Assembly: GCA_030710605.1 (NCBI GenBank)
Contig: CP092874.1
Span: 76,512,487-76,576,486, forward strand
Length of the DNA stretch: 64,000 bases
Origin: Cordylochernes scorpioides
Taxonomy: Eukaryota > Arthropoda > Arachnida > Pseudoscorpiones > Chernetidae
Direction of reading: 5' to 3'
Under the pieces are notes generated by a model that saw only the letters and a program-made list of their open reading frames with translations, searched no databases and was not told the origin of the DNA. Position numbers and translations under genes: made by a program. Positions within the stretch are counted from its first letter, which is position 1, and each line of letters opens with the position of its first letter. Of the stretch, positions 1 to 64,000 are shown piece after piece.

Positions 1-245
1 TTTTTTAAATAAAACTGAAAAACTTATACTTTTATTCTTTTGGTATACACGATATTAAAATCTATTTTAACTCTGAAGCAAATTCTGAAATACAAAGTTT
101 CTCAAATTAAGAAAAAGGCATCTTCTGATCGTGAAACTAAAGGTTGTTGATCACTTACGCCATCTGTCGGAATAAATATAAACCAATCGTTGATTAAAAA
201 AAAAAATCATAAATGGCCAAATATTAAACAAGAAAAGCTAACCAC

Positions 246-285
246 GTGCGCGTTTCGGGCTGTTGGTTCTCATCAGAGTGGTGCA
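246..285 (-). ncRNA. Degenerate hammerhead ribozyme core
   Basis: On the minus strand the CUGAUGA box (276-270) is followed by a 13-nt segment and GAAAC. This is the same position in the element as the complete motif at 35854-35907. Stem II has two mismatches (GAAC opposite GCCC), and the cleavage-site region reads GCA instead of GUC. It is probably an inactive relic. Confidence 0.5.
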
Positions 286-375
286 AATTGTACTTTAACG
301 ACCAAAAAAGTAGGTCTTTGGGGAATCCTGAAAAATCATTGGTAGTTTCCTTCAATAACACTGGTCAACAAGATT

Positions 376-506
376 TTTGCACAAGAGAACCTGATTATGT
401 TTCTAGTGTAACTTTTCATGCTGAACTCAAAAATCTAATCAGAAATTTCCCATCACCTATGTTTTTTGCGTGACGGTCTTTTTAGTATTGGGATAAATAC
501 ACTAAA
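376..506 (+). repeat. Inner inverted repeat, left arm
   Basis: It begins TTGCACAAGAGAACCTGAT and runs to about 'aataaataca'. An inverted copy at about 1534-1660 differs by scattered substitutions. The two arms bracket the broken protein gene, giving a second palindrome nested inside the outer terminal repeats. The right arm abuts the gene's upstream end. Confidence 0.75.
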
Positions 507-701
507 AATTGCAAACAATGTCACGTAACTGGTTTATCAAAAAATAATTTTCTTTGTCCACAAAGAAATAGCATCTTATCTACATGTCCTGAATCCAAAT
601 ATAGCATTAGTTTTTTTCTATTACACAATATTTCTGAGATACACCTACTTGAATTTGGAAATATTGTTAATATATAGGCATATATGAACGAAACATATTT
701 A

Positions 702-1523
702 TTATTGAAAAGCAGAGACAGTGGATTTTCTTCTATACTTTGCTTGTGGTAGATCCCTCTTGAGTGCCCAGCAGTCGTCGGCAAGCATAGCGGGACTCCA
801 TTTACCTTGGTACCGCTTCTCCATGCTTGATATAGCTTGATGAAACCTCTCACCATGCTCATCGCTAACTGCGCCAAGATTGTCTGGAAAGAAATCTAGA
901 TGTGAATGCAGGAAATGGATCTTGAGGGACATGTTACATCCCAGTGCCTTGTAGGAAAGCAACAGATCATTAACTATGTCTCGGTAATTTTCAACCTTGA
1001 CACTTCCTAAGAAGTTTTTGCAAACGTTTCTAAAGGAAATCCATGCTGCTGCTTCAACTTCATTCAAACTATTTTGAAAATTTCCATCCTGCTGCAATTC
1101 TCGAATCTGAGGTTCAACGAAAATGCCTTCTCTAATCTTCGCTTCACTTATACTAGAAAATTTTTATTTTAGGTAGGCAAATCCACTGGCATTTCGATCC
1201 ATTGCCTTGACAAAGTTCTTCATTAATCCCAGTTTAATATGTAATGGTGGTAAGTAAATATTTTCTAAATCGATCAGGGGTAGATTTGCAATATTTTTAT
1301 ATCCTGGAGTAAAGATTTTACGGTTTGGCCAGATTTTTTTAATGTAATGCCTTTCCCTATCTCTGCTATCCCACTCACACAGAAAACAACAAAATTTTGT
1401 ATATCCAAGCTGTAATCCACGCAAGAGAGCAACGACTTTCAAATCGCTGCATATTTTCCAACCGTATCTTTCATATTCTATCTTTTTCAAAAGCAGTTTC
1501 ATGTTTTCGTAAGTCTCTTTCAT
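702..1523 (-). pseudogene. Uncharacterised arthropod repeat-borne protein, interrupted
   Basis: Two reading frames (1523-1164 and 1097-702) lie in the same phase, separated by one in-frame TAA at 1164-1166 and 22 non-Met-initiated codons, so this is one gene with a premature stop. I recognise the family from many arthropod and fish genomes, where it is annotated only as uncharacterised. Its signature blocks are visible: CFLCEWDSRD (a Cys pair), PPLHIKLGLMKNFVKA, HSHLDFFPDN, DEHGERFHQ and EKRYQGKW. The HSHLDFF and DEHGERFHQ blocks are the best conserved. The N-terminal part is missing or lies in the diverged inner repeat. It sits inside a fold-back element, which suggests mobile-element cargo. 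Biochemical function is unknown. Confidence 0.75.
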
Positions 1524-1920
1524 GTTGGATGCATGTATTTATTTCAATACTAAAAAAAGATCGTCAGGCAAAAACCATGGGTGATGGGAAATTTCTGATT
1601 AGATTTTTGAGTTCAGCATGAAAAGTTACACTAGAAACACCATCAGGTTCTCTTGTGCAAAAAAAAAAAGTTTTTTTTTGTAGACCTGTGTAATTAAATA
1701 TTACCGATTATTTGATATTTATTCCGATAGATGTCACAAGCCATCAGCACAAGTGTTAGTTTCACGATTAGAAAATGCCTTTTTCTTAATATATTGTGTT
1801 GTTTCGTATATGTGGTGCCTAGCGCAAATAATTTTTAAATATTCATACATTATATAGAGGTTTTCCATAATGCTATATATATATATATTTCAAAATAATG
1901 TTTATATATATGTTTTTTTT

Positions 1921-2030
1921 AAATAGAGCAATCCATTAATAAATCTTTAATTAAAAGGGCATATATATTGGCTATTGTTGATCCAATTTATGCCCTTTTA
2001 ATTAGAGATTTATTTATGGATTGCTCTATT
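1921..2030. repeat. Palindromic MITE-like element
   Basis: The left arm begins AAATAGAGCAATCCATTAAT and the right arm (1987-2030) is its reverse complement, with a 21-base spacer. The right part of the 63.3-kb palindrome is related (aattaaagattta then tctctatttt). No ORF. Flanking 1800-1920 is AT-rich with a short (TA)n run, and 2035-2679 holds nothing I can assign. Confidence 0.7.
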
Positions 2031-2679
2031 TTCAAAACGATATCAACCAGTTTTGGTTATGACGCTCTACGCCTTGTAAGAACAATAGAAAGGCTTCGAC
2101 TTTATATCAACAGTTGGAAGTTACATTATAACCACAGATGACTGTCAGCGGGAATTATTGCAATATATGCTCTTTTAATTAAATATAAATGTTATATATA
2201 AATATCAAATTCTACCTGAAAATGTGGATAGAATTTGAAAAAAAAAATTCTGCCAACAAAATATTCATAGAAAATTCGATTCTATGTCGATAAAAATATA
2301 TAGCTTTATGAAAAATGAATCTATTGGAAAAAAACTCGACAAGGTGAAAATGTTGACGTGGATTCCTGAAAAAAATATTGGAAACCTTTTCTTAACAACT
2401 TTCTAAGAAGGATATATTTCTTGGAGCTACCGTTTTTTTTATTTGGAAACATTTTTCTGCTTTTTTTTTTGTATTTGTGGTTCTTAGAATATTGATCCAT
2501 ACTTGTTGAATTCTTTTTTTCTGAAGAGTTCAGAATCCCACTTGACTTGATAGACATCTCTGAGCCTTCCACGTCACAATATCATCCTTGTCATCACTCG
2601 AAATCCTTTTGCTCTTTTTTCCTATAAAGTTTTAGGGGTACGTTTATTTACGAGTCCAATAAATTTCATAAATTAAAGT

Positions 2680-2952
2680 TTAAAACATTACGCCTTCAGG
2701 GAAATTTTATTTTTAAAAATGTTTTATTACAAAAATCTCTCTAGCTTTCGGGCAAGAAAGCCCTTCTACAGAAGAAAATATTTTACATTAAATCGCTAAA
2801 AAATATTAGAGTTGAAATCAAATAATATGCTTGGGATTTTATTTTACTCTTATTCTATTGGCGGTTTAATGTAAAATATTTTCTCCTGTAGAAGGGTATT
2901 CTTGCTTGAAAGTTAGAGAGATTTGTAAAAAAAACTTTCCCTGGAGGTCAAA
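2680..2952. repeat. Inverted-repeat (MITE-like) element
   Basis: The strong arms at about 2733-2797 and 2861-2925 read 'aaatctctctagctttc' then 'cccttctacag' and mirror each other. A weaker outer part includes cttcaggga and tccctggag. It is about 270 bp with no ORF, and the family is unassigned. Confidence 0.7.
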
Positions 2953-3104
2953 TGTTTTTACTTTATTATTGATTCAAGGGATTATTTTATCGAATACATA
3001 TTCTGTTGAGAAACTTTTATAAAATCTTTCTTCTCAGATTTGAACCTGAGACATAATCATAAAAAAAATCAACGATTTACCAGACGGATAAAAATGTCCC
3101 CTTG

Positions 3105-5552
3105 CTTTCTAGGTACACCACCAATGGATAGTGGGCTACCTAGACCGAAGTGTGTACGCCATCTTTCTAGTACACCACCAATGGATAGTGGGCTACCTAG
3201 ACCGAAGTGTGTACGCCATCTTCCTAGTACACCACCAATGGATAATGGGCTACCTAGACCGAAGTCTGTGTGTACGCTATCTTCCTAGTACACCAATGGA
3301 TAGTGGGCTACCTAGACCGAGGTGTGTACGCCATCTTCCTAGTACACCACCAATGGATAGTGGGCTACCTGGACCGATATCTGTACGCCATCTTCCTAGT
3401 ACACAGATAGATAGTGGGCTACCTAGACTGAAGACTGTACGCCATCTTCCTGGTACACGATGGATAGTGGGCTACCTAGACTGAAGTCTGTACGCCATCT
3501 TCCTAGAACACCATCAATGGATAGTGGGCTACCTAGACCAAAGTTTGTACGCCATCTTCCTAGTGCACCAATGGATAGTGGGCTACCTAGCCCGAAGTCT
3601 GTACGCAATCTTCCTAGTTCACCAATGGATAGTGGGCTACCTAAACCTAAGTCTGTGTGTACGCTATCTTTCTAGTACACCAATGGATAGTGGGCTACCT
3701 AGACCGAAGTCTGTGTGTACGCTATCTTCCTAGTACACAGATAGATAGTGGGCTACCTAGACCGAAGTCTGTACGCCATCTTCATAGTACACAGATAGAT
3801 AGTGGGCTACCTAGACTGATGTCTGTACGCCATCTTCCTAGTACACCATTGGATAGTGGGATACCTAGCCCGAAGTCTGTACGCCATCTTCCTGGTACAT
3901 CACCAATGGATAGTGGGCTACCTAGACCGATGTCTTTACGCAATCTTCCTAGTACACAGATGGATAGTGGGCTACCTGGACTGAGGTCAGTACGCCATCT
4001 TCCTAGTACACGATGGATAGTGAGCTACCTAGACTGACGTTGGTACGCCATCTTCCTAGAACACCACCAATGGATAGTGGGCTACCTAGACCGAAGTCTG
4101 TACGCAATCGTCCTAGTACACCAATGGATAATGGGCTACCTAGACCGAAGTCTGTACGCCATCTTCCTAGTACACAGATAGATAGTGGGCTACCTAGACC
4201 GAAGTCTGTGTGAACGCTATCTTCCTAGTACACCAATGGATAATGGGCTACCTAGACCGAAGTCTTTACGCCATCTTCTTAGTTCCCCGATGGATAGTGG
4301 GCTACCTAGACCGAAGTTTGTACGCTATCTTCCTAGTACACCCCCAATGGATAGTGGGCTATCTAGACCGAAGTCTGTCTGTACGCTATCTTACTAGTAC
4401 ACAATGGATAGTGGGCTATCTAGACCGAAGTCTGTCTGTACGCTATCTTACTAGTACACCAATGGATAGTGGGCTACCTAGACCGAAGTCTTAAAGCTAT
4501 CTTCCTAGTACACAATGGATAGTGGACTACCTAGACAAAGTGTGTACGCCACCTTCCTAGTACACAATGGATAGTGGACTACCTAGACAAAGTGTGTACG
4601 CCACCTTCCTAGTATACCACCAATGGATAGTGAGCTACCTAGAGCAGAGTCTGTCTGTACGCTATCTTACTAGTACACAATGGATAGTGAGCTACCTAGA
4701 CCGAAGTCTGTAAACTATCTTCCTAGTACACCGATGGATAGTGGGCTACCTAGACCAAAGTCTGTACGCCATCTTCCTAGTACAGCACCAATGGATAATG
4801 GGCTACCTAGACCGAAGTGTGTGTGTACGCTATCTTCGTAGTACACCAATGGATAGTGGGCTACCTAGACCGAAGTCTGTACGCCATCTTCTTAGTACAC
4901 CAATAGATAGTGGGCTACCTAGACCGAGGTTTGTACGCCATCTTCCTAGTTCGCCAATGGAGAGTGGACTACCTAGACCGAAGTCTGTGTGCACGCTATC
5001 TTTCTAGTACACCAATGGATAGTGGGCTACCTAGACCGAAGTCTGTGTGTACGCTATCTTACAAGTACACCGATGGATAGTGGGCTACCTAGACCGAAGT
5101 CTGTAGGCCATCTTCCTAGTACCCCACAAATGGGTAGTGGTCTACCTAGACCGAAGTCGATACGCCATCTTCCTAGTACACCGATGGATAGTGGGCTACC
5201 TAGACCAAAGTCAGTACGCCATCTTCCTAGTATACCACCAAAGGATAGTGTAATATCTAGACCGAAGTTTGCCTGTACGCTATCTTATTAGTACAAAATG
5301 GATAGTGGGCTACCTAGACCGAAGTCTGTACGCCATATTCCCAGTACACCGATGGATAGTGGACTACCTAGACCGAAATATGTTTGTACATAATCTTTCT
5401 AGTACACCAATGGATAGCGGGCTACCTAGACCGAAGTCTGTACGCTATCTTCCTAGTACACCTCCAATGGATACTGGGCTACCTAGAACGAAGTCTGTCT
5501 GTACACTATTTTACTAGTACACAATGGGTAGTGGGCTACCTCGACCCAAGTC
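3105..5552. repeat. 54/57-bp minisatellite, left block
   Basis: Tandem units are built on 'atggatagtgggctacctag', 'accgaagtctgtacgccatc' and 'ttcctagtacaccacca'. The basic unit is 57 bp, or 54 bp where one 'cca' is missing. Variants carry an extra gtgt or lose bases. There are roughly 44 units here. Open frames of 60-126 codons occur in two phases because the unit length is a multiple of three. I regard them as non-coding. The array resumes at 8907 after copia element 1. Confidence 0.95.
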
Positions 5553-5756
5553 TGTTAGGATTTTTATAAGTTGTTTTTTCATAGATTAATTTATTTATAT
5601 TTTGACCAGATGACCGGACGACTTTACATGTATATAATTGGTTTTAAATGATGTAAATTAGTTAGTTATGAAAGGAAATTAAAAGTATTGATTTTCTGAG
5701 AGGTGTTGGTGTTTACTCTGCTCGATTGTAGACTAGGAAAGAATTGGTTCCTAACA
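5553..5756 (+). repeat. 5' LTR of copia element 1
   Basis: 204 bp, TGTTAG...CTAACA, with 6-bp perfect inverted termini. It carries the promoter region for the element's transcript. Seven substitutions separate it from the 3' LTR. Confidence 0.95.
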
Positions 5757-5771
5757 GGTTATGGGCCCAGC
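5757..5771 (+). other. Primer-binding site, half-tRNA initiator Met type
   Basis: GGTTATGGGCCCAGC directly follows the LTR. It is complementary to the anticodon arm of initiator tRNA-Met rather than to its 3' end, as known for Drosophila copia, which primes with a cleaved half-tRNA. Confidence 0.8.
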
Positions 5772-5800
5772 ACGCTTCCACTGCGCCGTAGAAGTAATTA

Positions 5801-5885
5801 GAAGTTAAAGCTGAAGAAAGTAAAGTAGAAAAAGCTGAAGTTAAAGCTGAAGAAAGTAAAGTAGAAAAAGCTGAAGTTAAAGCTA
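5801..5885 (+). repeat. 36-bp tandem repeat in copia leader
   Basis: Two identical 36-bp units (5801-5836, 5837-5872) start GAAGTTAAAGCTGAAGAAAG. A partial third and degenerate purine-rich repeats run to about 6010. They lie in the untranslated leader between primer site and gag. Confidence 0.85.
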
Positions 5886-6137
5886 AGAAGGTAAAGAAGA
5901 AAATTTGAAGATAGAGCTAAAGAAAAAAGGCTGAAGGCTAAAGAAGATAAGGCCAGGGAATATAGGGCTAAAGAAGAAAATTTTAAGTTGGGCTAAAGAA
6001 GATAAAGCAACCAGGATAAAGAAAAGAATTTGATTATTAGAAATTTGAGCGATATAAAATCTGAACTTTATACAAATAAGAAGAAAAGATTTAAGTTATA
6101 TATTTTTTTGTGAAATTTACATAGCTAGAAATAATCA

Positions 6138-7492
6138 ATGGCTGATGAATTGAGAATACCTAAACTAGACGGTAATAATTATTATTCGTGGGCTATAAGA
6201 ACCAAATCAATTTTAATCCAGAAGGACATATGGGATGCGATTGAGCCTGGCTTTCCTAGGGAAACTACAGAAAAACAGAAGCGGAAAGATAATTTGGCAT
6301 TATCTATCATATTATTAGCAGTTGAAGATTCATTCCTGGATGATATCGGTGATTGCAAGCGAGCGATTGATGCATAGCAGATACTGGAGGACATCCACAC
6401 AAAGTATGGCTTGCTGCATATATTATAACTACTGAGAGAGTTTTTCACATTGTCAAAAGAAATGACGAATATATGAAAGAATATTTCGCGAGAATAATGG
6501 ATTGCCATAGAAAATTAGCAAAGTGCCACCATGGATTTGGGGATGGCGAATTGGCGTTGATTATGTTATTGGGATTACCAAAAAGTTACGAGCCGCTGAT
6601 TCTCAGTTTGGAACAGCAGGAGGAGAAGCTATCTACTAGTATGGTTAAATCTAAATTACTTTTAGAAGAAAAACGACAGAACCAGCGTAAAATTCCTCAA
6701 GAAGATCCTAATAGCGCTTTTGCGGTAAGAAGAAAGGAGGATACATGCAAATCACCATGTCACGAGCGAAATAAATTTGAATATGATCATCCAAGGAATT
6801 ATCATAATACGTGGACGGAAGGGAAAAAAGAAAATTATAATTATTTCAGGCGGACAAGATGTTTAAATTGTGGCAAATTAGGACACACGGCTAGGAATTG
6901 CAGATTTGCCAACTCATCAAGGAGAATTAGCGAAGGTATGCTGAAACAAAGTACGTTAGACCTTACTCATAAAGTCCTATTTGCAAATAACTTGAAAAAC
7001 AACTCGCAGAATATCTGGTTTCTGGACAGTGGAGCTACTGAACATATGACGTCGAACAGACTGAAAATGACGAATACAAAAAGTATTTCAACTTCAGTTG
7101 AAATGGCAAACAATGAGAAAATAAAGGTATCAGAGATGGGTGATGTAACCATCAAACTCGGTCACGAATATGGAGGTCAAACCTTGTTCTTGGAAAACGT
7201 ATTATACGTTCCTGAGTTAGACGGAAATATTTTGTCTGTTGGAAGGATTGAGGAAAGAGGAAACAAAGTTTTATTCCAGAATGGCAAGGCCTCTGTTTTT
7301 GGAAGTGATGGCGGGTTAATTTTGAAATCTAATAGAAGAGGAAGAATCTATACAGTGGAAGAACTGAAGATGGCTAAAGTGAAGTCACCTAGTGCAGATA
7401 TCTGGCACAGAAGGCTAGGACACATTTACAAAAGGGATCTCCAAAATGTGAGTGACACAGAAGAGTGGAGGTGTGCCTTGAAGGTAAAATGA
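6138..7492 (+). pseudogene. gag-pol: Copia gag-protease-preintegrase region, broken
   Basis: The start MADELRIPKLDG is the typical copia gag N-terminus. An in-frame TAG (6375-6377), a TAA near 6426 and a frameshift near 6455-6461 break the frame. The second part (339 codons from 6473) is open and carries a zinc knuckle CLNCGKLGHTARNC (CX2CX4HX4C), the aspartic protease site FLDSGATEHM, and the HRRLGH zinc-binding start of integrase at about 7404. Gag packages the RNA, protease matures the polyprotein, and the HHCC finger belongs to integrase. A further frameshift near 7450-7480 separates it from the integrase core. Confidence 0.9.
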
Positions 7493-8393
7493 GAAGACTC
7501 CCATTTCCTTCCAAACCTGTCGAAAGTAAGAGGACTTTATCACCCTTGGAGCTCATCCATTCGGATGTAGTAGGTCCCATTAGCCCAATGTCGAAGGGAA
7601 CAATTATTTCGTGACAATCATAGACGACTTCACCCATTACACTACAGTATATTTCATGAGATCTAAATCAGAGGTACTTGAAAGATTCAAGGAATATAAG
7701 AACAGTGTTGAGAATTACCACAGCAGAAAAATCAAAGTCTTAAGGAGTGATAATGGGACGGAATATGTTAACGGCGAATTTAATAAATTTCTCAATAAAA
7801 ATGGTGTCAAGCGACAGCTTACAGTTCCAAGAACACCTCAGAAAAATGGAACTGCGGAAGGAATGAATCAGACATTACTAAACACAGCCAGATGCATTTT
7901 ACTTGAATCAGGGATTCCCAAATCGTTCTGGGCAGATGCCGTAAATACAGCATGTTACTTGAGAAACAAATGTTCTAGTAAGGTGATAAGTAACAAAATA
8001 CCAGAAGAAATGTGGACCGAACGGCCAGTGAGGATTGAGCATATCCGAGTTTTCGGTTGTCAGACCTGGGCATACAACGACCAGCGTCGATCCAAATTTG
8101 ATTCAAGAAGCAGAGAATGTGTTTTAATTGGTTATCCGGAAGGAGTCAAAGGATACAAGGTTTGGGATATAAGAAACAATAAGGTCTTCGTAACCAGAAA
8201 CGTCAGATTTAGAGAAGACGTTTTCCCAATCAAGAAAATCGATAAACAAATTTCACATGAAACTGATTTTTTCCAGGTTTTACATAACAATTTTGAAGAA
8301 GACTATGAATCTGTAAATGAGGAAGAGACGAAATTTGTAGAAAGAAACCAGAAAGACGAAGAATTAAAGAAGGAAGATGAAGGGGAATACTAA
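7493..8393 (+). pseudogene. pol: Copia integrase core, frameshifted
   Basis: The 5' part (LELIHSDVVGPI, from about 7538) is in one frame. One base is missing near 7588, and the next frame runs from before 7611 to 8393. The DDE triad is visible: D in LIHSDVV, D in LRSDNGTEY, and E in GTAEGMN. The E-flanking box is usually ERMN, so the R to G change is unusual. It continues into the C-terminal GYKVWD/VTRNVRF region and an acidic linker. The enzyme would insert the element's cDNA. Confidence 0.9.
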
Positions 8394-8595
8394 AATGAAG
8401 CTGCAATCCCAAGAGGATATTCAGGGACTGATGGGGCAATATCAGTAGAGAAAAATCTGAATAACTTAGAACGAAAAGAGGATGAAGAGCAGGCCTGTGA
8501 AGACGAAGAACTGAGGAGAGAAGACGAAGAGGAAGGCCAGAATGAAACTATAATCCCAAGAAGATCTTCAAGAATTGCGGCTTGGCGGAGGGAGT

Positions 8596-8670
8596 ATTGC
8601 AGATTTTCTAACTAAGGGAATTGGAAGAATTAAACTGACCAGGATCTTGGCCACTCTAGGCCTCCGATGA
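8596..8670 (+). pseudogene. pol: RNase H C-terminal tail of copia element 1
   Basis: The frame IADFLTKGIGRIKLTRILA is the end of the copia polyprotein (usually ...TKPL...). It joins directly to the acidic linker (RRSSRIAAWRREY, about 8559), so an internal deletion removed reverse transcriptase and nearly all of RNase H. The element cannot copy its own RNA. Confidence 0.8.
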
Positions 8671-8689
8671 GGGTATGAAAACAACTTTA

Positions 8690-8702
8690 AAATGGGGGGC
8701 AT
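8690..8702 (+). other. Polypurine tract of copia element 1
   Basis: AAAATGGGGGGCAT abuts the 3' LTR. It is the expected plus-strand primer site. Confidence 0.8.
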
Positions 8703-8906
8703 TGTTAGCATTTTTATAAGTTGTTTTTTCATAGATTGATTTATTTATATTTTGACCAGATGACCGGACGACTTTACATGTATATAATTGGTTTTAAATG
8801 ATGTAAATTAGTTAGTTATGATAGGAAATTAAAAGTGTTGATTTTCTGAGAGGTGTTTGTGTTTACTCTGCTCGATTGTAGACTGGGAAAGAATTAGTTC
8901 CTAACA
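8703..8906 (+). repeat. 3' LTR of copia element 1
   Basis: 204 bp, the same length as the 5' LTR, with seven substitutions and no indels. Confidence 0.95.
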
Positions 8907-10690
8907 GACAATGGATAGTGGGCTACCCAGGCCCAAGTCTGTATGTACGCTATCTTTCCAGTACTCCGATAAATAGTGGGCTACCTAGATCGAAGTCTGT
9001 GCGCCATCTTCCTAGTATACCACCAATGGATATTGGGCTACCTAGACCGAAGTCTGTGTGTACGCTATCTTCCTAGTACTCCGATGGATAGTGGGCTACA
9101 TAGATCGAAGTCTGTGCGCCATCTTCCTAGTATACCACCAATGGATAGTGGGCTACCTAGACCGAAGTCTGTGTGTACGATATCTTTCCACTACACCAAT
9201 GGATAGTGGGCTACCTAGACCGAAGTGTGTACGCCATCTTCCTAGTACACCACCAATGGATAGTGGGCTACCTAGACCGAAGTGTGTACGCCATCTTCCT
9301 ATTACACCATCAATGGATAATGAGCTACCTAGACCGAAGTCTGTGTTTACGCTATCTTCCTAGTACACTAATGGATAGTGGGCTACCTAGATCGAAGTCT
9401 GTTCGCCATCTTCCTAGTACACCAATGAATAGTGGGCTACCTAGACCGAAGTCTGTACGCCATCTTCCTAGTTTACCAATGGATAGTGGGCTACCTAGAC
9501 CGAGGTCTGTACGCCAATTTCCTAGTACACAGATAGATAGTGGGCTACCTAGAATGAAGTCTGTGTGTACGCCATCTTCCTAGTACACCAATGGATAATG
9601 GGCTACCTAGACCGAAGTCTTTAAGCTATTTTCCCAGTACACCAATGGATAGTGGAATACCTAGACCAAGTCTGTACGCCATCTTCCTAGTATACCACCA
9701 ATGGATAGTAGACTACCTAGACCGAAGTCTGTACGCCATCTTCCTAGTTCACCAATGGATAGTGGGCTACCTAGACCAAAGTCTGTGTGTACGTAATCTT
9801 TCTAGTACACCAATGGATAGCGGGCTATCTAGACCGAAGTCTGTGCGCCATCTGCCTAGTACACCTCAATGGATAGTGGGCTACCTAGGCCGAAGTCTGT
9901 CTGTACGCTATCTTTCTAGTACACCGATGGATAATGGGCTACCTAGACCGAAGTCTTTAAGCTATTTTCCCAGTACACCGATGGATAGTGGAATACCTAG
10001 ACCAAGTCTGTACGCCATCTTCCTAGTACACCACCAATGTTTAGTGGGCTACCTAGACCGAAGTCTGTGCGCCAACTTCCTAATACATCACCAATGAATA
10101 GTGGGCTACCTAAACCGAAGTCTGTACGCTATCTTCCTAGTTTACCAATGGATAGTGGGCTACCTAGACCGAGGTCTGTACGCCAATTTCCTAGTACACA
10201 GATAGATAGTGGGCTACCTAGAATGAAGTCTGTGTGTACGCCATCTTCCTAGTACACCAATGGATAATGGGCTACCTAGACCGAAGTTTGTGCGCTATCT
10301 TCCTAGTACACCCCCAATGAATAGTGGGCTACCTAGACCGAAGTCTGTCTGTACGTTATTTTTCTAGTACACCGATGGACAATGGGCTACCTAGACCGAA
10401 GTCTTTAAGCTATTTTCCCAGTGCACCAATGGATAGTGGAATACCTAGACCAAGTCTGTACGCCATCTTCCTAGTTCAACAATGGATAGTGGGCTACCTA
10501 GACCGAAGTCTGTACGCCATCTTCCTAGTACACAATGGATAGTGGACTACCTAGACCGAAGTCTGTACGTCATCTTCCTAGTACACCACCAATGGATAGT
10601 GGACTATCTAGACCGAAGTCTGTACGCCATATTCCTAGTACACCACCAATGGATAGTGGGCTACCTAGACCGAAGTTTGTACACCATCTC
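8907..10690. repeat. 54/57-bp minisatellite, right block
   Basis: Continuation of the 3105-5552 array, about 32 units. A larger repeated segment is visible: the stretch from about 9480 to 9700 recurs near 10130-10460, including the 'ctttaagctattttcccagt' variant. This indicates higher-order duplication. It ends abruptly at the broken Tc1. Confidence 0.93.
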
Positions 10691-10703
10691 TCATTACGAA
10701 CAT

Positions 10704-11680
10704 ATGTCAGAGTTTGACCCTGGTCGTGCCATTGGATTGAAAGAGGCTGGTTGGTCTAATCGACTAATTGCGCGACATCTGTGTCGAAGTGATGCGGCTA
10801 TTAGGCGATGTTGGCAAAAGTAGGTCAACAACGGAAGATTGCAACGTCAGGACGGCTGCGGTCGACCAAGGCCAACAACAGATCGAGAGGACAGAGCAAT
10901 TGTCAGAATGGCTGTCGCAGCATCGGAATCCATGTTATCTACCATCTAACGTGTGACCGGCACACAAGTGTCCAAAATGACCATCAACAGGCGACTGAGA
11001 GAGCGGAATCTAAGAGCTCGCCGACCGTTACGATGCCTACCCCTCACACCCGTGCACCGACAAGTCCGACTACAGTGGTGTCGGGAGCGATCAACTTGGA
11101 ACTGCGCTGACTGGGGACGTATAGTCTTTAGTGACGAGTCCCGTTTATTACTGTTTTCTGACGACCGTCGCAAACGTGTCTGGAGACTCCTGGACAGCGT
11201 GTGGATCCTGGCCTGACTGTCGAACACCACACAGGTCCACAACAGGGCGTTATGGTCTGGGGTTCCATTTCATTTGATAGCAGGACCCCATTGGTAGTCA
11301 TTCCTGGCACCCTGACAGCACAACGGTACGTAGACGACATTCTACAGCCTGTTTTGTTGCAGTTCCTCTCACATCACCCCGGGCTTACTTTTCAACAAGA
11401 TAATGCCCGGCCACACACGGCACGTGTTACTATGGATTGTCTTCAATCTTGCCGAACTCTTTCGTGGCCAGCAAGGTCGCCTGATCTCTCGCCCATAGAG
11501 CACATCTGGGACGTGATGGGAAGGCGATTGCAACCATCCCGGAATGTTGACTATTTAGCCCGACAGTTGGAGACAATTTGGCAAGAAATCCCGCAGCACA
11601 CCATCCGGAATCTTTATCAGTCCATGACACGCCGGGTGGCAGCCTGCATCCAGGCCAGTGGGGGTCCAACGAAAAATTGA
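10704..11680 (+). pseudogene. Tc1-like transposase, decayed
   Basis: The start MSEFDPGRAIGLKEAGWSN gives the first helix-turn-helix of the DNA-binding domain. The catalytic boxes FSDESR, QQDNARPHTA and LSPIEHIWD follow in order. The frame is broken by TAG (10821-10823, where Trp is expected), TAA near 10948, and a one-base loss near 11187. There are 32 residues between the second Asp and the Glu, against 34 in classical Tc1. Its 5' terminal repeat is absent, because the minisatellite runs to within about 15-25 bp of the start codon. No 3' terminal repeat was identified. Confidence 0.9.
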
Positions 11681-11832
11681 CATTCTCAATTTGTGACGAT
11701 CAAACTCTGAAATAAAACAATTAATTGTTCTGAAATTTTAATCGTTTTCCCCCCTATACATGCTCTTTACATACACCAGTTTATGTACTAATCTGACAAC
11801 TCCTTCTTGGCGCGTCGATTTTTTTATTATAC

Positions 11833-13280
11833 ATTGTATATGTATAGACAAATTCAAAGGCATACATGTATGACAGCGCAAGTGCCCCTAGGGGGACATA
11901 GCGCTTTAAATTGAAATAAATAAATACAATACTCAATACCTAAAACTTTCTATGCCGAAAATCCAGAAATAGTCACCAAAGACAATGCCAATATTGCAGC
12001 CGACCAAAGATAAGAAATAATTACATTGGTGATATTCACCTGTCTTCTTCTTCTTCCTTATCTCCACTCAAACATATTAGTATATGAAATTGTGACCCTT
12101 GATGGTGTCTGTTTGACAACCATCATGACTGGGTGAAGTAGAATGCGTCTGCCTTTGTCATAAAGACTGGAAGCACTACTCAGTGGCAGGCCGACTTAGC
12201 TCCAAAAGAAATGGCCACCTCTGATATGAGGAACAGACGACATGTGCAGCTGCTTCTAACATGGAGTACAAACGCTGCTCATTCTATATCTCTGGATTAG
12301 GAGCCCTTACCGGGTACTATCAGCCAGGCCAGTTGAACCCAGGTTTTTTCTCCTTTTTCATCCGGGCTTGGGACCGGCAAAGGCGGAGTTATATTCTTAT
12401 GTGACTATTCAAAATGTAAATTTTCATGCGAGCAAAGGTGAAAATATAGTTCGGTAAACCTGAATACATGTTTTATACAAGTTACCTTTCGTGCTTAATT
12501 CCAAAGCTAAAATTTAATTCGAGGACTTTAAATCACGAAAACACGTCTAACAATAATATTTTTAACCACTAAAATCGAAAAATAATTTAAAAGAAAGTTA
12601 TATTCTCGTATTATCATTGCCTTCTATGAAAAATCGATAATAATAGGGAGATAAAATATGATTCCATTTGAAACCTTCCAGAACTGCTACGAAAAAAAGA
12701 AAAAGCCTCCGCCAATGTGAAGATACCCAAAGGAACTACTCAAAAAAATAGTGTATGAAAAAAAAAAAGGTTGAAAATATGTTGTTTGTGATATATATGT
12801 TCAAATACCTGATTAAAAAGGTATTAAATTTAATGCCTTTTTGGTAATAAAATAAGGACATTTTCAAAAATAGAAAATGATCTTTTTCTATAGGCGTAAT
12901 TTCCTTGCAAAATGAAAAGCAAAAATTTTTTTAGACTTACATCATTATCGAAATTGAAAAGAAGGTGGGCCAAATAAATTGATCGGTCAATTGTCAAACA
13001 TTTTTTTTTAGCAGACGATTTTTTTAAAATTGCTTTGTCAGCCGAATATTTAAATCTTATTTTTTTATCTAAATAATGAGGCGCTAAATTTACTCTAAAG
13101 AAAAAATCTTTAAAAAAAATCCTATTGTGTTTAATAAATCTATTTTAAATGAAGATATTTTAGATTAGGCAAAAATAATATTTGTTTTTATTTTATTTCA
13201 ATTTAAAGCGCTATGTCCCCCTAGGGACACTTGTGTCATACATGTATGCCTTTACATTTGTCTATACATATATATACAAT
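11833..13280. mobile_element. 1.45-kb element with ~97-bp terminal inverted repeats
   Basis: The arms at 11833-11929 and about 13186-13280 are inverted copies. They share ATTGTATAT at the tip, 'aggcatacatgtatgaca', 'ccctagggggacatagcgc' and 'tttaaattgaaataaa'. The interior has no ORF. The part at 12330-12395 reads on the minus strand GCCGGTCCCAAGCCCGGAT, which resembles the 3' tail of RTE-type LINEs (memory-based, weak), so the interior may hold a LINE relic. Superfamily unassigned. Confidence 0.75.
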
Positions 13281-13950
13281 AATTTTAGGTCGTGAATAGA
13301 ATAGTCATATGATATTAACAATGAAAAAGAGAGAGAGAAAAAAAAACTATAAAAAAGACCTGTGTACAAAAGAAAGAAGTGTCTTTCAATATGTACAATA
13401 GGCATAATATAAATTATCAGTTTCTTAAAAGATATTTGTGTTGCTATATAATTTAAAATATATCTACAAAAGGAATTGAATTTAATATTCCATTATTTAC
13501 TGTAAATAAAAATACTTGGATCTGTTGCTATTAAAATATTTTTTTCTTTAATTCTTTTAATGATAACACTTAATAAAGAGCAAAACGCCACATCATATAC
13601 CATCACTAAGGCATCAATAAAATGTCCGATAATTTGTGTGTTCATTAAGAGATAAATATTCTATGGCGCAATTCTATCATCATAAATATATCTTATTTAC
13701 CACATTTGGGACTATTTCTTTATAAAAATTTCTTCTTTATTATTAAAAATATAATTATTAATAGGGTTGGCCACTATTTAGGACTATTTCATAAAATAAA
13801 CTTTAATAGTTATTCTACAACATGCTAAAATATTGTAGCAGAATATTAAAAATTAATAAAAACATTTTAAATTTATATATGTTGTTACTCAGCGTATTTA
13901 TTTCATTGCATTTCAGTTATTTAAAGCGAATAAATGTTGTTAATTGTTTT
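13281..13950. other. AT-rich spacer
   Basis: I see no gene, RNA or repeat structure here beyond short A/T runs and a GA run near 13330. Confidence 0.6.
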
Positions 13951-14317
13951 TGTTAAAATAAATGTGTTTAAGCAACTCTGGCAGTGCAGAAGAAAGGAAT
14001 GTGTATAGCCCTAATGTTTACATTCTGTTAGTTTTGATATTCTCTAATTAATATGTTTGTAATTTTGGTAAAGATAATAAAATAAGATATTATCTTAATT
14101 TGTAGTATGTTAAATAAACTACAAAATAATAGATTATGAGACTGAAGTTTAAATAATAACAAAGAAATATCAAGAACGTATTTAGTGAGTACAACTTTAA
14201 ATATACAAGTTATACATTTATAAGTATAGTTATACAAGTATAATATTCATGATAAAATTGTGAAAAGTATTAAAATTACAAATTACTCATTGTGAGAATA
14301 TAATTGTAATTTTAACA
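13951..14317 (+). repeat. 5' LTR of copia element 2 (copy A)
   Basis: It begins TGTTAAAAT and ends ATTTTAACA (9-bp inverted termini, 367 bp). The first 80 bases match the 3' LTR fragment at 43790-43885. Only 32 bases separate it from the gag ATG, and no recognisable primer site follows, so the leader may be deleted. Confidence 0.8.
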
Positions 14318-14349
14318 AGTATAATATACAAACATACTTGTATTTTAAA

Positions 14350-15126
14350 ATGAGCGTAAATAATTCTAATTTGCCAATTTTGACTGGTACAAATTTCAAC
14401 AGCTAGAAATTTAGAGTTAAACTATTGTTAGAAGAAAAACAAATACATCTAACATTAGAAAACGAAATTAATGATTTTGTCGATGAAAAAGAACGCGAGT
14501 TATTTGCAATATTAAGAATGCAAAGGCAAAATTTACGCTTGTTCAATGTTTAACTGATAAACATCTAGACATAATTAAAGATGCAAAAACAGCTAAAGAA
14601 ATGATGAAAGTGCTCGAAAATATATTTGAAAGAAAAAGCGTGTACAAAACTAACACTAAAAAGAAAGTTGTTGACTTTAAAATGCAAACATAATGAAAAA
14701 TTAGAGCACCATTTTCTTAAATTTGATTCTATAATTCGTAAATTGGATAATATAGGTTCCAAAAAGGATGAATCTGACAAAATATGTCATCTGTTATTGT
14801 CATTTAATGAAGAGTATGAAAATGTAATCACAGCAATGGAAACAATAAACTCTGAAATAACAATGTTATTTGTTAAGGCAAGATTGCTGGATGAAGAACT
14901 CAGAAAGAAAAATAAACAAGGGGAACCTAGGAACGAAGAAATGACCTTTGGATCATTCACATTTACATGCTATAATTGTGGCAAGAAAGGTCACCAGGCT
15001 ACAGAATGTAGAAGTAAAAATATTTTTTTTCAAAAGAGAAAAGAATCAAATACAAAAAGAAAGAAATGAAAGACAAAGAGAGAGTCAACCTAGACAAAAA
15101 GCCTATCAGATGGATCACAAACTATC
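14350..15126 (+). pseudogene. gag: Copia element 2 gag (copy A), broken
   Basis: It starts MSVNNSNLPILTGTNF at 14350. A TAG replaces the conserved Trp codon (14404-14406), frameshifts follow near 14515 and 14655, and a frame with 147 codons opens at 14626. It ends in a zinc knuckle CYNCGKKGHQATEC (14970-15011). Gag would form the particle and bind RNA. The coding sequence continues beyond the hAT insertion. Confidence 0.88.
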
Positions 15127-15134
15127 ATTTGTAG

Positions 15135-16241
15135 CAGTGTCGGGCAACCTTTTTCGAGTTGCGGCGCACTAAGCTTAATTTCTTTTTTTCGCGGCGCACC
15201 TGTGGTTCTCACTATAAATTTCCTCGTAGGTAATTAAAATACAACAATAAATACTAGTAAACATTTAAACATATATATCACATTTTATTAATTTTCAATA
15301 TTAAATTAACATAATCAATGCGAGCATTGCGATTGTTTTTGAGAGCATATCAAATCAATACGGGGATCTACTTGTGAAAGACAAACGCGCATCTCCTCAT
15401 CTATCATTTGAAGTCTTTCGCGCTTCTTAGACTTCATTTCTGTGTGTTGAAAAACCTTGCTCACACAGGTAGGAACTTCCAAATGGCAACAATGATTCGA
15501 TGGCCGCATTACTAAGTTGAGTGAGAATTTCGTAACAAAAATATTTTTTTCCTTTTTTAACCAACAGATTTTACGGTGTACAAAACTTATTGTGTGAATG
15601 TGTGTGTGTTTTACAACATGCAAAAAAAGAAGAATTACTACAGCAATACTTTGACGAAAACTCCGAATAAATTTTTTAAATAAATTTATAAATTTTTTTG
15701 TTTTCTTTTTTTTTTTAAGCTTTGTAGCTTTGAGTCTCTATTAATAAACAGCTGTGACAAAGATTGTAAATGACGGTTAAGTTTGGACATATTATTTTAA
15801 AAATTAGGTATTTTCCCGCAGTATGTATTCAACTTTATTAAATAAAGTTGTTTTCGCGGATTGTTTTTTTTTTTAACTTTTGATTTTAAATAGGTACGTA
15901 CCTATTTGCATTTTTATTTTTTAATAATGGCACGTGCCAGTTATGTACGTCAAGATTATGTACATAGGTTATATGAAATATAAAATTATGCAAACTGTTG
16001 TAATTATAATTTCAAAATAAGTTTTATATAAAATGAAATTTGCTTTTTTTTAATTTTATTTTTTATATGAAAATTTTTGAAAAAAATTATTAAAATTGAA
16101 GAAAAATTATATAAAATATTTTTTGAAACATTATTTTTATATTTAACCAAAAGTTCTAAATACCTACAAAAATGTTCGCGGCACACCTAGAATTCTTCGC
16201 GGCACACCAGTGTGCCACGGCACACCGGTTGCCCGACACTG
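15135..16241. mobile_element. hAT element inserted in copia element 2
   Basis: It has perfect 15-bp inverted ends (CAGTGTCGGGCAACC and its complement), subterminal GCGGCGCACC-type motifs, and an exact 8-bp target duplication ATTTGTAG (15127-15134 and 16242-16249). All are hallmarks of hAT elements. At 1,107 bp it is non-autonomous. The reversed copia copy shows the empty site CTACAAAT at 46681-46688. Confidence 0.97.
15315..15623 (-). pseudogene. hAT transposase C-terminal relic
   Basis: The reading frame ends MKSKKRERLQMIDEEMRVCL then SQVDPRIDLICSQKQ. This matches the end of the hAT dimerisation domain, where 'KxKKRxRL...LRxxLSxxxPRI' is typical. Only about the last 60 codons are recognisable. 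The catalytic part is gone. Confidence 0.7.
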
Positions 16242-16249
16242 ATTTGTAG

Positions 16250-16400
16250 CAATGAATGCTATAGATTGCAATGAAAATGATAATATTATTTTAGACTCAG
16301 GAGCAACACAGAACCTGATAAAAAGTGAATTAGAAAAATATATGACAGATGTGAAGATTTTAGAACATAAGGTTGAAATTCATATTGCTAATGGCGAAAT
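16250..16400 (+). pseudogene. pol: Copia element 2 protease segment (copy A)
   Basis: Between the hAT and SINE insertions the frame continues MNAIDCNENDNIILDSGATQ, with the aspartic protease site DSGA. It breaks off at HIANGE where the SINE entered. Confidence 0.85.
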
Positions 16401-16713
16401 TTTTTTTTTTTTTTGCTTATCCCTAGTACACGTGGTACAGGCCATGATAATCATGGTGGGTAGTTAGCGACTGCTTATACAGTAAGTGCACCACATGTCT
16501 ACACATGTGAAAAGCAGTTCGACTTTGCACTTACTAATGCCAGAGCCCCGTTTGGTTACTTGCACTCGCTGGTGGGGTTGGACTTTTGCAAGAATCGGGG
16601 GCCATTGGAGCATTTTTTTTTTTTTTAAATAGAAAAAAGTGTCCAATGCGGGTTCGAACCCGGGTCCTAGTGGTCGAAAACCAAACGGTTTAACCAGCCT
16701 TCCACCGACCCCA
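16401..16713 (-). mobile_element. tRNA-derived SINE
   Basis: A 313-bp insertion is flanked by an exact 13-bp duplication CTAATGGCGAAAT (16388-16400, 16714-16726). Read on the minus strand, it starts GGGGTCGGTGGAAGGCTGG, contains a perfect pol III B-box-like GGGTTCGAACCC, and ends in a poly(A) tail (T run 16401-16414). A second copy lies at 43495-43789. SINEs are mobilised by a partner LINE, and the tail type is compatible with poly(A)-recognising LINEs. Confidence 0.92.
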
Positions 16714-16932
16714 CTAATGGCGAAATGATGTCAGCTAATAAAAGTGGAACTTTAAATGTAAAGATCAATAATATGCCAATAGCAATCCATGGACTAATTG
16801 TTGATGGCATTAAACAGAACTATTGTTGTCAGTAGGAAAAATTATACAACAGTGCCACCAAGTGATATTTAAACAATCTGAAATAAAATAATTACAAGAA
16901 ACCATGAATTTAAGTGTAATAATTATAGAAAC
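16714..16932 (+). pseudogene. pol: Copia element 2 protease C-terminal part (copy A)
   Basis: The frame resumes after the SINE (MSANKSGTLNVKINNMPIAI). It is lost by a one-base deletion near 16822, followed by several stops up to the start of the integrase frame. Confidence 0.75.
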
Positions 16933-18180
16933 TTGTACTCACTTAAAATAGAAATAGACAGTAACCCTGAAAGTGTTATAGCTCATGCAGTCAAAACTGA
17001 TGACACATTGTGGCACAGAAGATTGGGACATCTGAATAGATACAGTTTAAAGAAATTAGGGCTACCAAGTCCACAAGGGAAATGTGAAACCTGTATCAAA
17101 GGAAAAAGCACAAGAAGATCATTTGAGAAAACCTGGAAAACAACTAAGGAAATTGGAGAGCTGATACATTCAGACTTATCAGGACCAATTAATCCACCAA
17201 CATATGATGGAGAAACATATTTTCAGGTACTAATAGATGTCTACTCACACTTTGTAGTAGTGCGACTTCTCAAATCAAAAAGTGAAGCTGAACAAAACAT
17301 AATTGATTTTATCAAGTTTATAAAAACTCAACATAACAAGAAAACAAGAAAAATTAGAATAGATAATGGTAAGGAATTTTCATCTGGAAACTTCAAGCAG
17401 TTTTGCAGAACAAAAGGTATTCAGATAGAATATACCTCACCTTACACACCACAACAAAATGGCACTTCTGAAAGAATGAATCGAACATTGATTGATAAAG
17501 TGAAAACAAAGTTGGCAGAAACAAATCTACCAAAATATCTTTGGGGAGAAACCATTTACTGCTTAGCATACGAATTAAACAGAAGTCCAACAAGTGCGAA
17601 CAAAGGAATACCTCCGGCTATCATATGGTATAAGCGAAATGACCTATATAAACTTAAGGTTTTTGGCTCAAGAGCTTGGAGACTTATTATACTCAAACCA
17701 AGAAAACTAGATGCTAGAACAAAATCAACAATCATGGTTGGATACAGTGGAAGCGGATATCGCATCTGGGATCCGGAAACTGATAAAGAAATGATTTCAA
17801 CAGATGTAACATTTGATGAAACATTAACTAAATTTGATAAGGAAATCATCTCAGACCAAACAGAACCTAAAAGAATAATAACTGAATCTCAAGATGAAGA
17901 AGAAACCCCACAAACATCGGAATAATCAGACAAAGAAGAAAGTGTAACTACAAGATCGGGTCGAATAATCAAACCACCAAAGTATCAAGAAGATCATGAA
18001 CTATATTCAGTATATTGTTTGTTTACAAATGGTGAAGATCCAATTTCTTACAATCAAGCAATTAGGCAAAAAGAATGAAAGGAAGCTATTGATAAAGAAA
18101 TTCGATCTCATGAAGAATTGAAAACATGGTCTTCAATAAAATTAGGAGAAAAATCAAATTTCAAACCAATTGATTTTGAT
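16933..18180 (+). pseudogene. pol: Copia element 2 integrase (copy A)
   Basis: The 330-codon frame (16933-17925) is almost intact. It contains the HRRLGHLNRYSLKKLG and CETC finger, the catalytic D in LIHSDLSGPI, D in IRIDNGKEF, and E in NGTSERMNRTL, then the C-terminal GYRIWDPE region. TAA at 17923-17925 and TGA near 18076 interrupt the linker. The frame ends in SNFKPIDFD just where reverse transcriptase would begin. The triad is complete, but the protein lies in a dead element. Confidence 0.92.
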
Positions 18181-18590
18181 TGAATTTGATTTTGATATTT
18201 ATTTATGGAAAGATATATCGAAAGATATTACAAAATAATATTTTCCAAATATATTAGCACTCTTAAGCCTTATTTCTAAGAATTAATTAAAAAAAAAAGC
18301 ACATTCGTTAAGATAGCATGAAAAATAACTTGAGCAATAACTTCCTATCATTTGAATAATCTGATAAACTGGCCCAAAAAGTTGGCTTTTTTAATATTAG
18401 AAGTATTTGATTTATTTTAACTTCCTTTTCTCCGAATAAACTTCCAACCAACAAATAATTTTCAAAAGAAGTATTTAAGTAACAATATTAAATGTTTTTG
18501 TACAATATATTTCTAGATTTATAATTTTTTTCAACGCTGAAGGTATGGAATTAAAATGCTGGGCGATGCCAACATATTGGATCTTTTAAT
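18181..18590. other. Spacer after deletion junction
   Basis: AT-rich, no gene. It is the start of the long stretch also found reversed at 34895-41690. The junction with copia contains short GATT/TTGA repeats. Confidence 0.6.
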
Positions 18591-19204
18591 TAGTTACATC
18601 AAATAGTACCATCTACGATGAAACACGTGGAAAATCTGACCTAAAATGACTGTCCGATGTCGAGTCACGGAAGAAAAATTTCTAAAAAGACACAAATGCG
18701 TCAATACACGGTGAAAATCTGTGATACATAGGATCCTCTGCGTTGAGTCACGGCGAAATTTGCTTCTCCCAGGAACCTTTACAGATAACAGGAAATTTTG
18801 CTTTACAAAGAACCAGCTACGACGAATCACGAGAGAATTTGCTCTCTTCATAGGACCTTTTATATCGAATCAGACTATCTACATCGGGAAATGCGAGAGT
18901 TATCTATTTATAAGAGCTTCTAGAAGTCTCTGGTAGAGAATATACTTCACATATGACCATCTACTTTGAATCACAGCGAAACTTCAATCTACAATAGACC
19001 TTCTATGTCAAGAAACCTGTAGAATACGCTTTAGATAGGATATTCTTCGTCGATTCAGTCAAATATCTTCTCTATATGAGACCTTCTACGTCTAGACACG
19101 GCGAAAATCTGCTCTACATAGGACCTATTACGTTGAATCATGTCGAATAACTGCTCTAAATACTACTTTCTTCGTCGAGTCACTTAAGAAAATTCTTCCA
19201 ATAG
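18590..19204. repeat. 42-bp minisatellite, degenerate left flank
   Basis: Diverged units of about 42 bp (pattern: ctacg..., aatcacgg.gaaa.tctg, ctctacataggacc) lead into the array. They are interrupted at 19204 by the Pao element and resume at 23546. Confidence 0.75.
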
Positions 19205-19442
19205 TGTTGAATATCCATTAATTAAAATTGTGGTATTTTGCATAACCATAGTTATGTTTAGAAAATTGTCGTGATATGCAAATAAGGTTTTGCATAGTGT
19301 TTGTTTTGCTATGTTAATTATTTTTATGTATATATATATATCCTTAATTTGTAAATAGTCAGTGTAGTTTATATTAATGTTCGTGTGGCAATAAAGGCCT
19401 TTTTAGTAAATTCTTTTTTAGTTTTTTTGTTATTATTTAACA
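19205..19442 (+). repeat. 5' LTR of Pao/BEL element
   Basis: 238 bp. An AATAAA signal lies near its end (about 19391). Immediately downstream (from about 19447), TGGCGAGCCTGCCAGGA is a candidate tRNA primer site starting with the expected TGG. Confidence 0.93.
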
Positions 19443-19462
19443 AAAGTGGCGAGCCTGCCAGG

Positions 19463-20445
19463 ATGGAACGTGACAAGAAGTTGCGCTCGGTGACCAGAAC
19501 GAGATTTACTAAAGTAGTAAATATTTGGATCCCGAAATAAGAAAAACTGATGCTGATGTGGGTGTGGTCAAGGACCAATTTAGTAAATTAAAGGACATCG
19601 ATTGCAAATTGAAGGATCTTGACCAGAAGATGTTGGATCATATGATGTTGGCTGATGCAGAAGAAGATACTTTAAATTGTGAAATTGAGGAAGCAGAACA
19701 TTATTCAGATACCTTCATCACCCTGGAAAGAAGGGTAAGAGAATTAATTGATTCGGATAACAAAATTGATGTTAAATCCCTGGGAAGCTCAAATGGGTCA
19801 TCAATGGCCAAAAGTTATAAACTTCCCAAGTTCGAAATAAGAAAATTTGATGGAGAACTGATTAATTGGCTTCCATTTTGGGCACAATTTGAAAAAATTC
19901 ATGAGGATACTGAGCTGCATGATGCAGACAAGTTTCATTACCTGGTGCAGTCGATGCAATCAAACACTAGAGCCAGAGAGCTCATAGAAAGCTATCCCCA
20001 AACAGCAGAAAACTATGCAAAAGCGGTCCAAGCCTTGAAACAAAGATATGGACAGAAAGATTTGCTTGTTGAAATATATGTAAGGGAACTGCTTAAACTA
20101 ATGATGGCAAATGTCAGGACTCCACCAGATGAGAGGCGGTCAGTGGCTAAGCTATACGACAAGCTTGAAACCCAACTAAGATCTCTGGAATCTTTGGGTG
20201 TTGACACCAAGGAAAACACAGCATGGCTTTTCCCTATGATAGAGTCTTGTTTGCCAGAAGATGTGCTGGTTGCTTGGCAGAGATCACCGCTGAATAGTTG
20301 TGAGGCATCAAAGGACTCTAATTCTATCTCCAGCTCTCGCCTTAACAATCTTTTGGACTTTCTTAGAAGAGAAGTGGAAGGGGAAGAAAGAAGACTTCTA
20401 GCCAGGAGAGGATTCGAAGGGTTTTCCCCAAAAGAGAAACTTTGA
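19463..20445 (+). pseudogene. gag: Pao gag (DUF1759-type), frameshifted near start
   Basis: The likely start is ATG at 19463 (MERDKKLRSVTRTRF), just after the LTR and primer site. A frameshift near 19520 leads into a long frame to 20445. It contains the retrotransposon gag region LPKFEIRKFDGELINWLPFW and QFEKIHED typical of DUF1759, and the charged C-terminal part. The TAG-free region of about 300 codons is otherwise clean, so decay is recent. The product would form the particle. Confidence 0.9.
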
Positions 20446-20730
20446 AATAAGGTTAAACAGAATTCAAATATACCTACCGCTGCAGGTTTATTTTCTGCCA
20501 AGGAGATGGGATGTTTGTTCTGTGAGAAGAATCACCAAAGTAAAGACTGCATCACTGCTCAATCTATGCCATTCAAGGATAAAAGAGCAAAGATCTATGA
20601 AAAGAGGTGTTGTCTTAAATGCCTTAAACCTGGACATCTTGCAAAGGCTTGCAAGAGGACAGTACAATGTAATATTTGTACCAAAGGACACTACGTCCTG
20701 CAGCCGAAAGGAAAATACGCATGTCTCTGA
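20446..20730 (+). pseudogene. gag: Pao gag zinc-finger segment
   Basis: The frame from 20506 carries CLFCEKNHQSKDC, CCLKCLKPGHLAKAC and CNICTKGHY. These CCHC and CxxC knuckles lie between gag and protease in this superfamily. A frameshift near 20700 joins it to the protease-RT frame. Confidence 0.85.
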
Positions 20731-23236
20731 AGTAGTGCAGAGTGCTTTAGCCAATCAGCAGTGTACCAGAGATGTAACATTAATGACCTTGATGGTCAAT
20801 ATTATGGGAAATAATGGCTATAGAAGAGTGCGAGCACTCTTGGACCCTGGTTCTCAGAAGTCCTATATTTTGGAATCCACTGCACTAGAAGTAAAATTGA
20901 AGCCCGTCGGCAATGCAAATATTGCTCATTCATTGTTTGGTGGTACACAAACAGAAACAAAATGCCATAAGGTATATACGGTCGCATTATGTAGCAACCT
21001 ATCAGAATTGGACAATCTGAGAGAATTTGAATTCTTGGGTCAAGACATTATTTGTGGAGAGATTCCAAGGACGCCTAAAGGAGCATGGTTGAATGAACTA
21101 AAAGGATCTAGAATTTGGCTATCTGATCTTGGGAGAGATAGCCCCAAGATAGAACTTTTGATCGGCAGTGATGTTTATGGAAGCCTTTTGTCGGGACGTG
21201 TGAAGCAGCTGAAAAATGGACTAACAGCCATAGAAACACATCTTGGATGGACAATTTGTGGCCCTTCACCGAAGAAAGATGAGCAGTCTGATTGCTCATC
21301 ACTGGTGGTCATCAGCATGCACAGTAGAAATATGTCGGTGGATTATTTGAGGGATTTAGAAACGATTGGCATAAAAGATCCCAGGGAAAATCTCACAAAG
21401 CTAGAAGAAGATAAGATAGTACACCAGCACTTCTTAAATACTGTTCATCAGCAGGAAGATGGACGCTTTTGTGTAGGATTACCTTGGCTGGGGAACCAAG
21501 AAGGAATTCCATCCAATCGTCATATTGCAGAGAGAAGACTTTTCAACACAACCCGTAAATTGAGAGCTAAATGTGTCTTCAGCGAATATGATAGGGTGTT
21601 CCAAGAATGGCTAGCTGAAGGTGTTATTGAAAAGGTGTCTCCAGAAGATTTGAACAGGAAGTGTCATTATCTCCCTCATCACCCAGTGGTTAAAGCCAAT
21701 AGCAACACCACCAAGATAAGACCTGTGTTTGACGCATCATGTAAGGACAAGGGGAATCTTTCATTGAACGATTGCTTGGCAAGTGGCCCAAATGTTATTG
21801 AACAGATCCCAGCTATCCTACTGAAGTTTAGAGAAAATGCTTTTGGAGTTATTGCTGACATTAGAAAAGCCTTTTTGCAAATTGAAGTGAAAGAAGAAGA
21901 TAGAGACTATCTTAGATTCTTATGGTGGAAAAATAATCATCAGATTCAGGTTTTCCGTCACAAGCGAGTTGTCTTTGGTGTGACCTGTAGCCCCTATTTG
22001 CTTGGAGCAGTCATCCTGCATCATCTCAAGGGAGTCTCATCTGAATTTGGAGCTCTTCCTCAGAAGTTGATGGAATGTTTGTATATTGATAATTGTGTCA
22101 CTTCAGTGGATACCGAGGCAGAATTAGTTGATCTGGTGGAGAAATCTACTGAGATATTTGCCAAAGCCAAGATGGATCTCAGAATGTGGCAATTCGGACC
22201 TATACACCGAGTCAAAGAAGTCTATTCTGGATTACCTCCTAGTGTTGATATAGAAATGAGTGAAGAGGCTTCAGTTCTGGGCATGAAATGGAATCTTTTA
22301 GAAGATACTCTTAATGTGACCCCTAAGTTCGGAGTTATAATAAACTCACTTTCCAAGAGAGACCTCTTGTCTCATACCCAACAGATCTTTGACCCAATTG
22401 GATTCTTGGCTCCTGTTTTATTACATGCTAAACTACTTATTCAACAAGCCTGGACAGTCAAAACTGATTGGGATGAACCTTTACCATCAACCATTCAAGA
22501 AAAATTTATGAAGTGGTACAGTGAGTTGGACACTCTTGCCGACATAACGATTCCACGTAGAGTGGGCCATGGGATTAGAGCTCATTGGTCCATTCACATA
22601 TTTTGTGATGCCAGCCAAAGTGCATATGCAGCAGCAGCTTTTCTACGTTGTCCTGAGAACAAAGGAGTGTCAGTACAACTTTTGATGGCCAAATCCCGGC
22701 TAGGTCCACTTAAGAAAACTACTATCCCTAGGATGGAACTTCTTGCTTGTATGTTGGGAGTTAGACTCAGCAGGTACATAACTGAGTCTTTGAATTTGGC
22801 TGCAGAACCGGTGTATTACTGGACAGACTCTACTACAGCACTTTCATGGATCAAGACGAATAGGCAGTGGGGCACCTTTGTAAACAGCAGAGTCAAAGAG
22901 ATATGCAACACTTCAGGTCCGAACAAATGGTTTTATGTACCAGGGAGCCTCAACCCTGCAGACCTTCCTTCAAGAGGTTGTAGTGTACTACAGCTTAAAC
23001 GCACCAGATGGTGGGAGGGACCTGAATGGCTCAAGCAGCCTCAAGATCACTGGCCAAAGCAATTATTCCACTCAGACAGAACTTTGGTCAATTTAGAAAT
23101 AGATAGACAAGTATTGGTGACTACACATGTCAGAACTGAAGTAGTGCCATGGTTTGAAAGATTTTCAAATTTTACAAAGATTGTCAGAATAGACGCGTGG
23201 TCAAGCCACCACGGAGACTCAATTTGTAATGCTTAA
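20690..23236 (+). pseudogene. pol: Pao protease-RT-RNase H, no integrase
   Basis: One open frame runs to 23236. Protease: ALLDPGSQKSYI near 20837, where the D-S/T-G triad reads D-P-G. A retropepsin-like spacer follows (LLIGSDVYGSL). Reverse transcriptase: KIRPVFDAS, GVIADIRKAFLQI, FGVTCSPYLLG, and YIDNC where YVDD/YIDD is expected. RNase H: IFCDASQSAYAAA, PRMELLA, TDSTTALSW, NPADLPSRG. Then WWEGPEWL, and the frame ends within about 65 codons with no zinc-binding or DDE integrase. The enzyme would copy RNA to DNA, but the Asp to Asn change at the metal site and the missing integrase make it defective. Confidence 0.93.
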
Positions 23237-23310
23237 CTCCTTTTATGTACCACATGTATATCACTTGTCTTAATTGTATGATTTTCTTCCCCAAATCATA
23301 GGTGGGAGTA

Positions 23311-23545
23311 TGTTGAATATCCATTAATTAAAATTGCGGTATTTTGCATAACCATAGTTATGTTTAGAAAATTGTCGTGATATGCAAATAAGGTTTTGCA
23401 TAGTGTTTGTTTTGCTATGTTAATTATTTTTATGTATATATATATATATCCTTAATTTGTAAATAGTCAGTGTAGTTGTATTGGTGTGTGAAGCATTAAA
23501 GGCTTTTTAGTAAATTCTTTTTTAGTTTTTTGTTATTATTTAACA
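23311..23545 (+). repeat. 3' LTR of Pao/BEL element
   Basis: 235 bp. It is preceded by the purine-rich GGTGGGAGTA, the likely polypurine tract. It differs from the 5' LTR by a few substitutions and small indels. Confidence 0.93.
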
Positions 23546-23550
23546 AATAG

Positions 23551-24010
23551 GACATATACGTGATACATGGTGAGAATCTGCGACGACACATAGGGCGTTC
23601 TATGGCAAATCACAGCGATAATCTGCTCTACTTAGTACCTCTTAGGTCGAGTCACGACAAGAATCTGCGACTCACAGAAATTTCTTTGTCGAGTAACGGC
23701 GATAATATGCTCTACATAAGATATTTTCCTCGGAAAATGCGATAATTCTATTTATAGAATCTTCTATAAGTGTCAGGTGTAGAATTTTCTTTACGTAGGA
23801 TCATCCACATTGAAATAAGGCGAAAATTTAATGTAAAATGGACCTTCTGCGGGGAGAAAAGGCTTCGCAATGAACCTCTTAAGTCGAGTCAGGACGATAA
23901 TTTGTCTACATTAGGACATTTTACATTGATTCACATCGGGTAATATCTCTACACAGGACCTACTGCGTCAAATCACAACGAGAATATTTTCTAAATAGCA
24001 CCTTCTACGT
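23551..24010. repeat. 42-bp minisatellite, degenerate part right of Pao
   Basis: Continues the diverged units of 18590-19204. Similarity to the core unit rises towards 24000. Confidence 0.7.
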
Positions 24011-26280
24011 TAGGATCTACTACGTTGGGTTATGGCAGGAATATGCCCTATTTAAGACCTTATACATTGAGATATGGCAAGAATCTGCTCTACATAGAAC
24101 CATCTACATTGGGTTATGGCAGGAATCTGCCCTGCATAGGATCTACTACGTTGGGTTATGGCAGGAATATGCCCAATTTAAGACCTTATACATTGGGATA
24201 TGGCAAGAATCTGCTCTACATAGAACCATCTACATTGGGTTATGGCAGGAATCTGCCCTGCATAGGATCTACTACGTTGGGTTATGGCAGGAATCTGCCC
24301 TATTTAAGACCTTATACATTGGGATATGGCAAGAATCTGCTCTACATAGAACCTTCTACGTTGGGTTATGGCAGGAATCTGCCCTGCATAGGATCTACTA
24401 CGTTGGGTTATGGCAGGAATATGCCCTATTTAAGACCTTATACATTGGGATATGGCAAGAATCTGCTCTACATAGAACCATCTACATTGGGTTATGACAG
24501 GAATCTGCCCTGCATAGGATCAAACATTGGGGTCCTCGCAATAATCTGCTCTATATATAGGACGTTCTACGTTAAGATATGGCAAGAATCTGCCTTACAT
24601 TGGATAAACTACGTTGGAAATGGCAAGAATCTGCTCTACATAATACCTTCTCCGTTGGGCAATGGCAAGAATCTGCTCTACATAGGACCTTCTATGTTGG
24701 GCAATGGCAAGAATCTGCTCTACATAGGACCTTCTATGTTGGGTTATGGCAGGAATCTGCCCTATTTAAGACCTTATAATTGGGGTATGGCAAGAATATG
24801 CTCTACATAGAACCTACGTTGGGCAATGGCAAGAATCTAAGACTCAAACATTGGGGTCCTCGCAATAATCTGCTCTATATATAGGACGTTCTACGTTAAG
24901 ATATGGCAAGAATCTGCATTACATTGGATAAACTACGTTGGAAATGGCAAGAATCTGCTCTACATAGGACCTTCTCCGTTGGGCAATGGCAAGAATCTGC
25001 TCTACATAGGACCTTCTATGTTGGGCAATGGCAAGAATCTGCTCTACATAGGACCTTCTATGTTGGGTTATAGAAAGAATCTGCCCTACATCGTACTTTA
25101 TACGTTGGGCAATTGCAAGAATCTACTCTACATAGGACCTTCTACGTTATGTTATGGCAAGAATCTGCCCTACATAGGACCTTCTACTTTATGTTATGGC
25201 AAGAATCTACACTACATAGGACCTTCTACATTGGGTTATGGCAAGAATCTGCCCTAAATAATACCTTCTACGTTGGGCAATGGCAAGAATCTACTCTACA
25301 TAAGACCTTCTATGTTGGGTTATAGCAAGAATCTACACTACATAGGACCTTCTACGTTGGATTATAGAAGGATTTTGCCCTACATCGGACCTTCTACGTT
25401 ATGTTATGGCAAGAATCTACATTACATAGGACCTTCTACATTGGGTTATAGGAAGAATCTGCCCTACATAGGACCTTCTACGTTGGGCAATGGCAAGAAT
25501 CTACTCTACATAAGACTTTCTACGTTGGGTTATAGCAAGAATCTACACTACATAGGACCTTCTACGTTGGACAATAGCAAGAATCTTCCCTACATAGGAT
25601 CAACTACGCTGGGTTATGGCAAGAATATACACTACATAGGACCTTCTACATTATGTTATGGCAATAATCTATACTACATAGGACCGTCTACGTTATGTTA
25701 TGGCAAGAATATGCCCTACATAGGACCTTCTACGTTATGTTATGGCAAGAATATGCCCTACATAGGACCTTCTACGTTATGTTATGGCAAGAATCTACAC
25801 TACATAGGACCTTCTACGTTGGATAATGGCAAGAATCTTCCCTACATAGAATCAACTACGTTATGTTATGGCAAGAATCTACACTACATAGGACCTTCTA
25901 CGTTGGGTTATGGCAAAAATCTGCCCTACATAGGACCTTCTACGTTATGTTATGGCAATAATCTACACTACATAGGACCTTCACGTTGGACAATAGCAAG
26001 AATCTTCCCTACATAGGATCAACTACGTTATGTTATGGCAAGAATCTACACTACATAGGACCTTCTACCTTGGGTTATGGCAAAAATCTGCCCTACATAG
26101 GACCTTCTACGTTATGTTATGGCAAGAATCTACACTACATAGGACCTTCTACGTTGGACAATGGCAAGAATCTTCCCTACATAGGATCAACTACGTTGGG
26201 TTATGGCAAGAATCAGTCCTATATAAGGCTCATACAATGGGTCCTGGCAATGTTCTGCCCTATATTTGACCAGAATTGAC
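24011..26280 (+). repeat. 42-bp minisatellite, homogeneous core (copy A)
   Basis: About 54 units of 'ctacgttgggttatggcaag', 'aatctgccctacataggacc' and 'tt' (42 bp, with 39-bp variants). Because 42 is 14 codons, frames of up to 261 codons appear in two phases (repeats like LGYGKNLPYIGPST). There is no start context, signal peptide or unique flank, so I treat them as chance. Sub-families alternate (ccttatacattgggatatgg). Confidence 0.95.
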
Positions 26281-28433
26281 TCTACATAGGATTTACAAGT
26301 ATTACTTGTATTACGTCGGTCCAACACAAGAGTCGGCTCTAAAAATTACCATTTACGTCGGGACATTATGACAGCATTCATGACATATTTATAGTGTTAT
26401 TTGAAGTAAATGTTTAAAATTTTAAACATAAATATCGATATGACATTTTATATATTGATATGCTATTGATCGGGGTTACAGAAAGAGGAACACTGGTATT
26501 GGTATTTTTATTTTGATATTTATAAAGAGTAAAAAAAATAAGGAGAGAGAACAAATGGAAGTTAAATTTAGAATTATAGTATAACTTTCAATTTTATACA
26601 AATTAATTAATAACTACTCTAATTCAACCGTTTTTCGGCGATCTAAGCATTTCCTCATCTGCAATTTTACTAATAATGCAATTATATTCATTTATTATTT
26701 ATAAAATAATGCAAAATTGTTCTCTCATCGTTTAGATTCCAATCTAAAACCTTCTATTAAATATTTATATTTTTGATTATTTTTTAATATGATATTCTAG
26801 ATAGACGTACAGCCTAGCGAAATATTGGATTTTTGTAATAAATAAAATGTTTTATTTTATTTTCGAAAAAGAGCCGGCGTTCGAAGGGGCAAAACCCTAG
26901 ATTCCCGACAGTCATGAACCGGTATCGAATCCCGCGTTAACATTTTGTTTAATATGTGAATAACCTTCACATATTATTCATTTTTGCAAATATCATAAAC
27001 TAGGTTGCTCTTTTTGAGCGGTACCTAATAAAGTGATTTTGGAAGATGTTTATTTTCGATCCAAGATATGCTTATTGATATATATTTATCTTTTAAAAAT
27101 TCTTAATATCTAGAAGTTTTCAAATGTGTGAAAGAAAAATTAATATTATAATAAATAATTATCAAATATTGATCTTTAAAATAAGGCGAAATAAGCAATA
27201 ATATTTCAGATAACTTTTAAAAAGTTCTATATAGAGTCCTAACGGTTTAAATGATCAAAACTCAAAGTTTAAATTGGCAACTTTGGAACGGAAGAGGTCG
27301 CCACATGGCGTTGACCTTGGCCTCCTCCAATCGATCTTTTGCTAGAAGCCTGTCGCAGACGAACTCTTCTGTTTATTGTTTGGAAGTTTTTTCTTTTAAA
27401 ATATTCTCTACACATGACATAATAAAATTATAAATAAATCAGTTTTCAGTACATCAGTTTTCATACTACTTGAACTGTTTATACATTATTGAATATAAAA
27501 TATCGGAAGAATGATATTTTTTTCAAAGCGTGTTCTTAAAAACACGTATATAATAAGCTATATTACAAATAATAACATCTTTCAAGCGTTTTTATAAAAA
27601 AAAAAAACTCCATTTTAAGCATCCAGTTATTATTTTGTATAAAGAAAATATATAAATATTCATATTTTGAATATCATAAATTGAGGTGAGAATATGTATA
27701 TTTAAAAACTTTCACAAGCATTCTATATAAATTAATTTATAATACAATATAATGCGGCTTATGATTTTTCATTCAAAAGGAGCATTTGCGGAATAGTTTT
27801 CAAACTTTTTCTACAATTCGATATAAATGTATCATCAAAATGAGAAACGTTAGGTTACTGAAAGGGGAAAGGACGCAAAATGGCGGTTTATAAAAGCAGA
27901 CGAAGATCAATTCTAGCGGTCACGTGACCATCTCCATCGACCCCCAAGATGTACTTTACTCCCCCCGAGGTAATTTCTCTTAAATTGACCCGAGATCGAT
28001 CGTCTGCCTCATATTCTGGAAAATTCCCTGTGGAGGGATTCTGGGATTGAATCTTCTTTTGATTTTTTTCCTTCTCTTTTCCCGAAATATATATATGTTG
28101 TAAAAAAAAAAAAAAGATTTTCTGCTTGATTTTGGAATTGTTGAGATAAGGTTTCACTTTTGTATACATGAATATTATTATGATTAAATTTGATATGCTA
28201 GAAAATTATTTGCTGGTTCTTTTTAATACTAAATGGTATTGGTAATGCAGTCGTGACAAAAATCTTGAAAGTATAAAAATAGTTTGATCAGAGATTGATT
28301 TAATTGAGCTTAAGGAATATATATATATATATATAAACAGAAATTGATAAAATGCTGTCTGACTTAAGGGGTAAGAATAAAAAAATGAAAAGCTTATTTA
28401 CATATTTACAAAACATAATCGTTTATTATATAT
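26281..28433. other. Spacer, no recognisable gene (copy A)
   Basis: AT-rich. It is conserved in the reversed copy at 36138-38286, but so is everything around it. A GC-richer part at 27840-28060 contains small frames also open in the other copy (up to 93 codons). I cannot tell whether these are exons. A tRNA-like GAATCCC/ATTCGATACC element at 26880-26940 may be a SINE relic. Confidence 0.5.
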
Positions 28434-28735
28434 AAAAAAGGCATCTCCTTATCGTGCAACTGAAAGTTGCTAATGACTTGCGCCATCTATCGGAATAAAT
28501 ATAAACTATTCTCGTTGATTTTTAATCGTTCCATTATTGGCCAAATACCCATTCTTGATTAATCAAGAAAAGCTAACCACGGACTCACGCAATTCCGGCC
28601 TTAACTACCCGTTTCATGATTTTTCAGGATGCCTGAATTACCAGTTTTTTGTTCGTTCAGGTACAGCTTGCACCACGCTGACGAGGGCCAACAGCCCGAA
28701 ACGAGAGAGAGAGAGAGATAAGGAGATGCCTTTTT
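28434..28735. mobile_element. Fold-back element, family A, right arm deleted
   Basis: The left arm starts AAAAAAGGCATCTCCTTATC and contains TTGCGCCATCTATCGG. The centre matches the complete copy at 35717-36137. The right arm is collapsed to a GA repeat followed by AAGGAGATGCC. Confidence 0.85.
28663..28702 (+). ncRNA. Hammerhead ribozyme core, 3' truncated
   Basis: CCACG (stem I strand) is followed by CUGACGA (28678-28684), GGGC, loop CAACA, GCCC, GAAA and C (28702). The sequence then turns into (GA)n, losing the cleavage triplet and the other stem I strand. The partner copy at 35854-35907 is complete. Confidence 0.7.
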
Positions 28736-28820
28736 AAAAATAATAATTTATGCACCTTATCGCAGTACAATATCACATTTGTACTATTTTAAATAATCGT
28801 TTATGTTTCTTATAATTAAA

Positions 28821-28866
28821 CTGGCGAAACCGCTGGGAGGGTTCACCACTGATGAGCCAGACCCTC
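28821..28866 (+). ncRNA. Conserved hammerhead-like/pseudoknot motif E1
   Basis: CTGGC-GAAAC...GAGGGT...CTGATGA-GCCAG-ACCCTC. CTGGC pairs with GCCAG and GAGGGT with ACCCTC (interleaved). Copies E2 (59204-59249) and E3 (58692-58738) keep pairing with changed bases. Function unknown. Confidence 0.5.
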
Positions 28867-29044
28867 ACATTAATTTTATCCATTGCAGTAGAAATTGTTT
28901 AATTTGTAAAAGATTCATACGCGTCTATAATAGTTTCGAATTTTCATAATCAAATATCCTTTATGGAAATAAAAGTGTCAGGATGAATCCTATAAACCGA
29001 ATCCTCTAAACCATGTTCAAGTTGCCAATTAGAATGTCCATCTA

Positions 29045-29221
29045 CAGTTAAACCTGACTATAGCGCCCTCTCTTGGGACTCACCAAAATAGGGTGCTATA
29101 GAGAGGGGGTGCTATAGACAGGTCACTTTTAATGCAAATCGCATCGTACTACGTATTTAAAATCGGTATCTTTTTAGAGGGAGACGCTATTTAAAGAGGG
29201 CGCTATAGACTGGTTTAACTG
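29045..29221. mobile_element. TA-flanked MITE (177 bp), copy 1
   Basis: The ends CAGTTAAACCTGACTATAGC and its approximate inverse GCTATAGACTGGTTTAACTG are flanked by TA on both sides. Tip and TA duplication resemble pogo/Tc1-type elements. Other copies lie at 35220-35399, about 30357-30523 and 47880-48050. Confidence 0.85.
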
Positions 29222-29544
29222 TATATAAATGTGAACTTCCATCCTCGGTATTTGCGTTATCGAATTTCTTCCGACAAGGAGAGCCATTCCACGCATGCGT
29301 GGCTTCTTCAATTAGCGAAAATCAATAGCGATGTAAGTTACGGAAACAGAAATTCAAGGTAGTGGATTTTTTTATTTCAAAGATACACACACGCGATCAG
29401 AAATAAATAACCAAAAATACCAATATTTACTAATTGTGTATATTTTAAAAAGTAATTTGATGAATTGTTCATTGAAATTTATAAAACTTATTTCTGTCAA
29501 TGTTTCCTAAGATATTTATTATAAAATAATATCTCTACAGACGA

Positions 29545-30240
29545 TAATGCACAATTTGGATTATAGATTATAAACACGAGGTAATAAGACCAAATTCAAA
29601 TAAATAAATAGTGTGTGACGTTTCGGTAACAGCGTTGTTACCATCTTTACCAAAACGTCACACACTATTTATTTACTTGGATTTGGCCTTATTACCTTGT
29701 GTTTATAATCTATTGAAGATAGTAACAACGCTGTTACCGAAATGTCACACACTATTTATTTATTTGGATTTGGTCTTATTACCTTTTGTTTATAATCTAT
29801 TGAAGATGGTAACAACGCTGTTACCGAAATGTCACACACTATTTATTTATTTATTTGGATTTGGTCTTATTACCTTTTGTTTATAATCTATTGAAGATGG
29901 TAACAACGCTGTTACCGAAACGTCACCTACTATTTATTTACTTGGATTTGGCCTTATTACCTTTTGTTTATAATCTATTGAAGATGGTAACAACGCTGTT
30001 ACCGAAACGTCACACACTATTTATTTACTTGGATTTGGCCTTATTACCTTGTGTTTATAATCTATTGAAGATGGTAACAACGCTGTTACCGAAACGTCAC
30101 ACACTATTTATTTATTTGGATTTGGTCTTATTACCTTTTGTTTATAATCTATTGAAGATGGTAACAACGCTGTTACCGAAACGTCACACTTATTTATTTA
30201 TTTGGATTTGGTCTTATTACCTTGTGTTTTATTTCTACAG
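29545..30240 (+). repeat. 87-bp tandem repeat, seven units with an inverted first unit (copy A)
   Basis: Units start GAAGATGGTAACAACGCTGT and recur at 29715, 29802, 29893, 29980, 30067 and 30154 (spacing 87, once 91). The first unit (29580-29636) is inverted, forming a palindromic junction. Each unit has a hairpin GGTAAC/GTTACC followed by GAAACGTC. The 87 bp equals 29 codons, so the overlapping frames are chance. The third contig has only about two units. Confidence 0.93.
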
Positions 30241-30356
30241 ACCTTACTGCAATGATAAAAATGATTAGATGAGAGTGTTTGACTCATCAGTTGTGAACCC
30301 TGTCAGTGGTTTCGATATAATAGATGTATTTTAAATAGTGTATTTAAATATATACA

Positions 30357-30523
30357 GTTAAACCTGTCTATAGCAACGCTCTAAATAGCGCCTTCTTCTC
30401 TATAGCGCCCGATTTTAAATACGTAGTACGATGCGATTTACATTAAAAGTGACCTGTCTCTAGTACCCCCTCTCTATAGCACCCTATTTTGGTGAGTCCC
30501 AAAAGGGGGCGCTATAAACAGGT
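30357..30523. mobile_element. TA-type MITE, degenerate copy 2
   Basis: Starts CAGTTAAACCTGTCTATAGC after TA and ends GGGCGCTATAAACAGG. The last bases of the right tip are lost. The equivalent copy in the other haplotype is at about 47880-48050. Confidence 0.75.
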
Positions 30524-31172
30524 TTTAAAAGAATCATACGCGTCTATAATAGTTTCGAATATTAATAATAAAAACACATTACAAAACCAGTACTTATCCT
30601 TTATTTCAAGGTTGATAGGTTCGGACTGGGGTTACACAGGTATGCGAAGAGATCACCAGACAAGCATACAGACAACACTTTAAATGTTTACACACAACAC
30701 TCCGAAATAACTTCCACATTAACTATGAACTCATTTTATGTACAAACATGGTCACAATTTTCCAATGAGAGAACAGTTCGCTAATTAAAAACAAAAGATT
30801 TCCCCAGTAACTCAAAGGCTTTAAAATTTTATGTTTTATCAATGGAAATTGAGAATTCCTATTGTAATCAAAAAAGAGAGAGAGAAAATATTTGATATAT
30901 ATATTTTAAAATATACTAATTTTTATTCATGATTAAATTGTGAAACACTTTTAAAATTAATTTTATTTCTCGTTTGCTATTTTTATAAATAAATTTTCGA
31001 GTTCATTTATTTTATTATTTTTATTGTGTGATTCAATATATATCATAATGTTTTGAAACTAATAAAAGTTATGAAAATACTGTGTTAAAAAACGCGCAAT
31101 TTTTTATTTGTCTTTTTATTGCAAGCTTTTATTAAATGCTTCAATTCTGTAAACGATATTTTCTTATAGATA
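30524..31172. other. Spacer
   Basis: No gene seen. Contains a GA-rich run near 30870 and AT-rich sequence. The third contig (48637-49078) covers part of it with a deletion. Confidence 0.5.
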
Positions 31173-32463
31173 CACTGCGTGACATTGAAAATGGAACACC
31201 AAGAAATAGTGACCAGAAAATTATGCAAATTTCAGGGTAGACGCGCCTAACCGAGTTATGCAAATGATGTAAAATGCGCAGCTCTCGTGCGCACATGGAG
31301 TAAGATATAAGGGAAGGAACTTGCAGAAAGGACAGTATTCGTGTCGTTATTTCTTCAAGGAAAATCATTGTAGAAATTTTGTTCTTGTGTCAAAAGACAC
31401 GTTTAATAACAGAGAATGCCAGGTCATCGTAAACGGAAGCAGTTCAAGCAGACAGACGCTTTTACGAGGGGCATGGTGATCGGACTGAAAAGGGCAGGTT
31501 GGTCCATACGTCAAATCGCAGCTGATACACACCTTGGTGCGTCCACGGTACACCGACTGTGGAGAAGATGGTTGGAACAAGGAAATGTGGAAATTTATAG
31601 GAATGTCGGTGCAACCAGAGTGACGTCAGCACGTGTGGATCGGCGTATCCTTCGACAAGCAGTGGCGGCCCCACAAGCCACTTGTACCGCCATCCTGCAA
31701 CATGTGCAAGACACCCTAGATCATTCCATCTCGACCAGAACCATTTCCCGTCGATTGGTTGCTAATGGCTTGCACTCATGCCGTCCGCTAAGAAGACTGC
31801 CATTGACCCCACCGAATAGGCGCCAACGTTTGGAATGGTGCCGGGCTAGATCGACGTGGATGACGGAATGGCACAGGGTCGTGTTCTCAGATGAGTCGCG
31901 TTTCTGCTTGTCCAGTGATAGTCGCCGTGTACGCGTGTGGCGTCGACGTGGAGAAAGGTCCAATCCGGCAGCAATCGTGGAACGCCCCACCGTGCGACAA
32001 CGTGGAATCATGGTTTGGGGCGCAATCGCGTATGATTCCAGGTCACCTTTACTTCGTATTCAGGGCACTATGACGGCCCAACGATACGTTGATGATGTGC
32101 TGCGACCGGTGACACTCCCCTACCTTCAGGGGGTACCCAATGCCCTTTATCAGCAGGATAACGCCCGACCGCACACTGCTCGCATTAGCCAACAAGCTCT
32201 GCAAGATGTACATATGCTTCCCTGGCCACCGTACTCTCCTGATCTCTCACCAATCGAGCACGTCTGGGACATCATTGGACGCCGTTTGCATGCCTTGCCA
32301 CAGCCGCGTTCAGAAGACGAACTGTGGCAAATGGTTGAGAGGGAATGACTATCATTTTGAAATAAAGATCACTTATTGTTCGTCCCTGTCTCTTTCTGTC
32401 TGCCGAGTTTCATCACTTTCTGGCCACTATTTCTTGGTGTTCCATTTTCAATGTCACGCAGTG
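31173..32463 (+). mobile_element. Tc1-like DNA transposon (element 2)
   Basis: About 40-bp terminal inverted repeats (CACTGCGTGACATTGAAAAT at the tips, extending through ggaacaccaagaaatagtg) are flanked by TA target duplications (31171-31172, 32464-32465). Size 1,291 bp with one transposase frame. Absent from the corresponding part of the third contig. Confidence 0.96.
31416..32348 (+). CDS. Tc1-like transposase, C-terminally shortened
   Basis: 310 codons from ATG 31416. Two helix-turn-helix DNA-binding subdomains occupy residues about 15-115 (AGWSIRQIAADTHLGASTVH; ISTRTISRRL). The catalytic residues are FSDESRF, YQQDNARPHTA and LSPIEHVWD. There are 32 residues between the second Asp and the Glu. 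The conserved GIMVWGAI box is present. The protein stops at MVERE, about 30 residues before the usual family end (about 340), because the sequence jumps to the 3' UTR. It would cut and paste the element, but with the end lost, activity is doubtful. Confidence 0.93.
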   Translation: MPGHRKRKQFKQTDAFTRGMVIGLKRAGWSIRQIAADTHLGASTVHRLWRRWLEQGNVEIYRNVGATRVTSARVDRRILRQAVAAPQATCTAILQHVQDTLDHSISTRTISRRLVANGLHSCRPLRRLPLTPPNRRQRLEWCRARSTWMTEWHRVVFSDESRFCLSSDSRRVRVWRRRGERSNPAAIVERPTVRQRGIMVWGAIAYDSRSPLLRIQGTMTAQRYVDDVLRPVTLPYLQGVPNALYQQDNARPHTARISQQALQDVHMLPWPPYSPDLSPIEHVWDIIGRRLHALPQPRSEDELWQMVERE

Positions 32464-32637
32464 TATAATAGAAAAAATTCGTAAAGGAAAATTTTATAGA
32501 TATTTTTCACGTTCATCATTTGTAATAACGGTCTTCCCTTATTAATATTTTAAATTTAATATATATATATAATTTTTATTAGAATTATGAAAATAATTAG
32601 AAATTCTATATATGCATCTTTTTCAAATATATATATA

Positions 32638-34152
32638 CACTGGTCCGCAAAATTAAAGGAACAACTTTTTTTTTTCCATTTATCTCAAATTTTATTGAAC
32701 ATTTATCAATGAAATTTTATACACAAATTTATTATTCCATTAATGATTAGAATACCCGAAATCAAAGAATTCTAACACGTATTTTATGCAAATTATCCGG
32801 TCAAGCAATGATCTTCTTGCAGTCAGTGCATAAATATCTTGGATATTGTTGTTAATATGGGGTGTGATCGCCTTTAACTGATAGACAGGCTCTACATCGG
32901 TGACCCATACTAAGAATTAGGGAGTTTATCAGCTCCTGTGGAATCAACGCCCACTCTTGTGTTAAGGCTGTTTCTAGCTCATGAGTGTTTCTAGGAAGGA
33001 ATTGGAGGGATGAGATCCGCCGTCCTAGGTTGTCCCATACATGCTCAATGGGATTTAGGTCTGGGGATCGAGCTCGCCAATTCATCCGAGCAATTGCATG
33101 GTTTTGGAGAAAAGTGTCGACCACACCAGCCCTATGTGGACGGGCATTATCATCCATTAGAAGGAAGTTTTCTCCCATTTCCAATGCTTGAGGCATCACA
33201 TATGCTGCAAAGATCTCGTCCCGATACCTCTGTACACTCAGGGTTCCTTGCCGAAAAATATGGAGTGCTGTGCGACCTCCCAAGAAGATTCCAGCCCAGA
33301 TCATAAAACCTTGGCTTCTGTAGGGATCCCTTTCAACCATATTCCGGGGATTATTTCTGGTTCCTACCTCTCTCCAGACAAAGACACAACGAGAATCGCT
33401 GTTTAGAGAGAATCTGGACTCATCAGTGAACATTACACGCCTCCATTCATATGGATTCCAGGCGACATGTTGTCTGCACCAAAGTTTCCTTGCTTTCTTT
33501 TGAGGTGGTGTCAATGGCACACAAATTATGAGTCGTCGAGCATAGAGGCCCTTCTTGTGAAGCCTTCTGCGTATTGTATCCGTTGATACTAAGACTCCTG
33601 TAGCTGCATTGAGGTCACTTCGTAGTTGCGATGCTGTCATTCTTCTATTGCGACGCACAAGGAGACTAAAATAACGGTCTTGATTTAACGTTGTGACCCT
33701 TGGCCGTCCTTGTCCGGGTGTTCTGGCAACATTAGCTGTCGTTTGAAATTTTTTCCAAAGCCATGAGACAATGTTTCTTGTCACTCCAAGCCATCTTGCT
33801 ACTTCTGCCTGTGATTGGCCTGCTTCCATCCTTACAGTAGCTTGCCATTTTATTTCTTGTGATAAATGTTGCCTATAAGCCATGAAAACTTTAAAAAACA
33901 AAAATGTTCAATAAAAATCTAGTGGAGCGTAAAATTAGGACGCTTTGAGAAAGACTCAGGCACGTGCTGGAGGCGGAGTCAACGTAGACAGTGGTATTTT
34001 GCATATTGGGAACAACTTTATTTGTTTTTCTGTTTTACATACTCTCTTAATTCATGGAAGCTTTTGAATATACCAAAACTTGATATATATCCCTTGATAT
34101 AACTTTTATTTTTCTTAAACATGTTTTGTTCCTTTAATTTTGCGAACCAGTG
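32638..34152 (-). mobile_element. Tc1-like DNA transposon (element 3), apparently complete
   Basis: The tips CACTGGTCCGCAAAATTAAA and the inverse of TTTAATTTTGCGAACCAGTG are flanked by TA (32636-32637, 34153-34154). It is 1,515 bp and encodes one uninterrupted transposase. A second copy at the same position in the third contig (49079-50555) is decayed. Confidence 0.96.
32852..33883 (-). CDS. Tc1-like transposase, intact
   Basis: The start MAYRQHLSQEIKW at 33883 fits the family better than the in-frame upstream ATG at 33901, giving 343 residues, normal length. Domains: first HTH about residues 10-55 (SQAEVARWLGVTRNIVSWLW), second HTH about 80-125 (MTASQLRSDL, STDTIRRRL), then the DDE domain with FTDESRF, LLMDDNARPH and LNPIEHVWD, a DD34E spacing. 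No stop or frameshift. It is the only full-length transposase frame in the window. It would excise and reinsert the element at TA sites. The C-terminus ends CLSVKGDHTPY. Confidence 0.95.
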   Translation of the reverse strand: MAYRQHLSQEIKWQATVRMEAGQSQAEVARWLGVTRNIVSWLWKKFQTTANVARTPGQGRPRVTTLNQDRYFSLLVRRNRRMTASQLRSDLNAATGVLVSTDTIRRRLHKKGLYARRLIICVPLTPPQKKARKLWCRQHVAWNPYEWRRVMFTDESRFSLNSDSRCVFVWREVGTRNNPRNMVERDPYRSQGFMIWAGIFLGGRTALHIFRQGTLSVQRYRDEIFAAYVMPQALEMGENFLLMDDNARPHRAGVVDTFLQNHAIARMNWRARSPDLNPIEHVWDNLGRRISSLQFLPRNTHELETALTQEWALIPQELINSLILSMGHRCRACLSVKGDHTPY

Positions 34153-34153
34153 T

Positions 34154-34272
34154 ATTTTAAATGGCTAGCTTTCAAGCTGCGCGTGTTTGCATTTGTAAAT
34201 ATTTCTTGTAAGATATAGTCGATATTTTTAAGTCCGTTGAAAAGCGATTATCGCTTGAAAGTTAGCTATTTA
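34154..34272. repeat. Short inverted repeat next to Tc1 element 3
   Basis: 'ttttaaatggctagctttc' at 34156-34174 mirrors 'gaaagttagctatttaaaa' at about 34255-34274. Also present in the third contig, where a LINE fragment is inserted within it. Confidence 0.7.
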
Positions 34273-34794
34273 AAATAAAAAGAAGCTATTTGTGAGGAAA
34301 TATTTTGTTATTTTAATACAATTTTTTGTTTGTAAGTAAAAGAAACACACAACAAAAAGATAGGAATATAAACGTTTTATTTAAAAGTTGTTATAAATTA
34401 ATATCTTGCAACAATTTTTCACATTTTGATGAAGTAAATTTTCGTTTGGTTTATATTTTTCTGAAAATCTGTAACATATAGAATAAACATATCAGCCCTT
34501 TCCTTTTATGTTTTGTGATTTTTATTCATTTAAATATACCTAAAGAAGGCAAACATAGACAGAAAGTATGAATACATTTTTTTCATTTTTAAGTTAAAAT
34601 TTATTTTGCTATGATTCTGCGCTCCATTGAAGAAAATATCGAGAAGAACGAAAATTGATTTTATGATCGCAATTAGAAATTTTAAAATTATAATAAACAT
34701 TCTTATTGATATTGAATAAAAATAGGATTATCAACAATCATTACATGATCAAAATAACCGAGAAAAAACGTAGTCAGGAAAAAAAAATGCTGAC

Positions 34795-34894
34795 NNNNNN
34801 NNNNNNNNNNNNNNNNNNNNNNNNNNNNNNNNNNNNNNNNNNNNNNNNNNNNNNNNNNNNNNNNNNNNNNNNNNNNNNNNNNNNNNNNNNNNNN
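34795..34894. other. Assembly gap 1 (100 N)
   Basis: Exactly 100 N, the usual placeholder for a gap of unknown size. Confidence 0.99.
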
Positions 34895-35219
34895 ATCGTC
34901 TGTAGAGATATTATTTTATAATAAATACCTTAGGAAACATATTGACAGAAATAAGTTTTATAAATTTCAATGAACAATTCATCAAATGACTTTTTAAAAT
35001 ATACACAATTGGTAAATATTGGTATTTTTGGTTATTTATTTCTGATCGCGTGTGTGTATCTTTGAAATAAAAAATCCACTACCTTGAATTTCTGTTTCCG
35101 TAACTTACATCGCTATTGATTTTCGCTAATTGAAGAAGCCACGCATGCGTGGAATGGTTCTCCTTGTTGGAAGAAATTCGATAACGCAAATACCGAGGAT
35201 GGAACTTCACATTTATATA

Positions 35220-35399
35220 CAGTTAAACCAGTCTATAGCGCCCTCTTTAAATAGCGCCTCCCTCTAAAAAGATACCGATTTTAAATACGTAGTACGATGC
35301 GATATTTACATTAAAAGTGACCTGTCTATAGCATCCCCTCTCTATAGCACCCTATTTTGGTGAGTCCCAAGGAGAGGGTGCTATAGACAGGTTCAACTG
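35220..35399. mobile_element. TA-type MITE, copy 3
   Basis: CAGTTAAACCAGTCTATAGC to CTATAGACAGGTTCAACTG, with TA on both sides. Allelic partner of 29045-29221. Confidence 0.85.
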
Positions 35400-35582
35400 T
35401 AGATGGACATTCTATTTGGCAACGTGAACGTGGTTTAGAGGATTCGGTTTATAGGATTCATCCTGACACTTTTATATCCATAACGGATATTTGATTATGA
35501 AAATTCGAAACTATTATAGACGCGTATGAATCTTTTACAAATTAAACAATTTCTACTGCAATTAATAAAATTAATGTGAGGG

Positions 35583-35636
35583 TCTGCTCATCAGTGGTGA
35601 ACCCCCCCCCCCCCTCCCCAGCGGTTTCGCCAGTTT
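35583..35636 (-). ncRNA. Motif E, degenerate copy
   Basis: The minus strand has CTGGC-GAAAC...CTGATGAG-CAGACCCTC. One C of the GCC strand is lost, and the central G run is expanded to more than ten bases. Confidence 0.4.
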
Positions 35637-35716
35637 AATTATAAGAAACATAAACGAGTATTTAAAATAGTACAAATGTGATATTGTACTGGGATAAGGT
35701 GCATACATTTTTTTTT

Positions 35717-36137
35717 AAAGGCATCTCCTTATCGTGCAACTGAAAGTTGCTACTAATGGCTTGCGCCATCTATTGGAATAAATATCAACTATTCTCGTTG
35801 ATTTTTAATTATTCCATTATTGGCCAAATACCCATTCTTTATTAATCAAGAAAAGCTAACCACGGACGCGTTTCGGGCTGTTGGCCCTCGTCAGCGTGGT
35901 GCAAGCTGTACCTCAACGAACAAAAAACTGGTAATTCAGGCATCCTGAAAAATCATGAAACGGGTAGTTAAGGTCGGAATTGCGTGAGTCCGTGGTTAAG
36001 CTTTTCTTGGTTAATCAAGAATGGGTATTTGGCCAATAATGGAATAATTAAAAATTAACGAGAATAGTTGATATTTATTCCGATAGATGGCGCAAGTCAT
36101 TAGCAACTTTCAGTTGCACGATAAGGAGATGCCTTTT
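35717..36137. mobile_element. Fold-back element, family A, complete copy
   Basis: Two arms of about 145 bp (AAAGGCATCTCCTTATCGTG at the tip, then CGCCATCTAT and CTAACCACGGA) face each other around a unique centre of about 130 bp. A complete hammerhead motif spans the junction of centre and one arm, on the minus strand. No ORF. The terminus type and ribozyme recall the pseudo-LTRs of Penelope-like elements more than a DNA transposon (inference). Confidence 0.85.
35854..35907 (-). ncRNA. Hammerhead ribozyme, family A
   Basis: Read on the minus strand: AGCU, GCA bulge, CCACG, CUGACGA (35894-35888), stem II GGGC-CAACA-GCCC, GAAA (35874-35871), a very short stem III in CGCGU, the C17 position at 35865, then CGUGG which pairs perfectly with CCACG, and AGCU which pairs with the upstream AGCU. 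All invariant core residues (CUGANGA, GAAA, UH) are present. Predicted cleavage lies between 35865 and 35864. Short stem III is typical of animal type I hammerheads, which often act as dimers. Self-cleavage is not tested. Confidence 0.82.
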
Positions 36138-38286
36138 TTATATATAATAAACGATTATGTTTTGTAAATATGTAAATAAGTTTTTCATTTTTTTTATTCT
36201 TACCCCTTAAGTCAGACAGTATTTTATCAATTTCTGTTTATCCTTAAGCTCAATTAAATCAATCTCTGATCAAACTATTTTTATACTTTCAAGATTTTTG
36301 TCACGACTGCATTACCAATACCATTTAGTATTAAAAAGAACCAGCAAATAAATTTCTAGCATATCAAATTTAATCATAATAATATTCATGTATACAAAAG
36401 TGAAACCTTATCTCAACAATTCCAAAATCAAGCAGAAAATATTTTTTTTATTTTTTTACAACATATATATATATACATTTCGGAAAAAGAGAAGGAAAAA
36501 AATCAAAAGAAGATTCAATCCCAGAATCCCTCCACAGGGAATTTTCCAGAATATGAGGCAGACGATCGATCTCGGGTCAATTTAAGAGAAATTACCTCGG
36601 GGGGAGTAAAGTACATCTTGGGGGTCGATGGAGATGGTCACGTGACCGCTAGAATTGATCTTCGTCTGCTTTTATAAACCGCCATTTGCGTCCTTTCCCC
36701 TTTCAGTAACCTAACGTTTCTCATTTTGATGATACATTTATATAGAATTGTAGAACGAAGTTTGAAAACTATACCGCAAATGCTCCTTTTGAATGAAAAA
36801 TCATAAGCCGCATTATATTGTATTATAAATTAATTTATATAGAATATTCGTTAAAGTTTTTAAATATATATATTCTCCACCTCAATTTATGATATTCAAA
36901 ATATGAATATTTATATATTTTCTTTATACAAAATAATAACTGGATGTTTAAAATGGAGTTTTTTTTTTATATAAAAAACGCTTGAAAGATGTTATTATTT
37001 GTAATATAGCTTATATATACGTGTTTTTAAGAACACGCTTTGAAAAAAATATCATTCTTTCCGTTATTTTATATTCAATAATGTATAAACAGTTCAAGTA
37101 GTATGAAAACTGATGTACTGAAAACTGATTTATTTATAATTTTATTATGTCATGTGTAGAGAATATTTTAAAAGAAAAAACTTCCAAACAATAAACAGAA
37201 GAGTTCGTCTGCGACAGGCTTCTAGCAGAAGATCGATTGGAGGAGGCCAAGGTCAACGCCATGTGGCGACCTCTTCCGTTCCAAAGTTGCCAATTTAAAC
37301 TTTGAGTTTTTATCATTTAAACCGCTAGGACTCTATATAGAACTTTTTAAAAGTTTTCTGAAATATTATAGCTTATTTCGCCTTATTTTAAAGATCAATA
37401 TTTGATAATTATTTATTATAATATTAATTTTTCTTTCACCCATTTAAAAACTTCTATATATTAAGAATTTTTAAAAGATAAATATATATATATATATCAA
37501 TAAGCATATTTTGGATCGAAAATAAACATCTTCCAAAATCACTTTATTAGGTACCGCTCAAAAAGAGCAACCTAGTTTATGATATTTGCAACAATGAATA
37601 ATATGTGACGGTTATTCACATAATAAACAAAATGTTAACGCGGGATTCGATACCGGTTCATGACTGTCGGGAATCTAGGGTTTTGCCCCTTCGAAAGCCG
37701 GCTCTTTTTCGAAAATAAAATAAAACATTTTATTTATTACAAAAATCCAATATTTCGCTAGGCTAATATCATATAAAAAAAATAATCAAAAATATAAATA
37801 TTTAATAGAAGGTTTTAGATTGGAATCTAAACGAAGAGAGAACAATTTTGCATTATTTTATAAATAATAAATGAATATAATTGCATATTTAGTGAAAATT
37901 GCAGATGAGGAAATGCTTAGATCGCCGAAAAACGGTTGAATTAGAGTAGTTATTAATTAATTTGTATAAAAATATGGAAAGTTATACTATAATTCTAAAT
38001 TTAACTTCCATTTGTTCTCTCTCCTTAATTTTTTTACTTTTATAAATATCAAAATAAAAATACCAATACCAGTATTCCTCTTTCTGTAACCCCTATCAAT
38101 AGCATATCAATATATAAAATGTCATATCGATATTTATGTTTAAAATTTTAAACATATACTTCAAATAACACTATAAATATGGTCATGAATGCTGTCATAA
38201 TGTCCCGACGTAAATGGTCATTTTTAGAGCCGACTCTTGTATTGGACCGACGTAATACAAGTAATACTTGTAAATCCTATGTAGAG
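36138..38286. other. Spacer, no recognisable gene (copy B)
   Basis: Mirror of 26281-28433 with small differences. Same small conserved frames and the same tRNA-like relic near 37640-37700. Confidence 0.5.
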
Positions 38287-40190
38287 TCAATTCTGGTCAA
38301 ATATAGGGCAGAGCATTGCCAGGACCCATTGTATGAGACTTATATAGGACTGATTCTTGCCATAACCCAACGTAGTTGATCCTATGTAGGGAAGATTCTT
38401 GCCATTGTCCAACGTAGAAGGTCCTATGTAGTGTAGATTCTTGCCATAACATAACGTAGAAGGTCCTATGTAGGGCAGATATTTGCCATAACCCAACGTA
38501 GAAGGTCCTATGTAGTGTAGATTCTTGCCATAACATAACGTAGTTGATCCTATGTAGGGAAGATTCTTGCCATTGTCCAACGTAAAAGGTCCTATGTAGT
38601 GTAGATTCTTGCCATAACATAACGTAGAAGGTCCTATGTAGGGCAAATTCTTGCCATAACCCAACGTAGTTGATCCTATGTAGGGCATATTCTTGCCATA
38701 ACATAACGTAGACGGTCCTATGTAGTATAGATTCTTGCCATAACATAATGTAGAAGGTCCTATGTAGTGTATATTCTTGCCATAACCCTGCGTAGTTGAT
38801 CCTATGTAGGGAAGATTCTTGCCATTGTCCAACGTAGAAGGTCCTATGTAGTGTAGATTCTTGCCATAACATAACGTAGAAGGTCCTATGTAGGGCAAAT
38901 TCTTGCCATTACTTAACGTAGAAGGTCCTATGTAGGGCATATTCTTGCCATAACATAACGTAGACGGTCCTATGTAGTATAGATTCCTGCCATAACCCAA
39001 CGTAGTAGATGCTATGTAGGGAAGATTCCTGCCATAACCCAACGTAGAAGGTTCTATGTAGAGCAGATTCTTGCCATATCCCAATGTATAAGGTCTTAAA
39101 TAGGGCATATTCCTGCCATAACCCAACGTAGTAGATCCTATGCAGGGCAGATTCCTGCCATAACCCAACGTAGTAGATGCTATGTAGGGCAGATTCCTGC
39201 CATAACCCAACGTAGAAGGTTCTATGTAGAGCAGATTCTTGCCATATCCCAATGTATAAGGTCTTAAATAGGGCATATTCCTGCCATAACCCAACGTAGT
39301 AGATGCTATGTAGGGCAGATTCCTGCCATAACCCAACGTAGTAGATCCTATGCAGGGGCAGATTCCTGCCATAACCCAACGTAGTAGATGCTATGTAGGG
39401 CAGATTCCTGCCATAACCCAACGTAGAAGGTTCTATGTAGAGCAGATTCTTGCCATATCCCAATGTATAAGGTCTTAAATAGGGCATATTCCTGCCATAA
39501 CCCAACGTAGTAGATGCTATGTAGGGCAGATTCCTGCCATAACCCAACGTAGTAGATCCTATGCAGGGCAGATTCCTTCCATAACCCAACGTAGTAGATG
39601 CTATGTAGGGCAGATTCCTGCCATAACCCAACGTAGTAGATCCTATGCAGGGCAGATTCCTTCCATAACCCAACGTAGTAGATGCTATGTAGGGCAGATT
39701 CCTGCCATAACCCAACGTAGAAGGTTCTATGTAGAGCAGATTCTTGCCATATCCCAATGTATAAGGTCTTAAATAGGGCATATTCCTGCCATAACCCAAC
39801 GTAGTAGATGCTATGTAGGGCAGATTCCTGCCATAACCCAACGTAGAAGGTCCTATGTAGAGCAGATTCTTGCCATATCCCAATGTATAAGGTCTTAAAT
39901 AGGGCATATTCCTGCCATAACCCAACGTAGTAGATGCTATGCAGGGCAGATTCCTGCCATAACCCAACGTAGAAGGTTCTATGTAGAGCATATTCTTGCC
40001 ATATCCCAATGTATAAGGGTCTTAAATAGGGCAGATTCCTGCAATAACCCAACGTAGTAGATCCTATGCAGGGCAGATTCCTGCCATAATCCAACGTAGA
40101 AGGTTCTATGTAGAGCATATTCTTTCCATATCCCAATGTATAAGGTCTTAAATAGGGCATATTCCTGCCATAACCCAACCTAGAATATCC
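38287..40190 (-). repeat. 42-bp minisatellite core (copy B)
   Basis: Reverse complement of the 24011-26280 array, about 45 units, with a different arrangement of variants and a different length. Minus-strand frames of 361 and 366 codons are periodicity artefacts. Confidence 0.95.
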
Positions 40191-41270
40191 TAACGTAGAG
40201 CAGTCTTGCGACGTAGAAAGTGCTATTTAGAAAATATTCTCGTTTTGATTTGACGCAGTAGGTCCTGTGTAGAGAAATTACCCGATGTGAATCAATGTAA
40301 AATGTCCTAATGTAGACAAATTATCGTCCTGACTCGAATTAAGAGGTTCATTGCGAAGCCTTTTCTCCCCGCAGAAGGTCCATTTTACATTAGATTTTCG
40401 CCTTATTTCAATGTGGATGATCCTACGTAAAGAAAATTCTATACCTGACACTTATAGAATATTCTATAAATAGAATTATCGCATTTCCCGAGGAAAATAT
40501 CTTATGTAGAGCATATTATCGCCGTTACTCGACAAATAAATTTCTGTGAGTCGCAGATTCTTGTCGTGACTCGACCTAAGAGGTACTAAGTAGAGCAGAT
40601 TATCGCTGTGATTTGCCATAGAAAGCTGTCGTCGCAGATTCTCACCATGTATCACGTATATGTCCTATAGGAAGAATTTTCTTAAGTGACTCGACGTAGA
40701 AAGTAGTATTTAGAGCAGCTATTCGACATGATTCAACGTAATAGGTCCTATGTAGAGCAGATTTTCGCCGTGTCTAGACGTAGAAGGTCTCATATAGAGA
40801 AGATATTTGACTGAATCGACGAAGAATATCCTATCTAAAGCGTATTCTACAGGTTTCTTGACATAGAAGGTCTATTGTAGATTGAAGTTTCGCTGTGATT
40901 CAAAGTAGATGGTCATATGTGAAGTATATTCTCTACCAGAGACTTCTAGAAGCTCTTATAAATAGATAATTCTCGCATTTCCCGATGTAGATAGTCTGAT
41001 TCGATATAAAAGGTCCTATGAAGAGCAAATTCTCTCGAGATTCGTCGTAGCTGGTTCTATGTAAAGCAAAATTTCCTGTTATCTGTAAAGGTTCCTGGTA
41101 GAAGCAAATTTCGCCGTGACTCAACGCAGAGGACCCTATGTATCACAGATTTTCACCGTGTATTGACGCATTTGTTTCTTTTAGAAATTTTTCTTCCGTG
41201 ACTCGACATCGGACAGTCATTTTAGGTCAGATTTTCCACGTGATTCATCGTAGATGGTACTATTTAAAGT
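40191..41270 (-). repeat. 42-bp minisatellite degenerate flank, no Pao insertion (copy B)
   Basis: Matches 18590-19204 joined directly to 23551-24010. The Pao target reads continuously here (around 40666-40672). Confidence 0.85.
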
Positions 41271-41690
41271 AACTAATTAAAAGATCCAATATGTTGGCAT
41301 CGCCCAGCATTTTAATTCCATACCTTCAGCGTTGAAAAAAATTATAAATATCTTGTACAAAAACATTTAATATTGTTACTTAAATACTTCTTTTGAAAAT
41401 TATTTGTTGGTTGAAAGTTTATTCGGAGAAAAGGAAGTTAAAATAAATCAAATATTTCTAATATTAAAAAAGGCCAACTTTTTGGGCCAGTTTGTCAGAT
41501 TATTCAAATGATAGGAAGTTATTGCTTAAGATATTTTTCATGCTATCTTAACGAAGGTGCTTTTTTTTCAAATAAATTCTTAGAAATAAGGATTAAGAGT
41601 GCTAATATATTTGGAAAATATTATTTTGTAATATCTTTCGATATATCTTTCCATAAATAAATATCAAAAGCTAATTTATGATATTGAACC

Positions 41691-43494
41691 TTAAGTTATA
41701 GATTTTGGTGGAAATTTTCAATTTCAACTTTATTTTAATTGTTGTTGTTGTTTTTATTTCCTATATCTTTGTGTAAATATCACACGAATTCCGTGAGTTC
41801 ATGCTCCTCGAGCCTGATCTCATGGGATGGGGGTGTAAGGGTGCAACTTTCGTTGATCATGGCACCATTCTAATTGTTACTTACCTATTCACTTTAATTT
41901 TCAAAACTTTCAAAATATTATTAGAGATGTGGCTGAAATATGAGAAAATACTTGTTTTAATACAGAGAACAAAAATAAACTGAAGAATTTAGTATAAAGT
42001 AAACACCTCATTAATACCAAACATTACCCTGTTTATAGAGAATGCCATATAATTGTAGTTTGAATTATGGTTAATTCAAGCTGTAGACTAGAGGGTTGAT
42101 GGGTCTACATCTTGTATTATCCTACTCATTACATTCGTTTTCTTAATCCTATATTAAATTGTTTTTATTGATTTCTGTATCGTGTATAATTTAGTTCTAC
42201 AAGACCCCGGAATAGAGTCTTAAATAATTTTTACCACATTATAAATAAAAAAAAGTTTCTGCTGTTATGAGATTAATTGCTTGTAGAGGAATTATTGGTC
42301 ATTTGCTTAATCCTGGAATCCATGAGCATGTGACACTGCATCCGTGGCAATAATACTAAAAATAGTTCAGATCATTATTGCTTTAATTTTTATTATTAAT
42401 ATAAACATAATTAGAGAAAAGTTCTGCCTGACTTAAGGCGTAAGAATAAAAAAAAAGAAAAACTTATTTACATAATGTACAAAAGTTTGAGCCTGCCATC
42501 GGGAAACAGCAACGATGAGGTTTTATAGGGGAAGCGTGACCTATGGCGGTCGATTTAGCAGAGTATTTGAATCTATGAAATATAATTTTAAATAAAATAA
42601 TATTTTAATATAACATATATATATACATACCTATAGATAAATAGCGCGATCCTATGAAATGTCGTAATGAAGATAAAAGTTAATTTTAAATATAAATCAT
42701 ATATGTAATATACCTTATAATAATATTATAAAATACTCTGTTTAATTAATTTATTTTTGATTGTTTGGATTTGGCAGCACTGTAATGATTGTTGTTGTTA
42801 TGAATATATTAAAAAGTGTATGTTTAACATTAAAAAGAGATATAATTAAAATTTGTTTCTTAATTTGGTAAAGCATATTTATTTATTTAATCGAAGAGAG
42901 AGAGAGAGAGAGGGGAACATCACAATATAAACATTATTATCTGCCTTAAAAAGTCATTTTTCACGCAACACCTAAACAACTAACCAAACTGAATTTCACC
43001 TATATATATATAGACAGATAAAAATTTTTAAAAAACATATTCTATATATATATTCTAAATATATATTGTGATTCCCAACCAGCCAGTCCTGAACATCTAT
43101 TGAATTGTATCAAATTCTCCAAAAAAAAAGACCTCTGGGAAAACCTCAGGACTATAATAGAATAGCTGAGACAATGTAACCTAATGGAGATCGTTTAAAC
43201 GACTTGAGGAGTAAGCAACAACAACAACAAATATAAATGATAATTAATTAATTAAAAAATTACTTCATTTCATAGATTCGTCAGGTTGATAAGACCAATA
43301 GCTAGTAAGAATTCTCATTGCGAATATTCCTCTTTAACGACCGCATTCCTCATTAACGACCACTTTAGGTTAGTAATCACTTTGACGAGGTATCAAAAGT
43401 CTCAAGGCCTCGACATTCAGCAACCAATCAATTTGTGTACTGAGAATTTACTTATAAAAATGAAATAAATCAAATATAAAAATGATATGGCATT
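41691..43494. other. Spacer present only in copy B
   Basis: AT-rich, no gene. Contains a (GA)n run at about 42892-42913 and a 60-bp stretch at 42424 resembling the flank of the family A fold-back element at 28354. Copy A lacks it because of the deletion at 18180. Confidence 0.5.
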
Positions 43495-43789
43495 TTTTAA
43501 TTAATATTATTATCCATAGTACACGTGGTAGAGACTATGATAATCATGGTTGGTAGAAGTTGACGACTGCTTTTACTGTAAGTGCACCACATGTCTACAC
43601 ATGTGAAAGGCAGTTCGACCTTTGCACTTACCAGCGTGCCAGAGCCCCTTTTGTTACTTACACTTGTTGGTGAAGTAAGACTTTTGCAAGAATCGGGGGT
43701 CATTGAAGCATTTTTTTAATAGAAAAAAGTGCCCAATGCGGGATTCGATCCCGGGTCGTAGCGGTTTAAACCACCCTTCCACCGATTCC
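43495..43789 (-). mobile_element. tRNA-derived SINE, second copy
   Basis: About 295 bp, same family as 16401-16713. The minus strand shows the B-box-like GGGATCGAATCCC region, the ACATGTGTAGACATGTGG block and 'accacgtgtac' near the tail. It lies within or just past the 3' LTR of copia element 2 copy B. The target duplication is unclear. Confidence 0.88.
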
Positions 43790-44011
43790 CAGGCAATTTA
43801 TTTTGATAAAAACTGTAAACAATAGGGCTATACACATTCCTTTCATCTGCACTGCCAGGGTTGCTGAAACACATTTATTTTAACACCCCCCCTCAAGTGT
43901 CATTTTCATAAATGCCAATTGCACAATTTTCATCCCATGTTGGAAAGTTTCATAAATTTGTTCTACTTGTCTTTACATAAGGGTTTCGTTAACATGTCTG
44001 CTATGTTTCTT

Positions 44012-44500
44012 CTATCCCTCAATGTAGTCTATTATATCTTTGGCCAATAAATCCTTTATGTAGTAAGTTCTAATATCAATGTGTTTACTTATTTTGGAGT
44101 TTTCAAAAGTTTCGGCTATGCAGATAGCACTCTTGTTGTCCACTAGCAAAGTTGTGTCCTCAAATGATGTAAAGTCCTTATTTATTTCCTTCAGATGAAC
44201 TAGGTCTTGTATAGAAGCAGAATCTGCTACATATTCTGCTTCTGCGGTCGAAAGAGAAACACATCCCTGTTTCTTAGAAAACCAAGACACTGAATTTGAT
44301 CCATGTAGTACTATGTTTCCACTTGTACTTTTTCTGTCAATCTTTATCTCTGGCCATTCAGAGTCTGAATATGAAATCAAATTGTTAGATGATACTGTAT
44401 ATATCAGTCCAATATCTTTGGTTGCCATTATATCCTCTTGATTTTGTTCAGCTTGAAAGTTTAGTTCCATAGGTGTATCCACTTTTTTGCATTCTGTCAT
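44012..44500 (-). pseudogene. pol: Copia element 2 RNase H (copy B)
   Basis: 162 codons: connection region MTECKKVDTPMEL, then RNase H with SYSDSEWPE, KSTSGNIVLH, SLSTAEAEYVA and LLVDNKSAICIA, ending HIDIRTYYIKDLL. The stretch between the connection and the first Asp is shortened by about 60 codons, so the domain is defective. The final IADMLTKPL tail is just out of frame downstream. Confidence 0.88.
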
Positions 44501-45182
44501 ATTGAACTTTTCTAAAATTTTGTTAATGAACTTTGTTTGTTTTGATCATTAACTTGCCACTTTCTCTTGATATTTCCATTCCCAAGAAATTGGTCACTTT
44601 TCCAAGATCTTTTGCATTAAATTATTGTTTGAATATTTCTATTACTTTATCAATATTGTCTTTTTTCCAGTTATCAGTAGATCATCTACATACAACACTA
44701 TCCATGAGTCATTTAGAGATCTTTTGAAGTTGTATTTAGTAGCTATTTCAATGAATTTATCGTTCCAAGATTTTGGTGATTCTCTTAATCTATTTAAGCT
44801 TTATTTAGTTTGAATATTTTTCCATTTTCTTGTTTCACTCCTTGTGGTGCTTTGATGTAAATGTCTGATTCAATATTTCCATTTAAAAATGCTGTTGTAT
44901 GTCCATTTGATTCACTTCCCAGTTTTTGTTCGTTGCATGAGAGAGTAACATTCTTATTGTCGACGTTCTAGCTACTGGAGCGTACATAATATCATATGAT
45001 TCTTCCATTTGGGATCCTTTTGCTACTAAGCGAGCCTTTTTGGTTCCATCCTCCTTGGTTCTAAAAATCCACTTTGTATCAATTGGTTTGAAATTTGATT
45101 TTTCTCCTAATTTTATTGAAGATCATGTTTTCAATTCTTCATGAGATCGAATTTCTTTATCAATAGCTTCCTTTCATTCTTT
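44501..45182 (-). pseudogene. pol: Copia element 2 reverse transcriptase fragments (copy B)
   Basis: Three frames hold KWIFRTKEDGTKKARLVAKG, the SPKSWNDKF region and the catalytic YVDDLLITG (YVDD codons at 44692-44681). Several frameshifts and stops break it. This domain is missing from copy A. Confidence 0.88.
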
Positions 45183-46325
45183 TTACCTAATTGCTTGATT
45201 GTAAGAAATTGGATCTTCACCATTTGTAAACAAGCAATATACTGAATATAGTTCATAATCTTCTTGATACTTTGGTGGTTTGATTATTCGACCCGATCTT
45301 GTAGTTACACTTTCTTCTTTGTCTGATTGTACCGATGTTTGTGGGGTTTTTTCTTCATCTTGAGATTCAGTTATTATTCCTTTAGGTTCTGTTTGGTCTA
45401 AGATGATTTCCTTATCAAATTTAGTTAATGTTTCATCAAATGTTACATCTGTTGAAATCATTTCTTTATCAGTTTCCGGATCCCAGATGCGATATCCGCT
45501 TCCACTGTATCCAACCATGATTGTTGATTTTGCTCAAGAATCTAGTTTTTTTGGTTTGGGTATAATAAGTCTCCAAGCTCTTGAGCCAAAAACCTTAAGT
45601 TTGGATAGGTCATTTCGCTTATACCATATGCTAGCCGGAGGTATTCCTTTGTTCGCACTTGTTGGACTTCTGTTTAATTCGTATGCTAAGCAGTAAATGG
45701 CTTCTCCCCAAAGATATTTTGGTAGATTTGTTTCTGCCAACTCTCTCTTTGTTCTCACTTTATCAATCAATGTTCGATTCATTCTTTCAGAAGTGCCATT
45801 TTGTTGTGGTGTGTAAGGTGAGGTATATTCTAATTGAATACCTTTTGTTCTGCAAAACTGCTTGAAGTTTCCAGATGAAAATTCCTTACTATTATCTATT
45901 CTAATTTTTCTTGTTTTCTTGTTATGTTGAGTTTTTATAAACTTGATAAAATCAATTATGTTTTGTTTAGCTTCACCTTTTGATTTGAGAAGTCGCACTA
46001 CTACAAAGTGTGAGTCGACATCTATTAGTACCTGAAAATATGTTTCTCCATCATATGTTGGTGGATCAATTGGTCCTGATAAGTCTGAATGTATCAGCTC
46101 TCCAATTTCCTTAGTTGTTTTCCAGGTTTTCTCAAATGATCTTCTTGTGCTTTTTCCTTTGATACAGGTTTCACATTTCTCTTGTGGACTTGATAGCCCT
46201 AATTTCTTTAAACTGTATCTATTCAGATGTCCCAATCTTCTGTGCCACAATGTGTCATCAGTTTTGACTGCATGAGCTATAACACTTTCAGGGTTACTGT
46301 CTATTTCTATTTTAAGTGAGTACAA
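45183..46325 (-). pseudogene. pol: Copia element 2 integrase (copy B)
   Basis: 263 codons (46325-45534) plus 111 codons (45518-45183) in the same phase, separated by one TGA at 45533-45531 (AGA in copy A). HRRLGH, CETC and the D, D and E of the catalytic triad (LIHSDLSG, IRIDNSKEF, NGTSERMN) are present. Confidence 0.92.
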
Positions 46326-46372
46326 GTTTCTATAATTATTACACTTAAATTCATGGTTTCTTGTAATTATTT

Positions 46373-47404
46373 TTACTTCAGATTGTTAAATATCACTTGG
46401 TGGCACTGTTGTATAATTTTTCCTACTGACAACAAGTTCTGTTTAATGCCATCAACTATTAGTCCATGGATTGCTATTGGGATATTATTGATCTTTACAT
46501 TTAAAGTTCCACTTTTATTAGCTGACATCTTTTCGCCATTAGCAATATGAATTTCAACCTTATGTTCTAAAATCTTCACATCTGTCATATATTTTTCTAA
46601 TTCACTTTTGATCAGGTTCTGTGTTGCTCCTGAGTCTAAAATAATATTATCATTTTCATTGCAATCTATAGCATTCATTGCTACAAATGATAGTTTGTGA
46701 TCCATCTGATAGGCTTTTTGTCTAGGTTGACTCTCTCTTTGTCTTTCATTTCTTTCTTTTTGTGTTTGATTCTTTTCTCTTTTGAAAAATTTCTTTTTAC
46801 TTCTACATTCTGTAGCCTGGTGACCTTTCTTGCCACAATTATAGCATGTAAATGTGAATGATCCAAAGGTCATTTCTTCATTCCTAGGTTCCCCTTGTTT
46901 ATTTTTCTTTTTGAGTTCTTCATCCAGCAATCTTGCATTGTTTTTTGTGTTTATTGTTTCTTATTGCTGTGATCACATTTTCATACTCTTCATTCAATGA
47001 CAATAACAGATGACATATTTTGTCAGATTCATCCTTTTTGGAACCTATATTATCCAATTTACGAATTATAGTATCAAATTTAAGAAAATGGTGCTCTAAT
47101 TTTTCATTATGTTTGCTTTTTAAAGTCAACAACTTTCTTTTTAGTGTTAGTTTTGTACACGCTTTTTCTTTCAAATATATTTTCGAGCGCTTTCATCATT
47201 TCTTTAGCTGTTTTTGCATCTTTAATTATGTCTAGATGTTTATCAGTTAAACATTGAACAAGCGTAAATTTTGCCTTTGCATCCTTAATATTGCAAATAA
47301 CTCGCGTTCTTTTTCATCGACAAAATCATTAATTTCGTTTTCTAATGTTAGATGTATTTGTTTTTCTTCTAACAATAGTTTAACTCTAAATTTTCAGCTG
47401 TTGA
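46373..47404 (-). pseudogene. gag-pol: Copia element 2 gag-protease (copy B), cut by gap
   Basis: The frame of 185 codons (46930-46373) carries CYNCGKKGHQATEC and, uninterrupted, LDSGATQNLI and HIANGEKMSA. Both insertion targets of copy A are therefore intact here. Upstream gag (47174-46920) is in another frame. A TGA replaces the conserved Trp codon next to the gap. Confidence 0.9.
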
Positions 47405-47504
47405 NNNNNNNNNNNNNNNNNNNNNNNNNNNNNNNNNNNNNNNNNNNNNNNNNNNNNNNNNNNNNNNNNNNNNNNNNNNNNNNNNNNNNNNNNNNNNNNN
47501 NNNN
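47405..47504. other. Assembly gap 2 (100 N)
   Basis: Exactly 100 N. Confidence 0.99.
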
Positions 47505-47757
47505 AATGTACAATTTGGATTATAGATTATAAACACGAGGTAAAAAGACCAAATTCAAATAAATAAATAGTGTGTGACGTTTCGGTAACAGCGTTGTTAC
47601 CATCTTTACCGAAACGTCACACACTATTTACTTGGATTTGGCCTTATTACCTTGTGTTTATAACCTATTGAAGATGGTAACAACGCTGTTACCGAAACGT
47701 CACACTTATTTATTTATTTGTATTTGGTCTTATTACCTTGTGTTTTATTTCTACAGA
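47505..47757 (+). repeat. 87-bp tandem repeat, short allele
   Basis: Matches 29545 onwards: one inverted unit, then about two direct units, against six direct units in the first contig. Confidence 0.9.
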
Positions 47758-47879
47758 CCTTACTGCAATGATAAAAATGATTAGATGAGAGTGTTTGACT
47801 CATCAGTTGTGAACCCTGTCAGTGGTTTCGGGGTTTCGATATAATAGATGTATTTTAAATAGTGTATTTAAATATAAAC

Positions 47880-48050
47880 AGTTAAACCTGTCTATAGCAA
47901 CCCTCTAAATAGCGCCTTCTTCTCTATAGCGCCCGATTTTAAATACGTAGTACGATTCGATTTACATTAAAAGTGACCTGTCTTTAGTACCCCCTCTCTA
48001 TAGCACCCTATTTTGGCGAGTCCCAAAAGAGGGCGCTATAAACAGGTTTT
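47880..48050. mobile_element. TA-type MITE, copy 4 (degenerate)
   Basis: Counterpart of 30357-30523, with the same lost right tip. Confidence 0.75.
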
Positions 48051-48075
48051 AAAAGAATCATACGCGTCTATAATA

Positions 48076-48624
48076 CATGGAAGCAATTGCCGCCTCTCCC
48101 GTCAAAATAAACGTCAGAATCTGACGCCATCTATTGACCGTCGCCGCAACTAGCGGCATCGGGTCGGTGACAAAGCCACAACACCAACTTTGGCAAACTG
48201 ATAAGCGTCCACCTAGAGACCATGGTTTCGGGCTAATGGCCCTCGTCAGTCTAGGGCGGATTTTATTCCATGAGATCCACACGGGATCTAATGGAATCCA
48301 CACAATCTACCAAAGAGGTGTTTTGCTGGCAATGTGGCTGGGCCAAATCTATTGGCAAAACATAGATGGAAAATTTGCCGGGAGGAAATTAATCCATGGA
48401 AGCAATGGTCGCCTCTCCCGGGCCATTAGCCCGAAACCATGGTCTCTAGGTGGACGCTTATCAGTTTTCCAAAGTTGGTTATGTGACTTTGTCACCGACC
48501 CGATGCCGCTAGTTGCGGCGACGGTCAATAGATGGCGTCAGATTCTGACGTTTATTTTGACGGGAGAGGCGACCATTGCTTCCATGGATTAATTTCCTCC
48601 CGGCAAATTTTCCATCTATGTTTT
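48076..48624. mobile_element. Fold-back element, family B, with hammerhead
   Basis: A 549-bp insertion flanked by a 12-bp duplication GCGTCTATAATA (48064-48075, 48625-48636). The first contig has the uninterrupted site near 30540. The left arm (CATGGAAGCAATTGCCGCCT...) and right part are inverted copies over about 180 bp. The right part (48358-48624) is itself a palindrome with arms starting AAAACATAGATGG. The layout is a partial unit facing a full palindrome. No protein frame of note. Confidence 0.93.
48205..48265 (-). ncRNA. Hammerhead ribozyme, family B
   Basis: On the minus strand: UCC, GC, CCUAGA, CUGACGA (48249-48243), stem II GGGC-CAUUA-GCCC, GAAA (48229-48226), stem III ACC-AU-GGU, C17 at 48218, then UCUAGG which pairs perfectly with CCUAGA, and GGA which pairs with UCC. 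Every invariant core position is present. Predicted cleavage lies between 48218 and 48217. The right-arm inverse at about 48420-48455 lacks the CUGACGA box. Cleavage itself is inferred. Confidence 0.85.
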
Positions 48625-49078
48625 GCGTCTATAATAGTTTCGAATATTAATAATAAAAAACACATTACAAAACCAGTACTTATCCTTTATTTCAAGGTTG
48701 ATAGGTTCGGACCGGGGTTACACAGGTATGCGAAGAGATCACCAGACAAGCATACAGACAACACTTTAAGTGTTTACACACAACACACTCCGAAATAACT
48801 TCCACATTAACTATGAACCCCTTTTATGTACAAACATGGTCACAATTTTCCAGTGAGAGAACAGTTCGCTAATTAAAAACAAACGATTTTCCCAGTAACT
48901 CAAAGGCTTTAAAATTTTATGTTTTATCAATGGAAATTGAGAATTCCTATTGTAATCAAAAAGAGAGAGAAAATATTTGATATATATTTTTATAAAAATA
49001 TACTAATTTTTATTCATGATTAAATTGTGAAACACTTTTAAAATTACAGAATATTTCCTCACATTGAGTTTTTTTTTA

Positions 49079-50555
49079 CACTGGTCCGCAAAATTAAAGG
49101 AACAACATATTTTTTTCATTTATCTCAAATTTTATTGAACATTTATTAATGAAATTTTATACACAAATTTATAATTCCATTATTGATTAGAATACCCGAA
49201 ATCAAAGAATTCTAACACGTATTTTATGCAAATTAGCCGGTCAAGCAAGGATCTTCTTGCAGTCAGTGCATAAATATCTTGGATATTGTTGTTAATATGG
49301 GGTGTGATCGCCTTTAACTGATACACAGGCTCTACATCGGTGACCCATACTAAGAATTAGGGAGTTTATCAGCTCCTGTTGAATCAACGCCCACTCTTGT
49401 GTTAAGGCTGTTTCTAGCTCATGAGTGTTTCTAGGAGGGGGTTGGGGGGAGGGATGAGATCCGCCGTCCTAGGTTGTCCCATACATGCTCAATGGGATTT
49501 AGGTCTGGGGATCGAGATCGCCAATTCATCCGAGCAATTGCATGGTTTTGGAGAAAAGTGTCGACCACACCAGCCCTATGTGGACGGGCATTATCATCCA
49601 TTAGAAGAAAGTTTTTTCCCATTTCCAATGCTTGAGGCATCACATATGTTGCAAAGATCTCGTACCGATACCTCTGTCCAGTCAGGGTTCCTCGCCGAAA
49701 AATATGGAGTGCTGTGCGACCGCCCAAGAAGATTCCAGCCCAGACCATAAAACCTTGGCTTCTGTAGGGATCCCTTTCAACCATATTCCGGGGATTATTT
49801 CTGGTTCCTACCTCTCTCCAGACAAAGACACGACGAGAATCGAGGTTAGAGAGAATCTGGACTCATCAGTGAACATTACACGCCTCCATTCATATGGATT
49901 CCAGGCGACATGTTGTCTGCACCAAAGTTTCCTTGCTTTCTTTTGAGGTGGTGTCAATGACACACAAATTATGGTTCGTCGAGCATAGAGGCCCTTCTTG
50001 TGAAGCCTTCTGCGTATTGTATCAGTTGATACTAAGACTCCTGTAGCTGCATTGAGGTCACTTCGTAGTTGCGATGCTGTCATTCTTCTATTGCGACGCA
50101 CAAGGAGACTCAAATAACTGTCTTGATTTAACGTTGTGACCCTTGGCCGTCCTTGTCCGGGTTTTCTGGCAACATTAGCTGTCGTTTGAAATTTTTTCCA
50201 GAGCCTTCTGCCTCTGATTGGCCTGCTTCCATCCTTCCAATAGCTTGCCATTTTTTTTCTTGTGATAAATGTTGCCTATAAGCCATGAAAACTTTAAAAA
50301 ACAAAAATGTTCAATAAAAATCTAGTGGAGCGTAAAATTAGGACGCTTTGAGAAAGACTCAGGCACGTGCTGGAGGCGGAGTCAACGTAGACGGTGGTAT
50401 TTTGCATATTGGGAACAACTTTATTCGTTTTTCTGTCTTACATACTCTCTTAATTCATGGACGATTTTGAATATACCAAAACTTGATATATATCCCTTAA
50501 TATAACTTTTCCTTTTCCTAAACATCTGTTGTTCCTTTAATTTTGCGAACCAGTG
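49079..50555 (-). mobile_element. Tc1-like element 3, decayed copy
   Basis: Same tips (CACTGGTCCGCAAAATTAAA) and TA flanks as 32638-34152. Internal indels shorten it to 1,477 bp. Confidence 0.93.
49292..50286 (-). pseudogene. Tc1-like transposase, decayed copy of element 3
   Basis: Fragments 50251-49808 and 49784-49431 share the residues of the intact protein at 33883-32852. A deletion removes part of the first HTH (the EVARWLGVTRN region is lost near 50205), a frameshift lies near 49800, and a G-rich expansion near 49437 breaks the C-terminal part. The catalytic boxes FTDESRF, LMDDNARPH and LNPIEHVWD are still legible. Confidence 0.92.
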
Positions 50556-50613
50556 TATTTTAAATGGCTAGCTTTCAAGCTGCGCGTGTTTGCATTTGTA
50601 AATATTTCTTGTA

Positions 50614-51778
50614 AGCTACGTAGTCTCCACTACAAATATGCGAAAGCAATAATAAGAGGTGGTCCATGCACACCGACAATACCAGCTATTTCATTGACGG
50701 GTTGTCCCCCACTCGATATCTCTATAAAGGCTCACATAGAATATTTAAAAACTTTGAAAACGGGCCACTACGAATCACGCCCAAGTCCTTCCTTTTTACC
50801 CTATCCTCCATTACGGAAGTTAATCTATTTTACCAAATCACTACAACTAAATGTCACCACCATTTACACAGACGGATCCCAATCATCAGAAGGAGTTGGG
50901 GCTGGAGTCATCCTACCACCTCCTCTACAAACCATACAACTTAAACTCCACCAGGAGTGCATCAGTGTTCCAAGCTGAACTGCTTGCCATTCTTTACGCA
51001 ACAAAAATCACCATGAATTTCCCGAAAGAGCACTTTATCATTGCCTCAGACTGCCAATCAGCTCTATCAGCCATATGTAGGTCTTGGCCCCCAAGAACAC
51101 AACTAATTGCGGAAATAATCTACAACCTGCATTTTTCACCAAATGTGCAACTCTGCTGGATCAAAGGCCACAACGGTATTCCAGGAAATGAACTGGCGGA
51201 TCAGGCGGCAAAGGCTGCAGCACATTCTAATCTGCCACTATCCTTTACCACCCTCCCAAAGAGCGTCGCGCGCGGTAAAAAAGAACAGATAGCCCTCAAA
51301 ATGTGGACAGACCTCTACATCCAAGATTACTCCACCAGAAATCTACGAAGATTTGCTGCTACCCCGAAACTACTCCTCCAAATGCTTCGAAACATCAAGC
51401 ATGGATCTACCTCCACAACAATCTTGACCGGCCATGGTTACATTCAGGCAGACCTTGCAACGGTATCGAAAGAAGACCCAATTTGCCCCCACTGCCAAGA
51501 TGAAGACCAAACCGTAGACCACCTCCTCTTCACTTGTCCAACCTTCCAATACCAAAGATTCCAGACAGCCACTCTCCTAGGTATCACCAACATATGTCCA
51601 GCATCCCTAGAAAATCTCCCAAGAAAGAAATCTGCCTGGCGACACCTCATTAATTGGACTTCCACTGACATTGTATATAAATCCAAGAAGACTTAGTTCA
51701 GAAGGACATCCCGGGTAGTTGGCGACTTCTGTACGCTCCAGGAACCTGGGTTACTTAAATAAATAAAAATAATAATAA
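50614..51778 (+). mobile_element. 5'-truncated LINE fragment
   Basis: An insertion absent from the first contig, whose uninterrupted sequence lies near 34210. It contains the 3' end of a LINE ORF2 with RNase H and ends in an A-rich (TAA)n tail at about 51758-51778, the hallmark of target-primed reverse transcription. I could not define a target duplication. Confidence 0.9.
50851..51696 (+). pseudogene. LINE ORF2 C-terminal part: RNase H and zinc motif
   Basis: RNase H catalytic positions are visible: D in IYTDGSQSS (just upstream, in the frame ending 50978), E in FQAELLAILYA, D in IIASDCQSALSA, and D in GNELADQAAKAA. The W-I-K-G-H-N-G-I-P-G box is typical of Jockey/I/R1-type LINEs. A Cys-His motif CPHCQDEDQTVDHLLFTC follows near the end. 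One frameshift near 50975 splits the RNase H. The rest of reverse transcriptase and the endonuclease are missing. Confidence 0.9.
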
Positions 51779-52364
51779 TATAGTCGATATTTTTAAGTCC
51801 GTTGAAAAGCGATTATCGCTTGAAAGTTAGCAATTTAAAATAAAAAGAAGCTCTTTGTGAGGAAATATTTTGTTATTTTAATACAATTTTTTGTTTGTAA
51901 GTAAAAAGAAACACACAACAAAAAGATAGGAATATAAACATTTATTTAAAAAGTTGATTATAAATTAATATCTTGCAACGATTTTTCACATTTTGATTGA
52001 AGTAAATTTTCGTTTGGTTTATATTTTTCTGAAAACCTGTAACATATAGAATAAACATATCAGCCCTTTCCTTTTATGTTATGTGATTTTTATTCTTTTA
52101 AATATACCTAAAGAAGGCAACATAGACAGAATCATAAATACATTTTTTCATTTTTAAGTTGAAAATTTATTTTGCTATGATTCTGCGCTCCATTGAAGAA
52201 AATATCGAGAAGAACGAAAATTGATTTTATGATCGTAATTAGAAATTTTAAAATTATAATAAACATTCTTATTGATATTGAATAAAAATAGGATTATCAA
52301 CAATCATAACATGATGAAAATAACCGTGAAAAACGTGGTCAGGAAAAAAAAATGCTGACAAGAT

Positions 52365-55300
52365 CCTCCCTGAAAAATTGTGCCACAAATAGATTCAGGC
52401 TCCCCTCTCTCTCCTTTTAAATTTTGTCTGGAAGTACGATTAATGCAAGTATACATAGAATTGTCTCTATAATACTTGTGTTAGACAGTACAACTACTAC
52501 ATTAGGGAGGATATAGATAGGAATATAGCATGGAACCCTTTGATACTTGTTTGGCGGTATGATTACTGCAAGTAAAGATAGAATTATCTCTATAATACAT
52601 GTGTTAGACAGTACAACTACTACATTAGGGAGGAGATATAGATAGAACTTAGCATGGAACCTCTGTGATACTTACTTGGCGGTATGATTACTGCAAGTAT
52701 ACATAGAATTGTCTCTATAATACTTGTGTTAGACAGTAAAACTTCTACATTAGGGAGGGATATATAGGACCTTAGCATGGAACCCCTGTGATACTTACTT
52801 GGCGGAATGTTTACTGCAAGGGTATAAAGAAGGGTATATAGAATAGTCTCTGTATTTCTTGTGTTAGACAGTACAACTACTACATTAGAGGGGATATAGA
52901 TATAAACTTAGCATGGCACCCCTGTGACACTTGTTTGGTGGTATGATTATTGCGAGAATATAAAGAAGGACACAGAATTGTCTCTGTAGATAGGAATTTA
53001 GCATGAAACCCCTGTGATACTTACTTGGCGGTATGAATACTGCAAGTATATATAGAATTGTCTCTGTAATACCTGTGTTAGACAGTACAATTTCTAAATT
53101 ATGGAGGATATAGATAGGAATATAACATTGCACCCCTGTGATACTTGTTTGGTGTATGATAATTACGAAGATATAAAAAGGGACACATAGAATTGTTTCT
53201 GTAATACTTGTGTTAGATAGTACAACTACTACATTAGGGAGGATATAGATAGGAACTTATCATGGCACCCCTGTGACACTTGTTTGGTGGTATGATAATT
53301 GCGGGAATATAAAGAAGGACACATAGAATTGTCTCTGTAATACTTGTGTTAGACAGTAAAATACTACATTAGGGAGGATATAGATAGGAACATAGCCTGT
53401 CACCCTTGTGATACTTGTTTGGTGGTATGATTACTGCAAGTATACATAGAATTGTCTCGATAATACCTGAGTTAAACAGTACAATTACTACATTAGGAAA
53501 GATATAGATAGGAACTTATCATGGAACCTATGTGATACTTACTTGGCAATATAAATACTGTAAAATTATAAAGAAGGATACATAGAATTGTCTCCGTAAT
53601 ACTTATGTTAGAAAGTACAACTACTACATAGTGAGGATATAGATAGAAACTTAGCATGGCACCCTGTGATACTTGTTTGGTGGTGTAATTATTGCGAGGA
53701 TATAAAGAAGGACACATAGAATTGTCTAAGTAATACTTGTGTTAGATAGTACAACTACTACATTAGGAAGGATATAGATAGGAACTTAGCATAGCACCCC
53801 TGTGATACATGTTTGGTAATATGATTATTGCGAGGATATAAAAAGAGACACATAGAATTGTCTATGTAATACTTGTGTTAGGAGTATAACCACTAGATTA
53901 AAGAGGATATAGATAGTACCTTAGCATGGAACCCCTGTGATACTTACTTGAGGGTATGAATATTGCAGGTTTACATAGAATCGTCTCAATAATACTTGTT
54001 TTAGAGAGTACAACTACTACATTAGGGAAGATATAGATAGGAACTTAGCATGTCATCCTTGTGATACTTACTTCGCGGAATGATTACTGCGAGGATATTG
54101 AGAAGGACACATAGAATTGTCTCTGTAATACTTGTGTTAGAAAATACAACTACTACTTTAGAGAGATTATAGATAGGAACATAGCATGTCACCCATGTGA
54201 TACTTGTTTGGCGGTACGATTACTGCAAGGATGTAAAGAAGGACACATAGAATTGCCTCGGAAATACTTGTGTTAGACAGTACAACTACGACATTAGGGA
54301 GGATATAGATAGGAACTTAGCATGGCACCCCTGTAATACTACTTGGCGGTATGAATACGGCAGGTATACATAGAATTGTCTCTATAATACCTGTTTTAGA
54401 CAGTACAGTTACTACATTGAGGAAGATATAGATAGGAACATAGCATGGCACCCCTTTAATACATGTTTGGTGGTATGAAATTTGCGAGGATATTAAGAAG
54501 TACACATCGAATTGTCTCTGTGATACTTGTGTTAGACAGTACATCCACTACAATAAAGAGGATAAAGATAGGAACTTAGCATGGAACCCCTGTGATACTT
54601 ACTTGGCGGTATGATTTTTGCGGGGATATAAGAAGGACACATAGAATTGTCTTTATAAAACTTGTGTCAGACACTACAACTACTACATTAGGGAGGATAT
54701 AAATAGGAACATAACATGGCACCCTTGTGACACATGTTTGGTGGAATGTTTATTACGAGGATATAAAAAGCGACAAATAGAATTGTTTATGTAATACTTG
54801 TGTTAGACAGTACAACCACTACATTAAAGAGGATAAAGATAGGAACTTAGCATGTACCATGTGATTCTTACTTGGCAGAATGGTTAATGCAAGAATATAA
54901 AGAGGAAAACATAGTATTTTCTCTGTATTACTTGTGTAAGACAGTACAACTACTACTTTAGGGAGGATGTAGATAGGAACTTAACATGGAATCCCTGCGA
55001 TTCTTACTAGGCGGTATGATTACTGCAAGTATACATAGAATTGTCTCTGTGATACTTGTGTTAGACAGTACAACTACTACATTAGGGAGGATATATATAT
55101 ATAGGAACTTAGCTTAGAACTCCTGTGATACTCTCTTGGCGGAATGATTACTGCGAGGATATAAAGAAGAACACATAGAATTGTCTCTGCAATGCTTTTG
55201 TTAGACAGTACAAACACTATATTATAGAGAATATAGATAGGAACTTAGCATGGAAACCCTGTGATACTTGTTTGGTGGTATGATTACTGCAAGTATACAT

Positions 55301-57285
55301 AGAAATGTCTAATAAAGATAGGAACTTAGCATGGAACCCCTGCGATACTTATTTGGCGGTATGATTACAGCAAGTATACAGAGAATTGTCTCTGTAATAC
55401 CTGTGTTAGACAGTACAACTACTACATTAGGGAGGTTATAGATAGGAACCTAGCAAGGAACCCCTGTGATACTTTAATTAGTGGCATGATTACTGCAAGT
55501 ATACATAGAATTGTCTCTGTAAAACTTGTGTCAGACACTACAACTACTACATTAGGGAGGATATAAATAGGAAATTAACATGTCTCCCTTGTGATAGATG
55601 TTTGGTGGAATGTTTATTGCGAAGATATAAAGAACGACAAATAGAATTGTTTCTGTAATACTTGTATTAGACAGTACAACCACTACATTAGAGAGGATAT
55701 AGATAGGAACCTAGCATGGACACCTATGATACTTACTTGGCGGTATGATTACTGCAAAGATATAAAGAAGGATACAGAGAATTGTCTCTGTAATACTTGT
55801 GTTAGTCACTACAACTGATACATTAGGGAGGATATAGATAGGAACATAGCATTAGCACCCCTGTGATACTTGTTTGGTGATATGATTATTGCGAGGATAT
55901 AAAGAAGGACACATAAAATTGTCTCTGTAATACTTGTGTTAGATAGTAGAACTACTAGATTAAAGAGGATATAGATAGAGACTTAGCATGGAACCCCTGT
56001 GATACTTACTTAGCGGTATGATTAGTGCAAGTATACATAGAATTGTCTCTGTAATACCTGTGATAGACAGTACAACGAATACATTAGGAAGGATATAGAT
56101 AGGAACATAGCATAGAACCCCTGTGATACTTGTTTGATGGTATGGTTAATTCGAGGAAATAAAGAAGAACGCCTAGAATTGTCCCTGTATAACTTGTGTT
56201 AGGCAGTAAAACTATTACATTAGGGAGGATATAGATAAGAACTTAGCATGGAACCCCTGTGATACTTACTTGGGGGTATGATGACTGCAAGGATATAAAG
56301 AAGGACACATAGAATTGTCTAAGTAATACTTGTGTTAGACAGTACAACCATTACATTAGAGAGGATATATATAAAAACTTAGCATGAAACCCTTGTGATA
56401 CTTGTTTGGTGGTATGAATATTACAAGGATATAAAGAAGGACACCTAGAATTGTCTCTGTAATACTTGTGTTAGACAGTACAACCATTACATTAGAGAGG
56501 ATTTATCTATAAAAACTTAGCATGAAACCCTTGTGATACTTGTTTGTTGGTATTAGTACTGCAAGTATACATAGAATTGCCTTTATAATACTTGTATTAG
56601 ACAGTACAACTACTACATTAGGGACGAAATTGATAGGAACCTAGCATGGAACCCCTGTGATACTTATTTGGCGGTATGAATTCTGCAAGGATATAAAGAA
56701 TGACACATAGAATTGTCTCTGTAATACTTGTGTTAGACAGTACAACTAATATATTAGGGAGGATATAGATAGGAACAGAGCATATCACACCTGTGATACA
56801 TGTTCGTTGGTATGATTACTGCAAGGATATAAAGAAGCACACATAGAATTGTCTTTATAAAACTTGTGTTAGACAGTACAACTACTACATTAGAGAGAAT
56901 ATAGATAGGAACATAGCATGTCTCCCTTGTGATACTTGTTTGGTGGTATGATTTTTGCGAGGATATAAAGAAGGACACATAGAATTGTCTCTGTAATACT
57001 TGTGTTAGATATAGTACAACTACTATATTAGAAAGGATATAGAAAGGAACTTAGCATGGCACCCCTTCACACTTGTTTGGTGATATGATGATTACTACGA
57101 GGATTTGAAGAAGGATACATAGAATTATCTCTGTGATACTTTTGTTAGACATTACAACTACTACATCAAGGAGGACATAGATAAAAACTCAGCATGGCAC
57201 CTCAGTGATACTTGTTTGGCGGTACGATTACTGCATCAATATAAATAAGAATACATAGAATTGTCTCTCCAATACAGAAGGCATT
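52365..57285. repeat. ~123-137 bp minisatellite
   Basis: About 37 units built on 'gtacaactactacattaggg', 'aggatatagataggaactta', 'gcatggaacccctgtgatac', 'ttacttggcggtatgattac' and 'atagaattgtctctgtaata'. Units vary by a 12-13 bp segment (aaagaaggacac). Frames of up to about 83 codons are incidental. It starts right after the end of similarity to the first contig. Confidence 0.94.
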
Positions 57286-57789
57286 CCATTTTCTAATTAT
57301 CTTTTATTAGCGCTGTATCTCGCGTTACAAATTGCGCGATTCTATTGATTTTTTTTTCATTATAAAGAACAAACATTTATAAATATATATTATATTTAAA
57401 AAAACATTTATAGAATTTCTAAATGCATAAAATATTAATGAATTTTAATAGGTTATATTTTAGACTTTTCGTGGTGAAATACTCGTTTACCCAAATTATT
57501 AAAATAAAGAAATGAAAATATTGACCTATTACTAAGTGTACAATTAGGCAAATAACATAGGAAACAACGATAATATTGATAGCTATGAAATTAAGCGAAA
57601 TTTCTCCCCTTTAAAAAGGTGACTGAAGAAATCTTCAACCTAAATTAAAGGAAAGCTAAAGCAAAATATTATCAGAGAGAATTCACCTTCACAAAGGAAC
57701 ATTTCTTGAATAACCAAAAGCATCACTTTTACCGTTAGCCGTTTATGAGAATGATTCTTATGCTTTAATTGAGGTTTTTTGGCCAATTT
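57286..57789. other. Spacer
   Basis: AT-rich. I see nothing beyond a possible upstream relic of the mariner described next. Confidence 0.5.
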
Positions 57790-58512
57790 AGACGATGGTC
57801 TTCTAACCTAATATAATGAGGAAAAATCGACTTAAAATACGTTTAAAGGCTAACGTTCATGGTTTCAAGCCGTACCATATAAGGAACGAAAGACCAGCAA
57901 AAGGGCCCTTTATGAAAAGTACCTGTAAGGTGAAAATGGAAGAATGTTGCTACACTGGACGAGGCATGGGTTTACCTCAATGATAACAACCAACCTTGTG
58001 TGTCATTCATGATCTTTGCAGATTTCTGCTACAATAGCAAGCTCCCTATAAGAAAAAGGTTAATCAAATTTCAAGATAAATTCGTAAATCTACCAAAGAC
58101 TTGTTTTATACCCATTATTCGTCAATAAAAACCTATTTTCATATCAAAGTGACTCGAGCTCCGTTTGGCTGCACGAAGATAAAGCCAAGAGTCTACTTCA
58201 CGTTTAACACGTCAATACCTGTACGAAAATAGAGATCAAACCGGCATTTCGTATATCGCTTTTAAGTACATTTATTAAAATTTCTCAGACTTGGCGTCGA
58301 TGGATTTTTGTGCCTTTGGCTCGTTGAAATTTGCTCTTAGATCTAAAATATCAAAAAGGTTATATGGTCCACGGAAATCCGTTAAGGATTGTTGAGATGG
58401 TCTTGATGAGAATCTTCGACAACAAAGCCTTATTACCTGGAAACGTCGTTGCAGGGCTGTTGTTAATCGTCGAGGCTTACACTAAGAAAACAATAATTTG
58501 TAAAAAAACATT
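57790..58512 (+). pseudogene. Mariner-like transposase, heavily decayed
   Basis: Scattered frames retain the order of a mariner-family protein: a fragment like HGFKPYHIRNERPAK (57860), LDEAWVYLNDNNQP (57957-57998, first Asp), WLHEDKAKS (58170, second Asp), LASMDFCAFGSLK (58290-58333, third Asp) and LITWKRRCRAVVN (58430-58465). Many stops and shifts lie between. I recognise these boxes from a family common in arthropods. Terminal repeats were not found. Confidence 0.75.
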
Positions 58513-58691
58513 TGTAAATCGTTTTTAATGAACCACTAAAATCGTGTTTTCAAAATGGAACACACCTCTGTACTTAACACAAAGCAATAACGCGCCATCT
58601 ATACATATAAAATAAAAGGATTTAAAGCGCGAATGTTTCTTTTAAACATAATACAAACTTTTACTGCCCTACTGCGATGAAAAAATATATG

Positions 58692-58738
58692 GGGAGGGCT
58701 TGGCTCATCAGTGGTGACCCTCCCAGCGGTTTCGCCAA
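58692..58738 (-). ncRNA. Motif E3 (hammerhead-like/pseudoknot)
   Basis: Minus strand: TTGGC-GAAAC...GGGAGGG-TC-ACCA-CTGATGA-GCCAA-G-CCCTCCC. Both helices are perfect (5 bp and 7 bp). Confidence 0.5.
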
Positions 58739-59203
58739 TTTAATCCACCAGACCGCTTCTCAGAGCTCTAATACTGTATTGGATCATTCTGCTTTTATAT
58801 GCTACACTGAAGGATGGAATCTTAGAAATGGTTTTCAAGTAAACTATGGACATAAGCTTATAGGACAGTAGCATTACATTCAAATATTTGCTTCGAGCAA
58901 TGCTCTTCAGCAAACTATAAAGACAAGGCCAGTTAGGCATAAATTAACACAAAGCAATAACGCGCCATCTATACATATAAAATAAAAGGATTTAAAAGCG
59001 TGAATGTTTCTTTTAAACATAATACAAACTTATATTATGTTTAAAAGAAACATTCGCGCTTTTAAATCCTTTTATTTTATATGTATAGATATGTATAGAT
59101 TACTTGAAAACCATTTCTAAGATTCCATCCTTCAGTGTAGCATATAAAAGCAGAATGATCCAATACAGTATTAGAGCTCTGAGAAGCGGTCTGGTGGATT
59201 AAA

Positions 59204-59249
59204 TTGGCGAAACCTCTGCGAGGGTTCACCACTGATGAGCCAAGCCCTC
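59204..59249 (+). ncRNA. Motif E2 (hammerhead-like/pseudoknot)
   Basis: TTGGC-GAAAC...GAGGG...CTGATGA-GCCAA-G-CCCTC. Both helices pair perfectly. Confidence 0.5.
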
Positions 59250-59429
59250 CCAATATATTTTTTCATCGCAGTAGGACAGTAGAAGTTTGTATTATGTTTA
59301 AAAGAAACATTCGCGCTTTTAAATCCTTTTATTTTAAACCTCTGTTCTTGTATCAGAGAGCACAATTACATGGGAAGGATTGGATAGAATCTTCCCAATT
59401 AGACCTTGTTATTCAGCTGCCACAATAGA

Positions 59430-60355
59430 AATGATATAGAGAATATTAACGTCGCTACCAGTTTGGTGGTACAGCTAAAGAAATAGAAATGATAAAGAGA
59501 ATATTAGCTACCAGTTTGGTGGTACAGCTAAAGGAATAGAGATGATACAGAGAATATTAGCTAACAGTTTGATGGTACAGCTAAAGGAATAGAAATGATA
59601 CAAAGAATATCAACTACTAGTTTGGTGGTACAGCTAAAGAAATAGAAATGATACAGAGAATATTAGATACCAGTTTGGTGGTACAGCTAAAGAAATAGAA
59701 ATAAACAGAGAATATTAGCTACCAGTTTGGTGGTACAGCTAAAGGAATAGAAATGATACAAAGAATATCAACTACCAGTTTGGTGGTACAGCTAAAGAAA
59801 TAGAAATGATACAGAGAATATTAGATACCAGTTTGGTGGTACAGCTAAAGAAATAGAAATGATACAGAGAATATTAGATACCAGTTTGGTGGTACAGCTA
59901 AAGAAATAGAAATGATACAGAGAATATTAGCTGCCAGTTTGGTGGCACAGCTAAAGAAATAGAAATGATACAGAGAATATTAGCTGCCAGTTTGGTGGTA
60001 CAGTTAAAGAGATAGAAATGATACAGAGAATATTAGCTATCAGTTTGGTGGTACAGCTAAAGAAATAGAAATGATACAGAGAATATTAGCTACCAGTTTG
60101 ATGGTACAGCTAAACAAATAGAAATGATACAGAGAATATTAGCTACCAGTTTGATGGTACAGCTAAAGAAATAGAAATGATACAGAGAATATTAGCTACC
60201 AGTTTGGTGGTACAGCTAAACAAATAGAAATGATACAGAGAATATTAGCTACCAGTTTGATGGTACAGCTAAACAAATAGAAATGATAAAGAGAATATTA
60301 GCTACCAGTTTGGTGGTACAGCTAAAGAAATAGAAATGATACAGAGAATATTTGC
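59430..60355. repeat. 53-bp minisatellite
   Basis: About 17 units of 'agctaccagtttggtggtac', 'agctaaagaaatagaaatga' and 'tacagagaatatt'. Highly homogeneous, so recently amplified or maintained. Confidence 0.95.
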
Positions 60356-60734
60356 ATGGACTCCTGATATTTTTTCAGCGTTACAGCTGCTACAATAAGA
60401 TAGATACAGAGAAGATTAATTTGACCCTACCTGTATAAAATAAGTTTAATAGTTCTGAAAAAAAAATAATTGAAATAAAATATACTGTTAAGGAATCAAT
60501 CTGATGACACAAATTATGGAATATGTAGGAAGTGAAGCAATTCAAATCACGTGTATTTAAGGATGGTTTACTGTGTAGGTTAATAATAATTAATATAGAA
60601 TTAAATATATTAAATTAGGTTTAATTAGGTTAATCCCGATGACGTCATAATTATAATTAGAGTTAATTATTTAGGATTGCGCGTGTACTTGGGATAGGAC
60701 TTGGAAATTTTACTTGTCGAATGCCCTGATTGAG
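60356..60734. other. Spacer
   Basis: No gene or structure recognised. Confidence 0.5.
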
Positions 60735-62095
60735 GGTCCTTAGTGGAGGTCTGGTGGTCTCCGGGATGGCAACTCTTGCTATTTACAGGAGAGAACAGTG
60801 CAGATCCTGGTTGAAGGACCTCAGTATAAGTCTGGTAGTCTTCTGGATGGCAACTGTTGTTATTTATAAGGGAGAACAGTGCAGATCCTGGTTGAAGGAC
60901 CTCAGTATATGTCTGGTAGTCTTATGGATGGCAACTGTTGTTATTTATAAGGGAGAACAGTGCAGATCCTGGTTGAAGGACCTCAGTATATGTCTGGTAG
61001 TCTTATGGATGGCAACTGTTGTTATTTACAGGGGAGAACAGTGCAGATCCTGGTTGAAGGACCTCAGTATATGTCTGGTAGTCTTCTGGATGGCAACTGT
61101 TGTTATTTATAAGGGAGAACAGTGCAGATCCTGGTTGAAGGACCTCAGTATATGTCTGGTAGTCTTATGGATGGCAACTCTTGTTATTTACAGGGGAGAA
61201 CAGTGCAGATCCTGGTTGAAGGATCTCAGTATAAATCTGGTAGTCTTCTGGATGGCAACTGTTGTTATTTAGAGGGAAGAACAGTGCAGATCCTGGTTAA
61301 AGGACCTCAGTATAAGTCTGGTAGTTTTATGGATGGCAACTGTTGTTATTTACAGGGGAGAAAAGTGCAGGTCCTGGTTGAATGTCCTTAGTAAAAGTCT
61401 GGTGGTGTCTTGGATGATGGCTGTTTTTATTTACAGGGGAGAACAGTGCAGATCCCGGTTGAAGGACCTCAGTATAAGTCTGGTGGTCTCTTGAATGGCA
61501 ACTGTTGTTATTTACAGGAGAGAACAGTGCAGATCCCGGTTGAAGGACCTCGGTATAAGTCTGGTGGTCTCTTGAATGGCAACTGTTGTTATTTACAGGA
61601 GAGAACTGTGCAGGTCCTAGTTGAAGGACCTCAGTGGAAGTCTGGTAGTCTTCTGGATGACAACTGTTGTTATTTACCCCGGAGAAAAGTGCGAGTCCTG
61701 GTTGAAAGCCCTCAGTGGAAGTCTGGTGGTGTCCTGGATGGCAACTGTTGTTATTTACAGGGGGAGAACAGTGCAGGTCCTTGTTGAAGGTCCTGAGTGA
61801 AAGTCTGGTAGTCTCCTGGATGGCAACTGTTGTTATTTACAGTAGAGAACAGTGCAGGTCCTGGTTGAAGGTCCTCAGTGGAAGCCTGGTGGTGTCCAGG
61901 ATGGCAACTGTTGTTATTTATAGGGGAGAACAGTGCAGGTCCTGGTTGAGTTTCCGTAGTAAAAGTCTGGTGGTCTCTTGGATGATGGCTGTTGTTATTT
62001 ACAGGGTAGAACAGTGCAGGTCCTGATTGAAGGTCCTTAGTAAAAGTCTGGTGGTCTCCTGGGTGATGACTGTTGTTATTCAAAAGAGAGAACAC
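60735..62095. repeat. 81-bp minisatellite
   Basis: About 16 units of 'gtctggtagtcttctggatg', 'gcaactgttgttatttacag', 'gggagaacagtgcagatcct' and 'ggttgaaggacctcagtata'. The unit is 27 codons, so frames up to 180 codons arise in several phases on both strands. I regard them as non-coding. Confidence 0.94.
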
Positions 62096-62099
62096 AGAT

Positions 62100-62904
62100 T
62101 AAATTGTTGAGGGTGCTATGTGGCTGTCTAATTGTGTTTTCCAGGGCGATTGGCTGTTTTATTTTATAGAGTGTTGTGCTGAAACGCCTAGATATGATGA
62201 GTTGGCCTTTCGATGCATTAATAATCAGGTACAACAGAACTTTTAGAATTTTCTCGATAGCGTCCCTGGGAACAACAAACGAGTGTGCGGTTTGTCTAAC
62301 AGTTTACTAAGGTCAAGGTTGTTCCACCTGACAGAAAATAAAGAAATGTTGGCCTTGTTGATTCAGGGCTTGTCTCGGCAATGCGGTTGAAACGTTGAGC
62401 GTAAAAGTTACCTACTTTGAACCAGGCATGAAGAGGAAGATAGGCGTTTGGAAACCTCGACCAAACCTCAGTTCAAGATGGCCGATGAGAAATGTAGGTG
62501 TCTGTTGGAGTGGATATTGGTGTCCCAGGTTAGGTAAGTTTACTTCATGTTAAGGAGACTTCGCTGTTTTAAGTTTGAGCCACTGACTGGGATGGTAGAA
62601 GTTAACAGCCCAGAAAGCGCAGCTACTAAAACAGCCTAAAGGTAGCTGTTCCCCTTTGGAATCTGGCATAGTTGTGATATTTTCTCAAATAAAACATAAT
62701 TCCTACCTTTCTGAATAAACTGATGGTTATCAGGTCCTCTAAACATCGTAGTAGCAATGGCTAAATTGGTTTATTTAAAGAAAATAGCGCCATATTGTTT
62801 CAACATAGCATGCCATCTATGTACGAGAGGGTATACAAATTTTAGCAGGTTTTTTATATTTCATAAATATAATATATTCCTACCGTCTTTATTGAGATAA
62901 AAAT
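62100..62904. other. Spacer with no recognised gene
   Basis: Moderate GC, no long frame. A degraded motif E (ggcttggctcatcag at about 62914) and 'gcgccatattg'/'gccatctatg' near 62790-62820 indicate another fold-back relic at its right edge. Confidence 0.5.
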
Positions 62905-63051
62905 ATACTGGCTGGGCTTGGCTCATCAGAGCCATGAGATTTTCCAGCAGCTTCTACAGTTTAATACACCCTTGCCTAAAAAACTGGAAGAGTTCGTCAC
63001 TGAAGACTCTTCTAATATTTTTCATAGCAGTAAGGATAATATAGGAATATA

Positions 63052-63297
63052 TTTAATTAAAAAGGAATATATTGGATCAAAATATCATTTATTTTACCAA
63101 TATTTCAGTTGGCTGAACGCCAACCTTTATCAAGGTATTATAACATATTAATGTGTGTCAACAACAAACTCAGCGCCACATTTGTTGTTGACACACATTA
63201 ATATCTTATAATACCTTGATAAAGGTTGGCGTTCAGACAACTGAAATATTGGTAAAATAAATGTTATTTTGATCCAATATATGCCTTTTTAATTAAA
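63052..63297. repeat. Long near-perfect palindrome
   Basis: Arms of about 117 bp (63052-63168 and 63180-63297) around a 12-base loop. The arm begins TTTAATTAAAAAGGAATATA and ends 'tgtgtcaacaacaaa'. Tip sequence is related to the palindrome at 1921-2030. The small frame across it is incidental. Confidence 0.9.
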
Positions 63298-63575
63298 GAT
63301 TTACTTATGAATATCTCTATTTTCAAAAGGAATATGAATATATATTTTTTGTAAATGAAGAGATTGCGCTAAAATGTATTATTTAATATACCTCATTATT
63401 TCTCATCTTAACTGTAGTTGTGCTCGTGATGGCTAAGGTGAGTAAGAGTTTCCGATGAGTTAGTAGGCCTACCAATTGAGTACGGAGGTACTTACAGTAG
63501 TGTATGTGACTCAGAATGCTCGAGGTGGATACCAGTACAGAAGATAGGTAGTGAGTTTCTGAGTTTAGTGTCTAT

Positions 63576-63691
63576 AAGGTTGTCCCAAAAGTTCGTGAAC
63601 ACCTTCAACAAATTCCAAATATATATCCATATGATATATATATCTAAATTCAATTTTTTGCAAGTGTTTACGAACCTTTGGGACAACCTTG
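63576..63691. mobile_element. Mariner-type MITE, 116 bp
   Basis: TA flanks (63574-63575, 63692-63693). The ends TAAGGTTGTCCCAAAAGTTC and the inverse of GAACCTTTGGGACAACCTTG form about 28-bp inverted repeats. The AGGTTGTCCCAAAAGTT tip is of mariner type. Confidence 0.9.
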
Positions 63692-63699
63692 TATTAACG

Positions 63700-64000
63700 G
63701 CTGATTCTCCGCAGTCCCCACTGGACGTAGCAATTTCTATATGCATTTGCTTAGCGAAAGATCATCGGCCTCTCCAAGACCTGTTAACTGCCTCAATGTG
63801 GCGGGGGTTGACTCTGGACGGGACAGGTGAAGTATGTCTGGAATTCTGAACTCCTGGTAGGGCCACCCAAGGCATGAAGGCTGTCCCACTATATCCAGCT
63901 AAATGTTCACAGTCGTATTCCTACCTACAGGTGCTTCAGATGTCCCATCAACAGGAAACGCATCTAAATACTCCAAAGATTTCTGCTCTGCTCCAAGATC
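63700..64000. other. Unassigned, GC-richer end of window
   Basis: Base composition rises and the plus strand has a short open stretch to 63849. I cannot identify a protein family. It could be a host exon or another element entering the window. Confidence 0.3.

Follow-up and report, generated by a model that had tools for sequence, protein, structure and literature searches.

Two hammerhead ribozyme motifs lie on the minus strand of the window, by which the whole stretch of 64,000 nucleotides of Cordylochernes scorpioides DNA analysed here is meant, and each of them is located inside a short palindromic dispersed element (elements A and B hereafter). The motif of element B (48212-48255) has a type I core with a 6-bp stem I, a 4-bp stem II, a palindromic ACCAUGGU stem III and a GUC triplet, and its letters read CCTAGA CTGACGA GGGC CATTA GCCC GAAA CCATGG TC TCTAGG. 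The motif of element A, in the copy A3 (35859-35900), likewise has a type I core with a 6-bp stem I, a 4-bp stem II, a palindromic ACGCGU stem III and a GUC triplet (ACCACG CTGACGA GGGC CAACA GCCC GAAA CGCG TC CGTGGT). The stem I helices of the two motifs are perfectly paired and unrelated in sequence, and stem II is the same in both, so that of the three helices only the first and the third, which is short and palindromic, differ. Weak or palindromic stem III hammerheads of this kind, thought to be active as dimers, have precedent (PMC3088659; PMC7761336). Both boxes (CUGANGA and GAAA), a NUH triplet, three helices in the right order and an open stem I place A3 and B among the type I hammerheads; two further copies of element A (A1 and A2, described below) fall outside this class.

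A preliminary description of this DNA, made from its letters, was thus right about the places and strand of the two motifs (CUGACGA, a GGGC/GCCC stem II, GAAA and GUC in both), about stem I sequences that differ completely while pairing perfectly in each, about type I hammerheads with a very short stem III and about a setting in mobile elements; its 5-bp stem I for A is corrected here to 6 bp. Its claim that covarying stems imply selection for the fold overreached, as A and B are two different families: stem II is invariant here, no series of homologous stems is at hand for comparison, and the evidence from covariation is weak. The covariance-model search that it had proposed was run with Rfam and gave no match above threshold. 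Absent from that description were several features treated below: the two additional copies of family A, the head-to-head palindromes, the target duplication and empty site of B, the likely second haplotype in the window and the predicted masking of the ribozyme by the inverted arm. In the whole window, the gathering score was reached by none of 4227 families, and a search of 13 kb with the E limit raised to 10 brought up no hammerhead. When searched alone, A aligned end to end with RF00163 (Hammerhead_1; model positions 1-45 of 45) in both core and stem order, but at 24.9 bits (E 1.6e-4) against a gathering score of 34. B alone was matched solely by the RAGATH-1 hammerhead (12.5 bits, E 7.5; gathering score 56.3), with RF00163 not listed.

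The motifs were also assessed by pattern. A whole-fold descriptor, which required 5 bp or more in stem I, the CUGANGA box, 3 bp or more in stem II, the GAAA box, a stem III that is short and a NUH triplet, has two matches in the window, exactly A and B; among 300 simulated windows (order-1 Markov), 299 held no match and one held a single match. The looser core CTGANGA-8..26-GAAAC is matched five times in the window, versus a shuffle mean of 0.57, by A, B, two damaged copies of family A and one chance-like occurrence at 8511. A MAFFT alignment of three cores misplaced stem III, and the pair counts were made without this alignment. Scans with the exact core patterns gave zero matches in viral contigs and zero in prokaryote genome contigs, and our literature search found no paper naming both the hammerhead ribozyme and a pseudoscorpion.

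The window is interrupted by runs of 100 N at 34795-34894 and 47405-47504. The piece between these runs is collinear, in reversed orientation, with 14396-29545, the piece after the second run is collinear with 29546-34794, and both pieces abut at the neighbouring homologous bases 29545/29546. The alignment blocks that were kept (200 nt or longer, taken in inverted orientation for the middle piece and in direct orientation for the final one, with shorter minisatellite self-matches dropped) number 12, ten of them at 94-97% identity and two, through a minisatellite, at 85-90%. Judged from this arrangement, the window looks mis-scaffolded: 34895-47404, in reverse, and 47505-52359 together appear to represent a second haplotype of 14396-34794 that was kept in the scaffold. 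The similar stretches at 28/36 kb and 30/48 kb were first read as segmental duplications; since the break points fall at the two 100-N gaps, an unmerged haplotype is the simplest and more likely reading, with a true duplication less probable. If the second haplotype is real, A2 and A3 would be alleles, and A would be one locus seen twice; B would be a presence/absence polymorphism and hence recently mobile. The putative haplotypes differ further in a stretch of 4342 bp with BEL/Pao genes (Peptidase_A17, RVT_1; 19205-23546), which is missing at 40665-40668 and whose flanks overlap by 4 nt, as for the insertion of an LTR element. A large minisatellite (23901-26276 and 38290-40226), several phases of which contain long open frames, is inverted between them.

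Element B is an insertion of 549 bp (48076-48624, minus strand), whose flanks recur without the insert at 30 kb. On its two sides stands a target duplication of 12 bp, GCGTCTATAATA (48064-48075 and 48625-48636), which is single in the paralogous or allelic stretch (empty target site, 30540-30551); the same 12-mer is found elsewhere in the window at 28921 and, on the opposite strand, at 35512, where the flank of B is partly repeated. Within the insertion, a direct copy (48076-48420, minus) and an inverted partial copy (48420-48624, plus) are joined head-to-head at CCCGGG. The inverted copy begins inside the hammerhead, at stem II, equals the direct copy at 165 of 172 positions and outruns it by a tail of 38 nt (48587-48624, plus; 38-40 nt, as two junction bases are ambiguous). 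The starting 31 nt of the direct copy (48390-48420) recur, 90% identical, at 48071-48101, a spacing of 319 nt, and the source of B therefore looks like a 319-nt circle or tandem. We infer from this one overlap that the source may have been a circular or multimeric RNA of a 319-nt unit. B would then hold about 1.1 unit, in which one unit briefly overlaps the next, and the inverted partial copy. The unit (319 nt, 48.9% GC) has no recognised gene; the longest stop-free frame in the doubled unit is 115 aa, and the frames of B are without a Pfam family. B shows the insertion anatomy of a Penelope-like element, with an inverted copy, a one-sided tail and a short target duplication, and the insertion is apparently recent.

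The copy A3 of element A (35717-36136, minus) is a palindrome of 420 bp, the arms of which (about 140-150 nt) are 94-95% complementary and enclose the hammerhead; its longest stop-free frame is 48 aa. The copy A2 (28435-28735, plus) is probably allelic to A3 and has a GA run in place of the right arm and the 3' part of the hammerhead, the core of which (28678-28702, plus) ends after GAAAC at this run. The copy A1 (112-1784, minus), with arms near 112-246 and 1691-1784, is interrupted by a nested element, and its hammerhead (252-276, minus) is decayed, with a broken stem II and GCA replacing GUC. Two of the four hammerhead copies, those of A1 and A2, are consequently broken. The outer ends of A1 and A3 are almost alike. 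The A1 arms agree with each other at 68 of 92 positions, and with the A3 arms at 68-74 of 90-92 (left arm) and 74-76 of 97-98 (right arm); they are no closer to each other than to the arms of A3, and five of the seven informative columns of the A1/A3 arms group by insertion. Family A has the inverted copy, a tail is absent from it and no target duplication could be defined. The inverted arm of A3 has its inner end at most 3 nt from the predicted cleavage site; a start of the inverted copy at that site was considered, but while A2 and A3 agree with it to within 3 nt, B does not, and the idea is kept as suggestive.

The element nested in A1 (374-1663) has inverted repeats of its own (374-501/1534-1663) around an open reading frame at 702-1163, which is therefore taken as nested in A1 and was rejected as a part of element A. 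The frame has no Pfam family and 1523 homologues, the named ones being arthropod among the matches listed; it is 96% identical to a C. scorpioides protein, and the best 16 of the 1523 matches are from C. scorpioides. The decamer ATAGATGGCG recurs in the arms of A and B downstream of the hammerhead (28481, 35764, 36083, 48125 and 48528), and twice near 58.6-59.0 kb (58593 and 58963).

Copies beyond the window were read from annotated proteins alone. At E up to 1, four of 43 candidate proteins match B and five of 20 match A, all of them from C. scorpioides, which suggests that both elements are dispersed in this species or a close relative. P0121 and P0123 are sense-frame read-throughs of the entire hammerhead B, with the peptide RLTRAISPKPWSLGGR as in the window. 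The match of P0121 to B and the direct copy end only a few nucleotides apart, and beyond this match the protein is Tc1-transposase-like (DDE_3, E 1.7e-5, 25.1 bits; Pfam cut-off 28.6). P0122 and P0124 are antisense matches to B that end inside the ribozyme, at stem II and stem III, respectively, although exon ends of the gene models could mimic such stops. All five A-like proteins match via the hammerhead in antisense. The codon over the free position of CUGANGA gives H in P0125, P0126 and P0128 and R in P0127 and P0129; the codon over the cleavage triplet gives Y in P0127 and P0129 and D in P0125, P0126 and P0128. These residues suggest CUGAUGA and GUA variants, both of which are permitted in hammerheads. 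P0128 deviates at three further residues, and its copy of A may be decayed. P0126 seems to run from antisense into sense parts of A and, unless this is a splice, would show a further head-to-head junction, placed elsewhere in the element. P0125 carries an RVT_1 reverse transcriptase domain beside family A; it was considered as the sought enzyme partner and set aside, as the gene model looks like a fusion that has taken in a LINE-like piece. Among these proteins, P0124 (ADCY8), P0128 (ZFPL1) and P0129 (ACP7) are annotated genes with antisense peptides of B or A, in which the elements are exonised or misannotated.

Folding predictions separate the single copy from the whole insertion. Stems I and II are predicted to form in single copies of both elements. 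For B, the pairing probabilities in stem I are 0.75-0.85 for the four inner pairs and 0.57 and 0.29 for the outer two; the corresponding values for A are 0.93-0.98 in two sequence contexts and 0.87-0.96 in a third. In a piece of A from 35998, in which the innermost bases of the inverted arm (AACCACGGAC) are kept, stem I drops to 0.004. In the whole palindromes, stem I falls to 0.0 in A and B, and stem II is held at 0.99 in A and lost in B. The minimum-energy folds pair core bases that stay unpaired in an active hammerhead, and part of the ribozyme has its complement in the inverted arm. With stem I lost and the core bases paired in these models, masking of the ribozyme is predicted for any transcript that spans the complete insertion.

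Taken together, A and B are probably type I hammerhead ribozymes in short non-autonomous retroelements of Cordylochernes, with a Penelope-like enzyme as the inserter. The anatomy of B has its closest likeness in Penelope elements, of which two have been described in relevant respects. In the inserts of Adineta vaga (Pen2a_Av), adjacent inverted pLTRs, an optional 31-bp tail on one inverted pLTR, target duplications of 8-10 bp (absent from some inserts) and head-to-head palindromic junctions are reported (PMC3846280). The Penelope protein of Anolis carolinensis (PAc) cuts and extends both target strands, prefers AT-rich DNA and initiates reverse transcription internally, the tail being defined by the start sites; the hammerhead of this element cleaves only with the protein, and its mutants still insert in vitro (PMC11167929). 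The features shared with B are the adjacent inverted copy, a one-sided tail of 30-40 nt, a short target duplication, an AT-rich target and a hammerhead near the repeated region (PMC3846280; PMC11167929). In contrast to those elements, A and B lack a reverse transcriptase/endonuclease gene, and the unit of B is of 319 nt only; the Adineta vaga paper names hammerheads zero times (PMC3846280). The second likeness is to the non-LTR retrozymes of metazoans, which are gene-free, about 170-400 nt long and below 50% in GC, with a type I hammerhead (PMC7229834), and the unit of B agrees with them in all these respects. It differs in that B is about 1.1 unit with an inverted partial copy instead of a tandem array, and its circular RNA is putative; the word 'inverted' occurs zero times in the main text of the retrozyme paper, the Discussion of which puts Penelope elements forward as no more than a strong candidate for the mobilisation of retrozymes (PMC7229834). 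No gene for a Penelope reverse transcriptase or a GIY-YIG endonuclease was found in the elements or in the 17 window ORFs scanned with Pfam, a subset of the ORFs of at least 75 aa.

In the mechanism that we propose, an RNA of the 319-nt unit, circular or multimeric, would be cut to length by its own hammerhead, possibly acting as a dimer via the palindromic stem III. A Penelope-like enzyme (reverse transcriptase with GIY-YIG endonuclease) would then insert the RNA unit by cutting both target strands and priming reverse transcription on each, with the two internal starts separated by about 38 nt on the RNA. The two first strands, both starting near the 3' end of the RNA, would meet head-to-head and yield the palindrome, the inverted arm of which would thereafter mask the ribozyme in transcripts of the whole insert. 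Counting against this explanation are the missing enzyme gene in the elements and the 17 scanned ORFs, the Rfam scores below gathering, the dispensable hammerhead of the Anolis element in vitro (PMC11167929), the undefined target duplication of A and the weak agreement between the arms of A1. We nevertheless consider the explanation as a whole reasonably probable. Priming on two strands is our own choice; the authors of the Adineta vaga study prefer self-priming on an antisense template for the palindromes of its inserts (PMC3846280).

The alternative that survives best is that these are metazoan retrozymes mobilised by a LINE, with the inversion arising from twin priming on multimeric or circular RNA. 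The gene-free 319-nt unit with its type I hammerhead and GC of 48.9% fits animal retrozymes, and the window does contain LINE-type sequence, an RNase H ORF at 50851-51696. Ordinary twin priming, however, inverts an upstream part of the RNA, whereas the inverted copy of B repeats the same 3' region, and a tail of about 38 nt has its precedent in Penelope (PMC3846280; PMC11167929); a LINE is hence regarded as an unlikely mover. A Penelope-type mover could also have produced the palindrome by self-priming on antisense RNA or by template jumping instead of priming on both strands. Self-priming has been put forward for head-to-head palindromic junctions (PMC3846280), and the junction of B is itself a CCCGGG palindrome; nevertheless, the copies of B end at different sites, about 38 nt apart and each next to a target duplication, as for two separate starts, and the Anolis protein extends both target strands (PMC11167929), which leaves this route quite improbable. 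Still less credence is given to family A (and B by analogy) being a DNA transposon with long terminal inverted repeats and an incidental hammerhead, even though two or more independent insertions of A have common outer ends (AAAAAGGCAT...ATGCCTTTTT) and share arms about 140-150 nt long, and A1 might be taken to have a TTAA on either flank. The ends of B differ by about 38 nt between its sides and its arms start inside the ribozyme; A itself is without a transposase, the ORF in A1 being nested; and in P0126 the change from antisense to sense A seems to lie at another inner point, although a splice could mimic this. Finally, chance motifs or an assembly artefact from chimeric inverted reads are highly implausible, for, despite the lack of an Rfam match at gathering, the mis-scaffolded look of the window and the breakage of two of the four copies, an artefact would not explain an empty site together with the 12-bp target duplication, the full descriptor is matched by chance in about one of 300 windows and further genomic copies exist.

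On the reading of Penelope-type insertion, B may tentatively be regarded as a missing link for retrozyme mobility: a gene-free unit of retrozyme size, in an apparently polymorphic insertion with the Penelope signature, in which the resulting palindrome masks the ribozyme. If true, it would be direct genomic evidence of Penelope enzymes mobilising retrozymes. Masking of the ribozyme by the inverted copy would be a simple reason for such copies to be silent or to yield double-stranded RNA. Further, since both ends of this apparently recent insertion are defined, its empty site is located and its ribozyme is intact, the question of the mobiliser becomes testable in one species.
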